DNA of 41,448 nucleotides from a virus. The translations under genes were made by a program, and so were the position numbers. The DNA lies in the IMG/VR virus record IMGVR_UViG_3300023099_000013, positions 1 through 41,448 of that record; one strand, written 5' to 3'. The notes under the pieces were generated by a model that did not search any database, had not been told where the DNA came from, and saw nothing but the letters and a program-made list of their open reading frames with translations. Each line of letters opens with the position of its first letter. The stretch's first letter is position 1. This document shows positions 1-41,448 of the stretch, one piece after another.

Positions 1-136
1 AAGTTGCTTAATTAGCGTAATTTCCATTACTCTATATCAATTGAATCAGTTTCAAAACCTTTAATCCATTTAGGCTTATATGCAGTTCTTAATTGAACAT
101 CGAAAAAGTTGAAACTTTCTGACCAGCGGTTTTCTT
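1..136. repeat. Terminal overlap: circular closure of the genome (copy 1)
   Basis: Bases 1-126 are identical to 41314-41439. After that the right-hand copy lacks one C (base 127), and the next nine bases match again. The genes at both ends fit together exactly when the ends are joined: the exonuclease stop (27-29) overlaps the start of the DUF1367 gene (25-27, equal to 41338-41340) as TAATG. This is most simply an assembly overlap of a circular or circularly permuted genome of about 41,313 bp. A true 135-bp direct terminal repeat is less likely because the repeat runs through coding sequence. Confidence 0.93.
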
Positions 137-1001
137 TTATACATTGTTCTAATTTTGCAACTAGATACTTATATTCTCTGATTCCGTACATCAATAAAGA
201 AACATCTAATTTTATTATTGAGAAATTTAGAGATTTGTCATAAGTAACAAAATAAAACTCAGGCAAACTTCCATCTGCTTCAGAATACATTCCTGCTTGC
301 ATATAGTACTTAAATTTTATAATATCTCTTTCAAATTTTTCAGGATCAGAATCAGCGGTATATTTGAAGTCTATAATAATTCTGATTCCTTCTGCATCGG
401 TAAAACCTTTAAATTTCCAGCCGCTGTAAGTCCATTCGTGTTTAACTTGAAAAGCATTACAGCTGTCAACAAACTGCATAATCAATTCTGATTTTTTAAG
501 ATTTTCAGTTATTTTAAATGCTTCATCTTTCATTTTGGTAGTACACACCATTTTACCCGATTGAATAGCTGTAATGTAGTTTTCTAACTGATTCCATACT
601 TTTTCCAAACCGCCTACTTTGTAGTTATTAGCATAAGCATCTTCTTTTGATTTTCCTTCAAAAATATCATTGCAGAATCCTTTTTGATTATCGCTTGAAG
701 GAACTGAATCTACAATTACAAATTTACTTTCAAATTCATCAGGAGTTGTTAAAAAGCAGTCGCATAAACTTCCAAATATTTGGCTTTCCGTTTGCGGTGT
801 TTTTGGTTTTAATTTATATTGAATAAAATTCCTTGGAGATTTAGAAAAAGCCTTTAAACTTGAATAAGACAATGTTTCTTCTTTTTTTTGTAGCCTTTGG
901 AGTAATTTTATATACTCCGTTGGCTGTTCTTCTTCAATTAATATATTTTCAGAATTAATTAATTCTTGTTCTGAATATTGTTCTGCTAATTCTTTTGACA
1001 T
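27..1001 (-). CDS. RecE/exodeoxyribonuclease VIII-like PDDEXK exonuclease
   Basis: 324 aa. It probably degrades one strand of dsDNA ends to give ssDNA for the adjacent annealing protein, in a phage two-component recombination system. Visible family features are the N-terminal SYSSLKAF segment (45-52), GSLCDCFL (77-84, where the family usually has His at the first Cys), GFTDAE with Asp202, the catalytic DFK at 211-213, and the YMQAGMY helix (233-239), the usual YxxQxxxY signature of PDDEXK nucleases. It lies directly downstream of the ERF gene (4-nt gap), which supports the pairing. The stop overlaps the next gene's ATG across the genome join. Family assignment is strong; polarity and substrate are inferred. 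Confidence 0.85.
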   Translation of the reverse strand: MSKELAEQYSEQELINSENILIEEEQPTEYIKLLQRLQKKEETLSYSSLKAFSKSPRNFIQYKLKPKTPQTESQIFGSLCDCFLTTPDEFESKFVIVDSVPSSDNQKGFCNDIFEGKSKEDAYANNYKVGGLEKVWNQLENYITAIQSGKMVCTTKMKDEAFKITENLKKSELIMQFVDSCNAFQVKHEWTYSGWKFKGFTDAEGIRIIIDFKYTADSDPEKFERDIIKFKYYMQAGMYSEADGSLPEFYFVTYDKSLNFSIIKLDVSLLMYGIREYKYLVAKLEQCIKENRWSESFNFFDVQLRTAYKPKWIKGFETDSIDIE

Positions 1002-1005
1002 AATA

Positions 1006-1578
1006 TTATTTTTTAGGTGTTAATTTTTCTTTTAATTTGTCTTTTTTATCTTTGAAAATTACTTTGTCGGAAGCATTTAAAGAAGTGTATTTAGAAGCAA
1101 GTTCTTCTAATGTTCCTGCGCTGTCTAAATCTAATTCTATATTCAAACGTCTTTCTTCTTCTTTTTTCTTGTTTTCAGCAATTAATTCAGGGTTTTCTTT
1201 TTTAGGCTGTGTAGCTTTATTTCCGTCATCATCTTCTGCACCTACTCCGCAAATAGATTGCAAGCCGTAACGTCTTGCATAAGTTATTCCGCTACCTTGC
1301 GCTTGTGCGTCATTTGGCTTTGAAAATAATATTTCAGTAAATCCTTCCAAACGTTCTCCGCTTTCATGAAGCAATACCGTATTCACAAAGCTTTTTCCGT
1401 CAATAAAAACAGTTGGCTGTAATATTGCTATTCCGTTATTGTGTAAAGCTTCTAAGACAGCTTCTAATACAGAATTTAAGTCTGCGTATTTTGATTTAAA
1501 AAAAGGGTTTGAGTTACCTTTTTTTGGCGTTCTCATTTCTGATTGCGCTTTTATAAATGCTTTGGCTATTTCTGACAT
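1006..1578 (-). CDS. erf: ERF-family single-strand DNA annealing protein
   Basis: 190 aa. ERF proteins anneal complementary ssDNA and often help circularise or recombine phage genomes. The family core is visible: FFKSKYADLNSVLEAV near 27-42, the repeated hydrophobic strands ILQPTVF and VNTVLLHESGERLEG, and the diagnostic SGITYARRYGLQSICGV at 96-112, followed by an acidic patch (EDDDGN). The C-terminal third is charged and variable, as is usual for ERF. It sits immediately upstream of the RecE-like nuclease, so the two are probably made and used together. Confidence 0.9.
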   Translation of the reverse strand: MSEIAKAFIKAQSEMRTPKKGNSNPFFKSKYADLNSVLEAVLEALHNNGIAILQPTVFIDGKSFVNTVLLHESGERLEGFTEILFSKPNDAQAQGSGITYARRYGLQSICGVGAEDDDGNKATQPKKENPELIAENKKKEEERRLNIELDLDSAGTLEELASKYTSLNASDKVIFKDKKDKLKEKLTPKK

Positions 1579-1580
1579 AA

Positions 1581-1841
1581 TTACCTTTTTTGATATTCCC
1601 CACGTTCAACTTTAGCTCTTGAAAACTTTTCGATTTCTTCAATCGTAATTTCAGCATCAATATTCTGTTTAGCCAATTGGTCGCAGAATTCGCTTTCTAC
1701 CGATTTGAATAAGTCTATCTGTTCTTTAACAGATAATTCAATAAAATTTGACTGTTTTAGAAGCTGTAATATTGAATTTTTATTGTCTTCTATATTTACT
1801 TTGTTGTCGGTGTTTAACCAACTTAATAATATTTTTTTCAT
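1581..1841 (-). CDS. Small protein upstream of erf, unknown function
   Basis: 86 aa, acidic and predicted mostly helical (EQIDLFKSVESEFCDQLAKQ). I do not recognise the family. Its stop is 2 nt before the erf start, and its ATG overlaps the stop of the preceding gene (ATGA, 1838-1841), so it is translationally coupled within the recombination operon. No signal peptide, zinc ligands or catalytic motif is visible. Confidence 0.7.
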   Translation of the reverse strand: MKKILLSWLNTDNKVNIEDNKNSILQLLKQSNFIELSVKEQIDLFKSVESEFCDQLAKQNIDAEITIEEIEKFSRAKVERGEYQKR

Positions 1842-2134
1842 AATCTAATAATTTTAAGTTTTAAACAATTTCTTAAATGAATATAATCTTTCTCCTGCTG
1901 TTCTGTCATTCCTAAACAGTTTGCGTAAATTCCTTCTTTTGCTTCCATTTCCTCAATCTGTTTTAATATTCCTTTGATTGATTCGTGTTCTTTTTTTAAA
2001 GAAATATTTGCGTCACTTAATCTTAAAATAATTAATTGTTCTTCTGTAAGCTCAACTTCATCAAACACTTCAATTTTTAAAGATGGGTGTGAAGTGTTTT
2101 CTAATCCGGTTGTTTTATCGTCGTAGTTGTTCAT
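1838..2134 (-). CDS. Small acidic coiled-coil protein, unknown function
   Basis: 98 aa. The middle part (about 30-70) is a charged helix, likely coiled coil (EQLIILRLSDANISLKKEHESIKGILKQIEEMEAKEG). Not recognised. It is in the recombination operon with a 4-nt ATGA overlap to the next gene and a 2-nt gap after the previous one. The tight packing and codon use match neighbouring genes, so I treat it as real. Confidence 0.7.
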   Translation of the reverse strand: MNNYDDKTTGLENTSHPSLKIEVFDEVELTEEQLIILRLSDANISLKKEHESIKGILKQIEEMEAKEGIYANCLGMTEQQEKDYIHLRNCLKLKIIRL

Positions 2135-2136
2135 AA

Positions 2137-2373
2137 TTAAAACATTTTTTCGGTTTGTTCAACAATTTTAAAAATTAATTCATTTGACATTTTATCGAAA
2201 GCGTTATCTCTTTTTTCTTCTGTATTAAAACTCATTTTTTGAGAAGCTTTAGTGCCTTTTATAAAAAATACTATTTCTAAAACATAATAATTATCTTCAT
2301 CTTCATTGTCAAAGTATTTTGATAACAAAACCTGATGATTAGGTGTTTCTACTATTCTAAAATTTATTTCCAT
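2137..2373 (-). CDS. Hypothetical protein, unknown function
   Basis: 78 aa, mixed alpha/beta pattern: alternating strands MEINFRIVETPNHQVLLSK and YYVLEIVFFI, then a C-terminal helix. No recognisable motif. It is separated by 2 nt on each side from its neighbours, which supports a packed early operon. Function cannot be assigned. Confidence 0.65.
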   Translation of the reverse strand: MEINFRIVETPNHQVLLSKYFDNEDEDNYYVLEIVFFIKGTKASQKMSFNTEEKRDNAFDKMSNELIFKIVEQTEKMF

Positions 2374-2375
2374 AA

Positions 2376-2612
2376 TTACTTTTGTTTTAATAGTTCTTTG
2401 AATTGTTCTAGTGTTATTTCTTCTAATGATTTTGCCATTCCTTTTACGATTAGTTTTGACATAATTAAATAGTTTTCAAATGACAGCCAATTAAATACTT
2501 TACCTGGATTTTCTGTGACAAAATTATCTATATTAAATCCTAATAAGTTACCTACTTCTTCAAGCATTTCTTCATTCTCAATGAATAATACCTTGTTTTC
2601 AAATTGTTTCAT
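2376..2612 (-). CDS. Hypothetical protein, unknown function
   Basis: 78 aa, acidic and helical, for example MLEEVGNLLGFNIDNFVTEN and the C-terminal LEEITLEQFKELLKQK. I see no catalytic or binding motif. It is two nt from both flanking genes in the recombination operon. Confidence 0.65.
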   Translation of the reverse strand: MKQFENKVLFIENEEMLEEVGNLLGFNIDNFVTENPGKVFNWLSFENYLIMSKLIVKGMAKSLEEITLEQFKELLKQK

Positions 2613-2614
2613 AG

Positions 2615-2860
2615 TTACTTAATTTTTAAAGTTCCTTTTACTTCGCATCCGTAATCGTGTCCGTGGAAATCTACTGATTCTAAACCTAACTTTTTAGCGT
2701 ATTTACCAATCTTTTCTAAAGCGTTCTTGTGATTATAGTCACGGCTTAATTCCTGTTGCTTTACTATTTCCACATCAGTATTTAATTTTTTTAATAATCC
2801 TGATTGATTTGAGTAATTTGTATCTACCCAATTCTGAAATGATGTTTTTTTTGTTTCCAT
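2615..2860 (-). CDS. Hypothetical protein, unknown function
   Basis: 81 aa. The N-terminal half is helical and charged (FQNWVDTNYSNQSGLLKKLN, IVKQQELSRDYNHKNALEKIGKYAKKLGL). The C-terminus is a short strand-rich segment, VDFHGHDYGCEVKGTLKIK, with two His and one Cys, too few ligands to claim a metal site. It is the second gene of the operon, 5 nt after the lipoprotein gene. Confidence 0.65.
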   Translation of the reverse strand: METKKTSFQNWVDTNYSNQSGLLKKLNTDVEIVKQQELSRDYNHKNALEKIGKYAKKLGLESVDFHGHDYGCEVKGTLKIK

Positions 2861-2865
2861 ATATT

Positions 2866-3228
2866 TTATTTTGTTAATGATTTTAGTATATTTAATTCTT
2901 TATCGGTCATTTCATTTGGAGTTAGTAAAATATCTCCCCAATAACTATCGTCTATTTTTTTTCTTAATCCAATAATTTTTTTACCATATAACTCATCAGC
3001 TGTTTGTTTTGCCTGTCTTATGGTTTTGTCTATGTCTTCGTAATCTCCTGCGCTCATATGTTGTGACGCAGCCCTAACTGTTTCCGTTATCCAAACGCTA
3101 TGTTTTTCTTTTAAAGAATCTGGAATATAATCTACGCTTTCTAATTCATATTTAGGATAATTCACATCCTCTTTTTCCTTACAAGAAACAATTGAAACAA
3201 ACGCTAATGCCAAAATAACTTTTTTCAT
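2866..3228 (-). CDS. Small lipoprotein, first gene of the recombination operon
   Basis: 120 aa. The N-terminus is a clear lipoprotein signal: basic MKK, a hydrophobic stretch (VILALAFVSIVS) and Cys17 followed by KEKED. Acidic or polar residues after the Cys agree with export to the outer membrane in Bacteroidota. The mature part is soluble and charged, with a helical region AASQHMSAGDYEDIDKTIRQAKQTADELYG. Phage lipoproteins made early sometimes block superinfection, but nothing here proves that role. The promoter box at 3257-3264 lies 29 nt upstream of the ATG. Confidence 0.75.
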   Translation of the reverse strand: MKKVILALAFVSIVSCKEKEDVNYPKYELESVDYIPDSLKEKHSVWITETVRAASQHMSAGDYEDIDKTIRQAKQTADELYGKKIIGLRKKIDDSYWGDILLTPNEMTDKELNILKSLTK

Positions 3229-3256
3229 AATAAATATTTTACTAATTAATGTTACG

Positions 3257-3264
3257 CAAATATA
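3257..3264 (-). promoter_or_regulatory. Bacteroidota-type promoter -7 box (TATATTTG)
   Basis: On the minus strand the box reads TATATTTG, a perfect match to TAnnTTTG, 29 nt upstream of the lipoprotein gene. No good TTTG -33 box is present. Further upstream lie a 12-bp palindrome (ATAATTAATTAT, 3286-3297) and the element TGTTAAAGTT (3297-3306), which recurs inverted near two other promoters of this genome. Confidence 0.6.
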
Positions 3265-3310
3265 CGTGTAATTATGTTATTGTGTATAATTAATTATGTT
3301 AAAGTTTTAA

Positions 3311-3342
3311 AAATAAAAAACCCACTCGTTAGAATGGGTTTA
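3311..3342 (-). terminator. Intrinsic terminator after the spanin-like genes
   Basis: On the minus strand AAACCCA, a loop, then TGGGTTTTTTATTTTT forms a GC-containing hairpin followed by a T tract. The stem overlaps the stop codon of the gene ending at 3340. It separates unit K from the promoter of unit A. Confidence 0.8.
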
Positions 3343-3741
3343 CTTTACTGCTAAATATCCGCTAAACATAAGGCTTAACACGGTGGTTATCTTCCAAAAT
3401 GTATTTCCTAATTTTTTTTGTATAATTTCCTTTTCGTTGTTTTCAATAATTTTTTCATAATTATTTAGCCGTGTATCTTTAGATTTAACCAAACTTTCAA
3501 ATGCTTCAATCTGTGAATTCAGGTTTTCTGTTTCAAATTCTTTGTTCTGAAGTAATTCGTTTTGCGTATTAAGCTGAATTTCTAAATTAAGCACTTGCTT
3601 TTCTAAATAATCCTTTTCGATCAATTCTTTGAATGCTCGCCTGGCATCTTCAACCTTTACTTCAATCTTTGTGGTATCTTTTTGGGAGAAAGCTTGACAG
3701 CTGATTATGGTCATAGCTATCAATAGTATTCTTTTTTGCAT
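3340..3741 (-). CDS. Spanin-like protein: exported, coiled coil, C-terminal hydrophobic segment
   Basis: 133 aa. The N-terminus is an export signal (MQKRILLIAMTIISC) with a plausible lipobox at Cys15, although cleavage after AFS by signal peptidase I is also possible. A long coiled coil (about 25-110) follows, then a hydrophobic C-terminal segment TVLSLMFSGYLAV. An N-terminal lipobox plus a C-terminal membrane segment is the layout of unimolecular spanins, which fuse inner and outer membranes at lysis. The start lies inside the preceding gene (80-nt out-of-frame overlap), which is the Rz/Rz1 arrangement of two-component spanins. Which model applies cannot be decided from sequence alone. Confidence 0.6.
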   Translation of the reverse strand: MQKRILLIAMTIISCQAFSQKDTTKIEVKVEDARRAFKELIEKDYLEKQVLNLEIQLNTQNELLQNKEFETENLNSQIEAFESLVKSKDTRLNNYEKIIENNEKEIIQKKLGNTFWKITTVLSLMFSGYLAVK

Positions 3742-4036
3742 CTTTTTCTATTATTAAGGTTTTGTAGTTTGTTTTATGGTTGGCTAAATCCGTTTTTAAG
3801 GCTGTATTATTGGATTTAATAAGCTTTAATGAATCTTGAAGTACTAATATTGATTCATTTGTTTTTGATTCGTTAGATTTAAGTATTTCATTTTGACCTT
3901 TAAGCTCTGCGTTTTTGATTTGAAGTCTTGAAGTGCTTGTGGATAACAAAGTGAATATTATATATCCGGCCATTACTAAAATAATCCAAAAGTAATATTG
4001 TGATGTGTCTATTGAAAATGTGAATTGCTTTTTCAT
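3662..4036 (-). CDS. Rz-like i-spanin candidate: N-terminal TM plus coiled coil
   Basis: 124 aa. One N-terminal transmembrane helix (about 15-33, YYFWIILVMAGYIIFTLLS) is followed by a periplasmic-type coiled coil (about 36-105). This is the layout of inner-membrane spanin subunits that act at the last step of lysis. The 3' end overlaps the start of the exported downstream protein in another frame, as in Rz/Rz1. No sequence identity to a named Rz is visible, so the call rests on architecture, size and overlap. Confidence 0.6.
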   Translation of the reverse strand: MKKQFTFSIDTSQYYFWIILVMAGYIIFTLLSTSTSRLQIKNAELKGQNEILKSNESKTNESILVLQDSLKLIKSNNTALKTDLANHKTNYKTLIIEKDAKKNTIDSYDHNQLSSFLPKRYHKD

Positions 4037-4037
4037 C

Positions 4038-4313
4038 TTATCTTAATTCTATTTTTTGACAATAACATTCATTTATGTTCTTAATTTTGTTCCAATTTTT
4101 AAAATGTTTATTTATATATTCTTCTTTTAACCATATAAAACCAAAATCATCTTCTTCAAAATTTGAATAGTAATTTTTCCATTTCTCAAGAAGCCTATTA
4201 AATTTTTCTACATATTTTTCTGCTTTATTTTTGTCGTCAGTAGAAAATATTATATTCTGATAAAAATCATCATAATTTCCTGAACTATAACCTAACAAAT
4301 ATATATTTTTCAT
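4038..4313 (-). CDS. Hypothetical protein, unknown function
   Basis: 91 aa, rich in aromatic and charged residues (FSTDDKNKAEKYVEKFNRLLEKWKNYYSNFEEDDFGFIWLKEEYINKH). The first strand MKNIYLLGYSSGNYDDFYQNIIFST followed by a long helix looks like a small alpha/beta host-takeover-type protein. No motif supports a function. It ends 2 nt before the Rz-like gene. Confidence 0.65.
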   Translation of the reverse strand: MKNIYLLGYSSGNYDDFYQNIIFSTDDKNKAEKYVEKFNRLLEKWKNYYSNFEEDDFGFIWLKEEYINKHFKNWNKIKNINECYCQKIELR

Positions 4314-4316
4314 AAT

Positions 4317-4403
4317 CTAAAATATTAAGTTATACACAAATATTAATCCTGAAAATGCAAAAACTATCTTCCAATAGTTAGATGCGTGGGTGTATTTATT
4401 CAT
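4317..4403 (-). CDS. 28-aa single-pass membrane peptide
   Basis: Short ORF reading MNKYTHASNYWKIVF and then a hydrophobic tail (AFSGLIFVYNLIF), stop TAG. Residues 11-28 form one likely transmembrane helix. It fills the gap between the zinc-ribbon gene (stop at 4428) and the 91-aa gene (start at 4313) with codon use like its neighbours. Small single-TM peptides next to lysis genes can be pinholin or antiholin-like, but that is inference only. Confidence 0.5.
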   Translation of the reverse strand: MNKYTHASNYWKIVFAFSGLIFVYNLIF

Positions 4404-4427
4404 TTATATTTGCCAATTACCATAAGC

Positions 4428-4640
4428 TCAAGTTCCTACTATTTTTAAGCAGGATTCCTTTTTACACTCTAGTGAATATTCTTCTATATAACCTTCCCCA
4501 TAATACATATTCACTTGTTTAAATTCTTTACAGCCACAAGAGCATTTTAAAGGCATACCATCTTCTGAAATATAACCATCTTGTACCTGCATAGCCATAT
4601 AATCTTCAAATGATATAATATCTTTATTATTTTTTTCCAT
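4428..4640 (-). CDS. Small zinc-ribbon-like protein
   Basis: 70 aa from the ATG at 4640 (MEKNNKDIISF). A longer reading from 4682 would place the start inside the leader RNA and is rejected. Four Cys positions, CSCGC then CKKESC near the C-terminus, suggest a small zinc ribbon. No enzyme motif is visible. It is the first gene of unit K and lies 12 nt after the leader pseudoknot described at 4652-4704, so its translation is the most likely direct target of that RNA. Confidence 0.65.
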   Translation of the reverse strand: MEKNNKDIISFEDYMAMQVQDGYISEDGMPLKCSCGCKEFKQVNMYYGEGYIEEYSLECKKESCLKIVGT

Positions 4641-4651
4641 AATATAAAAAA

Positions 4652-4704
4652 TAATGCCCCCACTCGCTACAAATGAAGGCATTAATAAATTTTAGTTGTA
4701 GCGA
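4652..4704 (-). ncRNA. Leader pseudoknot 1 (unit K)
   Basis: RNA from the minus strand. Arm A (4704-4696, UUCGCUACA region) pairs with A' (4672-4664): on the plus strand TTGTAGCGA and TCGCTACAA, 9 perfect pairs. Arm B (4684-4678, UAAUGCC) pairs with B' (4658-4652, GGCAUUA), 7 pairs plus a flanking U.G. The order is A-B-A'-B', so the helices cross. It ends 12 nt before the ATG at 4640 and begins directly after the -7 box TACATTTG (4709-4716). It is closely similar in sequence and layout to leader 2. Confidence 0.65.
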
Positions 4705-4708
4705 ATTA

Positions 4709-4716
4709 CAAATGTA
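4709..4716 (-). promoter_or_regulatory. Promoter -7 box (TACATTTG) of unit K, inside a direct repeat
   Basis: Minus strand TACATTTG matches TAnnTTTG. It sits within one of two direct repeats of AATTCRCTACA (copies about 17 bp apart); the second copy is arm A of the pseudoknot. The -33 region has no good TTTG. Transcription would begin at the 5' end of the pseudoknot. Confidence 0.5.
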
Positions 4717-4807
4717 GTGAATTATTTATTAAGGGATTGTGTTATTTAAGTTTTTTGGTGTTTTCTTAAATAATGAACTGTTCGGAATTTCCGTTTGGTT
4801 GAATAAA

Positions 4808-4835
4808 ACCATTTTGTTGACGTCAACAAAATGGT
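4808..4835. repeat. Perfect 28-bp palindrome
   Basis: ACCATTTTGTTGAC and its exact reverse complement are adjoined without spacer, centred between 4821 and 4822. It lies 10 bp downstream of the 54-aa gene. On the minus strand it is followed by TTTTATT, so as RNA it could be a hairpin with a 4-nt loop and act as terminator of unit J. As DNA it is also a full dyad site for a dimeric protein or recombinase. Confidence 0.75.
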
Positions 4836-4845
4836 GAAAAATATT

Positions 4846-5010
4846 TTAAAATAAATTTCGTTTTAATCCAAAATTATTTTTATACGTAGTTTTTTTAAAT
4901 TTAATTTTTCGCCTTTCTGAACGATTTAAAGGCGTATTTTCTTTTAAGTCTTCGTGATTTATAGTTGAATATTGAAGTCCTAGTATTGGATGGTAATAGA
5001 AGTTTTTCAT
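4846..5010 (-). CDS. 54-aa basic protein, unknown function
   Basis: Reads MKNFYYHPILGLQYSTINHE and continues with a strongly basic C-terminal half (NRSERRKIKFKKTTYKNNFGLKRNLF). The charge suggests nucleic-acid binding, but no fold is recognised. Its ATG overlaps the TGA of the 25-aa ORF upstream (ATGA), which supports coupled translation. An upstream in-frame TAA fixes the start. It is followed by the 28-bp palindrome. Confidence 0.6.
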   Translation of the reverse strand: MKNFYYHPILGLQYSTINHEDLKENTPLNRSERRKIKFKKTTYKNNFGLKRNLF

Positions 5011-5084
5011 ACGCTTGTTCCCCCATTTTTAAATCCGTGTACAATATTTAAAATAATATCCCCGTACCAAGTTGATGATTTCAT
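5007..5084 (-). CDS. 25-aa ORF coupled to the 54-aa gene
   Basis: Reads MKSSTWYGDIILNIVHGFKN and ends GGTSV, with TGA overlapping the next ATG. It lies after a possible -7 box TATCTTTG (5109-5116) that is itself inside the flank of the upstream terminator. Too short to classify; the ATGA overlap is the main argument that it is translated, possibly as a leader peptide. Confidence 0.4.
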   Translation of the reverse strand: MKSSTWYGDIILNIVHGFKNGGTSV

Positions 5085-5120
5085 AATAATTTGTTTTAAA
5101 TTTAGATTCAAAGATAATAA

Positions 5121-5151
5121 AAAAGCCTTGACAAATCAATGCAAGGCTTTT
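5121..5151. terminator. Intrinsic terminator (10-bp stem), usable in both directions
   Basis: AAAAGCCTTG and CAAGGCTTTT form a perfect 10-bp stem with an 11-nt loop and A/T tracts on both sides. It directly follows the stop of the 27-aa ORF on the minus strand, so a transcript from about 5280 should end here. Confidence 0.8.
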
Positions 5152-5233
5152 AATCAATATTACAGTATTGAAGCAAATAAAAAAATCTGTAAATTTTATA
5201 GGTGAGTGTTTGCTTACCGGTAATGACGTACAT
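5150..5233 (-). CDS. 27-aa ORF ending at a terminator
   Basis: Reads MYVITGKQTLTYKIYRFFYL and ends LQYCNID. Its stop touches the terminator stem (5121-5151), and a TATTTTTG box lies upstream at 5279-5286, so a minimal transcription unit of about 130 nt is formed. This could encode a peptide or be a small RNA. The 5234-5300 stretch holds no other gene. Confidence 0.35.
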   Translation of the reverse strand: MYVITGKQTLTYKIYRFFYLLQYCNID

Positions 5234-5307
5234 TTGCCTTGAAACACACAAATTATTTTCAACCTACTATTTGCTTTTCAAAAATACAAAACTATTCCAA
5301 ATAAAAA

Positions 5308-5339
5308 AACCGCTTTCTCCTTTTTATCGGGAAGCGGTT
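5308..5339 (-). terminator. Intrinsic terminator after the endolysin gene
   Basis: AACCGCTT and AAGCGGTT pair (stem extendable by a further G.T and G-C pair). On the minus strand the stem is followed by TTTTTTTATT. It starts 11 nt after the endolysin stop. Confidence 0.85.
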
Positions 5340-5349
5340 CTAAAATTAA

Positions 5350-5724
5350 TCACCAACGTGCTTTTTTACCTCTTCTGTCATAATGAACGAAACCTTTGTA
5401 AATCCCAATACCGCCTTGCTCCATTTTACCCGAAGTAATTAACCTTTCAATTTCTTTAGCTAATTGAATTGGTGTATATCCTTTTGCGTTTATATCCGCA
5501 GCGTTGCAGGTCAGATGCTGGCTGTTAGTCGCTCCTTTTACTCTTGCATTATGCGAGGGTGTTCTATATCCGCTACCTGTAATCGATATAGGAACATTCA
5601 AATGATCCCGCAAAACCTGAAGATTTTCAGCTACCTTTCTACAATTATCAATATATTCTTTAGGGACTTTTGTTCCATCCTTACAATCAAATTCTTTTGA
5701 ATTAAAGTTTTTCGTTAGTTGCAT
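5350..5724 (-). CDS. Peptidase M15-type endolysin
   Basis: 124 aa. It most likely cleaves peptide cross-links of peptidoglycan (D-Ala-D-Ala carboxypeptidase or L-Ala-D-Glu endopeptidase class) to release phage. The M15A motif set is complete: YRTPSHN (53-59), SQHLTCNAADI with zinc ligands His70 and Asp77, GGIGIY, and FVHYDRRG with His114. It has no signal peptide and needs a holin to reach the wall; the membrane protein genes directly upstream supply that context. The length is typical of the compact phage M15 enzymes. Confidence 0.9.
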   Translation of the reverse strand: MQLTKNFNSKEFDCKDGTKVPKEYIDNCRKVAENLQVLRDHLNVPISITGSGYRTPSHNARVKGATNSQHLTCNAADINAKGYTPIQLAKEIERLITSGKMEQGGIGIYKGFVHYDRRGKKARW

Positions 5725-5729
5725 AATTA

Positions 5730-6089
5730 TTATTTTTTGCCTGTTATTAAATTTATTAAAAATGTTCTTCCGGCATCTATTAAAGAACCTAAAAGCATAT
5801 CAATATTGAGTTTATAAAGTAAATATTCCATGATTTTTTCAGATGTAATTGCGATAACTGCAATCATCAATGGTTGGTAATCTATGCCGACAACCCTTAT
5901 AATTATTCCAGAAGACAGCCAAGCCAAACCCACTCCCGATATAACCGAAATTACCGCCCTCTTTATGGTCATTTTTTTTCTTTCCATTTCGATTGCTATT
6001 TTTATGCTTACCCCGATAAGAGCAGGTAGCAGAACTTTAAAAAATAAAGCCAGTATTTCATCGATTAGGGGTATCTGTTTTTCTGGCAT
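5730..6089 (-). CDS. Holin-like membrane protein
   Basis: 119 aa with about three hydrophobic segments: IPLIDEILALFFKVLLPALIGVSIKIAI, AVISVISGVGLAWLSSGIIIRVV and PLMIAVIAITSEKIMEYLLYKL, separated by a basic loop (MERKKMTIKR). It ends 5 nt before the endolysin, the classical holin position. The family is not recognised by a specific motif; the call rests on topology, size and neighbour. Confidence 0.65.
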   Translation of the reverse strand: MPEKQIPLIDEILALFFKVLLPALIGVSIKIAIEMERKKMTIKRAVISVISGVGLAWLSSGIIIRVVGIDYQPLMIAVIAITSEKIMEYLLYKLNIDMLLGSLIDAGRTFLINLITGKK

Positions 6090-6393
6090 ATTTATATCTA
6101 ATGTATGTTATTATTACCAAAATAATGGCAAAAAAGTATTCATTTAACCCAATTTTAGTATTGTCGAAAAAAAGTTCGTCTAATAAGTTGTTGAAAGAAA
6201 GGCATAAAAGTACGAAACTTGCAAGATATATTCTTAATTTAATCCAAATTATAAGGCATAATATAAAAATAAAAAGGGAATTGCCTATAAAAAATAAGCA
6301 ATCCCTTTGAACCTGATCTAATCCAAGCTTATTCCACAAAAGATAAACTAATACAGATACAGCAATAGAAATATTTAACAATATCCTAACCAC
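6058..6393 (-). CDS. Membrane protein in the lysis cassette
   Basis: 111 aa, with three to four transmembrane helices (about 4-20, 32-52, 55-75, 84-100) and a basic C-terminus (RYKYARKTDTPNR). The 3' end overlaps the holin-like gene by 32 nt. It could be a second holin or an antiholin, or an unrelated envelope protein. Confidence 0.6.
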   Translation of the reverse strand: MVRILLNISIAVSVLVYLLWNKLGLDQVQRDCLFFIGNSLFIFILCLIIWIKLRIYLASFVLLCLSFNNLLDELFFDNTKIGLNEYFFAIILVIITYIRYKYARKTDTPNR

Positions 6394-6508
6394 GTGTTTT
6401 AGGGCGTGTTCCGATGAGTTCCAACTCTACTTTTAACAAGATTTCATTAGCTTGTTTCATAGCTTCGATTTGTTCTTCAGTAGGTTCTACTTCTTGCAAA
6501 ATTTTCAT
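6386..6508 (-). CDS. 40-aa protein at the head of the lysis operon
   Basis: From the ATG at 6508 it reads MKILQEVEPTEEQIEAMKQA and ends GTRPKTRG with TAG overlapping the next gene by 8 nt. The main part is one amphipathic helix. An ATG at 6568 in frame is less likely because it would translate the probable promoter region. Function unknown. Confidence 0.55.
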   Translation of the reverse strand: MKILQEVEPTEEQIEAMKQANEILLKVELELIGTRPKTRG

Positions 6509-6581
6509 TTTATTATTTATTTTTAAGTTTAGGTGTAAAAGTAATGAAATTATTTTATATGTTTGCAATGTAATTATGATC

Positions 6582-6659
6582 GTGGGGAAAATTAATTACA
6601 AGTAAAATTTAGTTTAAACCCTTTGATTTCAGAACCCCACTTCTGTTTTCAAGGGGTTT
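6582..6659 (+). ncRNA. Leader pseudoknot 5 (plus-strand unit L)
   Basis: Arm A (GTGGGG, 6582-6587) pairs with A' (CCCCAC, 6635-6640). Arm B (AAACCCTTTG, 6616-6625) pairs with B' (CAAGGGGTTT, 6650-6659), 10 pairs with one G.U. A' is exactly the 6-nt loop of an inner hairpin CAGAA/TTCTG (6630-6634/6641-6645), so the transcript's 5' end would kiss the loop of a long hairpin. It ends 21 nt before the ATG at 6681. The -7 box is weak (TAATTATG, 6571-6578). The B/B' hairpin followed by TTTT could also be an attenuator. Confidence 0.55.
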
Positions 6660-6680
6660 TATAATTTAAGACAATTATAT

Positions 6681-7178
6681 ATGGAATTAACTGCTAAAGA
6701 AAAAAAAGCTGAATATGATCGTATTTATAGAATTAAGAATTTAGAAAAAATAAATGCCAACAAAAAAGCTTATAATGAATCTCAAGCAGGAAGATTGATG
6801 CAAAAAAAATCTAGAGAGAAAAGAGGACAGGAAAAGCAAAATGAATATTGCAAAAAACCTGATCAAAGGCAAAAGGAAAGGATTAGGCGTTATAAAATAA
6901 ATGGAACTTTAGGTATTTTAAAATTCTGCATAGTTTGTGAATCAAATAAGCCTATTTTAGAATTTAGAGGATCAAGAATTTATGAAGACAGAAGATACCA
7001 TCTTTGCTTAAGTTGTGAATCAACACACAAAAAAGAACTTGGAGTTACTACGAAAGGAATTATTCAGGCTATTGTCACAAGATGTAATTACCGACTTACA
7101 AGGCAAGACGTTGCAAAACACCCTTATTTTATAGAAGCAAATAAATATTTAATCACTTTAAAAAAGTTAGTACAATGA
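6681..7178 (+). CDS. Basic zinc-finger protein, possible DNA-binding or nuclease-like
   Basis: 165 aa. The N-terminal half is highly basic and helical (KKAEYDRIYRIKNLEKINANKKAYN, KERIRRYKING). Two CxxC knuckles follow, CIVC (about 83-86) and CLSC (about 109-112), flanking RGSRIYEDRRYH. This spacing resembles the zinc site of phage endonuclease VII/HNH-like proteins, but the catalytic His-Asn set is not evident. It is the first gene of the only plus-strand unit and lies behind leader pseudoknot 5. It overlaps the next gene by 4 nt. Confidence 0.7.
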   Translation: MELTAKEKKAEYDRIYRIKNLEKINANKKAYNESQAGRLMQKKSREKRGQEKQNEYCKKPDQRQKERIRRYKINGTLGILKFCIVCESNKPILEFRGSRIYEDRRYHLCLSCESTHKKELGVTTKGIIQAIVTRCNYRLTRQDVAKHPYFIEANKYLITLKKLVQ

Positions 7179-7369
7179 AAAATGTTAAAGAATTACGTGA
7201 CGCTTTAGTAGATGTTTTCGAAAAGGTAAAAAGTGGAGACATGGACACTACACAAGGAAAAACATTAGTAGCCACAAGTAATGCAATGCTTAAGTCAGCT
7301 CAATTAGAACTAGAGCATTCTAAAATGATTGGGAAGTCAAAAGAAATTAAATTTCTTAAAACCGAGTAA
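7175..7369 (+). CDS. Small helical protein, unknown function
   Basis: 64 aa, entirely helical with pattern MKNVKELRDALVDVFEKVKSGD, then a second helix KTLVATSNAMLKSAQLELEHSKM. I recall similar small proteins in flavobacterial phages, but no function. The start overlaps the stop of the zinc-finger gene (ATGA), so the two are probably co-translated partners. Confidence 0.7.
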   Translation: MKNVKELRDALVDVFEKVKSGDMDTTQGKTLVATSNAMLKSAQLELEHSKMIGKSKEIKFLKTE

Positions 7370-7414
7370 TAAACTAAAACCTTTGAAGTGATATAGGGAA
7401 CTTCTGAAATTATT

Positions 7415-7681
7415 ATGAAATACATTTGTATAGTTTGTATAATTATTTCTTTTTATAGCTGTAAAAAAACAGAACTAAAAAATTCACAAGAATTAATTAC
7501 TAATGGAAGTTTTCAGTTAGAATTTCTTTTTGAGCAAAACGGATGCAAAATGTATCGTTTTGAAGATAATGGAAGATTTATTTATTGGACTGACTGTCAA
7601 GGTAAGATACAATCTGATTATGAGAGAAACAATGGAAAACACAGAAAATATTATAAAGAAGAAACAATAACAACTGAATAA
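7415..7681 (+). CDS. Small lipoprotein, DUF4884-like
   Basis: 88 aa. Lipoprotein signal: MKYICIVCIIISFYSC with Cys16 followed by KK. The mature part has the pattern FQLEFLFEQNGCKMYRFEDNGRFIYWTDCQG, which resembles the DUF4884 family found in Bacteroidota genomes and phages (assignment from memory). Two Cys in the mature domain may form a disulfide. It is the last gene of the plus-strand unit and ends at a strong terminator. A role at the host surface, for example superinfection exclusion, is only a possibility. Confidence 0.65.
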   Translation: MKYICIVCIIISFYSCKKTELKNSQELITNGSFQLEFLFEQNGCKMYRFEDNGRFIYWTDCQGKIQSDYERNNGKHRKYYKEETITTE

Positions 7682-7716
7682 AAAAATCCCCCATCGAATC
7701 AACGTGGGGGATTTTT
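7682..7716. terminator. Bidirectional terminator between converging units L and G
   Basis: AAAAATCCCCCA and TGGGGGATTTTT form a perfect 12-bp stem with an 11-nt loop, with A and T tracts on both flanks. It serves the plus-strand lipoprotein gene and the minus-strand late operon ending at 7761. Confidence 0.93.
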
Positions 7717-7760
7717 AATTTTAACTCACAAAACACATATGAAAGCATAAATATAATAAA

Positions 7761-7988
7761 TTATTTATTGTCTTCAATGTTTTTCTGTATTATTTCATCT
7801 TTCTTTGCATTTCCTGAACTGCTACCGAAGTAATATCCACTTGATCCTCCCATAAGTCCCACAATAGCTATCAATATCTGGTCATTTGGCTTTGTTTCTG
7901 TAAATGTTGCCATAAAAAAATATGCAAAACCAAGAATTATTACCACTAAAGCTAAAATAGGCTTTATATTGTCTGCAAAAACTTTCAT
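7761..7988 (-). CDS. Small phage membrane protein with YYFGSSSGNAKK motif
   Basis: 75 aa with two hydrophobic helices (about 10-28 and 39-53), then YYFGSSSGNAKKDEII. This tail motif is common in small membrane proteins of phages and gene transfer agents annotated as holin-like (GTA holin type). It is the last gene of the structural operon, overlapping the fibre gene's stop. It may be a second holin candidate or a tail/host-membrane protein. Confidence 0.65.
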   Translation of the reverse strand: MKVFADNIKPILALVVIILGFAYFFMATFTETKPNDQILIAIVGLMGGSSGYYFGSSSGNAKKDEIIQKNIEDNK

Positions 7989-8929
7989 CAGTAAGTGGAT
8001 TCAGTTCCAGTTACGTATGTTACAGATGCCGTGCCTGATGTTGACGTTCTAATCCTTACCAACGCATTAGCAGGAATTGTTGACGTCAAAGTTCCTGTCT
8101 GGGAATTGTTAAGAGCTATTGCAACTACTGCGCCAACACTATTCGAATTTCCGTTTTGAGATGGGAGCAACCAAGTAGTGCCTCCGTTCAAAGAGTATTC
8201 CAAATAAGCGGTTGCAGTTGAAGAACCCGCTAATAAAGGATTAGTAGCAGAACACGTTACAGAATAGCTTACATGGGCTGTTTTTGTAGTTGAAACAGTA
8301 AAGTTTGAATTTAAAGACCTTGAAACTACATTTACCGAAGGAGGCAATAATGAAATTGTCAAATTTGGATAAGTTCCGGTTATTAAAATTCCGTTTCCGG
8401 CTGTTAAGTTGACATTTGTATATGTTGGAAGAGTTACAGAGTTTCCTCCTGTAATGCCTAATAAGTTACCTGACAATGTAAGCCCCTGTATTTCATTTGT
8501 AATGCTTCCGTCAGCCTCTACGCTCAACTTATTATTCCAATTTGCCTTGTCAGAATCTGAAACAAATCTGTGTGTTGAATTTTGAACGATATTTGAGGGA
8601 TTTGTCTGGTCTAAATTTTGCACGTTTGAAAAGTTTTCATTTTTCAAATATCCTTGCGAATCTGTAAAAGCTTTAAGTCCAGTAATCTGACTTGCTTTCC
8701 ATCTTAATGAATCTTTAGGAAACAGCTTAAACTTGTAGATGTCGTTCATGTCTCCAACATCGATAACGCTGTCAAGGAAGTAGAAATTATCAATATCTGC
8801 ATTCCTGCTGAAAAATTGTTCACGACCTCCATAAATAGGCTGATTGAAATCGAACTGCGGAATGGTCAAAAGCTGAGAATTAGATGAAAGGCTTATCAGC
8901 ATTAATAATAATAGGATTGTTTTTTTCAT
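7988..8929 (-). CDS. Fibre-like structural protein with N-terminal export signal
   Basis: 313 aa. The N-terminus MKKTILLLLMLISLSSNSQ is a typical Bacteroidota signal peptide, unusual for a virion protein. The central part has phage-fibre features: THRFVSDSDKANWNNK and the repeat-like NEIQGLTLSGNLLGITGGNSVTLP. The C-terminal region (about 195-313) is Ser/Thr-rich beta structure. It is located among tail genes, so a receptor-binding or fibre role is likely. The signal peptide could instead point to a host-surface protein of recent origin. Confidence 0.65.
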   Translation of the reverse strand: MKKTILLLLMLISLSSNSQLLTIPQFDFNQPIYGGREQFFSRNADIDNFYFLDSVIDVGDMNDIYKFKLFPKDSLRWKASQITGLKAFTDSQGYLKNENFSNVQNLDQTNPSNIVQNSTHRFVSDSDKANWNNKLSVEADGSITNEIQGLTLSGNLLGITGGNSVTLPTYTNVNLTAGNGILITGTYPNLTISLLPPSVNVVSRSLNSNFTVSTTKTAHVSYSVTCSATNPLLAGSSTATAYLEYSLNGGTTWLLPSQNGNSNSVGAVVAIALNNSQTGTLTSTIPANALVRIRTSTSGTASVTYVTGTESTY

Positions 8930-9234
8930 TTTGAACTGTATTTAATTAATAATTGGTTTTTGTTTTCTCTATATTCTGCACGCATTTCTTCGTATTTTTC
9001 TTGTATATCTTCTGGTATGTCAATACCCCTCATTACTTTTCTTTGCGTATGTTCGTAAATAAGTTCTGATATTTTTTTTCTTGTATTTTCCCTAAGAATC
9101 TCTATTTCTGAATTTAACTGTTCTGTTTCAGAATCTTCAAATTCAATTTCTTCAACTTGCCAGCTTTGAGGAAAATTATTTTCCTTTTTTTCTTCATATC
9201 CACCAGCTGGATTATGTCCTCTATATTTTATCAT
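8926..9234 (-). CDS. Small charged protein between fibre genes
   Basis: 102 aa, strongly acidic with a long coiled-coil helix (IEFEDSETEQLNSEIEILRENTRKKISELIYEHTQRK and a second helix at 75-95). It overlaps the next gene by 4 nt and starts 2 nt after the large fibre gene. Position and composition fit a fibre assembly helper or connector, but the family is not recognised. Confidence 0.6.
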   Translation of the reverse strand: MIKYRGHNPAGGYEEKKENNFPQSWQVEEIEFEDSETEQLNSEIEILRENTRKKISELIYEHTQRKVMRGIDIPEDIQEKYEEMRAEYRENKNQLLIKYSSK

Positions 9235-9236
9235 CG

Positions 9237-11576
9237 CTAAAAATTATTTAGATAGTTAGGTCTTTTCGGAAACGTCATAACTCTTGCTATTTGGTAAATA
9301 TCATCGGCTGAAGCTATAGAGCTTAAACCGCTGAAACATATACGATTATGTGTCCATGCATCTATTGTAGCTATTGGTATATTACTTGATGTTGAAGAAT
9401 TATATATAAGATCTCCTGTAATGCTTCCTTTTCTGATCCTGCACAAACATGAGGTAGAACTTACAACCTCAAAAGAAACGTATAGCCAAGAAGTGTCAGT
9501 TAATGTTATAGTGATTCCAGAAGACACAAAACTGTTGAATGCAGTCTTTAGCGTAAGCTGGTTGTTTACTATATCCAAATAGATTCCGGTCGGTGTTGAT
9601 GATGTAGGACTCTGATTGTGTACGTTGCAAAGTCCGAAATAACCAAATGTATTTTCGAGCTTCAATGGTTTCATTATGAAAAACATATAGCTTCCTGCAT
9701 ACATAGGATTCTGGGAAGCAACGCCTATAGCACTTCCTGAATTTATAGCAGATGCGCTTCCTCTGATAGTCCAAGCTTCCGCTATAGATTTTGGTCTTCC
9801 AATCCTTAATGGAGCTATCAATCCATCTGATTGCGTAGCCACAGAACCGCCTGCAACATTGGATATTATCATTGGATAGGCAGTAGACGGCGTATTGAAA
9901 GCAAAGTCGAAAAAAGGCTGTTGAAAAAAGTCATTAGCATTTAAAACATATTCCGCAACCGCTTGGGTGCTTGGATAAGTTGTGTTGTTCGGAGAAGAAA
10001 AGTCAGTCCTTATATTCGAAACAAGTTGTTTAAGCCCAAGTTCTGAAGAAATATCTGATAAAGATTTCTTAATTTTTCCGAATGCCACTAATATACTGTC
10101 TTCAGGAAGTATTGCGCCTGAAATATTTATAAGTCCCGACAATATAGTGGAAAGAACTCTTAATCCAGAGAAATATAAATTATTGGTTCCTTCTGACACG
10201 CTATCCGTGTTTAGGCTGTCAAATTTAGATTCAACATATTCTGGCGTAGCTATATTAAATATGGGATTTTGTGGGTCTGAAAGGTCTATTGCTTCAGAGT
10301 CTAATGAAGATACTGATTGAATTCCAGAACCTGCATAATTTGCCTGTATTCTTGCCAATCCTGTAAAGTCATAGAAATCTACTGACTGACCCGATTTTAA
10401 TAAAAAGTTACCTCCGGCTTCATTAAAAATTTTAAAATTACCATCAGCTCCTGGCTCTCTATAATCATAAAATAAAATATCTGAACCTTGTTGATTGATA
10501 AGTTTTCCCTGCTTTCCTTTATAAGTTTCATATCCATCTTCAATTTGAAATCCTGGAACAACGTTTACGCTTGAAGAATCAGAAAAAGTTATGGAAGAAG
10601 AAAGGCTTTGCAAAATAATAGGTTCAACAACTCCATTACCCGTTATTACAAGCAATGTTTTTTCTTCCTTTTCTATAAACCTGCCACCTAAATCTGGATT
10701 TTCCGGAATGTTTACAATGTTATCCTCATAAATTGATATGTATGTAAGTTCTAAAGTTCCTAAAGGCTTAATCGGTTTGATTGCTGTTCCTTCTCCAAGT
10801 GATGAAACTCCTTGTATTAATGTAAAGTAATTAGGTGTTTCTGGGTCTGTTACTATAATGTCTATTCGGCTTTCGCCTGAAGGAGCATTTTCAATATTTA
10901 TTATCTGATCTTCTGGATTTCCGTATTGTATTCCAGAAATAAGCCATATAAATCCTGTTGTTATTAAAAGCGAATTAGATTCAATGCTTAATTCCCCCAA
11001 TTGTGTAAATTGGTCAGGAGGTGTGTTTTCAATGGTGGGAAAATCCTCAAAAACAATCATTGGAAAAGTGTTACCAGAAACACTTACCATTTGAACTCTT
11101 GGAATCTGTCCTACCATATCCGAAGTAATAGCTTCTGATAAAACATCTGTCAAATCCGTAAAAGCTATATTTGTAGCAGGATTATCAATAGCGATTATTT
11201 TATTTTGCGCTTCATCTACGGCTAATATTTTTCCATTAAGCCCTATAAAAGTTGCAAAGGTATCGGTTAATTCTTTAAAAGTGTTAACCCCTCCCGATTC
11301 AGAACCAACACTTTCGTCAAAAAAACCTATTTGCTGTAAACGGATGTGCATAGCCAAAGCTGAAGAAAAAGTTTCTGCTCCACCGCCTTCAGTTTCATCG
11401 ATTATCTGAGCATTATAATAAAATACTCTTTCGACTAATCTTGCACCGCTTTTAGACTTGAAGTCGAAGAAATTTCCTCTTCTCAAAGCTGACCAATCGC
11501 TTGCTGATATTACTTCTTCGGAATCTCGAATTATATCGAATACCCCATTAGCTCTTTTATAAATTAAATCTGCCAT
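9237..11576 (-). CDS. Tail fibre / receptor-binding protein
   Basis: 779 aa. The N-terminal region starts MADLIYKRANGVFDIIRD and carries virion attachment-like sequence. The middle has beta-rich repeats and a coiled segment (SDISSELGLKQLVSNIRTDF, then STQAVAEYVLN), typical of trimeric fibres. The last 200 residues (FFQQPFFDFAF to the end) look like a jelly-roll lectin-type domain, a likely receptor binder. It ends in TAG, then CGA and an in-frame TGA. Its start overlaps the upstream tail gene's stop. Confidence 0.75.
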   Translation of the reverse strand: MADLIYKRANGVFDIIRDSEEVISASDWSALRRGNFFDFKSKSGARLVERVFYYNAQIIDETEGGGAETFSSALAMHIRLQQIGFFDESVGSESGGVNTFKELTDTFATFIGLNGKILAVDEAQNKIIAIDNPATNIAFTDLTDVLSEAITSDMVGQIPRVQMVSVSGNTFPMIVFEDFPTIENTPPDQFTQLGELSIESNSLLITTGFIWLISGIQYGNPEDQIINIENAPSGESRIDIIVTDPETPNYFTLIQGVSSLGEGTAIKPIKPLGTLELTYISIYEDNIVNIPENPDLGGRFIEKEEKTLLVITGNGVVEPIILQSLSSSITFSDSSSVNVVPGFQIEDGYETYKGKQGKLINQQGSDILFYDYREPGADGNFKIFNEAGGNFLLKSGQSVDFYDFTGLARIQANYAGSGIQSVSSLDSEAIDLSDPQNPIFNIATPEYVESKFDSLNTDSVSEGTNNLYFSGLRVLSTILSGLINISGAILPEDSILVAFGKIKKSLSDISSELGLKQLVSNIRTDFSSPNNTTYPSTQAVAEYVLNANDFFQQPFFDFAFNTPSTAYPMIISNVAGGSVATQSDGLIAPLRIGRPKSIAEAWTIRGSASAINSGSAIGVASQNPMYAGSYMFFIMKPLKLENTFGYFGLCNVHNQSPTSSTPTGIYLDIVNNQLTLKTAFNSFVSSGITITLTDTSWLYVSFEVVSSTSCLCRIRKGSITGDLIYNSSTSSNIPIATIDAWTHNRICFSGLSSIASADDIYQIARVMTFPKRPNYLNNF

Positions 11577-12880
11577 TATAATATAATTGTTATTGTTGTT
11601 ACCAAACCATCTTGACTTATACTGCTTACCAATGTTTGACCTTGTATTGCGTTAATAGTAGTTTCTGATATTCCGTTATTTGGAAAGTTTTGTGAAACTC
11701 CGTTGTTTGTCCATGTCATTACAGGATCATTCGCTTCATCTGAAACATATCTTGCACGCAATTTATACTGCGTTGATGATATTTTTTCAGTCAGAAGAAA
11801 ATAAAATCCATTAGCCTGATTTATGAAAGCCTTATTTGAATAAACTCCCGCACCCGCTTGATAAAGCCTAACCTGATAAATGGTAAAGTTTGGATTTGAA
11901 GCATAAGGCAAATTTACTATTCTTGGAGAAACTGAAGTTCCTGTATTTCTTATTTCTTCATCTACTAATGTCTTATACAAAACCGTTACATATTGCGGAT
12001 TGAAATTTTCCTTGACAAAATCAATAAAAAAACTTCCATATATATTACCATTTCTTCGCATATCTGTTATTCTCAACAAAGGCGGTAAAGGCGGTATTGG
12101 TTGCGGAATTATAGGAACAAAATTAGGATTATAAAAATCTGAATTATCAAAAGTAAGTTTAATATCTTGCTCTATAAAATTCTCATTCGCTTCCAATAAT
12201 GGTATTTCAAAAGGCTCAAATATTGACGTTCTCATTAGATTTAAATAAGTTTCCTTGAAATCAAAAACTGACTGCAACAAAACCAATGCCTCAATGTCGA
12301 TTATTCCAGTTCTCCATAATTCAGAATATTGTGATTTTATAGTATTTGTGCGTGTTCTTTCAGTCGTTATTTCATAATATTGAGCATATTCTTTTACAGG
12401 CGTTTTTTGGATATAATTCAAATTAACCTGAACCGACTGCATAAATTCTGAATCATCATTTCTATAATCTATTCTTGAAGTCCTTTCAGATTCTTCTGAA
12501 CTTATAAAAAATGGTGTCGAATAAAATGTATCTCCGGCTAATTGATTTACTTCTAAATAAACTAATCTGTTTCCACAATCTGGCAAATCAGTTAACTTCC
12601 AAGTAATTTGAGGAAGTCCCGTGTCAGAGTCTTGGAAATTGTCAACTACATCAAAATTATCAGTTATATCTGCCAAAGTTTCCCCGCAAATTGACTTTAC
12701 AAAAACCTCCCAATCTTCCAACTCTATACCTTCATTATTAAATGTGGTTTGTATGTATGGATAAATGTTATTTGGCAACAACTGAACACCCTTAAATGAA
12801 TAAAACTGCATATCAGGATTATTTCTATAATACATAGCCTTTTCAAGGTTGTGCTCCAATGATATAAAGTTTAGTTTCAT
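11576..12880 (-). CDS. Tail tip/baseplate-associated structural protein
   Basis: 434 aa, beta-rich throughout. About residues 1-245 form one region (MKLNFISLEHNLEKAMYYRN, IYPYIQTTFNNEGIELEDWEVFVKSICG). A proline-rich linker (VPIIPQPIPPLPPLL) follows, then two Ig-like beta regions to the C-terminus. The linker suggests an anchor domain plus exposed adhesin domains. It lies between the large tail protein and the fibre. Specific family not identified. Confidence 0.65.
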   Translation of the reverse strand: MKLNFISLEHNLEKAMYYRNNPDMQFYSFKGVQLLPNNIYPYIQTTFNNEGIELEDWEVFVKSICGETLADITDNFDVVDNFQDSDTGLPQITWKLTDLPDCGNRLVYLEVNQLAGDTFYSTPFFISSEESERTSRIDYRNDDSEFMQSVQVNLNYIQKTPVKEYAQYYEITTERTRTNTIKSQYSELWRTGIIDIEALVLLQSVFDFKETYLNLMRTSIFEPFEIPLLEANENFIEQDIKLTFDNSDFYNPNFVPIIPQPIPPLPPLLRITDMRRNGNIYGSFFIDFVKENFNPQYVTVLYKTLVDEEIRNTGTSVSPRIVNLPYASNPNFTIYQVRLYQAGAGVYSNKAFINQANGFYFLLTEKISSTQYKLRARYVSDEANDPVMTWTNNGVSQNFPNNGISETTINAIQGQTLVSSISQDGLVTTITIIL

Positions 12881-15516
12881 AGTAAATTTAGATTTTCCTG
12901 TAATTCTATTCGTGTTCTTCGTATTGCTCCATTTACGCTTACTTTGCTAAAGTGCATAGGTGTAAACAAAAGTAATCCTGTTGCGTCAAAGATACTCAAA
13001 TAGTCTAATTCATCAATCGTCCAGCTCCAATTTTTTGAGTCAACTGAAATGTCATCATTGAAAATAATTATTCCGGTTATATTGTCCGAAAATATATTTA
13101 AAATTGCAGGCTGGTATTTTTCCTCAATGATGCATTCTAAAAACCCCTGTTCGTTAATTTCATTGGTCAGATCGGCTTTTTTAATATAACCCCTTACAAC
13201 ATTTCCAAGATTGTCAATGAATCTGATATATCCTCTTTTGTCCCTTATTTTATTTTCCAAATCAATATATTTTGCCATACTCATTCGGAATTGGCAACTG
13301 TATTCGTAAGGCGACAAAATAGGATTTTTAGGTAAAAATTCTAATCCTTCTTCTGCAGTTTTACCATTATAAGTAGTAATAGCTTTTGGATTATTTTTGT
13401 ACAATGTATTGGCTATTTTTTCTTCTTTTTTGAATAAATTGCATGTAGCCAAATACTCTGAATAATAATTTTCAATGTTTCTTTTTACCGTGAATCTTAA
13501 ATTAGAGTAATTATCTCCGTTGGCAATGTTTTGAATATCGGTAAATCCTTGATTTGTCCAATTAATATACCTTGCTACATTTTCAGAAATAGTATATTGA
13601 AATTCTGTAAAGGCTATCCCGCTAAAATCCAAATTTGTTGAAGGGAATTTCTCCAATGAAAGACTGTTTTCAGTAATTGAAAGTACTGTATAATACCCAA
13701 AATTAGGACTTGGATTTACAATCTGAAAAGTAGAACCTACGCTTATTCCTAACAATAATAAATTTATATCTCCATTGCTTCTTAGTGTTAAAAATTGAGC
13801 GTTTACATCTGTTTCCCTGGAATGTTGGAAACTTGAAGTCGTTGTAAAAGTTCTTTCATTATAATCTGATAAACGGCAATCTAAAATGAATTTTTTATCA
13901 TCATCCTGAGATACTGATGTTTCAGATATTGTGTAAGCTTTTTTGCGAGTTTCCTCGATTAGAAAAGCATCACGAACCCATTCCACTTCTACTTCTTTTT
14001 TGTTCTCAACATTTTTGTTTTTAAGAAGCCATTCTGTTTCTCCATGAACTACATCTATTGTGTTTTCAATAGTATTTTCTTTTTGTGACTGAAAATCTTT
14101 ATATTTTAATTTAAATATGTTTACTTTGGACCTTTCGTTGAAATATTTTTCATAGTCTTCAAACTGAACACCATCTATAACTGCTATTTCTTCTGAAGCA
14201 TAAAAATTTTTATATGTCCCAAAAAATACGCTGTCATTGGTCTGAATCTGATAATCGGAATTAGTTTCTACGATACTTTTTATAATATCTTCAAAATTAA
14301 TTGTAAATCCTTGGTTTGTTATTCCCCTCAAAAACTTTCCTGTAAATATAAAATGGTCATAAAAAGCACCTAAATTTGAATATTCAGGCGAATCAATATC
14401 CATACCCGAAATAGACTTGCAAATGTATTTCATTGCGTCGTACAATCTTATTGCCGGATTAACTGTATTATAAGAAATTGAACTTCCTTTCAAGGTAAGA
14501 GTACTATTTCCATAGGTAACTTTACCCATTTGTATAGCATTTCCTGCTCCGTAATAAAATACAAAAAATACTTTTTCACCCCGATTAACATCGCCTATAT
14601 TTATTTTTACAGTACTTGTATTTATATTTATATATACGCCTGTTTCTCTTCCTAAAACGCCCGAATTGTAAAATACAAATCTGTTGGGATTTCCTGCACC
14701 TAAAAGATAATTATCAATTAACGATCCTGTGCCTTTCATTATGATTCCTCTTATTTGAAATGGTGCATCTTGAACCCCTACCCCGCTATCTATCCATTCA
14801 GTAGTTAGGTCTAATTTTATTTCAGCCGTTAAGTTTTTATAATCCTCGCTTGCTACCATTACGGTAAATTCAGGAATAGGATCGTAATTTGTTTGACCGA
14901 ATGGAGTAGATGAATAATCATATAGCCAAGTCAATGTATCGGTTATATCTGAATTCTCAATAACTTTTATTTGATTAAAAAAAGAGGGACCTTGTGCAAT
15001 TCCTTGTGCGAAATTTACCGCTTCTGGAGGTGCTGACCACTTGCTTATCTGAACCAGTGGTTTTGCCTTAATCAAAATATTTACGGGCACACAAGGCGTT
15101 ATTGGATTGCCATCTAAATCCTTATCAGATAGCAAATCCACATTCACATCTGAACGCCTTTTAAGTAAAATTTCTTTTGATTTCTGAACAGCCTTAAATT
15201 TGATAGTGTCAACTTGATTAGTTGTCATTGTGGCAAAATCAATATCGTATTTCTTCTCTAAATTTTCCAATTCAAAAATCAACTCTGCTTCTGCTTCAAA
15301 ACCGTAAATCTCAAAATACTTATTTACCAAATCGAATTTATGATTTGAACGGTTATTTAATACAAAATTAGATTCTCCACCAGCAAACAAAACATCACGA
15401 CCTAAACGTTTTTCTTCCTGCTCAATGGTAAATTTTGACGCATCGAATCCGTCAGGTTCATCAATCTGAAATTTTCCTTCTCCGTCGGTAATAAAATTTA
15501 TAAATATTTTTATCAT
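12877..15516 (-). CDS. Large tail tip protein (distal tail/tail-lysin position)
   Basis: 879 aa, located immediately after the tape measure gene, where siphoviruses place distal tail and tip hub proteins. The N-terminus MIKIFINFITDGEGKFQIDEPDG and FEAEAELIFELE look like a beta domain; the rest is mixed beta with repeated YSEYLATC/KYIDLENKIRDKRGYIRFID segments. No peptidase motif is apparent. It overlaps both neighbours by 4 nt. The exact role within the tip is inferred from position. Confidence 0.7.
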   Translation of the reverse strand: MIKIFINFITDGEGKFQIDEPDGFDASKFTIEQEEKRLGRDVLFAGGESNFVLNNRSNHKFDLVNKYFEIYGFEAEAELIFELENLEKKYDIDFATMTTNQVDTIKFKAVQKSKEILLKRRSDVNVDLLSDKDLDGNPITPCVPVNILIKAKPLVQISKWSAPPEAVNFAQGIAQGPSFFNQIKVIENSDITDTLTWLYDYSSTPFGQTNYDPIPEFTVMVASEDYKNLTAEIKLDLTTEWIDSGVGVQDAPFQIRGIIMKGTGSLIDNYLLGAGNPNRFVFYNSGVLGRETGVYININTSTVKINIGDVNRGEKVFFVFYYGAGNAIQMGKVTYGNSTLTLKGSSISYNTVNPAIRLYDAMKYICKSISGMDIDSPEYSNLGAFYDHFIFTGKFLRGITNQGFTINFEDIIKSIVETNSDYQIQTNDSVFFGTYKNFYASEEIAVIDGVQFEDYEKYFNERSKVNIFKLKYKDFQSQKENTIENTIDVVHGETEWLLKNKNVENKKEVEVEWVRDAFLIEETRKKAYTISETSVSQDDDKKFILDCRLSDYNERTFTTTSSFQHSRETDVNAQFLTLRSNGDINLLLLGISVGSTFQIVNPSPNFGYYTVLSITENSLSLEKFPSTNLDFSGIAFTEFQYTISENVARYINWTNQGFTDIQNIANGDNYSNLRFTVKRNIENYYSEYLATCNLFKKEEKIANTLYKNNPKAITTYNGKTAEEGLEFLPKNPILSPYEYSCQFRMSMAKYIDLENKIRDKRGYIRFIDNLGNVVRGYIKKADLTNEINEQGFLECIIEEKYQPAILNIFSDNITGIIIFNDDISVDSKNWSWTIDELDYLSIFDATGLLLFTPMHFSKVSVNGAIRRTRIELQENLNLL

Positions 15517-18500
15517 ACTGAAAAACCTTTTCCGCTTACACGGTTATTTAGCATCTTCATTTTATTATTCTTTTTCGCAATGTAAGAATTAAATCCGTTC
15601 TTATCAATAGTAGTCTGTGATGTGGTTATATTAGAAAAATATTTCCCCATAATTGAATCAATTTCGCTTGCGCTTGCGCCGGAACTTTCCAATTCTATGT
15701 TTGGTATTCCTCCAAGCATTGCACCGCTATTTTTTAAGAACGAATTAAAATCAGGATATACTTTTGATCCTTTTTCCAGATCTACCAAGGTATCATTTTT
15801 AGGCGTTATCGAAAATCCTTTTGACGGCTGGTAAACCACTTCATTTTTACCACCATCCCCAACTATTGCCAAACCTCCTGCGTGGTTATCCGTTCCCAAA
15901 GCATATTCAGGCACACGTGAATTAGAAATTATTCCAATTTGTGCCGCTCCCAAAACACCCGCTAAAATTGCGCCCGCATAATTCGCTTCTGCTAAGAAGG
16001 CTGTTACAGCTTGTGCCGTATTGATTATTGCGTTGAATATAGCCGTGTCTTTTTGTGCTTTTGCTTTTCTTCTGTCTATTTCACTTCTTCTTTCCTCATA
16101 TTGTCGTTCAATTTCTGCCTTTCCTGTTGCCGAATCTCCAGCATATTCCAAAGCCAAATCCTTTTCTTTTTTAAGACTGTCATATTGGGCATCAAAATAT
16201 GCTTGCTGGTTTTGGTTTATAAAATCCATTGATTCCTTAACAACATCGGTAATCGCTGTAAATGCTATAGCAAATCTTTGTGCTCCTGTTTTTGCTTGAT
16301 CCCACATCTTTTGAAATGTAGAGCCTGTTCTTGTTTCAATTTCTCCCAGATCATTTACTACCTGATATGTAACGGTATCAAAAAATTTACCCAAAGAACC
16401 AAACCCATTATTGGATAAGAAATTCTGACCAATTGAATTAAGGTATTCATTTGTAGAATTAGCCATCGATTCATAAACTGATTTTATTGCTTCAGCTCTT
16501 GAATTATCTGATTTAATTAGTTGTCCTGTTAGTTCTAATTCTTGTGCTTTTAATTTATTAATTGCTTCATTGTCTTTTACCACATCTTTTGAGGTTGATA
16601 ATTGGCTTTTAATTCTTTCTTGATTGGCTCTATTCGCAATTAAATCTAATCTTATAGCTTCATTTTTTCGGTCTTCATCATTATTTGCTATTTCTCTTAA
16701 TTTGTTGTCAAGTTGTGAAAATTGATTGATAGTAGTTGCTCCTGAAATATTTTTCATATAAAGTCCTACCTGTCTTAAATCCTCAATTGATTTTTCAGAT
16801 AATGCATTTTTCTGTGATTGTGTTGTTATTGACAATAAAACATTTTGCAAGGCTTTAGTTTTGTCAATAGTAAGCTGATTTGATTTGTCTTCAAATCTTG
16901 TTCTAATTATAGTTTTTTCTAACTCAAATTGGTAGTTTAATTGTTCCAAATACTGCAAACTTCCTGTACCTTGCGAAATAGCATAATTGTATCTTTTAGT
17001 TTCCTCTTTTAGTTTTAAATTGCTTAATCTTATTTCTTCATCATAAGATAAATTTGCTTGATTTTGAAGCTGGAAATAGTAATTTTCCACTGCTTCAGAA
17101 CGATCTTTAAAGTTTCGTTCTTCATCATCCATTACACGCCGATCATTGTTTGAAATAACTTCAGAATTTAGTTTCCTTAATTCATATACTTTTGCCAGAT
17201 AATCTATTTCGTCTTTCTGCATTTTAACTTTAGAGGTTTTCACTTTTTTATCCTCTTTATCCAAAAGCAAAGATTCTCCGTAAAGCTTATTAATTTCTCT
17301 TCGTGCTTTTCTGTCTTCTTTGTTTAATTGGTCTAATTCAGTCTGTAATGCAATAGTACCTTTTGCTAAATTCTTTTCCTCGTCATTAATATCCCTTCGC
17401 TGTATTCTTAATTTTTCATTGGCTTCAATTTTTTCAATTGTGGCTTGTATTTCCTGCCTTACTTCTACGGTACTTGTTGATGTTTTTAATTTATTAAGAG
17501 CAGATATATCTCTGTACTCGTGCTGTAAAGCTTTTGTATATTCTTCCCTTGCTTTTATTTCTGATTCAATATCTATAATTCTGTCTTGTGTCTGGCTGTT
17601 AGCGTTTAGTTTAGCTTCTGCCTGTGCTCTTTTATTCAATGCTTCCATCAAATAAAATTGAGACCTAACAAATTCATTGTTAAGTGATTTTTGCCTATCT
17701 GCTTCCTTAAAATAAGCCGGGTACATTTTTATAAGTTTGTCGTATGCTATGTTTCTTTGCTCAATTGAAAGCTTTTCGTTTTTATAAGCAACAGAAAGCC
17801 TCCCCAATTCTTCATATTTTTTGTTTGCATTTTTTTCTCCCTCTGTAGAAGCATCATTGTATCTTAATTGGGATTCAGTAATTCTTCCAAGCGCATCATC
17901 GGCTTGGTTTAAACTACCAATCCATGTAAACAAAGCCCCTCCGTATAATGTCAATAATGTAACACCTACGCTTATCAATGTTTGAAAAGATAAAACTGAG
18001 GATGCTATTTGAGAAAAAAGTGATGGAACTGCCTTGCCTTCGGCTTTTAACCTGGCTATGCTATTTTTTGTTCGTTCAATTTCATCAAATAACATTGGAA
18101 TATTATTTGATAAAGCTAAAAAACCCGTATTTAATGAAACTGCAAAAGCAGGAGCTTCACGTGTTAATTGATTTATAGAGTTAGAAAGTCCATTCCATCC
18201 GCTTGCATAGTTATATACATTTCGTTGGTATTTTCCAATATTTGCATCTACTTTTCCTAAAACTCCTTGAAATCTACTTATCCTATTTGTTAGTGAGTTT
18301 AGCCTATTTTCTTCTCTTTCAGACAAACTTCCGTTTATTTCTTTTCTTACGGCTAAATTATTGTATTCTTGAGTAGTTCTATTTATTACTGATTGGATTC
18401 TATTATAAGCATTTTGACTTCTTTCGAGAGCAAGTGCTTCTTTTGCTAATGCCTTTTCTGCTTTTTGGTTTTCTATTTGTTTTTTTTGGTTATATCTTGC

Positions 18501-18914
18501 TTCTGCGAGTTCTTTTCGTTTTAAATCCGCTTCATACTTGTTGAATTCACGCTCAAATTGTGCAAATTCTTTTTCCTTTTGCCTGATTATTTTTTCTGAT
18601 TCAGCTATTTGTTTTGCTGTAGTTCTGGCTTCTAAAACTTCTTTTTTAGCTAACTGTGCGGAATATTTGTCGAATGCTTTTTCCCTGTCTTGTTGTAGTT
18701 TTATTTCCGATAATCTTATCTTTTCAGAATTAGCCAATTCTTGATTAATACCGCTTAAAACAGATTTATTACCGCTTGGAGTTTTAACCTTTGCGAATTC
18801 AGAATTAAGTCGTACAACACCGTCAGCACCTTGATTAATCAAAGAAACAATTTCTTTAATCTGTTTTAGTGTTTCGCCCGAAGCTAACTCTATAAATTCC
18901 CCGTTATTTGCCAT
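15513..18914 (-). CDS. Tail tape measure protein
   Basis: 1133 aa, the longest gene. It sets tail length and is the tail's internal rod. N-terminal 1-240 is almost pure coiled coil (EKIRLSEIKLQQDREKAFDKYSAQ). A hydrophobic stretch lies around 295-335 (LSFQTLISVGVTLLTLYGGALFTWIG). Coiled coils continue to about 960, then Ala/Gly-rich hydrophobic sequence (AVTAFLAEANYAGAILAGVLGAAQIG), and the typical C-terminal NHAGGLAIVGDGGKNEVVYQPSKGF tail found in tape measure proteins of Bacteroidota phages. By length, the tail would be roughly 150-170 nm. Confidence 0.9.
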   Translation of the reverse strand: MANNGEFIELASGETLKQIKEIVSLINQGADGVVRLNSEFAKVKTPSGNKSVLSGINQELANSEKIRLSEIKLQQDREKAFDKYSAQLAKKEVLEARTTAKQIAESEKIIRQKEKEFAQFEREFNKYEADLKRKELAEARYNQKKQIENQKAEKALAKEALALERSQNAYNRIQSVINRTTQEYNNLAVRKEINGSLSEREENRLNSLTNRISRFQGVLGKVDANIGKYQRNVYNYASGWNGLSNSINQLTREAPAFAVSLNTGFLALSNNIPMLFDEIERTKNSIARLKAEGKAVPSLFSQIASSVLSFQTLISVGVTLLTLYGGALFTWIGSLNQADDALGRITESQLRYNDASTEGEKNANKKYEELGRLSVAYKNEKLSIEQRNIAYDKLIKMYPAYFKEADRQKSLNNEFVRSQFYLMEALNKRAQAEAKLNANSQTQDRIIDIESEIKAREEYTKALQHEYRDISALNKLKTSTSTVEVRQEIQATIEKIEANEKLRIQRRDINDEEKNLAKGTIALQTELDQLNKEDRKARREINKLYGESLLLDKEDKKVKTSKVKMQKDEIDYLAKVYELRKLNSEVISNNDRRVMDDEERNFKDRSEAVENYYFQLQNQANLSYDEEIRLSNLKLKEETKRYNYAISQGTGSLQYLEQLNYQFELEKTIIRTRFEDKSNQLTIDKTKALQNVLLSITTQSQKNALSEKSIEDLRQVGLYMKNISGATTINQFSQLDNKLREIANNDEDRKNEAIRLDLIANRANQERIKSQLSTSKDVVKDNEAINKLKAQELELTGQLIKSDNSRAEAIKSVYESMANSTNEYLNSIGQNFLSNNGFGSLGKFFDTVTYQVVNDLGEIETRTGSTFQKMWDQAKTGAQRFAIAFTAITDVVKESMDFINQNQQAYFDAQYDSLKKEKDLALEYAGDSATGKAEIERQYEERRSEIDRRKAKAQKDTAIFNAIINTAQAVTAFLAEANYAGAILAGVLGAAQIGIISNSRVPEYALGTDNHAGGLAIVGDGGKNEVVYQPSKGFSITPKNDTLVDLEKGSKVYPDFNSFLKNSGAMLGGIPNIELESSGASASEIDSIMGKYFSNITTSQTTIDKNGFNSYIAKKNNKMKMLNNRVSGKGFSV

Positions 18915-19530
18915 TTTTTGACTTGGTTATTGATTTTTTATTAGCTTCTGAAATTTCTTTTGCTGTGTTTGCGTGGGATAAAAAAAGATACATTGATAAG
19001 TCAGCAGGAATTGAAAACCCTAATACTCTCATTATTTGAGATAAGTCTTCTTCAAAAACTTTTATTACTTTTTCTTTTTGTTCCGGAATAGAAGATAAGA
19101 TCATGTTTAGCTGATTTCTTAGAATACCTAAATCTGATTTTATTATTCTATGGCATTGTTCAACTGTATTTTTTGTATAATCATACTTTACATCTAACTT
19201 TTTTAAAGCTTCCTGGATTATTTTTTTTTCCTCTATTAATTCCCCAGGAATGACACGCATTAAGGCAAAAACACATTCCCTTATTTTATGTATCTTAAGT
19301 TCAAGCAATTTTACTTTTGTCTGCTTGTCTAAATAGGCTTTTATTTTAGTGTTTTTAGATACGGTATAATATTCGTCAATTATTTCGTCCCAAGCTTTTT
19401 CAAGTATAATTTTAGGCGCATTTCCCAATAATGATAAATCAGAAGCATCAATTATTTTGAAGAATATTTTCGCAGGAATATCTAAATTATTCCAATATGA
19501 CTGTTTTGTTTTCCTGAATAATTTTATCAT
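18904..19530 (-). CDS. Hypothetical protein before the tape measure, possible tail assembly chaperone
   Basis: 208 aa, nearly all helical and charged. It sits directly upstream of the tape measure gene, overlapping it by 11 nt, the classical place of tail assembly chaperones. No frameshift signal is obvious in it. Segment LLGNAPKIILEKAWDEIIDEYY and the Lys-rich C-terminus (ITKSKNGK) are the main visible traits. The chaperone idea rests on position only. Confidence 0.6.
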   Translation of the reverse strand: MIKLFRKTKQSYWNNLDIPAKIFFKIIDASDLSLLGNAPKIILEKAWDEIIDEYYTVSKNTKIKAYLDKQTKVKLLELKIHKIRECVFALMRVIPGELIEEKKIIQEALKKLDVKYDYTKNTVEQCHRIIKSDLGILRNQLNMILSSIPEQKEKVIKVFEEDLSQIMRVLGFSIPADLSMYLFLSHANTAKEISEANKKSITKSKNGK

Positions 19531-20000
19531 TGTCCTATTCTTTTTTTTACGTACCTGATTAAGTCGATTGAGTAGTGTTTTTTTTGTAGCTGATTAAAAG
19601 TTTCTTGGTTTAATCCCATAATATCCAACCCGTATTTTGATATTAAATCTCCTGCTTTTGGATCATTACTCGAAAATAAATATCCGTTGCCTGATGTTCG
19701 TCTTGGAAACAAGCTTCTTTCAAATTGTCCCGTAAGAATCAAATCCACATATCCTTCTCCGGCTAATGGATTTAACTGATTCTTAAAAATAGAATATGAT
19801 AATCCGTTTGGCATGATATAATTTCGATATCTTCCAATTTCAGATCCATCTGGCCTATCTCCTTTTAGGAACTCGTTTCTTTTGGCTTGTTTCAGTTCCT
19901 TCGGCTGGAATAGGATTATTTCCTCCATTTCCTCCTGCAAGTCCTGAAGCGTTATCGCTGTCAGTCTTCGGCTCATTTCCCTGAACGATATCCCCGCCAT
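19527..20000 (-). CDS. Virion-morphogenesis-type protein (GDRPDGSEIGRYR motif)
   Basis: 157 aa. Residues 47-60 GDRPDGSEIGRYRN and later VDLILTGQFERSLFPRR and ISKYGLDIMGLNQETF match a pattern I recall from small head-tail or tail-completion proteins of Bacteroidota phages. The 5' part overlaps the upstream gene by 146 nt in a different frame. The start at 20000 (MAGISFREMSRRL) is chosen because the helix EEMEEIILFQPKELKQAKRNE runs continuously into the motif. M9 is an alternative start. Confidence 0.65.
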   Translation of the reverse strand: MAGISFREMSRRLTAITLQDLQEEMEEIILFQPKELKQAKRNEFLKGDRPDGSEIGRYRNYIMPNGLSYSIFKNQLNPLAGEGYVDLILTGQFERSLFPRRTSGNGYLFSSNDPKAGDLISKYGLDIMGLNQETFNQLQKKHYSIDLIRYVKKRIGQ

Positions 20001-20145
20001 TTGGTGTATTTTTAAGTAAAACTTTTGCTCTTTCCTCTTCTTTCGGATTTAGCATATTTGCTAATTTTTCAATCTGTTTTTCTTTGGTCAAGGTCTTGAA
20101 TTTATCAAATCCTTCTTTGCTGAATGATACGTTATCGAATTTCAT
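19855..20145 (-). CDS. Small protein with disordered tail, overlapping the next gene
   Basis: 96 aa. Residues 1-48 form a folded helical part (FDKFKTLTKEKQIEKLANMLNPKEEERAKVLLK). The rest is low-complexity Gly/Asn/Pro/Lys (SGLAGGNGGNNPIPAEGTETS, QKKRVPKRR). The last 49 codons lie within the next gene in another frame, so that DNA is dual-coding. The position after the major tail protein is where G/GT tail chaperone pairs occur. Ends in TAG. Confidence 0.6.
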   Translation of the reverse strand: MKFDNVSFSKEGFDKFKTLTKEKQIEKLANMLNPKEEERAKVLLKNTPNGGDIVQGNEPKTDSDNASGLAGGNGGNNPIPAEGTETSQKKRVPKRR

Positions 20146-20150
20146 AGTAT

Positions 20151-20360
20151 TTATTTTATTTGTAATATTTCACAATCTAAACCATTATAAGTAACAATTA
20201 ATCCTATATCGTTTAATGGATTTTTAAATTCAATCTCAAACCTTCTGGCAACATCATCTAAAGAAGTAAAAGATATAATTTCATTTTCATATTGATTATG
20301 TTGAAAACCGCTAAAAGTCTTAATGCTTTCTAAATTTGGTATTACTATTACTTTATGCAT
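20151..20360 (-). CDS. Small protein after the tail tube gene
   Basis: 69 aa, alpha/beta (MHKVIVIPNLESIKTF, FTSLDDVARRFEIEF, GLIVTYNGLDCEILQIK). Not recognised. It is the first gene after the terminator/attenuator hairpin that follows the tail tube gene, and ends 6 nt before the next gene. Confidence 0.6.
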   Translation of the reverse strand: MHKVIVIPNLESIKTFSGFQHNQYENEIISFTSLDDVARRFEIEFKNPLNDIGLIVTYNGLDCEILQIK

Positions 20361-20375
20361 AATGTTTTTTAATAA

Positions 20376-20404
20376 AAAAGGGTAGGCGATTAACCCACCC
20401 TTTT
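20376..20404 (-). terminator. Intergenic hairpin after the tail tube gene (partial terminator)
   Basis: AAAAGGGT pairs with ACCCTTTT around a 13-nt loop. On the minus strand it is followed by TTTATT. It sits between the abundant tail tube gene and less-expressed tail genes, so it probably lowers downstream expression without fully ending the transcript. Confidence 0.75.
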
Positions 20405-20426
20405 AGGTTTATAATTTTTGTTCAGA

Positions 20427-21365
20427 TTAGGCTACTGCAATCATAGGGGCAGAAACACCTCTGTACAATTGGCTTTCTCCTACCAAAGCTGTAGCTGTTG
20501 GCGGTGTGGCCGTTGCGTCAAAAGTTTCCACCACATAAGTCGATGCCAATGTAGGTGCTGTTGTTGTTTCAATTTTATAATTTCCAGGCGTTGCACCTGC
20601 AACAACTGTATCAATTGCCAAAACAGTATTTGTAATTGTGTTTCTAATTCTAAAACTGTTTTCGTCTAACGCTTCAATTCCAAATATAGTATTGTTTACT
20701 GCAGTCACATCAACAATAAAACCATTGGCAACCGAAGCAGTACCTTTTATATTTACGCCTACAACTCCCATTAGTTCAGAGTTAATGTCAACTCCCGATT
20801 GATCTACAGGAATAAGTGCCATTCTTTTATTGAACTGTTCCTCGTTTGAGATTTGGAATTCAATCAAAGTTTTTGCTGTTTCATCGCCAACTTGTGGAAC
20901 GTAAGTTCTTGTATTAAGCATTGAAAGCGCAAATCCTGTAACTGATAATCCATCTGCTGATTCTGCAACGGCAACTGTTCCGGCTGAATCTACAATGATA
21001 ACATTGTAAGTTTGGAATGAATTATAGCCATATGCCGCTTTATGAAATCCGATACCGTTGTCATACTCAAATGAGTATTGCGGTTTTCCATTTCTAATTA
21101 CAGCCGTAATACCTCCTTGGTACTCTTTTGTAGTCGGATCTGGCGTATTGTTCAAGAATTCAACCGTGTTCAAAAAAGGCACGAAAGTACCATTCTGAAT
21201 CTGTGCTACTACATAATCTTTGTCAAAAGTTCCTGTTAAAAGGTTCAAAGACCAAGATTTAGGCACAATCAAAAAGGATTTGAAATCCTTAAGCCTTAAT
21301 TCGCAAGGCACTAAACCCGTGCCAAATAAAGCCTTATTGCAAGATACTGCATTAATTTGTATCAT
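20427..21365 (-). CDS. Major tail tube protein (probable)
   Basis: 312 aa, beta-rich with few charges. Between the tail completion gene and the tape measure region, followed by a strong hairpin, it has the position of the major tail protein. N-terminus SCNKALFGTGLVPCELRLKDFKSFLIVPK; the C-terminal 100 residues (VDVTAVNNTIFGIEALDENSFRI and on) look like an added Ig-like surface domain. The assignment is from position, size and composition. Confidence 0.75.
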   Translation of the reverse strand: MIQINAVSCNKALFGTGLVPCELRLKDFKSFLIVPKSWSLNLLTGTFDKDYVVAQIQNGTFVPFLNTVEFLNNTPDPTTKEYQGGITAVIRNGKPQYSFEYDNGIGFHKAAYGYNSFQTYNVIIVDSAGTVAVAESADGLSVTGFALSMLNTRTYVPQVGDETAKTLIEFQISNEEQFNKRMALIPVDQSGVDINSELMGVVGVNIKGTASVANGFIVDVTAVNNTIFGIEALDENSFRIRNTITNTVLAIDTVVAGATPGNYKIETTTAPTLASTYVVETFDATATPPTATALVGESQLYRGVSAPMIAVA

Positions 21366-21371
21366 AATTTT

Positions 21372-21917
21372 TTAGTATTTAAAACTGCCTAAGCAATTAT
21401 TTGTTATTTTTAATCCTCTAAATTCTAATTTCAATGCGTCCCAAATATCAATAGTGTGGTTTTTTTTATCCTTTTCTATATTATTTTCCCCTCCATAGTT
21501 TGGGTAAGTGGTCTTTCTAAATTCTCCATCCCAAACAAACATTTGGGACTTTGTAAATAATGTTTCAATATTTTTAGCTAACGGCCAAAGAACATTTTGA
21601 TAACTCATTGCCCATCTATTTTCATTAAGCAGATCAACAGCGGTAACTCTTGTAGCTAAAATCAAAACTAAATCAGTTGTCGTGTAATTCTTGTTATTCT
21701 CATCATTATCTGAATTTGAAGTCTGATAAATCAAAGGATAAGGCGAACTATTTTGAGAACTGAAAAGCAATAACTGTTTAGCCAAATGAAATTCATTACC
21801 CCATTTATAAACTGGCTTGAATGGATCAATAGCGGGTTCTGTTTCTGTTTCAGGATAACCGCCCAATTCAGGCAATGTTGCGAATGCTTTTGACAGCTGT
21901 TCTTCTACGATTATCAT
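21372..21917 (-). CDS. Tail terminator/completion-like protein
   Basis: 181 aa. Alternating helices and strands; FHLAKQLLLFSS, TDLVLILATRVTAVDLLNENRWAMSYQNVLWPLAKNIETLF. The location between the neck protein and the tail tube gene is typical of the tail terminator (the ring that caps the tube and joins the head). It overlaps the upstream gene by 4 nt. No diagnostic motif seen. Confidence 0.6.
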   Translation of the reverse strand: MIIVEEQLSKAFATLPELGGYPETETEPAIDPFKPVYKWGNEFHLAKQLLLFSSQNSSPYPLIYQTSNSDNDENNKNYTTTDLVLILATRVTAVDLLNENRWAMSYQNVLWPLAKNIETLFTKSQMFVWDGEFRKTTYPNYGGENNIEKDKKNHTIDIWDALKLEFRGLKITNNCLGSFKY

Positions 21918-22570
21918 AAATTCCAGGCGTTTATAATTGTTTCCCTTTTAAAAAAAGATAAATTATAATCTTCCGGATAAGCAGAAATAAATTCATAAAG
22001 ACTTACTTCGTTTGACTCTCCGTTGCTTCCATTCCATTGCATACCTATACCATTCCAATTTTGAAAGAAATTATAGTTTCTTCCACATATGTTAGAACCG
22101 TTATACATCTTTACAAATGTATTCCAAGCTTTTGACTGCTTTTCATTAGGAATTTGATTTTCGCTATTTTCTGCATTTGCTATTTGTATTCCTGTAGTGG
22201 TATATGTTGAAAAATCCCCGCTTAAGAAATAGAAATAAACGTAATAAGCTATTAAGCTTATTTTCTTACTTCCATAACTATATCTAAGTCCGTTCCAACG
22301 TTTTCCGTTTTCAAGTGTCTTGCCATTGGTAAGGTCAATCCATTTTTGCAAAGCAGAAGGCTTAAGTTCTCCGTTTATTTCGAATTGGGAAATTAGCTCC
22401 GAATATTGCTCAAATCCTAAAGCTGATATTAATAACTTCGCTTCCTTTTCGTCGATTTCCTGTTTAAGTACGTCGGTTTTGTTCGGGTTATTCCCCCCAA
22501 TGTTTGGCTGATTTATCACATTGGGGATGAATACCGATTTATTAAGAAAGTATGAAGTATCTATAATCAT
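21914..22570 (-). CDS. Head-completion/neck protein (DUF6712-like)
   Basis: 218 aa. It begins MIIDTSYFLNKSVFIPNV. Helical region EKEAKLLISALGFEQYSELISQF, then WNGLRYSYGSKKISLIAYYVYFYFL, resembling the neck proteins of Bacteroidota phages annotated DUF6712. It lies after the capsid genes and before the tail terminator, consistent with an adaptor role at the portal. Confidence 0.65.
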   Translation of the reverse strand: MIIDTSYFLNKSVFIPNVINQPNIGGNNPNKTDVLKQEIDEKEAKLLISALGFEQYSELISQFEINGELKPSALQKWIDLTNGKTLENGKRWNGLRYSYGSKKISLIAYYVYFYFLSGDFSTYTTTGIQIANAENSENQIPNEKQSKAWNTFVKMYNGSNICGRNYNFFQNWNGIGMQWNGSNGESNEVSLYEFISAYPEDYNLSFFKRETIINAWNL

Positions 22571-22809
22571 TATTTAGTTTTTGGAACTTCAGTAACTACT
22601 GTTTCAACTTCTCTTTGTTCTAGCTTTGCATCTTTTACCTCAGTTGCTTTTTTGTTTTTAATAAGCCTGTCTGCCTGTAAAACGTGTAGCAATCTTGGTT
22701 TTTTTGTTTCATCGCTATTAAGATAAACTACCTTGTAGTCTTCTTTTTTCTCAAAAGTCGCTTTTGCAACCGCCTTTGATTCTCCTTGTTTAATGTCAAA
22801 TATTGGCAT
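22570..22809 (-). CDS. Small charged protein next to the capsid gene
   Basis: 79 aa. Basic/acidic mix, MPIFDIKQGESKAVAKATFEKKEDYKVVYLNSDE, C-terminus Lys/Glu/Val-rich and likely disordered. It starts 10 nt after the capsid gene stop. Possible head decoration or assembly helper, but nothing diagnostic. Confidence 0.6.
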   Translation of the reverse strand: MPIFDIKQGESKAVAKATFEKKEDYKVVYLNSDETKKPRLLHVLQADRLIKNKKATEVKDAKLEQREVETVVTEVPKTK

Positions 22810-22819
22810 AATTATTTAA

Positions 22820-24109
22820 TTAAGGTGTTTCTACAATTGTTATGTCTTCTCTTACTGCGTCTAAATCTAAAACCATCCATGCTGGCTTGTCGATGTTTGC
22901 AATTCTCAATAAAGAGAATACCTCGCCAATAGCTGTTTTTTCGTTCAGGATAAATTGATTTCCATAAGTTCCAACTCTGAAAATAAAATCAGAATGCCAC
23001 TCACGGTAAACACTTGAATCCCCAATCAAAGCCGTACCCTGCGCAATCTTGTAAGAAGAGAATACTCTCATTCCGTTGATCGAGTAAGAACCGTTGTTGT
23101 TTACGATGTAAGGCTTTAATTCAGAACGCCCTTCAGTATCTTGCGTAAACATTGCAGTAAAAATATCGCTAGGATTCATAATCACCACGTTAGGCGTGAA
23201 ATACATTCCTTGGATAACTGATTGACCTGCAATAACTGCCAAAGCATTATCTGCTTTTACGAAAGTACCATCGAAAACTGATGAAGTGTAAGCTACAGCG
23301 TTTGTTTGAATAGTGGTAATAATACCATCTTGCCAAGCTCTGATAACTTTGTCTTCAAATAATCTTACGATTTCAGCGAAAAGCATTTCGTTATCCATTT
23401 CGAATTCTTCCGTCCATTCAATACGTCCTGCATATTTTTTACGAAGTGTTCTGTTTCTGATAAAAGTATCAGACGTCAATGGCTTAGTACCGCCCTCAGC
23501 GACAACTGTAACCGCTCCTTCTTCAGTAGCTTGTTCAGTTCTTACTACTTCACTTGGAACTTTAGAAACCTGGCTGTTTGGAATAACATCTAAGATGAAA
23601 TTTTCCGGATGTCTTATAACCGCAATATCGTTCTCAACCAAGAAGTTTTCCACCAATGGCAAACCAACTCCAGTACCGTTTGAAACAGCATTTGTAGTTG
23701 TAAACATTGCAGGAGCTTTTAAAGCTGTGAATGTAAACTCAGGAAGATCTTTGTTGTTTTTAATTGCATCAACAATCGCCTTATGATTATCACGAACATA
23801 CTTTTTCAATTGGAATTTTTCTTTTTCTCCAATCAAATCAGTACTTTGTTTTTCAACTTTTTCAAGTGATTCAGCAATGTTTTTCAATTGCGTTGCAAAC
23901 GGCACGATTTTACCTTCCTCGTCTTTTTCGATTGCTCCCATTTGTTCAGCCAAAGCCTCTTTAAATGATGCTGAATAAGATTCATCTGTATCTGCCTGAC
24001 GTGCTTTTAAAGCTTCGTCTAGAGCGTTCAAGAACTTTTCTTGATCCGGCTCGATAGTCGCTCCTGATTTTTTTAGAGCTTCCAATAAACTGATGTTTTT
24101 TCCGTTCAT
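22820..24109 (-). CDS. Major capsid protein, HK97 fold
   Basis: 429 aa. The N-terminal about 115 residues are charged helices (delta/scaffold domain, EKFLNALDEALKARQ to DLIGEKEKFQLKKYVRD), to be removed by the protease encoded just upstream. The mature region starts near FTFTALKAPAMFTTTNAVSNG and shows the HK97 pattern: VIRHPENFILDVIPNSQVSK, the P-domain GRIEWTEEFEMDNEMLFAEIVRLFEDKV, and AVIAGQSVIQGMYFTPNVVIMNPSD. Length and neighbours fit well. Confidence 0.92.
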   Translation of the reverse strand: MNGKNISLLEALKKSGATIEPDQEKFLNALDEALKARQADTDESYSASFKEALAEQMGAIEKDEEGKIVPFATQLKNIAESLEKVEKQSTDLIGEKEKFQLKKYVRDNHKAIVDAIKNNKDLPEFTFTALKAPAMFTTTNAVSNGTGVGLPLVENFLVENDIAVIRHPENFILDVIPNSQVSKVPSEVVRTEQATEEGAVTVVAEGGTKPLTSDTFIRNRTLRKKYAGRIEWTEEFEMDNEMLFAEIVRLFEDKVIRAWQDGIITTIQTNAVAYTSSVFDGTFVKADNALAVIAGQSVIQGMYFTPNVVIMNPSDIFTAMFTQDTEGRSELKPYIVNNNGSYSINGMRVFSSYKIAQGTALIGDSSVYREWHSDFIFRVGTYGNQFILNEKTAIGEVFSLLRIANIDKPAWMVLDLDAVREDITIVETP

Positions 24110-24119
24110 CTTTTTAGTT

Positions 24120-24962
24120 TTAAATAAATGTAATTTTGTTTTTTACTTCTGTTTTTGGAGTGGTTTTACCCGGCTCTAATTTTTGTTCTTCATTTTCTTC
24201 AAGTGATTTTTCGGCTTGATTTATTTTTATCTGTCCTGTTGAAGAATTACTTCCAAACACGACCAAACTTGATTCTTTTACGTTCTTTGCTTCTTTAATA
24301 ATATAATAATAATAAATGTAATCATAGTCAGACTTGTTAGCTATCATAGGAAGATACTCATCATAATTCTTCTTTAAATCAACATCTTCAGGAGCGTTGC
24401 TGTCCATCGCAAATAATACAGTCACATATTGCATTCTAACGCTTCCCTCAATTGAATCTCCACTATCTAACCAGTCTTTTACCGTTTCATCTTTTACCTT
24501 GTCTTTAGCAACTTTATATATAAGAACTTCGGTATCTCCCTCATAAGGCTTGCCAATTAATGAGAAAGGTACTTTTGCTGTAAAAATTTCAATATGTTCT
24601 TTTCTGACTACTACCGATTTTATTGATAAATCATGATCTACAACTAGATAATTTTTTCCTTGCTGTTCTTTTATTGATTTCTTCCAAATACCATCAACAT
24701 GCAAATCATCATGAGAATCTAATATTCTTGTTGAGTTAACAGCGATATAGTAATAGTTGTCGTCAATCTTGATTCCTTTTAATTGATCGGTAAACTTCAA
24801 TAAGTCAAGTGATTTGCAAGTCACAGAAATGCCTTTGTCGCAAGACTTTTGAATAAGAGCTTTTTTAGATTCAATAATAAAATCTTTGTTCTCTCTCAAT
24901 TCTTTAAAAAGTTCCTCTTTAGTAGAGAAAGTCTTATCTGTAAAATAATTGCATTTTATCAT
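24120..24962 (-). CDS. HK97-type prohead protease
   Basis: 280 aa. Serine protease that matures the capsid. The N-terminal strand region reads YIAVNSTRILDSHDDLHVDG, followed by His110 in LVVDHDL and Ser174 in SIEGSVRM, the probable catalytic His and Ser. The C-terminal 60 residues are Glu/Lys-rich and likely disordered. It lies between the 39-aa gene and the capsid gene, in the canonical portal-protease-capsid order. Confidence 0.85.
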   Translation of the reverse strand: MIKCNYFTDKTFSTKEELFKELRENKDFIIESKKALIQKSCDKGISVTCKSLDLLKFTDQLKGIKIDDNYYYIAVNSTRILDSHDDLHVDGIWKKSIKEQQGKNYLVVDHDLSIKSVVVRKEHIEIFTAKVPFSLIGKPYEGDTEVLIYKVAKDKVKDETVKDWLDSGDSIEGSVRMQYVTVLFAMDSNAPEDVDLKKNYDEYLPMIANKSDYDYIYYYYIIKEAKNVKESSLVVFGSNSSTGQIKINQAEKSLEENEEQKLEPGKTTPKTEVKNKITFI

Positions 24963-25078
24963 TTCTTAACTTCTTTATTTCCTTCAAGGATTCTTTTTTT
25001 ATCTTCCAAAGACTTACGTAATTCTTTAGGTAAATCTTTTTTCTCCAACATCTTGTTTATATCTTTTAAACTATCCAT
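24959..25078 (-). CDS. 39-aa helical protein between portal and protease
   Basis: Reads MDSLKDINKMLEKKDLPKEL and ends EGNKEVKK. One or two amphipathic helices, highly charged. It overlaps the portal stop by 8 nt and the protease start by 4 nt (ATGA), so all three are coupled. A small scaffold or protease-regulating peptide is conceivable, but there is no direct evidence. Confidence 0.65.
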   Translation of the reverse strand: MDSLKDINKMLEKKDLPKELRKSLEDKKRILEGNKEVKK

Positions 25079-26327
25079 TGTATTTCTCTTTTAAATTATT
25101 AAAAGCGTTTTTCATATCCTGTCCTGCTTCTGTCAACTTTACCAGGTTATCAATCTCTATAGAATCAGATTCCAATGATGTTTTCTTATCTTCCTGCAAG
25201 GCTTCTACTTTTGAAAAGTCAGGATAGAATTCTAATTCCTCCGGAAGATAAAAAACCTTGTCTAAATCTTTAGCCTTGTCTTCGCATATTGATTTTACCA
25301 CATTCTGCCAAAGTCCTTTTTCTGCATCGTTCTGATTTGTAAAAGTACTGCTTCCTTTTCTCGGAATAAGTTCTTTATTTACTCCATAAATTCCGGCTAT
25401 CTTGATTGCATTTTCTTCTGTTTCTTCAAACGGCTGCAACTCTTGTATAGTTCCTAAAGTTTTAATAAACTGAAGTGGTATTGCTGAAATTCCAATAAAG
25501 TTTTTATTCCCTGTAATTCCGTTTCTGTTATTAAGGTCGTTCAATATTTCATCCCTGCTTGCAGGATCTAAAGCGTCTTGAATTGATCCGTTGCTTGATG
25601 ATGGCGCTTTGCTTAATATACCGCCATTGCCATTCTTTGAATAAACGTTATATCTTGCCTGATAAACTGCAAGAATATTATTTATATTTCTGCTTACTCT
25701 TGACAATGGAGAAAGTCCGCATCCATTTTCATCTAAACCTAAAACTGTTCTGTGAAGAATGTATCTTGGCTCAATATCATGCTTTATTAAAAAGAACGTC
25801 TTGTAATATTTTATAAAATCCTTTTTATCTTTCATCAAGAAAGGATTTGAAATCTCTTTTAAAAGAATAGGCTTTGTTACGTTTGGCTTTAATACCCAAA
25901 TATTGCTTATATTGTCAATAGTCGGATTCTTAATACTGCCAGGAGTTTTAGTGTATATGTAGCTGTTACCATCTGAAAGCTCGCTAAATACCGACTGGTA
26001 AACAATATCACTCATCCTTGATAAGGGATTTGGATTTTCAACCAATCTTTTCAAATTTCCTTGTGGCTCGTAATCTTCTTTAGTTTTTTTATGTCTTATC
26101 CTATATTCGATTGATGCGGCACGGTCTGCAATAGCATCAATTGGAATAAATATTTCGGCTATGGTGCACGCTAATTCGTAAGCTTTTGAATTTTCATACT
26201 TTGGTATCTCTCCATTTAATGAATTTACGTACTGGTTGAAATACTGCATCCATTGCCCTGAATCGTCCTGTTCGGCAAATCCGGTTACTTGCGTCTTTTT
26301 TGATTTAGCAAAAGGATTCCAATTCAT
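25071..26327 (-). CDS. Portal protein (HK97-like)
   Basis: 418 aa. Dodecameric ring through which DNA enters the head. Recognisable parts are WMQYFNQYVNSLNGEIPKYENSKAYELACTIAEIFIPIDAIADRAAS, GNSYIYTKTPG, ILHRTVLGLDENGCGLSPLSRVSRNIN, and the C-terminal YGVNKELIPRKGSSTFTNQNDAEKGLWQNVVKSICED. It ends in TAG within the start of the next gene. It is the first gene of the structural operon behind leader pseudoknot 4. Confidence 0.9.
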   Translation of the reverse strand: MNWNPFAKSKKTQVTGFAEQDDSGQWMQYFNQYVNSLNGEIPKYENSKAYELACTIAEIFIPIDAIADRAASIEYRIRHKKTKEDYEPQGNLKRLVENPNPLSRMSDIVYQSVFSELSDGNSYIYTKTPGSIKNPTIDNISNIWVLKPNVTKPILLKEISNPFLMKDKKDFIKYYKTFFLIKHDIEPRYILHRTVLGLDENGCGLSPLSRVSRNINNILAVYQARYNVYSKNGNGGILSKAPSSSNGSIQDALDPASRDEILNDLNNRNGITGNKNFIGISAIPLQFIKTLGTIQELQPFEETEENAIKIAGIYGVNKELIPRKGSSTFTNQNDAEKGLWQNVVKSICEDKAKDLDKVFYLPEELEFYPDFSKVEALQEDKKTSLESDSIEIDNLVKLTEAGQDMKNAFNNLKEKYNG

Positions 26328-26344
26328 TTAGATTAAACGTAAAA

Positions 26345-26419
26345 AATCCCTGCCTATGTTTCCATAAGTAAGGATTAAGTTATAATTTCTGTTCAAGGTT
26401 CTACGCATCTTCACATAGG
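26345..26419 (-). ncRNA. Leader pseudoknot 4 (structural operon, unit G)
   Basis: RNA from the minus strand. Arm A (26419-26413, CCUAUGU) pairs with A' (26359-26353, ACAUAGG), 7 pairs. Arm B (26376-26371, AAUCCU) pairs with B' (26350-26345, GGGAUU) with one U.G. The helices cross. It begins 8 nt after the -7 box and ends 17 nt before the portal ATG. The sequence around B (AACTTAATCCTTACTT) is close to that of leader 3. Confidence 0.6.
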
Positions 26420-26427
26420 ATATAGTG

Positions 26428-26461
26428 CAAATATATGTAAAATTAATTTATGTTTTACAAA
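26428..26461 (-). promoter_or_regulatory. Promoter of the structural operon
   Basis: Minus strand -33 TTTG (26461-26458), 22-nt spacer, -7 TATATTTG (26435-26428), a very good match to the Bacteroidota TTTG/TAnnTTTG consensus. The transcript would start around 26420 with a leader of about 90 nt. Confidence 0.75.
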
Positions 26462-26465
26462 ATGT

Positions 26466-26675
26466 TTATTTTATTATGTGTGAAGATGATACATCAGAGT
26501 TTAATACATTACATATTATTTGCCAATCTTTATGCAATTGTTCTTGATTCCGTGCCCAATAAATGTTTTCTTTTATAGAAATAAAAAATATTCGTTTTTC
26601 TGCTTTTTCAATTGAAACAATAAATTTTAGGTTTACAATTGGATTTTCTTAATTTACACTTTGAATAAATTTCAT
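26466..26675 (-). pseudogene. Short ORF with an in-frame TAA at codon 9
   Basis: After MKFIQSVN comes TAA (26649-26651). In the same frame 60 sense codons follow: ENPIVNLKFIVSIEKAEKRI, then FFISIKENIYWARNQEQLHK, DWQIICNVLNSDVSSSHIIK, and a final TAA. The downstream part has protein-like composition and no Met, so a restart is unlikely. Best explained as a gene interrupted by a nonsense mutation, less likely a recoded stop. Product unknown. The rest of the 26470-26760 gap shows no other gene. Confidence 0.5.
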
Positions 26676-26761
26676 AATTTTAGTTTTTAAATTGTTTGAT
26701 TATTATAATAAACTATCGCTTTTTTGCGTGTTTATAATTTTATGTTGTTTGAATATTGTAA

Positions 26762-28063
26762 TTATCCGTAAAGAACTGATTTATATTTTACTTTCAATAT
26801 CGCCGATGCGCTGCACAATGAATCAATCGCATCTTTTTTATTCTTGTTGTCCTTTTCTCCGTCCTTTACATATCCTGTTAAATCTTTTATAAAAGAATGA
26901 TACTCAGGATTAGACTTATAATTTTCATCGAACACAAAATACTTCTTAACGAATTCAAAGTTGCTTAATATCCTTGTTTCTTTAGGTGCAGTAGATGTGA
27001 AAGGCTTTACTTTAGAGTGGTTTGAAATATCTTTTTTAAGCAAGTAGTAAGCGGCAACACCTACACCGTTTACCTCTAAAAATGTTTCTTCGATAAAGTT
27101 AAGCCTTGACTTCATAACAGCCCTTTCAACGGTTACTTCTATACCATCTTTAGAATGTATTACATCTTTAACAAAACAGGCCAAAACACCTTCTTTCATT
27201 GCGACATATATAAAAGGAATTGAGAATGAATCCCCCCCTTTATCTGCAGGATCTCCGACTGCAAATTTAAACACTATGTCTTCTTCTGGTATGCTGTCGA
27301 TATTTTCAAATCTCAATTCAGACATAGGCAGAAGAACTCCTTCAATATCCGTTTTCCAACCACCTAAAACAACATTATTATACTCTGATTCGTTTTCTTT
27401 TTTTAGGCGTTCATAATCCCGTATGATGTTGTCAGGGATGAATTTAGGATTAACGTCTAAATAGCTTGAATGTATGTACATTATATTGTCAACAACACCA
27501 CAAAATCCGTCTTCAATTTCCTTTTTTTCAAAGAATTCCTGATAAATCCAATGTTCTTTTGTAGTAGGGTTCAGAATCAAAATTGATATATTTCTTTTGT
27601 CAACTGAACGTATTGAGTAGAATACTTTTTTAAATGTTTCAAAACTTGGTATTTCTTCAGCTTCATCAACAACAAAACAATTGAAACCGGATAAAGATTT
27701 TAGATTGGCCGTCTGTCCTTTAGAACCTGTCTTTATTCCCTTGAATGATATAAATCCTTTACCGTTGCTTGTCTCTATTCTGTATTCGTTATCAATTACT
27801 TTGTTTTGATAGCCTAATATTTCAATCTTATCAGATACTTCTTCTTTGATTGAATCTTTTATAGATGTGTTTGTGAATCTTGAATAAAGAACTTTCCAAT
27901 ATTGTTCTACAACTCCTATAAGGCAAAGTACAGCTACATTAAACGATTTTGATGAAGCTCTACCACCTGTAAGTATTATTGTATCAACTTGCTTATATTG
28001 GTTGTCATCAAGCAATTCAAATAAAGGCTCGAACTTATAAGATATTTCTATCTCATTATTCAT
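26762..28063 (-). CDS. terL: Terminase large subunit
   Basis: 433 aa. ATPase and nuclease motor that packages DNA. Walker A GGRASSKS (33-40), Walker B VVDEAE (131-136), motif III/C region ILILNPTTKEHW (161-172), and the RNase-H-type nuclease with Asp271 in GDPADKGGD (270-278). The pattern fits the PBSX/gp6-like terminase group. It overlaps the small subunit by 8 nt. Confidence 0.93.
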   Translation of the reverse strand: MNNEIEISYKFEPLFELLDDNQYKQVDTIILTGGRASSKSFNVAVLCLIGVVEQYWKVLYSRFTNTSIKDSIKEEVSDKIEILGYQNKVIDNEYRIETSNGKGFISFKGIKTGSKGQTANLKSLSGFNCFVVDEAEEIPSFETFKKVFYSIRSVDKRNISILILNPTTKEHWIYQEFFEKKEIEDGFCGVVDNIMYIHSSYLDVNPKFIPDNIIRDYERLKKENESEYNNVVLGGWKTDIEGVLLPMSELRFENIDSIPEEDIVFKFAVGDPADKGGDSFSIPFIYVAMKEGVLACFVKDVIHSKDGIEVTVERAVMKSRLNFIEETFLEVNGVGVAAYYLLKKDISNHSKVKPFTSTAPKETRILSNFEFVKKYFVFDENYKSNPEYHSFIKDLTGYVKDGEKDNKNKKDAIDSLCSASAILKVKYKSVLYG

Positions 28064-28469
28064 CTTCTTTTTTGAATTTCTTGAATGATATTGTAGTAGC
28101 TCCTGGATTATTTATTTCACCGCTATGTTCTGTCTTAACAGTATCGTGCCAATTGAAGTTTTTAAGTACGAATATATTACCTGTACATTTATCTCCTGCT
28201 GAAGCTCTCATTTCGTGAAACATTTCAATTTTAGTCAATGCTCTTTTTATCGAGTTGGTAAACCCGTCTTTTTTAGCATACTCATAAAGAGTTGATTTGT
28301 TCTCAAAACCAAGATGTAAAGTTAATCCTGTAACTAAAGGAGGATCAAAAACCATAGGATCTTTTGATAATGTTTCAAAATAAGAATCGCAAAGCTCGGA
28401 AACCTTTTTATAGTTTTCTTCGTTGCTTTCGTATATTGGGGGCCTTCCCCCTAAATTTGGAGTTTCCAT
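28056..28469 (-). CDS. terS: Terminase small subunit (gp3-like DNA packaging protein)
   Basis: 137 aa. DNA recognition subunit. It starts with GGRPPIYESNEENYKKVSELCDSYFE, then the HTH-like LHLGFENKSTLYEYAKKDGFTNSIKRALTKIEMFHEM and GNIFVLKNFNWHD, the usual layout of gp3-type small terminases. It directly precedes terL with a short overlap. Confidence 0.88.
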   Translation of the reverse strand: METPNLGGRPPIYESNEENYKKVSELCDSYFETLSKDPMVFDPPLVTGLTLHLGFENKSTLYEYAKKDGFTNSIKRALTKIEMFHEMRASAGDKCTGNIFVLKNFNWHDTVKTEHSGEINNPGATTISFKKFKKEDE

Positions 28470-28735
28470 TATTTACAAGTATATCGGTAAAGTGTCCCGA
28501 ATTCGTCTAATCTTAAAGTTCCTGTTTCTTCCTTGCAGTTTGATTTGTCTGCTGGAGTATCGTAAATGTGATCTAAATCAATTGTGTATGTTTCTTTTAC
28601 GCAGTTGCATTCTTTTTCTAAATCATCAGATGTGCAACTAAAAAAAACGAATGATATTGCTAAAACTAATAACAGCCAAAGCATATTTTTTATTTTGCGT
28701 TCTCTTTTGTATCTTCTTTGAATAGTGTTGTTCAT
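28469..28735 (-). CDS. Small lipoprotein upstream of the terminase genes
   Basis: 88 aa from the ATG at 28735 (MNNTIQRRYKRERKIKN). The basic start is followed by MLWLLLVLAISFVFFSC, a lipoprotein signal with Cys34, then acidic SDDLEKECNC. An ATG at 28795 in frame overlaps the promoter -7 box, so that longer start is unlikely; METK at 28747 is a second option. The mature domain has four Cys. Its stop overlaps the terS start. Confidence 0.6.
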   Translation of the reverse strand: MNNTIQRRYKRERKIKNMLWLLLVLAISFVFFSCTSDDLEKECNCVKETYTIDLDHIYDTPADKSNCKEETGTLRLDEFGTLYRYTCK

Positions 28736-28792
28736 TTTAGTTTCCATATATCTGTCAAAATTTATTGGACATTGTGATATTGTTTTCATAAG

Positions 28793-28800
28793 CAAATATA
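28793..28800 (-). promoter_or_regulatory. Promoter -7 box (TATATTTG) before the terminase operon
   Basis: Perfect TAnnTTTG on the minus strand, 57 nt upstream of the preferred lipoprotein start. No TTTG at the expected -33 distance. Confidence 0.55.
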
Positions 28801-28827
28801 GTTAATTATTTTTAATTTATTGTAATA

Positions 28828-28853
28828 CAAAAAAGCGGGAACGACCCCGCTTT
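28828..28853 (-). terminator. Intrinsic terminator after the HTH gene
   Basis: AAAGCGGG pairs with CCCGCTTT (28832-28839/28846-28853). On the minus strand the stem runs into TTTTTTG. Ends unit E. The 60 bases between this hairpin and the HTH gene stop hold nothing else I recognise. Confidence 0.88.
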
Positions 28854-28913
28854 GATGATCGTAAAAATTATACCGGATTAAAATTGTTTTAACTTGTCGG
28901 TAGTGTGGTTTGT

Positions 28914-29123
28914 CTATTTCATATTTTCATTTTTAGAGGTTAGTAATTCAGTTGTTTTCTTCCATGAATAAATGAACGCCTTTGCCCAAGTTGGAAGTTT
29001 TTTACTTGCCATGGTTTGGTTTTTGATACTTGGCTCTGTAATTCCAATTATAATTGAAATATCCTTATTTTTTAGATTGAATTCTGACTTGAATTCTTTC
29101 CAGTCTTTGTTATTGTAATTCAT
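28914..29123 (-). CDS. Small helix-turn-helix protein, possible regulator
   Basis: 69 aa. LKNKDISIIIGITEPSIKNQTMASKKLPTWAKAFIYSW has the shape of a Cro/CI-type HTH (helix 2 DISIIIG, recognition helix TEPSIKNQT). It is the only candidate transcription regulator of this type in the genome. It lies in a short two-gene unit with its own promoter and terminator. Stop is TAG. Confidence 0.65.
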   Translation of the reverse strand: MNYNNKDWKEFKSEFNLKNKDISIIIGITEPSIKNQTMASKKLPTWAKAFIYSWKKTTELLTSKNENMK

Positions 29124-29128
29124 TTTTT

Positions 29129-29527
29129 CTATTTTAATATAGGATTAATTTCATCTTCTTTTATCATTTCAATAAATGATAATTTAGTTATTTTACTTGT
29201 TTCAACACAAACATTTCCAAAAATAATTACAAGCCAAGTATGTCCGCAATCAATTCTAAAACCATCATATTTCTCATAAACTTTATTTGACAAAACATCG
29301 TTGTCATTTAATATTTCAAATATTTCTGACAAACCTAAATCAAAATCACAAATAGACATAAAAGGCGTAACATCAAAAAGAGATACTGAAAAATCAAAAG
29401 AATAAACCTTTTCATTATTATTATAGACATAGCTTTCTGCAGTTTCCTCACAAGGTGTAAAATAACTTCCACAATTCATTTTAGATAATCCTTTTTGTGC
29501 GCCTCTGTAAAATTTTTCAGTTCTCAT
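29129..29527 (-). CDS. ADP-ribosyltransferase-like candidate
   Basis: 132 aa from the ATG at 29527; a longer in-frame start at 29557 falls in the promoter box. The N-terminus reads FYRGAQKGLSKMNCGSYFTPCEETAESY, then KVYSFDFSVSLFDVTP. An early strand with YRG, then a GSYFTP strand followed by a helix ETAESY, resembles the first two motifs of ART-fold enzymes (R/H, then S/Y-FT). A third catalytic Glu is not certain. If real, it would modify host proteins or nucleic acid early in infection. This is inference from a weak motif. Confidence 0.4.
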   Translation of the reverse strand: MRTEKFYRGAQKGLSKMNCGSYFTPCEETAESYVYNNNEKVYSFDFSVSLFDVTPFMSICDFDLGLSEIFEILNDNDVLSNKVYEKYDGFRIDCGHTWLVIIFGNVCVETSKITKLSFIEMIKEDEINPILK

Positions 29528-29554
29528 AATTTCTATTTGTTTTATTTTGTTATA

Positions 29555-29587
29555 CAAATATAAGTCATTTATATATTACAAAACAAA
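29555..29587 (-). promoter_or_regulatory. Promoter of unit E
   Basis: Minus strand -33 TTTG (29587-29584), 21-nt spacer, -7 TATATTTG (29562-29555). The element AACTTTAACA lies upstream at about 29607-29616, as near two other promoters of this genome. Confidence 0.7.
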
Positions 29588-29631
29588 TAAAAAGTAATTT
29601 ATTTATAACTTTAACACTTTTCACCCGAAAA

Positions 29632-29655
29632 CCCCCGCTTATTTCTAAGCAGGGT
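29632..29655. terminator. Hairpin terminator after unit D
   Basis: CCC and GCTTA pair with TAAGC and GGG around a TTTC loop, with one mismatch in the stem. TTTT follows on the minus strand and a longer T-rich run on the plus strand. Lies 26 nt after the stop of the 357-aa gene. Confidence 0.7.
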
Positions 29656-29680
29656 GTTTATTTTTATTTATTTTAAGTTA

Positions 29681-30754
29681 CTATTCGTTTTTAATCGTTA
29701 TTGGTTCGGTGCAAAGTTTGAAATTATCTTTATTCCATCTTGTCCAATATTCACCTTTGAAGTCATTTATTCCTGCTTCTTTATTCCTTGGAACTAAAGT
29801 TATAGCTTCAAAATCATTTTTTTTATGAATACCGTTTGTTAATAAAATAAGTAATTCATCATCTTTTTCGCAAACCAACTGTCCCGCCTTGCTCCAATCG
29901 ATTTCAGTTGCAGGCTTTCCAAAACGTTCTCTGTATTCTTGGATTGAGATTTCTTTTTTTTTTGGTTTTTTCATAGCTACACTAAAATTATCGTCAAAAA
30001 AAACGAAATAACAGCATGAATTATAAATGTTCAATCCGCTGACTTTCTCCCCACACGCCTTAGCAATTTCAGCGCATTCATTCGCTTCTTGTTGATTTGA
30101 AACTTTTACTTGAACTTCTCGGATTGATAAAGTAGTGTCGGTATTAACGACAGTATTTTCTTCTTCTTTCAATACCCATTTTTTGAACTGATCGAAAGTT
30201 ATTTCGGTATAGCCTTTTTCAATTGAATTGCAAGAATGATAATTGCCATATCTTTCTTTGTTTTCGCTCATAAAATATCCATCTATTTCTAATACATCCC
30301 ACTTAGATTTATATCCAATATATTTTTCTTTGTTATTATGAAGATATCTATTTAATTCAGTTAAATTTTTATATGATATTTTAACACACCACTTTTCAGG
30401 AAGTTCTTCCAACTCTTTTGTAGGCAAGTCGAATTTTAAAGGCTCTGTTGAGTAGTTTTGCGTTTGATAGAAGTTAACTGACGTTTTATCAGAAATAACC
30501 TTTTCAATCTTCTCCAATCGTTTCAAAACATCTTTTTTGAATGACTTCTTTAGAATGTCTTTTGCTTTGTGAACAGGGTGTTTGTGATGATTTGCCGTAT
30601 GTAAACTACAAATACCACCTCCAACTAAAATAACGTCAGTTACTCCTTTTTCATAGAAATGAAAATTATTTTTTGTTCCAAGGAATTTAAGAACCTTTTC
30701 CCATTGCTTCTGCGTCTTACACCAAATGGCGTCTTTTTCTGTTAGTTTTTTCAT
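29681..30754 (-). CDS. Multi-segment accessory protein of Bacteroidota phages, unknown function
   Basis: 357 aa. It is made of several short modules. The N-terminus KDAIWCKTQKQWEKVLKFLGT, an internal LPEKWCVKISYKNLTELNRYL, ITFDQFKKWVLKEE and the C-terminal SIQEYRERFGKPATEIDWSKAGQLVCEKDDELLILLTNG are each repeat-like segments that I recall from mobile-element proteins of Bacteroidota. No catalytic motif is clear. Last gene of unit D. Confidence 0.6.
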   Translation of the reverse strand: MKKLTEKDAIWCKTQKQWEKVLKFLGTKNNFHFYEKGVTDVILVGGGICSLHTANHHKHPVHKAKDILKKSFKKDVLKRLEKIEKVISDKTSVNFYQTQNYSTEPLKFDLPTKELEELPEKWCVKISYKNLTELNRYLHNNKEKYIGYKSKWDVLEIDGYFMSENKERYGNYHSCNSIEKGYTEITFDQFKKWVLKEEENTVVNTDTTLSIREVQVKVSNQQEANECAEIAKACGEKVSGLNIYNSCCYFVFFDDNFSVAMKKPKKKEISIQEYRERFGKPATEIDWSKAGQLVCEKDDELLILLTNGIHKKNDFEAITLVPRNKEAGINDFKGEYWTRWNKDNFKLCTEPITIKNE

Positions 30755-30767
30755 TTTGTTTTTGTTT

Positions 30768-30974
30768 TTAATTCTCTGGAAATATTTCTTTGGCTAAACT
30801 TTCAAGATGTCTTGCGAAATCAGATATTTCACATTCTAATTTGTACTTCATTTCTTCAATTTCCTCAATCACATCATCTAATTCAGATTCTGCGGTGGAT
30901 TCAAAACTAAATGCTGACCAATTTTCGAATTTCTTTTTCAATTCTTTAAATTTAGTTTTATCTACTTTACTCAT
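30768..30974 (-). CDS. Small acidic coiled-coil protein
   Basis: 68 aa, almost entirely one charged helix pair (FKELKKKFENWSAFSFESTAESELDDVIEEIEEMKYKLE). Unknown function. Packed between neighbours in unit D. Confidence 0.6.
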   Translation of the reverse strand: MSKVDKTKFKELKKKFENWSAFSFESTAESELDDVIEEIEEMKYKLECEISDFARHLESLAKEIFPEN

Positions 30975-30977
30975 AAT

Positions 30978-31418
30978 CTATCCATTTATAGTTTTAACTG
31001 CGTTTTCTGTGAGGGTTAAGATGCATTTTGAATCTAAAAGTATTTCTAATCTTTTACCTTCTATTGAATTATCTATAACCATTGCGTTTGGGTTTTGTTG
31101 AAATATAGCACACCCCGTTCCGTTATCGAAAAACCCTTCAAATAAAACATTTGATTTTGCTTTGTAATATTCTTGAATTTTTGGATTTACTTCATTAAAA
31201 TTTTCCTCAGTCAAGTTATTTGGTTCTTCTAAAATATTTCCATTTTCATCACAAACTACAAACATCGAAATCTTTAAAGGCTGTGATAGGAATTTAGCGT
31301 AATTTGACGTATCATTTATGTACTCCATATCATCAGAAACTTCTACTGATGATTGCATCCATTTTTCGTGTTTTTCCAATACGTAATCCAAAAGCGGAAT
31401 TAGTTTTTGTGTTTTCAT
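30978..31418 (-). CDS. Hypothetical protein, unknown function
   Basis: 146 aa, alpha/beta: MKTQKLIPLLDYVLEKHEKW, then LKISMFVVCDENGNILEEPNN and VLFEGFFDNGTGCAIFQQNP, looking like a small globular enzyme-sized domain. No recognised motif. Its ATG overlaps the stop of the preceding gene. Confidence 0.6.
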   Translation of the reverse strand: MKTQKLIPLLDYVLEKHEKWMQSSVEVSDDMEYINDTSNYAKFLSQPLKISMFVVCDENGNILEEPNNLTEENFNEVNPKIQEYYKAKSNVLFEGFFDNGTGCAIFQQNPNAMVIDNSIEGKRLEILLDSKCILTLTENAVKTING

Positions 31419-31816
31419 TAGTAGATTGGTTTTAATGGTTTTTCAATAGGTTGGTAGTGAGTAGTTTCGTCATTTTCTATTACCCATTTATTATTATTAC
31501 TTCTCAAGACTACTATATCTCCATTAATTGTTAATCCAAAATAATAGCCGTCTTGTTTCAGCAAATCATCTTCTGAATTTATAGAAATCCATCCGTTGTT
31601 GTCTTCTATTCCTGAAAGTGATTTTGGTCTATATTTTATACTCCCACCTTTTTCGTATTCTTCAACTTGAATGTCATTCCAAGTTAATTTTAAATCGAAT
31701 GGAGAAATCTCGTGACTTTTCAACCATCCGTTATCATCAATAAATTGACTTACATTATCCCAGTTTTCACCGTAAGCCAATTCAATAGCTTTTTGTTTGT
31801 TTTCTGCTGTTTTCAT
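31418..31816 (-). CDS. Hypothetical protein, unknown function
   Basis: 132 aa with beta-rich C-terminal half (GYYFGLTINGDIVVLRSNNNKWVIEND). The N-terminal KQKAIELAYGENWDNVSQFIDDNGWL is a pattern I recall from small proteins of Bacteroidota phages. Function unknown. Confidence 0.6.
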   Translation of the reverse strand: MKTAENKQKAIELAYGENWDNVSQFIDDNGWLKSHEISPFDLKLTWNDIQVEEYEKGGSIKYRPKSLSGIEDNNGWISINSEDDLLKQDGYYFGLTINGDIVVLRSNNNKWVIENDETTHYQPIEKPLKPIY

Positions 31817-31833
31817 TTGTTTAGTTTAAGTGG

Positions 31834-32316
31834 TTAAATTTTTGATTTATCTATTGCCAAACCTCTTCCGATTAAATTGTATTTCCAATCAAAATGATTC
31901 TTGTACATCCATTCTTCAAGTAATTTGTATTTTTGAATATCTAATGCGTAATATGAATTATTTTGCAAAGCTTCAATCAAAGAATCACATCTAACCATTT
32001 CCAAACAGTCGCACAAGTCCAAATACATTTCAAAATATTCGTCTTTTGTAAGCATTGATAAATTATATAAATAAGGCTTGCAATAAATAAGGAAAAATTG
32101 ACAGCTATCAGCAGTCATTAATTTTTCACGTATTTCATCTTTTTCTAATTCAACGCCTGCAACCTGAGATAATTTAAATTGTCCTTTTAGCGAATAAGGC
32201 AAATACCCCGCTATTTCTTTAAGTGTGATTGATTCCATTTTGTTTTCTTTTTGTATTTCTGTTGCATCTTTAGGCACTTCCACCGCAATAAGATTTGTTG
32301 GGGTTAGGGTTTTCAT
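31834..32316 (-). CDS. Hypothetical protein, unknown function
   Basis: 160 aa. SITLKEIAGYLPYSLKGQFKLSQV is a recurring segment in Bacteroidota phage accessory proteins. The rest is helical with several Cys and aromatic residues (CKPYLYNLSMLTKDEYFEMYLDLCDCLEM). M27 (MESITL) is a possible shorter start. Overlaps the upstream gene by 4 nt. Confidence 0.6.
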   Translation of the reverse strand: MKTLTPTNLIAVEVPKDATEIQKENKMESITLKEIAGYLPYSLKGQFKLSQVAGVELEKDEIREKLMTADSCQFFLIYCKPYLYNLSMLTKDEYFEMYLDLCDCLEMVRCDSLIEALQNNSYYALDIQKYKLLEEWMYKNHFDWKYNLIGRGLAIDKSKI

Positions 32317-32519
32317 AGTTTATCTATTTTATTCCAATTTCTAGTATCTGAATCCCATTCGTATTCTTTGCTTTTATCTCCCGAAGAGTAAAAATCCAAA
32401 GCTCGCAATGCGCCTTTTCCTATTCCTGCGTTGTTCATTGCGGAAGATATGGTTTCTCCTTTTACAAATTGATACTCTCCTGTTTTCCAAAATAAAGTAT
32501 ATGTTATTAGTTTTTTCAT
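32313..32519 (-). CDS. Small hypothetical protein
   Basis: 68 aa: MKKLITYTLFWKTGEYQFVKGETISSAMNNAGIGKGALRALDFYSSGDKSKEY. A strand-helix-strand mini domain. Function unknown. ATGA overlap with the next gene. Confidence 0.6.
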   Translation of the reverse strand: MKKLITYTLFWKTGEYQFVKGETISSAMNNAGIGKGALRALDFYSSGDKSKEYEWDSDTRNWNKIDKL

Positions 32520-32532
32520 AATTAATTATTTG

Positions 32533-32790
32533 TTAGTTATTCTGTTGCTGATTTAATTTTTTAAAATATTCTACAACAACCGACCAATCATATTTTTCTT
32601 GAATGTAAAATGAATTTTTCTCTACATCTTTAGAAACTGGCTTATTTGGTTCTTGAGAAAGTCTTATTGCTTTTAGATGTTCGTTTAATTGATTTCCTTT
32701 TTCTATTTTTAAATCCGGATAATTTCTGTCTAAAAAAGTATAAAAACCCGTTATGTAAGTTCCCCTTTGTCCGTAATCATACATTCCCAT
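32533..32790 (-). CDS. Small hypothetical protein
   Basis: 85 aa: MGMYDYGQRGTYITGFYTFLDRNYPDLKIEKGNQL, helical C-terminus ending in QQQNN. No known motif. It starts 2 nt after the preceding gene. Confidence 0.6.
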   Translation of the reverse strand: MGMYDYGQRGTYITGFYTFLDRNYPDLKIEKGNQLNEHLKAIRLSQEPNKPVSKDVEKNSFYIQEKYDWSVVVEYFKKLNQQQNN

Positions 32791-32792
32791 AA

Positions 32793-33035
32793 CTAAACTT
32801 CTTTAATAATCGTTACATTTTTATTTTCCAATTTCGCCAATTGATTCTGAAGTTGGATTAACTTCTTTTCTTTGCGTTGTTCAGTGTCTTTTATTGCTTC
32901 GGATTCTGTTAAAAAATATTCATCCGCATGATAATAATTTTGATTCTTTTTAACCATTGCAAAATATCCTGTTTCAACAACTTCCATCAACAAAATACCT
33001 CTTGTCAATGCGTACTTGGTTACGTAGACTTTCAT
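32793..33035 (-). CDS. Small hypothetical protein
   Basis: 80 aa: first a beta part (KVYVTKYALTRGILLMEVVETGYFAMV), then a coiled-coil helix (ESEAIKDTEQRKEKKLIQLQNQLAKLENK). Unknown function, overlap of 4 nt with the upstream gene. Confidence 0.6.
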   Translation of the reverse strand: MKVYVTKYALTRGILLMEVVETGYFAMVKKNQNYYHADEYFLTESEAIKDTEQRKEKKLIQLQNQLAKLENKNVTIIKEV

Positions 33036-33259
33036 AGTTTTTCAAATCTAATTTTGTGGTTAAAAAAATCTCCATCGCCCGAAGCGTGAAGTGCATAGTG
33101 TTCTTTATTTCCGTTTATGATTTCAGAATAAGAACCATCTTCATAAACAATGGTGAAGCCTATCCCACAATGGTTATCAAGATAATTCGTCAAGAAATCA
33201 TCCATAGTTACGCTATTGTTGGAGTGTGGCTCGTGAGTTTTCCATTTAAAATCTTCCAT
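33032..33259 (-). CDS. Small hypothetical protein
   Basis: 75 aa, His- and Asn-rich (HEPHSNNSVTMDDFLTNYLDNHCGIGFTIVYEDGSYSEIING, HYALHASGDGDFFNHKIRF). Many potential metal ligands but no clear site. Function unknown. Confidence 0.6.
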   Translation of the reverse strand: MEDFKWKTHEPHSNNSVTMDDFLTNYLDNHCGIGFTIVYEDGSYSEIINGNKEHYALHASGDGDFFNHKIRFEKL

Positions 33260-33261
33260 AA

Positions 33262-33498
33262 CTACTCTTTTTTAGATTTTAAACACTCCTTTTCACACTT
33301 TGATAAAGACTCGTCTTGTATTCTTCTTATCAATTCTGATTCCGTTTCTCTTTCCCCATTTTCTTTTAATCTTAAATGGTACTTCTTCAAAATCGGTTCA
33401 ATTTCAGATTTTGTCTGCTCCTTGAAATCTTTGTTAACATTAATCTGAATCGTTTCTTTTTTTCCTTCCGGAAATGATTTGTGCCTTCCTCTTGCCAT
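33262..33498 (-). CDS. Small basic protein, unknown function
   Basis: 78 aa: MARGRHKSFPEGKKETIQINVNKDFKEQTKSEIEPILKKYHLRLKENGERETESELIRR. A basic start plus a strand and helices recall ribbon-helix-helix regulators, but the match is weak. It follows the GC hairpin at 33513-33532. Confidence 0.55.
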   Translation of the reverse strand: MARGRHKSFPEGKKETIQINVNKDFKEQTKSEIEPILKKYHLRLKENGERETESELIRRIQDESLSKCEKECLKSKKE

Positions 33499-33512
33499 TT
33501 TATATTTAATTT

Positions 33513-33532
33513 GCCCCGAAATTAATCGGGGC
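33513..33532 (-). terminator. GC-rich intergenic hairpin (attenuator-like)
   Basis: GCCCCGA and TCGGGGC form a perfect 7-bp stem with a 6-nt loop, just after the gene ending at 33541 and 14 nt before the next start. The following T content on the minus strand is poor, so it is a weak terminator or an RNA processing/translation element. Confidence 0.55.
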
Positions 33533-33540
33533 GTTAGTGA

Positions 33541-33798
33541 TTACTTTTTTAGTTGACTTTCTGCAAACTCAATAGATTCTAAAATCTGAACTGCTGAATT
33601 ATAACCGTAAACTTCTGCAGGCTGACCTTTAAGTTTAAGAGTTACTGTAAGCTTGTTAAACCTGATCGTTTCCACAACATCTTTTGATGTTAGAATTCTG
33701 ATTGCATCAAATGCACCTTGTGTCATAATTTTTGGTTTGAATTGTTTGCCTACTCTATTCAGTTTTCGGCTAACCTGTTTTATTTTATAAAGACTCAA
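33541..33798 (-). CDS. Small basic protein with TTG start
   Basis: 85 aa: starts at TTG (MSLYKIKQVSRKL); an in-frame TAA two codons upstream leaves no other start except M25. Basic N-terminal half, then VVETIRFNKLTVTLKLKGQPAEVYGYNSAVQIL, strand-rich. The TTG overlaps the TGA of a 16-codon ORF just upstream (33795-33845), suggesting coupled re-initiation. Function unknown. Confidence 0.6.
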   Translation of the reverse strand: MSLYKIKQVSRKLNRVGKQFKPKIMTQGAFDAIRILTSKDVVETIRFNKLTVTLKLKGQPAEVYGYNSAVQILESIEFAESQLKK

Positions 33799-33845
33799 TG
33801 ATTAATATACTTTGAAATAAATTCAAAGGTTTGCAATCCTATCAT
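33795..33845 (-). CDS. 16-aa ORF, possible leader peptide
   Basis: MIGLQTFEFISKYINH, stop TGA overlapping the TTG start of the next gene. It lies 10 nt after the 58-aa gene. Too short for a functional call; it may allow re-initiation at the TTG. Confidence 0.3.
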   Translation of the reverse strand: MIGLQTFEFISKYINH

Positions 33846-33855
33846 TAAGCCTTTT

Positions 33856-34032
33856 TTATATTTCTAATCCAAAAGCTTTTTTACAAGCATAAACACAACT
33901 ATTTACATAAGGTCTTTGTATTTTTTTGCCTTTGAAATATAAATATACTTCTGACTGTTTATGTTTTTTTTTAGGACGTATTGTCTTAATGCCAGCTTTT
34001 AAAAGCCTAAAATCCATACTTGTTTCTTCCAT
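33856..34032 (-). CDS. 58-aa basic protein, unknown function
   Basis: Reads MEETSMDFRLLKAGIKTIRP, then a basic stretch KKKHKQSEVYLYFKGKKIQR and PYVNSCVYACKKAFGLEI. Small alpha/beta, possibly nucleic-acid binding because of charge. The start overlaps the upstream stop as TAATG. Fits unit D packing. Confidence 0.6.
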   Translation of the reverse strand: MEETSMDFRLLKAGIKTIRPKKKHKQSEVYLYFKGKKIQRPYVNSCVYACKKAFGLEI

Positions 34033-34286
34033 TATATAAATTTAAATATATTTCCATAGTCAATATGTTTGGAAGTTGATTTTCTATTATGTACAGAAAT
34101 ACCACAAACCATTGCATAAGAATTAGTGTTGCAGAAATCAACAAACAAATCTTGATTACCTAAATTATTAGAGATACAAACCAAAGCACCGCCATTAGAA
34201 CCTTGTTTGCACATAAGCACTTTTATACCAAAAGCAATTAATTCTTTTTTTAATTCTGTTGCTTTTATTGGAGTTGATATTTTCAT
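34032..34286 (-). CDS. Hypothetical protein, first gene of unit D
   Basis: 84 aa: MKISTPIKATELKKELIAFGIKVLMCKQGSNGGALVCISNNLGNQDLFVDFCNTNSY. An alpha/beta mini fold with three Cys. No family recognised. It is driven by the promoter with a 17-bp operator-like palindrome upstream. Confidence 0.6.
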   Translation of the reverse strand: MKISTPIKATELKKELIAFGIKVLMCKQGSNGGALVCISNNLGNQDLFVDFCNTNSYAMVCGISVHNRKSTSKHIDYGNIFKFI

Positions 34287-34319
34287 AAAATTGTGTTTTA
34301 ATGTTGTTGTTATTGATTA

Positions 34320-34347
34320 CAAATATACACACTTAATTCAATTAAGT
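34320..34347 (-). promoter_or_regulatory. Promoter -7 box with adjacent operator-like palindrome
   Basis: -7 TATATTTG at 34327-34320 (minus). Immediately upstream lies the perfect 17-bp palindrome ACTTAATT-C-AATTAAGT (34331-34347), i.e. in the spacer between -7 and -33, where a bound dimer would block RNA polymerase. AACTTTAACA lies further upstream at 34382-34391. Confidence 0.6.
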
Positions 34348-34404
34348 ACACACTTTATAATTTATTTTATACACATTTTAAAACTTTAACATTTACAAAT
34401 AAAA

Positions 34405-34426
34405 AACCTAGCTGTTACGCTAGGTT
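34405..34426 (-). terminator. Intrinsic terminator after unit C
   Basis: AACCTAGC pairs with GCTAGGTT around a TGTTAC loop. On the minus strand TTTTTTATTTG follows. It overlaps the stop of the 71-aa gene. Confidence 0.9.
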
Positions 34427-34635
34427 AGTTCTTCACTATATGGAACAAAACAGGGATATATATATTCATCATCACCACTTAGCTTTCTTATTATCGGTTG
34501 ATATATCCATCCACTAGCTACCCTAGTTATATCTGTTCTTAATCCGTACTTCATATTACCATATAAGGTTTCATTAAGCTTTAAATTAAAAATAGTTTTG
34601 TTTTCGTTTTCGTTTTCGTTTTCTTTTTGACTCAT
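34420..34635 (-). CDS. Small hypothetical protein with ENENEN start
   Basis: 71 aa: MSQKENENENENKTIFNLKLNETLYGNMKYGLRTDITRVASGWIYQP. The Glu-Asn run is encoded by about four tandem GTTTTC units (34598-34624), a place prone to slippage. The rest is a small beta domain. Last gene of unit C. Confidence 0.6.
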   Translation of the reverse strand: MSQKENENENENKTIFNLKLNETLYGNMKYGLRTDITRVASGWIYQPIIRKLSGDDEYIYPCFVPYSEELT

Positions 34636-34645
34636 AATATTTTTA

Positions 34646-35317
34646 TTAAATGTTAGTCCATTGTTCTGCCATTGCTTTTGCTATTCCTAGAAATGTTTTA
34701 CTTCTTATTTTTGCCCTATCTTTTGTTTTAGGCAATAAATGCAACCTCTGTTCTCTTCCCTCTACAATATCAGTAGGTATCAGCTTATTAAGGTTTTTAA
34801 GCCATAAGCAAGTTGCTTTAGTTTCTCCGTGGCCGAACATCCATGGTTGCAATACCTGATCAGGTTTTCTAAATCTTGTAGACATTACTCCAATAGGATT
34901 TTCAATAGCTATTTTTGGGATATAGCAATTATACAGTTTCATAAAAAATTCAATTGCATTTTCTCTCGATTCTCTTCTTTTTTGACCAACTAAAGTTCCT
35001 GACTTTCTTTCAGGCTGGTCTTTGTACCATTTATTTGCGGAAACGGTCAAATATGTACAGTCTGGAAAAAATATACCCATATCCCAATTATAAACAATTA
35101 CTTCATCAATTATAAAATCTTTGTTTCCTAAAGGAAATGCACCACCTTTTATAACTTCTAAAATATCCATTTGAATATGCCATTCGGGATGGCCGCCCGA
35201 ACATTCTTGAATATCGCACGAATATGCTTCATGCCCTAGTTTTCTTAATTCAATAGTAACGGCTTGTGATTCTTCACACCCTACAATTATTTTTAATTTT
35301 TTATTCTCTTTTCCCAT
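34646..35317 (-). CDS. DNA cytosine-C5 methyltransferase-like protein
   Basis: 223 aa. Motif I-like IIVGCEESQAVTIELRKLGHEAYSCDI (10-36), catalytic loop FPDCTYLTVSANKW with Cys87 (Asp instead of the second Pro of PPC), ENP at 139-141, and the highly typical QPWMFGHGETKATCLWLKNL, IVEGREQRLHLLP and RSKTFLGIAKAMAEQW. Known as a phage family annotated as DNA cytosine methyltransferase. It may protect phage DNA from restriction. It lacks a separate target recognition domain, so activity is likely but not proven. Confidence 0.75.
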   Translation of the reverse strand: MGKENKKLKIIVGCEESQAVTIELRKLGHEAYSCDIQECSGGHPEWHIQMDILEVIKGGAFPLGNKDFIIDEVIVYNWDMGIFFPDCTYLTVSANKWYKDQPERKSGTLVGQKRRESRENAIEFFMKLYNCYIPKIAIENPIGVMSTRFRKPDQVLQPWMFGHGETKATCLWLKNLNKLIPTDIVEGREQRLHLLPKTKDRAKIRSKTFLGIAKAMAEQWTNI

Positions 35318-35340
35318 TGTGAAGTTTGCTTAATTTATAT

Positions 35341-35499
35341 TTACCTAATTCCATAATTAAACCAATTTATTATTTTTTCCAATTCTTTAATCTCAATATC
35401 GTATTTGTCTGTCTTCTCTACTGAACGCTTTACTTTTAAAGTGTTTAGCTTGGTTTGGGTTTTGGATATTGGATCAGAATAGTTTCGTTTGGCCGACAT
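35341..35499 (-). CDS. 52-aa basic helical protein
   Basis: Reads MSAKRNYSDPISKTQTKLNT, then LKVKRSVEKTDKYDIEIKEL and EKIINWFNYGIR. Amphipathic helices. It overlaps the 3' end of the broken adenine methyltransferase gene by 26 nt and precedes the cytosine methyltransferase gene. Function unknown. Confidence 0.6.
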   Translation of the reverse strand: MSAKRNYSDPISKTQTKLNTLKVKRSVEKTDKYDIEIKELEKIINWFNYGIR

Positions 35500-36148
35500 G
35501 GTTTTTTATTCTTTTAATTGCTGAATCGTAGTAGTCTTTGTCCAATTCGCAAGCTGTCAATTCAAACCCATAATCATGGCAAGCTATTGCTATGCTACCT
35601 GAACCTAAATGAGTGTCTAGTATTTTAAATTCTGTTTTTGCATATTTGTCTAAAATCCATTTATAAATATCAGCAGGCTTTTGAGTTGGGTGTATTCTTT
35701 TCTCTTTATCATAACCCATCTTTTCCTGAAGCATTCCGTGCCATTTATATCTAATTTTACGAACTGAAGTTTTGAATGAACAATAAGCAAGTTCACAATC
35801 TGCAAAATCATTTTCTCCGTTGTCTTTATCCCAAACAATCCAACATGAACTATTAGCTTTAGGTATATTTTCGATAAAATGATTTGCGCCCCAGATTATT
35901 ACATTTTTAGAAACTCTTTTTAATTCAATAAAATACTCAATTGAAGGAGGTTTTGAATCCCACTATTTTTTTGACAATTTACTTGGCTTAACTTTAGTTT
36001 TTTTACATCTGCTTTCGCTTTTTCCTCCATCTTCTCCAATTCCATAAGGCGGGTCAACAATTGCCAAATCGAAATAATTATCAGGATAACGAGCCATTAA
36101 AGCCATGTTGTCTTCGTTCGTAATCGTAATTTTTTCTGTTACTTGCAT
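35474..36148 (-). pseudogene. Adenine-specific DNA methyltransferase interrupted by an in-frame amber codon
   Basis: One frame of 225 codons with TAG at 35963-35965 and no frameshift. Before it: MQVTEKITITNEDNMALMAR, then DPPYGIG (motif IV, Asp34). After it: WDSKPPSIEYFIELKRVSKN, WIVWDKDNGENDF, HPTQKP and the SAM-binding LDTHLGSGSIAIACHDYGFELTACELD. These are complete motifs of the N6-adenine DNA methylase family in the order IV to I. The amber follows an A7 tract. TAG is a normal stop elsewhere here, so truncation is most likely; readthrough or suppression would restore the enzyme. A restart at 35734 would lack the catalytic motif. Confidence 0.85.
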
Positions 36149-36456
36149 AATGATCTGTATTCGACTTCACGTCCGTTTTTAATAGCATCATCTATTCCAT
36201 ACTGCATGCCTTTAGATATTCCTAAATCCGTATAGACTACTGTTTTGTTAATTACTGATTTAAACGCTAATCCTGCGTTAATTCCAATTTCACGCTCTAT
36301 TGGGTTTGAATCATCTAAAAATTGCGTATAAAGCAAATGTGAAGCCATAGGCGCTTCATTATGTTTCAGTATAGCATGACGCATACATTTTCTAGCGTAT
36401 TCTACATTTTTTTCAATATCACCCGCATAAGGTGATTCAAGTATAATTAGTTTCAT
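36139..36456 (-). CDS. DUF7768-like protein, nucleoside deoxyribosyltransferase-like fold
   Basis: 105 aa from the ATG at 36456 (MKLIILESPYAGDIEKNVEY). ESPYAGDIEKNVEYARKCMRHAILKHNEAPMASHLLYTQFLDDSNPIEREIGINAGLAF is a well-conserved phage pattern that looks like nucleoside 2-deoxyribosyltransferase relatives; family name from memory. Such proteins may act on nucleotides or DNA bases. The start lies 8 nt after leader pseudoknot 3. Its 3' end overlaps the methyltransferase by 10 nt. Confidence 0.75.
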   Translation of the reverse strand: MKLIILESPYAGDIEKNVEYARKCMRHAILKHNEAPMASHLLYTQFLDDSNPIEREIGINAGLAFKSVINKTVVYTDLGISKGMQYGIDDAIKNGREVEYRSLCK

Positions 36457-36464
36457 AATACAAA

Positions 36465-36534
36465 AATTCCCTCCCATGCTTACCGCCAAGTAAAAGCAAA
36501 GAAAGGAATTAAGTTAATTTTTAAATCTTGGCGG
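36465..36534 (-). ncRNA. Leader pseudoknot 3 (unit C)
   Basis: RNA from the minus strand. Arm A (36534-36527, CCGCCAAG) pairs perfectly with A' (36490-36483, CUUGGCGG). Arm B (36510-36505, AAUUCC) pairs with B' (36470-36465, GGAAUU), plus a flanking U.G. The helices cross. It lies between NinG and the DUF7768 gene; a -7-like TACATTTA (36550-36543) precedes it. The ATG follows 8 nt after B'. Confidence 0.65.
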
Positions 36535-36557
36535 ATTTTGTGTAAATGTAATAAATT

Positions 36558-37208
36558 CTAATTGTAAATTCCTAAAGTTTCATTGAATTTTTTTCGTAAT
36601 TCTAAACGTTCTTTTGTTGTGAATTCTCGATCTTGAAGCTTAAGCCACTTTACTATTGATCTTGCGATTGATATTTTTTCTTTTATTTCTTCAGTAGTAA
36701 TTCGTAAAGCTGGATATGATTTTAAAGCCATTACAGCCTCTAAATGCTCTTTTCCGAACACTTGTTCCAATCCATCCATAAAACCTATTACATTGCCTGA
36801 TTTGTGCTGATTCTGTTCTACTGATTGAGCGTATATATTCATTAGATTATAACGCACTTCTGGAAAAGCTTGCCTTCCCAAAAAATGCCCAGCATCATAA
36901 CTTTTGCCTAAAGGTCTTCCTGAACTTATACACAGATGGTTGAAATCAATTAGTCTGACAATTAAATTAATTTCCTTCTGCAAATCATTCTTCCAATCCG
37001 AAAGCGTTTTCAATTTTTCACGCAATACTTTAGTTTCCTGCCTTGATTTTTTTTCTTTTGAAGCCTTTACTTTCTCCATTGCTTTTTTAATCAAAATATT
37101 CTTTGATTCTGTTCCTGCTTGTTTGCATTCAGGAGTAGATTCGCAAAATCTGTAATTGAATATTTTTTGCTCAAATTTTATACGGCAATGCTTGCAGTTA
37201 CTTAGCAT
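36558..37208 (-). CDS. ninG: NinG/Rap-family recombination protein
   Basis: 216 aa. Lambda NinG (Rap) is a structure-specific endonuclease acting on recombination intermediates. Zinc-finger Cys 5, 8, 22 and 28 at the N-terminus; basic helix (KKAMEKVKASKEKKSRQETKVLREK); then the NinG core LSDWKNDLQKEINLIVRLIDFNHLCISSGRPLGKSYDAGHFLGRQAFPEVRYNLMNIYAQSVEQNQHKSGN. Works with the RecE/ERF system in principle. Overlaps the upstream gene by 11 nt. Confidence 0.88.
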   Translation of the reverse strand: MLSNCKHCRIKFEQKIFNYRFCESTPECKQAGTESKNILIKKAMEKVKASKEKKSRQETKVLREKLKTLSDWKNDLQKEINLIVRLIDFNHLCISSGRPLGKSYDAGHFLGRQAFPEVRYNLMNIYAQSVEQNQHKSGNVIGFMDGLEQVFGKEHLEAVMALKSYPALRITTEEIKEKISIARSIVKWLKLQDREFTTKERLELRKKFNETLGIYN

Positions 37209-37509
37209 CTGATAAAATTATATCGGCAAATACAGCCATTATTGAAAATAGATTTGCAAGTTCGTAGGTTGATTCTGCACCATTAGCTATTAACTTTCCG
37301 TCCGACCACGCTTTATAGCAATAGGCTAAATTATTTTTTACTGTTAATATTTCTATGTCAATACATTGATGTTCTCTAAGATATTTTTTTACATAAGAAA
37401 CTTGTACAAATTCTGGAATATCATCAAACATTTGTTTGTATGGAGCAATTTCTTGCTTGTCTAGCCAATTTAAAAAATCTTCCTTTAATTTTGATTTAGG
37501 TAAATTCAT
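37198..37509 (-). CDS. Hypothetical protein in the replication operon
   Basis: 103 aa, helical N-terminus (KSKLKEDFLNWLDKQEIAPYKQMFDDIPEFVQVSYVKKYLREHQ) and a beta/helix C-terminus ending AVFADIILSDAK. Not recognised. Between the primase region and NinG. Confidence 0.65.
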   Translation of the reverse strand: MNLPKSKLKEDFLNWLDKQEIAPYKQMFDDIPEFVQVSYVKKYLREHQCIDIEILTVKNNLAYCYKAWSDGKLIANGAESTYELANLFSIMAVFADIILSDAK

Positions 37510-37526
37510 AATACTATTTTTAAAAA

Positions 37527-37697
37527 TTAGGGTTGATTTTGTTGTTTACTTTTTGCTTGTCTTATAAAATTAACGCTAGATATTGATAGTGAATTTACTG
37601 ATTTTAATTCACATTTTTTGTTTATCATTTTCCTAGCGTAATCAGAAACGTGAAGTTCCTGCTCTATAAATTCTATTAATCTGTCATGTTTGTCCAT
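37527..37697 (-). CDS. 56-aa helical protein in the replication operon
   Basis: Reads MDKHDRLIEFIEQELHVSDY, then ARKMINKKCELKSVNSLSIS and SVNFIRQAKSKQQNQP. The start is 10 nt after the primase-helicase stop and the composition is like the neighbours. The helices are amphipathic; unknown function. Confidence 0.65.
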   Translation of the reverse strand: MDKHDRLIEFIEQELHVSDYARKMINKKCELKSVNSLSISSVNFIRQAKSKQQNQP

Positions 37698-37706
37698 ATT
37701 TTAATA

Positions 37707-39509
37707 TTAAAATGGTATTTGTTCTTCTTCGTTATATTGCTCTCCAAAGGCGTCTGATGCTGTTAATTTAGGTAATTCTTTTTTTTCTTCTGCTTGTTTA
37801 ATTTCATCATCAATTATGCAGTAAGTTGGCGGCTGTGTTCCAAATTCATAATAACGCCCACTTGGAAGATGATATTCAAATTCTTGAGAACCTCCTATTT
37901 CTCCTTGGAATTTCATTTTAGTTTTTAAATTTTCGAACACAGTCTTAGCTTCGCTTTCCTCATTTCCAAAATAACGATAAATACTAAATCCGTCATGTGT
38001 TTGATTTCTAAAATCAGAACTTCCTGAAACATCGTAAAGCGTTGGCGATGTATAAAATCCATCAGAACCTTTTTGCATTTTAGTGGGATGCGCAACTAAA
38101 AATATAATTACGTTGTTCATCTGTGCAAACATGGTAAGCTTTGTAAGGACTTCATTTATCTGGTCAAGCTTATTGCCTTTTCCATCAAAACCCAATTTAT
38201 TAAAAGCATCGATTACAAAAATATCAATTCCATAGCTGAACATCTGTTCCCTAAACTTTTCAAAAAGCCAATTCCAAGTAGGAAATTCCCCGTTTTCAGT
38301 TCCAGTAAGGTAAATTTTTTCTTCAGCCCATTCTTTATATCGTGAAATATCTTCTTTCGAAATTCTAGGGCAATCAGCATTATCATAAAAGAAATTTTTA
38401 CCGAAAACCTTTTCAATAAAGGTCGTGTGATGCAATTCAAAAGGATGGTGTTCGGGACTGAAAAAAGAAGCTTTCATTTTGTAGTCCCTTATCAAATTCA
38501 AAACATACCATTCCGTAAAATTTGATTTACCGTGAGAAGGAATTCCTGTTCCTGTAATCAAATGACCACGCATTACAGAAAAAACCTTTTTTAAATTTCC
38601 AAAACAATGATGCTTTGGATAAATAGTTTCCGGAATTCCGTTTTCATATAGGCTTAATATTCCATCGTAACAGTCAGAAACTTTAAAAGTTCCGCTAACA
38701 GGATATTTTTGAGTTTTATAAGCGGTTTTATCCAGTATTCCACTTATCAAATCATCATTAGCATCTTTACCTTCAAATAAAATTCTTTCGCACCTGTAAC
38801 GCCCTAAACGCTGCACAATCTTTTCAGCTACTTCATTTCCTTTTTCGTCATTGTCTGTTGCTATAAAGAATTTTTTAATGTCCTTGATATATTTTTCAGA
38901 ATTAACCCAATAGTTATCATTGTCGTTTGCACCGTTTGGAACAGAAATAACATTTTTTATTCCGATTTCATAAAAAGCAAGTACGTCAAACTCTCCTTCA
39001 ACTATGTAGCATTCGTCTTGACCTATTACTGAATTTATATTGTAGAAAATAGACTTTGCATTTTTGCTTTGGGTAAATGATTTTCCTTTTCCACGATATT
39101 TTTTATTTACAACAGTATCGCCTTCGAAATAATTGAAAACCAAATTCTGGACTTCCTTTGATATTTTTGGCTGATAAAATGATTCTTGCGTAATTCCTAA
39201 ATTTATTAATGTGCTTTGGCTTATTTTTCTATTTTCGCAAGCTTTCACAAATTCATCTGATATTTGCGTATAGTTTTTCCAATTCTGAATAGGCAAAGTA
39301 TATTCTGTTTTTTCAATAGACTTTTCTATACTGTCTTTAAAAAATAATCCTTCGCAATGAAAACACTTTCCAACTCCTGAATTAAAATTAACGTAAAGAG
39401 GTCTGTCTGTTTTATTTTTCCTTTCGTCCGTACAAATCGGACATTTTAATTTAGCCGTACCTGAAACCTTATTCGTTTGAATTAAATTCCAATCATGTAT
39501 TTTTTTCAT
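37707..39509 (-). CDS. Bifunctional primase-helicase
   Basis: 600 aa, T7 gp4-like layout. Zinc-binding CPIC (23-26) and CFHC (49-52); TOPRIM with IVEGEFD (169-175, Glu171) and ATDND (217-221); DnaB-type helicase with Walker A GTGIPSHGKS (320-329) and Walker B-like IDIFVIDAFNKLG, then LVAHPTK. It unwinds the fork and makes RNA primers. No DNA polymerase gene is present, so host polymerase is probably used. Overlaps the initiator stop by one base. Confidence 0.93.
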   Translation of the reverse strand: MKKIHDWNLIQTNKVSGTAKLKCPICTDERKNKTDRPLYVNFNSGVGKCFHCEGLFFKDSIEKSIEKTEYTLPIQNWKNYTQISDEFVKACENRKISQSTLINLGITQESFYQPKISKEVQNLVFNYFEGDTVVNKKYRGKGKSFTQSKNAKSIFYNINSVIGQDECYIVEGEFDVLAFYEIGIKNVISVPNGANDNDNYWVNSEKYIKDIKKFFIATDNDEKGNEVAEKIVQRLGRYRCERILFEGKDANDDLISGILDKTAYKTQKYPVSGTFKVSDCYDGILSLYENGIPETIYPKHHCFGNLKKVFSVMRGHLITGTGIPSHGKSNFTEWYVLNLIRDYKMKASFFSPEHHPFELHHTTFIEKVFGKNFFYDNADCPRISKEDISRYKEWAEEKIYLTGTENGEFPTWNWLFEKFREQMFSYGIDIFVIDAFNKLGFDGKGNKLDQINEVLTKLTMFAQMNNVIIFLVAHPTKMQKGSDGFYTSPTLYDVSGSSDFRNQTHDGFSIYRYFGNEESEAKTVFENLKTKMKFQGEIGGSQEFEYHLPSGRYYEFGTQPPTYCIIDDEIKQAEEKKELPKLTASDAFGEQYNEEEQIPF

Positions 39510-40159
39510 CAGAATCTACTTTTATCTCCGTGAGCAGGATTACGTTTTTGTTCAGGTATTTTTTCGATATAAGGCATTGTCTGAAGTAGTTTTGATTTCC
39601 AATTTTTAATTACCTTGTCATTTCCATCTTTCCAATCGTTAGCTAACCAAGCATCATATTTATTTTTTAAAGCCGATTGTTTTACTGTTTTTTCTTTTTC
39701 TAAAGCATAAATTAAAAATTCTGAAAATTCTGGTATATTAGTTTCTTTGTTATTTGTTTTATTGTATATTGGTTTATCTATACTATCAATGCTTCGTTCC
39801 GTGCTTTCACTTTGCTTTGTTCCGTGCTTTATAAATGCTTTGTCAAGTGCTTTATCAAGTGCTTTATCATAATTTAATAAAGCAACTATATTGCTTGAGT
39901 GTTGATTTTTTGATTTTTCAATCATTTCAATAAAACCAAAATCAACTAAATCGGATAAAGTTTTTATGTATGTATTATAGCTTCTAATGCCAATGGCTTC
40001 TTTTGCCATTGTAGTAGGAAGTCCAAATTTTGATTTCCAACCAAGACGGTTGCAATGCTCAACGGTAAAGGAATAAAGAGCGCAATGAGTAGGTTTAATT
40101 TTTTCTGGATTCTCGAAAGCAAAATCCCAAAAGTTACGCATAAGTACAAAGTAATCCAT
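39509..40159 (-). CDS. Replication initiator / winged-helix DNA-binding protein
   Basis: 216 aa. N-terminal 1-105 looks like a winged helix (HCALYSFTVEHCNRLGWKSKFGLPTTMAKEAIGIRSYNTYIKTLSDLVDFGFIEMIEK), then a Lys/Ser-rich linker with DKALDKAL repeat, then a small C-terminal helical domain (FLIYALEKEKTVKQSALKNKYDAWLANDW). This layout and the position before the primase-helicase resemble phage replisome organisers that load the helicase. It follows leader pseudoknot 2. Confidence 0.75.
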   Translation of the reverse strand: MDYFVLMRNFWDFAFENPEKIKPTHCALYSFTVEHCNRLGWKSKFGLPTTMAKEAIGIRSYNTYIKTLSDLVDFGFIEMIEKSKNQHSSNIVALLNYDKALDKALDKAFIKHGTKQSESTERSIDSIDKPIYNKTNNKETNIPEFSEFLIYALEKEKTVKQSALKNKYDAWLANDWKDGNDKVIKNWKSKLLQTMPYIEKIPEQKRNPAHGDKSRF

Positions 40160-40179
40160 AGTGAGTAGAATAAAAAGTT

Positions 40180-40256
40180 AAAGTCCCATAAATCCCCCGC
40201 TCACTACTTCAGGTTCATTATAGGACTTTTATAATGTTTTTATGTAATGTAGTGAG
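40180..40256 (-). ncRNA. Leader pseudoknot 2 (replication operon, unit B)
   Basis: RNA from the minus strand. Arm A (40256-40249, CUCACUAC) pairs perfectly with A' (40207-40200, GUAGUGAG). Arm B (40229-40223, AAAGUCC) pairs with B' (40186-40180, GGACUUU), with 4 more pairs after one mismatch. It shares GUAGYGAGYGGGGG with leader 1, with an A-U/G-C compensatory change in stem A. It begins about 6 nt after the -7 box and ends 20 nt before the initiator ATG. Confidence 0.7.
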
Positions 40257-40262
40257 TTACAA

Positions 40263-40292
40263 CAAAAATACGATAATATTTCAAATACACAA
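40263..40292 (-). promoter_or_regulatory. Promoter of the replication operon
   Basis: Minus strand -33 TTG (40292-40290), 19-nt spacer, -7 TATTTTTG (40270-40263), matching TAnnTTTG. Overlaps the last codon region of the upstream gene. Transcription would start at the leader pseudoknot. Confidence 0.65.
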
Positions 40293-40562
40293 CTACTCCA
40301 TGAAATTTATTTTGCTTTGAATAATTAAAAATGTTTGAGTAATATAAATAACTTCAGGAAATTCATTTTCTTTAGGTTTATTTATTCTTACTCTTGGAAT
40401 TATATTAAAATTGCTTATTTTTACAAATGAATTTTCTCTGTAAAATCCGGTTCTATTTGTAATGTAATCAGGCTTAACTTTAAGTTTTCTAATTCTATAA
40501 GAAATACTTGCTTTTTTAAGTCCCAATGATTTACACATATCTTTTGTAGTAAAATATTCCAT
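40293..40562 (-). CDS. Small HTH-type DNA-binding protein
   Basis: 89 aa. FTTKDMCKSLGLKKASISYRIRKLKVKPDYITNRTGFYRENSFVKI reads as an N-terminal MerR/excisionase-like helix-turn-helix (helices TTKDMCKSL, KASISYRIRKL) with a short wing. Possible regulator of the adjacent replication operon. ATG overlaps the stop of the preceding gene (TAATG). Confidence 0.65.
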   Translation of the reverse strand: MEYFTTKDMCKSLGLKKASISYRIRKLKVKPDYITNRTGFYRENSFVKISNFNIIPRVRINKPKENEFPEVIYITQTFLIIQSKINFME

Positions 40563-40924
40563 TACTCAAATAATTTAAGTGATTGTTCTTGTTTTCTGTT
40601 TTGTTGCTGTTTAAGGCGATAAGTTTCGCTATTCCATAAAGTCTGTGGCCGGCCGTGGCATATTGGGTTTTTACTTTTACGAAATCCGTTAGCCGAAATA
40701 ATACCAAGCTTTTTAACTTCATTTATTACCGAACCCCAAATACGAGGTTCTGTAGGAGGTTCGTTTCCAAGCGCATAAAACGAATCTTTTAATTCTTCTG
40801 TAGTAAATGGCTTCATCTGTATTTTGCACCATTCAATAGCAAATCCTAAAGCTTTTATATGATATGAAATGTTGCCATTCTTTACGCTTTCAATTGCTTC
40901 TTCTTTTGTTTGTGTTTTTTTCAT
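40562..40924 (-). CDS. Hypothetical protein, winged-helix-like
   Basis: 120 aa. HIKALGFAIEWCKIQMKPFTTEELKDSFYALGNEPPTEPRIWGSVINEVKKLGIISANGFRKSKNPICHGRPQTLWN has the helix-helix-strand rhythm of a winged helix (the wing near RKSKNPICHGRP). I recall this as a common phage hypothetical located by replication genes. 2 nt after the DUF1367 gene. Confidence 0.65.
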   Translation of the reverse strand: MKKTQTKEEAIESVKNGNISYHIKALGFAIEWCKIQMKPFTTEELKDSFYALGNEPPTEPRIWGSVINEVKKLGIISANGFRKSKNPICHGRPQTLWNSETYRLKQQQNRKQEQSLKLFE

Positions 40925-40926
40925 TT

Positions 40927-41340
40927 CTAAAAGTATTGAGTTACATTTTCAATAATATCATCCCGATCAAAATTAAAACACCTTACTATCGTGTCTATAA
41001 CTCGGTTATAAAGCTCTGAAAATTCGATTTCATCCATATTTGAAAAAGAAATACTTTTCGCTTCTTTTATTTCTTCTCCGTGGATTCCGTATCTGATTTC
41101 GTAAAATCCTGATTCAATAATCAAATCTTTTCTCAAATATTCCAAGTTGTTATATTGTTCTTGGTTTTGGTAAAGCATATTTACCAACGCAAAAAACTTT
41201 TTATGAAATTTGTAATTTCTTGGTTTGGAATATTTAAAAACAAAAGGCTCGTTTAGGGCAATCTTTTTTGCATTTTCATAGTCAGTATCGTATGCGGGTT
41301 TAAACGAGCCGTTAAGTTGCTTAATTAGCGTAATTTCCAT
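40927..41340 (-). CDS. DUF1367-family phage protein
   Basis: 137 aa. SFKPAYDTDYENAKKIALNEPFVFKYSKPRNYKFHKKFFALVNMLYQNQ and the end region MDEIEFSELYNRVIDTIVRCF match the DUF1367 pattern found beside recombination and replication genes in many phages. Unknown activity. Its start overlaps the stop of the RecE-like gene through the circular join, which places it in the same operon. Confidence 0.8.
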   Translation of the reverse strand: MEITLIKQLNGSFKPAYDTDYENAKKIALNEPFVFKYSKPRNYKFHKKFFALVNMLYQNQEQYNNLEYLRKDLIIESGFYEIRYGIHGEEIKEAKSISFSNMDEIEFSELYNRVIDTIVRCFNFDRDDIIENVTQYF

Positions 41341-41448
41341 TACTCTATATCAATTGAATCAGTTTCAAAACCTTTAATCCATTTAGGCTTATATGCAGTT
41401 CTTAATTGAACATCGAAAAAGTTGAAACTTTCTGACCAGGGTTTTCTT
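41314..41448. repeat. Terminal overlap: circular closure of the genome (copy 2)
   Basis: Copy of bases 1-136 lacking C127. It includes the start of the DUF1367 gene and a truncated 3' part of the RecE-like exonuclease gene; do not count this as a second gene. The one-base difference lies 9 bases from the end, typical of contig-end error. Confidence 0.93.

Follow-up and report, generated by a model that had tools for sequence, protein, structure and literature searches.

In attenuators of the pT181/pIP501 type, control is exerted by an antisense RNA made from the opposite strand and acting in trans. The CI RNA of phage P4 and the c4 antisense RNA of phages P1 and P7 are trans-acting as well and serve immunity, and the leaders of IncI repZ and of T4 gene 32 use kissing loops or pseudoknots in translational control. 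In the pT181/pIP501 type, loop-loop RNA contact controls a terminator located in the leader, and many orthogonal loop pairs are possible (PMC3753616); the c4 antisense RNA is listed in PMC2864571. The put RNAs are about 70 nt long with two stem-loops, and those of phage HK022 have a conserved sequence, bind RNA polymerase and act on distant terminators (PMC9378689).

Leaders that recall these systems in some respects occur in a virus contig of 41,448 nt (IMG/VR record IMGVR_UViG_3300023099_000013), analysed over its whole length and hereafter called the window. This contig constitutes a separate virus record. Metagenomic virus contigs include many relatives of its portal, terminase and primase-helicase genes, and relatives of the primase occur also among cultured Flavobacterium phages. 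A preliminary description had assigned five of its leaders to one RNA family sharing a pseudoknot, in which an arm A pairs with A' and an arm B with B' in crossing order:

4641-4716, minus strand: E1, type member of the preliminary description
40180-40256, minus strand: E2
36465-36534, minus strand: E3
26345-26419, minus strand: E4, the portal leader
6582-6659, plus strand: E5

The crossing A/A' and B/B' pairings were readable in all five leaders. In E1, E2, E3 and E5, the other proposed traits were also recovered, namely a TAnnTTTG-type box followed by arm A, B ending in CCU and B' starting with GGG, and a U-rich segment 3' of B' with an ATG shortly afterwards. As judged from their relatives, these four leaders belong to a conserved RNA class and stand beyond chance; E4, which lacks A:A' covariation, had to be set apart from the proposed family.

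The class comprises about 80-118 nt of structured RNA. Arm A lies at the 5' end of the transcript, usually inside a small hairpin, P1, which in E2, E3 and E5 presents A in or beside its loop. The B/B' helix is present, but it accounts only for the lower portion of a longer local hairpin, P2, which contains A' in its loop or upper stem. P2 is terminator-like, counts 12-17 bp with its upper part, is followed by U's and ends about 22 nt ahead of the first ATG. The A:A' pairing has a length of 7-11 bp. A plain H-type pseudoknot could not be retained as the common fold: most members are predicted kissing loops, the contact being loop-to-loop where P1 is present, and leaders of the E1 type (including 4641-4716) are modelled as competing antiterminator (A:A') and terminator (P2) folds, mutually exclusive because A' lies within the 3' half of P2 and P1 is absent. 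In E2-type leaders, A' is additionally enclosed by a short hairpin, P3, and an internal loop, UGAA/GGAU, is conserved.

By analogy, the working principle resembles that of known attenuators, the pT181/pIP501 type in particular, with which the class shares a leader terminator and a loop-loop contact; here, however, the partner A lies in cis, at the 5' end of the leader itself, and not on a trans antisense RNA. The exclusive choice between antiterminator and terminator in the E1 type is also typical of riboswitches and leader-peptide attenuators, but the class has neither a conserved ligand pocket nor a leader ORF (the portal leaders do have an ORF). As with HK022 put, structured RNA stands at the start of phage operons, yet put has conserved stem-loop sequences that bind the beta' zinc-binding domain of RNA polymerase, whereas sequences vary widely between members of the class; P2 moreover resembles a terminator itself, and there are no distant terminators to be suppressed. 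Long-range loop pairing right upstream of a start codon is shared with IncI repZ and T4 gene 32, from which the class differs by its terminator form with U-tract and by recurring at many operons with loops that differ. With P4 CI and P1/P7 c4 it shares the control of phage leaders through short stretches of RNA-RNA complementarity, although no trans RNA was found here. The bacterial cis-regulatory RNA DUF805b (Rfam RF02914, E 4e-7) is present in the same window at 33747-33779 (minus strand), in the E3 operon ahead of a small gene, but it is unrelated in sequence and fold and is located elsewhere than the leaders. No Rfam 15 family matched the leaders at gathering score (window and seven member loci) and no described kissing-loop leader of flavobacterial phages was found in the open literature covered, so that the class appears undescribed, as had been supposed.

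The elements of the four members and their first genes are:

4696-4706, minus strand: E1 arm A, 5'-terminal antiterminator arm without P1, covarying with A' in 8 E1-type leaders
4662-4672, minus strand: E1 A', in the 3' half of the terminator hairpin
4652-4684, minus strand: E1 P2, 15-bp intrinsic-terminator-like hairpin including B/B', then TTTTTT
4428-4640, minus strand: E1 first gene, zinc-ribbon-like
40243-40261, minus strand: E2 P1, hairpin TGTAA-CTCACTACA-TTACA with A (40249-40256) in its loop
40180-40229, minus strand: E2 P2, terminator-like hairpin interrupted by a UGAA/GGAU internal loop, then a U-tract (covariance-model match, held-out A:A' test)
40200-40207, minus strand: E2 A', with P3 (CCTG/CGGG) within P2
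39509-40159, minus strand: E2 first gene, replication protein/replisome organiser
37707-39509, minus strand: primase-helicase, after the E2 first gene
36523-36538, minus strand: E3 P1, hairpin AAATC-CGCCAA-GATTT presenting A (36527-36534)
36465-36510, minus strand: E3 P2, terminator-like hairpin whose loop contains A' (36483-36490), followed by TTTTT
36139-36456, minus strand: E3 first gene, DUF7768, nucleoside 2-deoxyribosyltransferase-like
6569-6600, plus strand: E5 P1, hairpin TGTAATTA/TAATTACA, loop with A GTGGGG (6582-6587)
6616-6659, plus strand: E5 P2, terminator-like hairpin that includes P3 (CAGAA/TTCTG), its apical loop being A' CCCCAC (6635-6640)
6681-7178, plus strand: E5 first gene

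P2 of E1 is the longest-stemmed of the terminator-like hairpins found in window positions 1-20000, and folding gave -17.3 kcal/mol for P2 vs -12.2 kcal/mol for A:A', the two being largely exclusive. The frame of its first gene is open as far as an ATG at 4682, within P2; a leader ORF through P2 was nevertheless rejected for the E1 type, this ATG being absent from several relatives. Upstream of the E1 promoter, at 4808-4835 (minus strand), a perfect palindrome, ACCATTTTGTTGACGTCAACAAAATGGT, is followed by TTT and may be a terminator or an operator.

The window was scored with a descriptor combining the box, A:A' and a terminator-like B hairpin. Three of its 83 TAnnTTTG boxes scored at least 50, against 0.2 predicted from dinucleotide shuffles, a control proposed with the preliminary description; the E3 box ends in A, and this leader enters at score 61 once TAnnTTT[GA] is allowed. 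Taken alone, the window scores for E1, E2, E3 and E5 are suggestive. The descriptor weights were fixed after examples had been seen, and the case was therefore rested on independent tests in relatives. A covariance model was built from ten E2-type leaders, none of them from the window, with only P1, P2 and P3 modelled and A:A' omitted. This search gave a match of 53.6 bits to E2 (40180; E 3e-8 to 9e-9), but E1 was borderline (21 bits, E about 0.5). Among the 20 non-redundant matches outside the seed, A scored 19.8 against its own terminator loop and 12.3 against the loops of others (0 of 20,000 permutations), two members failing the own-loop match. Protein comparison yielded no relatives of the E1 zinc-ribbon gene, and E1 relatives were consequently located via the leader itself. 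In the eight E1-type leaders the covariation score was 0.295, vs 0.143 when shuffled (0 of 500) and 0.07-0.16 for slid versions of A:A'; examples of A/A' are TCGCTACA/TGTAGCGA, TCACGACAA/TTGTCGTGA and TCACCACAA/TTGTGGTGA. A:A' covariation was thus found by tests for the E2 and E1 types, and in individual relatives for E3 and E5: two relatives of E3 (G002 33162 and G014 38551) kept A:A' while P2 was altered with compensation, and leaders of different sequence were found at the place of E5 (G001 and G002). Stem sequences that change with pairing kept, and leaders in related phages, had both been anticipated.

Other properties of the matches pointed in the same direction. The best ones had 5.2 T per 8 nt after P2 vs 2.8 in the background, T's not being required in the search. 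Strong matches lay 9-54 nt upstream of an ORF start (ATG, at least 40 codons) in 42 of 43 cases, compared with 18% of background boxes, position having been unused in finding them. The matches were also enriched in a TTG lying some 20-24 nt upstream of the -7 box, as expected for this promoter type. When the window was taken together with 20 relative contigs, 33 box matches scored at least 56 vs 0 expected and 81 scored at least 50 vs 10 expected, some neighbouring boxes being the same element. At the level of sequence, then, the anatomy, the position ahead of a gene, the U-tract and the A:A' covariation can be regarded as established, and the relatives settle that E1, E2, E3 and E5 are more than chance. 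Crossing stems arising by chance within AT-rich leaders are a scarcely credible explanation: generic low-score stems are indeed common in such DNA, and E4 is of this kind, but held-out covariation, the independent covariance-model match and the positional test all speak against it, and for the E2 and E1 types it is ruled out by the held-out A:A' test and the E1-type covariation, respectively.

Strong members were also present in cultured phages:

14106: lillamy9-5
9366 (ahead of a helicase gene) and 14342: hattifnatt9-1
14769: hemulen6-1
9711, minus strand: elemoA 13-1A
28564: Danklef_1, a Polaribacter phage

The covariance model supported the hattifnatt member (9370, E 6e-5). A search of 199 Flavobacterium genomes returned three matches, of which only one (L319), probably in a prophage, was convincing; the other two were beside integrase genes, in palindromic repeats, and without leader match. 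Another candidate (L315) was discarded as a gene-end terminator. With a single convincing member in these genomes, the class looks phage-borne.

The portal leader E4 represents a separate type:

26345-26376, minus strand: terminator hairpin of the portal leader, outside the class
26328-26408, minus strand: leader ORF encoding MRRTLNRNYNLILTYGNIGRDFLRLI, running through the terminator, its stop abutting the portal ATG

Among 14 non-redundant portal leaders, A:A' covariation was absent (own 13.0 vs cross 12.5, 875 of 5000 permutations); E4 was rejected as a class member, its A:A' being no better than cross-pairing among these relatives. Conversely, 22 of the 23 portal leaders with a promoter box had an ORF of 23-28 codons (ATG or GTG) through the terminator, which stopped at the portal ATG or a few bases from it, and this conserved ORF is found in portal leaders of L002-L042. 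The pyrBI operon is controlled by attenuation via translation of a leader peptide, and by analogy the portal leader ORF suggests a likely attenuation of the structural operon in this manner. Between the terminase and the portal leader lies a segment of about 330 bp (26436-26760, minus strand) in which no clear long ORF and no terminator were found.

Attenuation was one of the functions proposed in the preliminary description and fits best, since P2 and its U-tract together are shaped like an intrinsic terminator. E1, E2, E3 and E5 are probably cis-acting transcription attenuators that work through contact of the 5' arm with the terminator loop. A stable hairpin with U-tract lies between promoter and first gene, and an alternative pairing exists, exclusive in the E1 type and a loop contact in the others. 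RNA polymerase would start at the TAnnTTTG-type promoter and transcribe arm A first, usually displayed by P1, and would then make, in order, the 5' arm of P2, the loop or upper stem containing A', the 3' arm of P2 and finally the U-tract. A' would thus be exposed to A ahead of the synthesis of the P2 3' arm and A:A' could form first, which is a reason for favouring a cis attenuator. A:A' would delay or block closure of P2, as an alternative fold in the E1 type and as a kissing-loop contact with the terminator loop in types containing P1, and transcription of the operon would depend on a free A, which might be governed, for example, by how P1 folds, by the precise start site or by the binding of a factor. 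Termination by P2, its opposition by A:A', the direction of control and the identity of the regulator are what we infer from these sequences. Medians over 61 leaders were -17.1 kcal/mol for P2, -23.0 for the nested P1+P2 fold and -10.9 for the isolated A:A' duplex, and the nested A:A' fold was less favoured thermodynamically than the terminator fold in almost all members. With the terminator winning at equilibrium, antitermination must be kinetic or assisted. In the kissing types, A:A' and P2 could coexist and the contact might instead aid termination.

The tight spacing between P2 and ATG (about 22 nt) also fits translational control, the kissing or pseudoknotted leader hiding or presenting the start of the first gene. 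A copy of A at the start codon, able to pair with A', is found in E2 (CTCACTATG) and two other leaders (L087 and L124). Such copies are confined to a few cases (6 of 68 at p<=0.05, with about 3 being expected), a third copy of A having been dismissed as a class feature, and U-tracts right after GC-rich arms are a terminator trait; translational control is considered possible but less likely than attenuation. In E2 itself the copy lies at 40162-40172 (minus strand), and A' could pair with either A or the start region. A terminator blocking read-through from the upstream operon, passed by local transcripts while upstream RNA sequesters A, would suit E2 and E3, which are at most 30 nt from the upstream gene end with no other terminator found between. 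It is nonetheless highly improbable: complementarity of the 100 nt upstream to A did not exceed that of shuffles, and E1 is preceded by a terminator of its own.

Structured RNA of about 70-95 nt at the transcript start ahead of several operons is also what a put-like or nut-like element would look like, loading the elongation complex for processive antitermination as had been suggested earlier. This role did not hold up and is distinctly improbable, because each strong internal terminator of the window (34426, 28853 and 3341, minus strand) precedes a fresh, plain TAnnTTTG promoter and no read-through is needed; the class, moreover, ends in its own U-tract and varies freely in sequence, while fixed elements are common to the putL sequences aligned in PMC9378689. 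A role limited to stabilising the 5' end or providing an RNase processing site, with no regulatory switching, would agree with the burial of the 5' end in P1 or A:A' in most members, but is improbable too, as it leaves the terminator form and the specific targeting of the terminator loop by A unexplained. Antisense control from the opposite strand was rejected, promoter boxes over the leaders occurring there at the background rate (6 of 43 vs 0.12). Every leader has both A and A' in a private sequence, and short terminated leaders might therefore build up and act in trans, each on nascent leaders that share its sequence and on no others; such self-specific action is conceivable, though quite doubtful. 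It would provide self-specific RNA feedback, or a superinfection-exclusion address for each operon of each phage.

The cultured phages lillamy, hattifnatt and hemulen (Flavobacterium sp. LMO6/LMO9) carry the class, which makes direct testing possible, and its many natural orthogonal kissing pairs would be usable as regulatory parts. Little is known of gene regulation in Bacteroidota phages, and a phage-borne class of structured RNA that covaries strongly and exists in many natural versions orthogonal in sequence suggests that a layer of their transcription control has gone unrecognised.

Follow-up and report, generated by a model that had tools for sequence, protein, structure and literature searches.

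The window, the whole stretch of DNA analysed here (41,448 nucleotides, positions 1 to 41,448 of the IMG/VR virus record IMGVR_UViG_3300023099_000013), carries in front of a plus-strand cassette the hexamer GTGGGG, and its complement CCCCAC further downstream. A first-pass annotation, made from the letters, read the two as a kissing structure between a hairpin loop and the 5' end of the transcript. The question that this locus raises is whether the two segments can pair within a leader RNA and, if they do, what such a pairing would be for. The letters are exact: CCCCAC is the full 6-nt loop of the CAGAA/TTCTG hairpin, and the outer stem, AAACCCTTTG(A) with (T)CAAGGGGTTT, is confirmed, at 11 pairs when the A-T pair is counted (Table 1). 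Within the window the GTGGGG/CCCCAC arrangement is unique, the only other match being the same site on the opposite strand. GTGGGG itself has six copies, both strands summed; it is present in 0.33% of the 50-nt segments of the sequence and in 10 of 20,000 shuffles of 6566-6615. The observation is correct and far above chance, and the site is one member of a large family.

The picture of GTGGGG as a bare 5' end could not be upheld. The sigma-A box of F. psychrophilum, TAnnTTTG, is placed at -12 to -5 in the part of the report available to us (PMC9723704), and the box TATGTTTG, so placed, puts the predicted +1 at 6570, the first base of a hairpin that we call H1. Its stem has 7 bp (GTAATTA, 6570-6576, with TAATTAC, 6593-6599) and GTGGGG sits in its loop; a fold begun at 6582 cut H1 off. 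The minimum-energy fold from 6570 yields H1 together with the downstream hairpin, H2. As GTGGGG lies within the H1 loop, its pairing with CCCCAC would be loop to loop, so that the H2 loop does find its partner in the 5' region of the leader, as had been proposed, and only the loop-to-5'-end topology has to be given up. By fold prediction the leader at 6570-6659 has two hairpins with complementary loops, as a kissing-loop RNA does; an H-type pseudoknot has a 5' strand that is otherwise single-stranded, and here H1 is present. We regard the element as a predicted intramolecular loop-loop (kissing) leader. The predicted energy of the isolated 6-bp kissing duplex is -10.1 kcal/mol. The fold of 6582-6690 is close in energy to its shuffles (z -1.54, H2 alone modestly better), so the case rests on the kissing pair and on compensation in relatives and not on hairpin energy. 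The fold from 6570 also contains a weak third hairpin (ATAATT/AATTAT, 6657-6682) right before the start codon at 6681. The first gene has no match in Pfam or PHROGs.

Table 1. Coordinates of the leader before the plus-strand cassette and of three further leaders of the window.
Feature	Position	Strand	Basis or remark
-7 promoter box TATGTTTG (TAnnTTTG, flavobacterial sigma-A)	6558-6565	+	Sequence, conservation
Hairpin H1, loop 6577-6592	6570-6599	+	Minimum-energy fold; H1 arms above flank shuffles family-wide
Kissing segment GTGGGG, in H1 loop	6582-6587	+	Sequence
Linker, AU-rich	6600-6615	+	Sequence
Hairpin H2, outer stem 6616-6626/6649-6659, inner stem CAGAA 6630-6634/TTCTG 6641-6645	6616-6659	+	Sequence, fold
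CCCCAC, H2 apical loop, complement of 6582-6587	6635-6640	+	Sequence
U-rich tail of H2, short and weak (TTTT, then ATAATTT)	6657-6667	+	Sequence
First gene, 165 aa, CxxC motifs	6681-7178	+	Followed by 7175-7369 and 7415-7681
Second leader, H1-less: box TACATTTG 4716-4709, TCGCTACAA 4704-4696, H2 4684-4652 with loop TTGTAGCGA	4652-4716	-	Ends in a T6 tail, ATG at 4640
Third leader: box TATTTTTG, H1 TGTAA/TTACA, CTCACTAC 40256-40249, H2 40229-40180 with loop GTAGTGAG	40180-40270	-	Precedes 39509-40159
Fourth leader: box TACATTTA, CCGCCAAG 36534-36527, H2 36510-36465 with CTTGGCGG	36465-36550	-	ATG 36456

Positions 6518-6575 of the window are 91-93% identical in two relatives, and the DNA beyond is replaced. 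The two relatives of the syntenic site are contigs with a 97% identical terminase; both have the same promoter, with a different leader and a different gene behind it. By eye, that leader reads GTAG[TTCACGAC]CTAC, followed by an H2 with a GTCGTGA loop. The letters GTGGGG and CCCCAC, whose conservation had been expected, are thus not conserved, since TCACGAC/GTCGTGA stands at the syntenic site, and what is conserved is the pairing: a predicted H1, H2 and kissing pair are all present with other letters. The annotation had also argued that the element is more than the duplicate of a single operon start. This is borne out, as leaders also occur on the minus strand (at 4708, 36542 and 40262) and, in many phages, ahead of unrelated genes. 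The link that it drew to the zinc-finger cassette fails. In one contig (L001) a gene of 79% identity has no such leader and lies inside a longer co-directional gene run, for which reason we rejected conservation of the leader together with the zinc-finger gene. Four more contigs (L002-L005) resemble that gene over ~42 N-terminal residues only, and in the upstream DNA of L002 and L003, which was read, there is no such leader.

How widespread the leader is was assessed with a detector that looks for a promoter box, a hairpin, a T-rich tail and an ATG and does not ask for complementarity. For each leader we then took as k the length of the longest Watson-Crick run that the 32 nt following the box can form with the interior of the hairpin, and compared the counts with those expected from re-pairing leaders and loops. 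For the window and 20 relative loci (53 raw rows, reduced to 23 and then to 19 non-redundant leaders), k was at least 6 in 15 of 19 leaders against 3.06 expected, and none of 20,000 permutations was as high. A wider set of 151 sequences, consisting of the window and loci that partly overlap and of which many are not Bacteroidota phages, gave k of at least 7 in 20 of 57 leaders (reduced from 80 rows) against 2.5 expected, with a maximum of 9 in 2,000 permutations. The phage set (30 sequences, 0.76 Mb) had k of at least 6 in 22 of 27 leaders against 4.5 expected (0 of 2,000 permutations) and k of at least 7 with at least 3 G/C in 16 of 27. The latter was found in none of 25 leaders from 70 AT-matched stretches of Bacteroidota chromosomes (1.38 Mb), not necessarily flavobacterial. 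These chromosomal controls had k of at least 6 in 7 of 25 against 3.4 expected, and as 76 of 2,000 permutations were as high, we do not find this excess convincing. A scan for TTTG..CGCTAC..GTAGCG returned mostly chance matches, with a full box at 15 sites, of which ~4 or 5 look real by eye. Blastn of two window leaders against named phages gave nothing for one and one weak fragment for the other.

Clear leaders are present in 7 of 13 named records scanned whole or in part. The cultured carriers include hattifnatt, snusmum, morran, mumin and others (Flavobacterium sp. LMO6/LMO9), FCL-2, 11b, Cellulophaga phi10:1 and phi19:1 and Olleya Harreka_1. In hattifnatt9-1 there are three leaders, before the helicase, the endonuclease/SSB pair and the primase operon. 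One doubtful leader each was seen in laban6-1 and Riemerella CRP5, and one further doubtful leader each in hattifnatt and snusmum6-1; none was found in P12024L, in 3 kb of Freya_1, in the first 50 kb of crAss001 or in the first 40 kb of phi13:1. Judged from its sequences, the candidate leader family is shared by many relatives of this phage, whose hosts are marine and freshwater bacteria. Comparison bears out the predicted H1, H2 and kissing pair, the promoter position, the U-tract excess and, within the searched set, the restriction to phages.

The primase-operon leader of cultured Flavobacterium phages shows how the pairing is kept. The kissing pair is GTGAGACG/CGTCTCAC in hattifnatt9-1, GTGGAACG/CGTTCCAC in snusmum6-1, snusmum9-1 and mumin6-1, GTGAGAAG/CTTCTCAC in morran9-1 and GTGAGATTT/AAATCTCAC in contig L281. 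Compensation was counted over five orthologous leaders, with mumin6-1 left out. All 40 cells of the 8 pairs of the kissing helix are paired, and 4 pairs have changed on both sides. Over the whole structure 98.7% of the cells are paired, against 33-44% when the alignment is slid by 1-3 columns, and in 500 shuffles neither the fraction of paired cells nor the number of both-sided changes nor the covariation score was ever as high. Further pair types are not raised in these five leaders (397 of 500 shuffles reach the count), and their H1 has one-sided changes only and two unpaired cells. At 40262 of the window and in contig L047, two sites whose gene order suggests orthology with the primase-operon leaders, the polarity is reversed: H2 holds the GTAGTGAG/GTGATGAG half, and the complement of that half is found in the 5' part. 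The leader of Cellulophaga phi19:1 and phi10:1 reads, by eye, AGTTGC[GTACGAC..]GCGACT, with GTCGTAC in the loop of an H2 formed by TACCCTTATAG/CTATGAGGGTA.

The leaders fall into two classes. In the larger one the 5' kissing segment lies inside the H1 loop. Over 40 leaders, which were picked by their kissing pair, the H1 arms score 180.1 against 139.3 in flank shuffles (maximum 159.7 of 300), and a strong H1 stem is present in 22 against 9.0 in the shuffles. These 40, together with 6 of the other class, are the 46 left of 150 and then 124 rows; removal of 8 doubtful ones by eye gave the 38 leaders used for tail composition, H1 start and anti-terminator pairing. H1 begins at -1 to +2 from the predicted +1 in 21 of 28 leaders. 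In the second class, class I, there is no H1 excess (6 leaders). Here (TCGCTACAA/TTGTAGCGA at 4704 of the window) the predicted 5'-terminal nucleotides would themselves pair with the H2 loop: the RNA starts with UCGCUACAA and the loop is UUGUAGCGA, so that by sequence this class has the topology of an H-type pseudoknot, 5' end to loop.

At least 119 viral contigs match the class I pattern TCGCTACA..TGTAGCGA. Among the 240 strand-wise matches listed, the window included, a box lies within 27 nt upstream in 41, and 40 of these 41 have the whole element by eye; the pattern with a box end was found in 0 of 395 Bacteroidota genomes. The matches listed comprise 36 distinct sites, and in 23 of them the distance from the box to TCGCTACA is exactly 4 nt, which makes the first base of TCGCTACA the predicted +1. 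Filtering by stem, with a penalty on large internal loops, kept 27 of the 36, and of the other 9, L210 and L366 show H2. In these 27, again from the matches listed, nine positions of H2 are paired in every site, by as many as five pair types, and there is an internal loop at positions 3 and 4 (20 and 19 of 27). Two leaders (L387 13307, from hattifnatt9-1, and L390 13657) keep TCGCTACAATTAAAAACAT, the 5' sequence of class I, and their H2 loop pairs with GTCGTCG; from their sequences they look like intermediates between both classes. Three others (L060 30078, L062 37483 and L063 33629) have an H2 internal loop with AGUA opposite GAA(A), which resembles the loop-E/sarcin-ricin motif.

Other leaders of the window add detail. 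A consensus terminator scan calls the H2 of the second leader. The longest open reading frame behind that leader, 4428-4682 on the minus strand, starts at an ATG inside H2, and the leader anatomy suggests that translation in fact begins with the ATG at 4640, giving 70 aa. A kissing leader before the portal gene (~26440, CCTATGT/ACATAGG) was rejected, as the pair is not kept in relatives, which share another 5' hairpin whose loop is GTGAAGAT; the candidate was left out of the 38 composition leaders and is still among the hits in all three permutation counts. This leader (~26450-26360, minus strand; also L007, L011, L012 and L084) has a design of its own, in which by eye a box and a 5' hairpin with a GTGAAGAT-type loop are followed by a terminator-like hairpin with a T-run and then the ATG, with no kissing pair kept among relatives. 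On the minus strand at 33779-33747, shortly upstream of an ATG, a DUF805b RNA (RF02914) scores above gathering; this described cis-regulatory candidate is here found on a phage.

What the leader might do is suggested by what follows H2. The first 8 nt after H2 are 73% T, counted on those of the 38 leaders whose tail has at least 8 nt. By comparison, the 24 nt upstream of the ATG in 38 plain leaders of the same phages contain 24-33% T and 46-48% A, and the median longest T-run is 5 in kissing leaders versus 2 in plain ones. Such a T-rich stretch is the mark of an intrinsic terminator, and with a U-tract usually at the foot of H2, control of transcription past H2 is the most likely role. The attenuator layout of a GC-containing hairpin and a direct U-tract before the first gene is found family-wide; it is weak at 6582, where the tail is TTTTATAATTT and the consensus terminator scan does not call H2. 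Classical attenuation by alternative pairing was rejected: in the 38 leaders, anti-terminator pairing of the linker or 5' region with either H2 arm is no more frequent than in shuffles. Linker length is not tied to the height of H2 (r = 0.04).

We propose that RNA polymerase starts at the sigma-A promoter and that H1 is formed by the first nucleotides of the transcript, which in the TCGCTACA class would instead remain single-stranded, beginning with +1. H2 would form ~10-40 nt later, ending at a median of ~18 nt before the start codon. Its apical loop would find a partner in the H1 loop or in the 5' end itself, and the resulting kissing complex would link H2 to the 5' terminus. The element would then be a terminator-type attenuator whose strength is set by the kissing contact, and replication and recombination operons are among those that it heads. 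A cis-acting terminator-type leader, with H2 tied to the 5' end by kissing, is the reading we favour, and we put its chances at about even. We infer that H2 terminates, that kissing affects this termination and that the effect can be relieved; the mechanism is probably weakest for the 6582 leader, in which the U-tract is poor.

Part of this evidence can be read differently, as the U-tract could instead be an RNA-binding site or a ribosome entry region. It is possible, if on the unlikely side, that the structure shields the 5' end, with H1 at +1 or the 5' terminus in the H2 loop stabilising the mRNA and H2 serving as an anchor without termination. H1 starts at the predicted +1 in most leaders, the predicted first nucleotide of class I is itself paired (the 23 of 36 sites with 4-nt spacing, among the matches listed) and the weak tail of the 6582 leader fits, but the U-tract excess directly after H2 is left unexplained, as is the fact that H2 and not another anchor sits just before the ATG. 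An unlikely role, in our judgement, is that of a translation element in which kissing keeps H2 away from the place where ribosomes would enter, a U-rich and unstructured stretch upstream of the ATG. The short distance between H2 and the ATG (median ~18 nt) and the 94% A/T of the last 8 nt before the ATG (leaders with a tail of at least 16 nt) would suit it, and mRNA structure tunes Flavobacterium translation according to the available part of one study (PMC6847099); however, the plain leaders of the same phages have A-rich and not U-rich upstream regions. The attenuator, shield and translation roles could each be partly true.

Readings that need no RNA pairing fare worse. The two copies are inverted repeats just downstream of a promoter, as an inverted operator for a repressor would be, but the sequence differs from one pair to the next, the copies fall exactly within hairpin loops, the H2 arms covary and G-U pairs are frequent (in class I, among the matches listed, U-G at position 0 in 25 of 27 and at position 6 in 10 of 27), which makes a DNA element very improbable. 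That an AT-rich 5' region should match a hairpin loop by mere chance might be suspected from the short pair of the 6582 leader (6 nt); this is scarcely credible, and for the leader family it is refuted by the permutation tests, the compensatory changes and the other pair substituted at the syntenic site.

Beyond the terminator-type leader that we favour, one may speculate, with little confidence, that in flavobacterial phages the operons for replication and recombination are tagged by leaders recognised by shape, for example by a protein of phage or host origin with affinity for loop-loop helices of any sequence. One factor could then free many operons, and private pairs would not cross-pair. 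Judged from the literature searched, RNA-level regulation of Bacteroidota phages is little described, and as cultured phages carry natural compensatory variants of the leader, a direct test is possible. Because the loop letters change freely while the pairing stays, ordinary sequence-profile searches would miss the leader, and similar elements may hide elsewhere. The kept pairing with changing letters points to a widespread candidate RNA switch that is not in the databases searched.

In the open literature searched, we found no description of such a leader. Weinberg et al. 2010 also found phage-borne cis-regulatory RNA candidates (manA, wcaG) by comparison; in the available part of that report, its main text, the word kissing has 0 occurrences, and its Rfam families have no match here (PMC2864571). 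With Rfam 15 the sole match in the whole window is the DUF805b RNA elsewhere, the best E value in 6500-6800 is 0.23, with every hit far below gathering, and L060, L062, L063 and L042 have 0 matches. We would class the leader with the structured cis-acting leader RNAs, as a variant of them that belongs to no Rfam family tested. Attenuators and terminator-type riboswitch leaders have a promoter, a structured leader and a hairpin with a U-tract before the first gene, and the phage leader shares this layout; unlike them, it has no competing anti-terminator pairing and no visible conserved ligand pocket, and its loop letters are free. The purine riboswitch makes an intramolecular loop-loop contact in a 5' leader. 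The phage leader also kisses two loops within one 5' leader, but without a closing P1 helix, a conserved three-way junction core or an Rfam match. In the kissing complexes of plasmid antisense systems, such as ColE1 RNAI and RNAII, loops of ~7 nt are fully paired and the contact controls the output of a gene or replicon. There too two hairpin loops pair and structure outweighs letters, but those systems use two RNAs, whereas the phage leader is one RNA, which has a promoter to itself and whose second hairpin is terminator-like.
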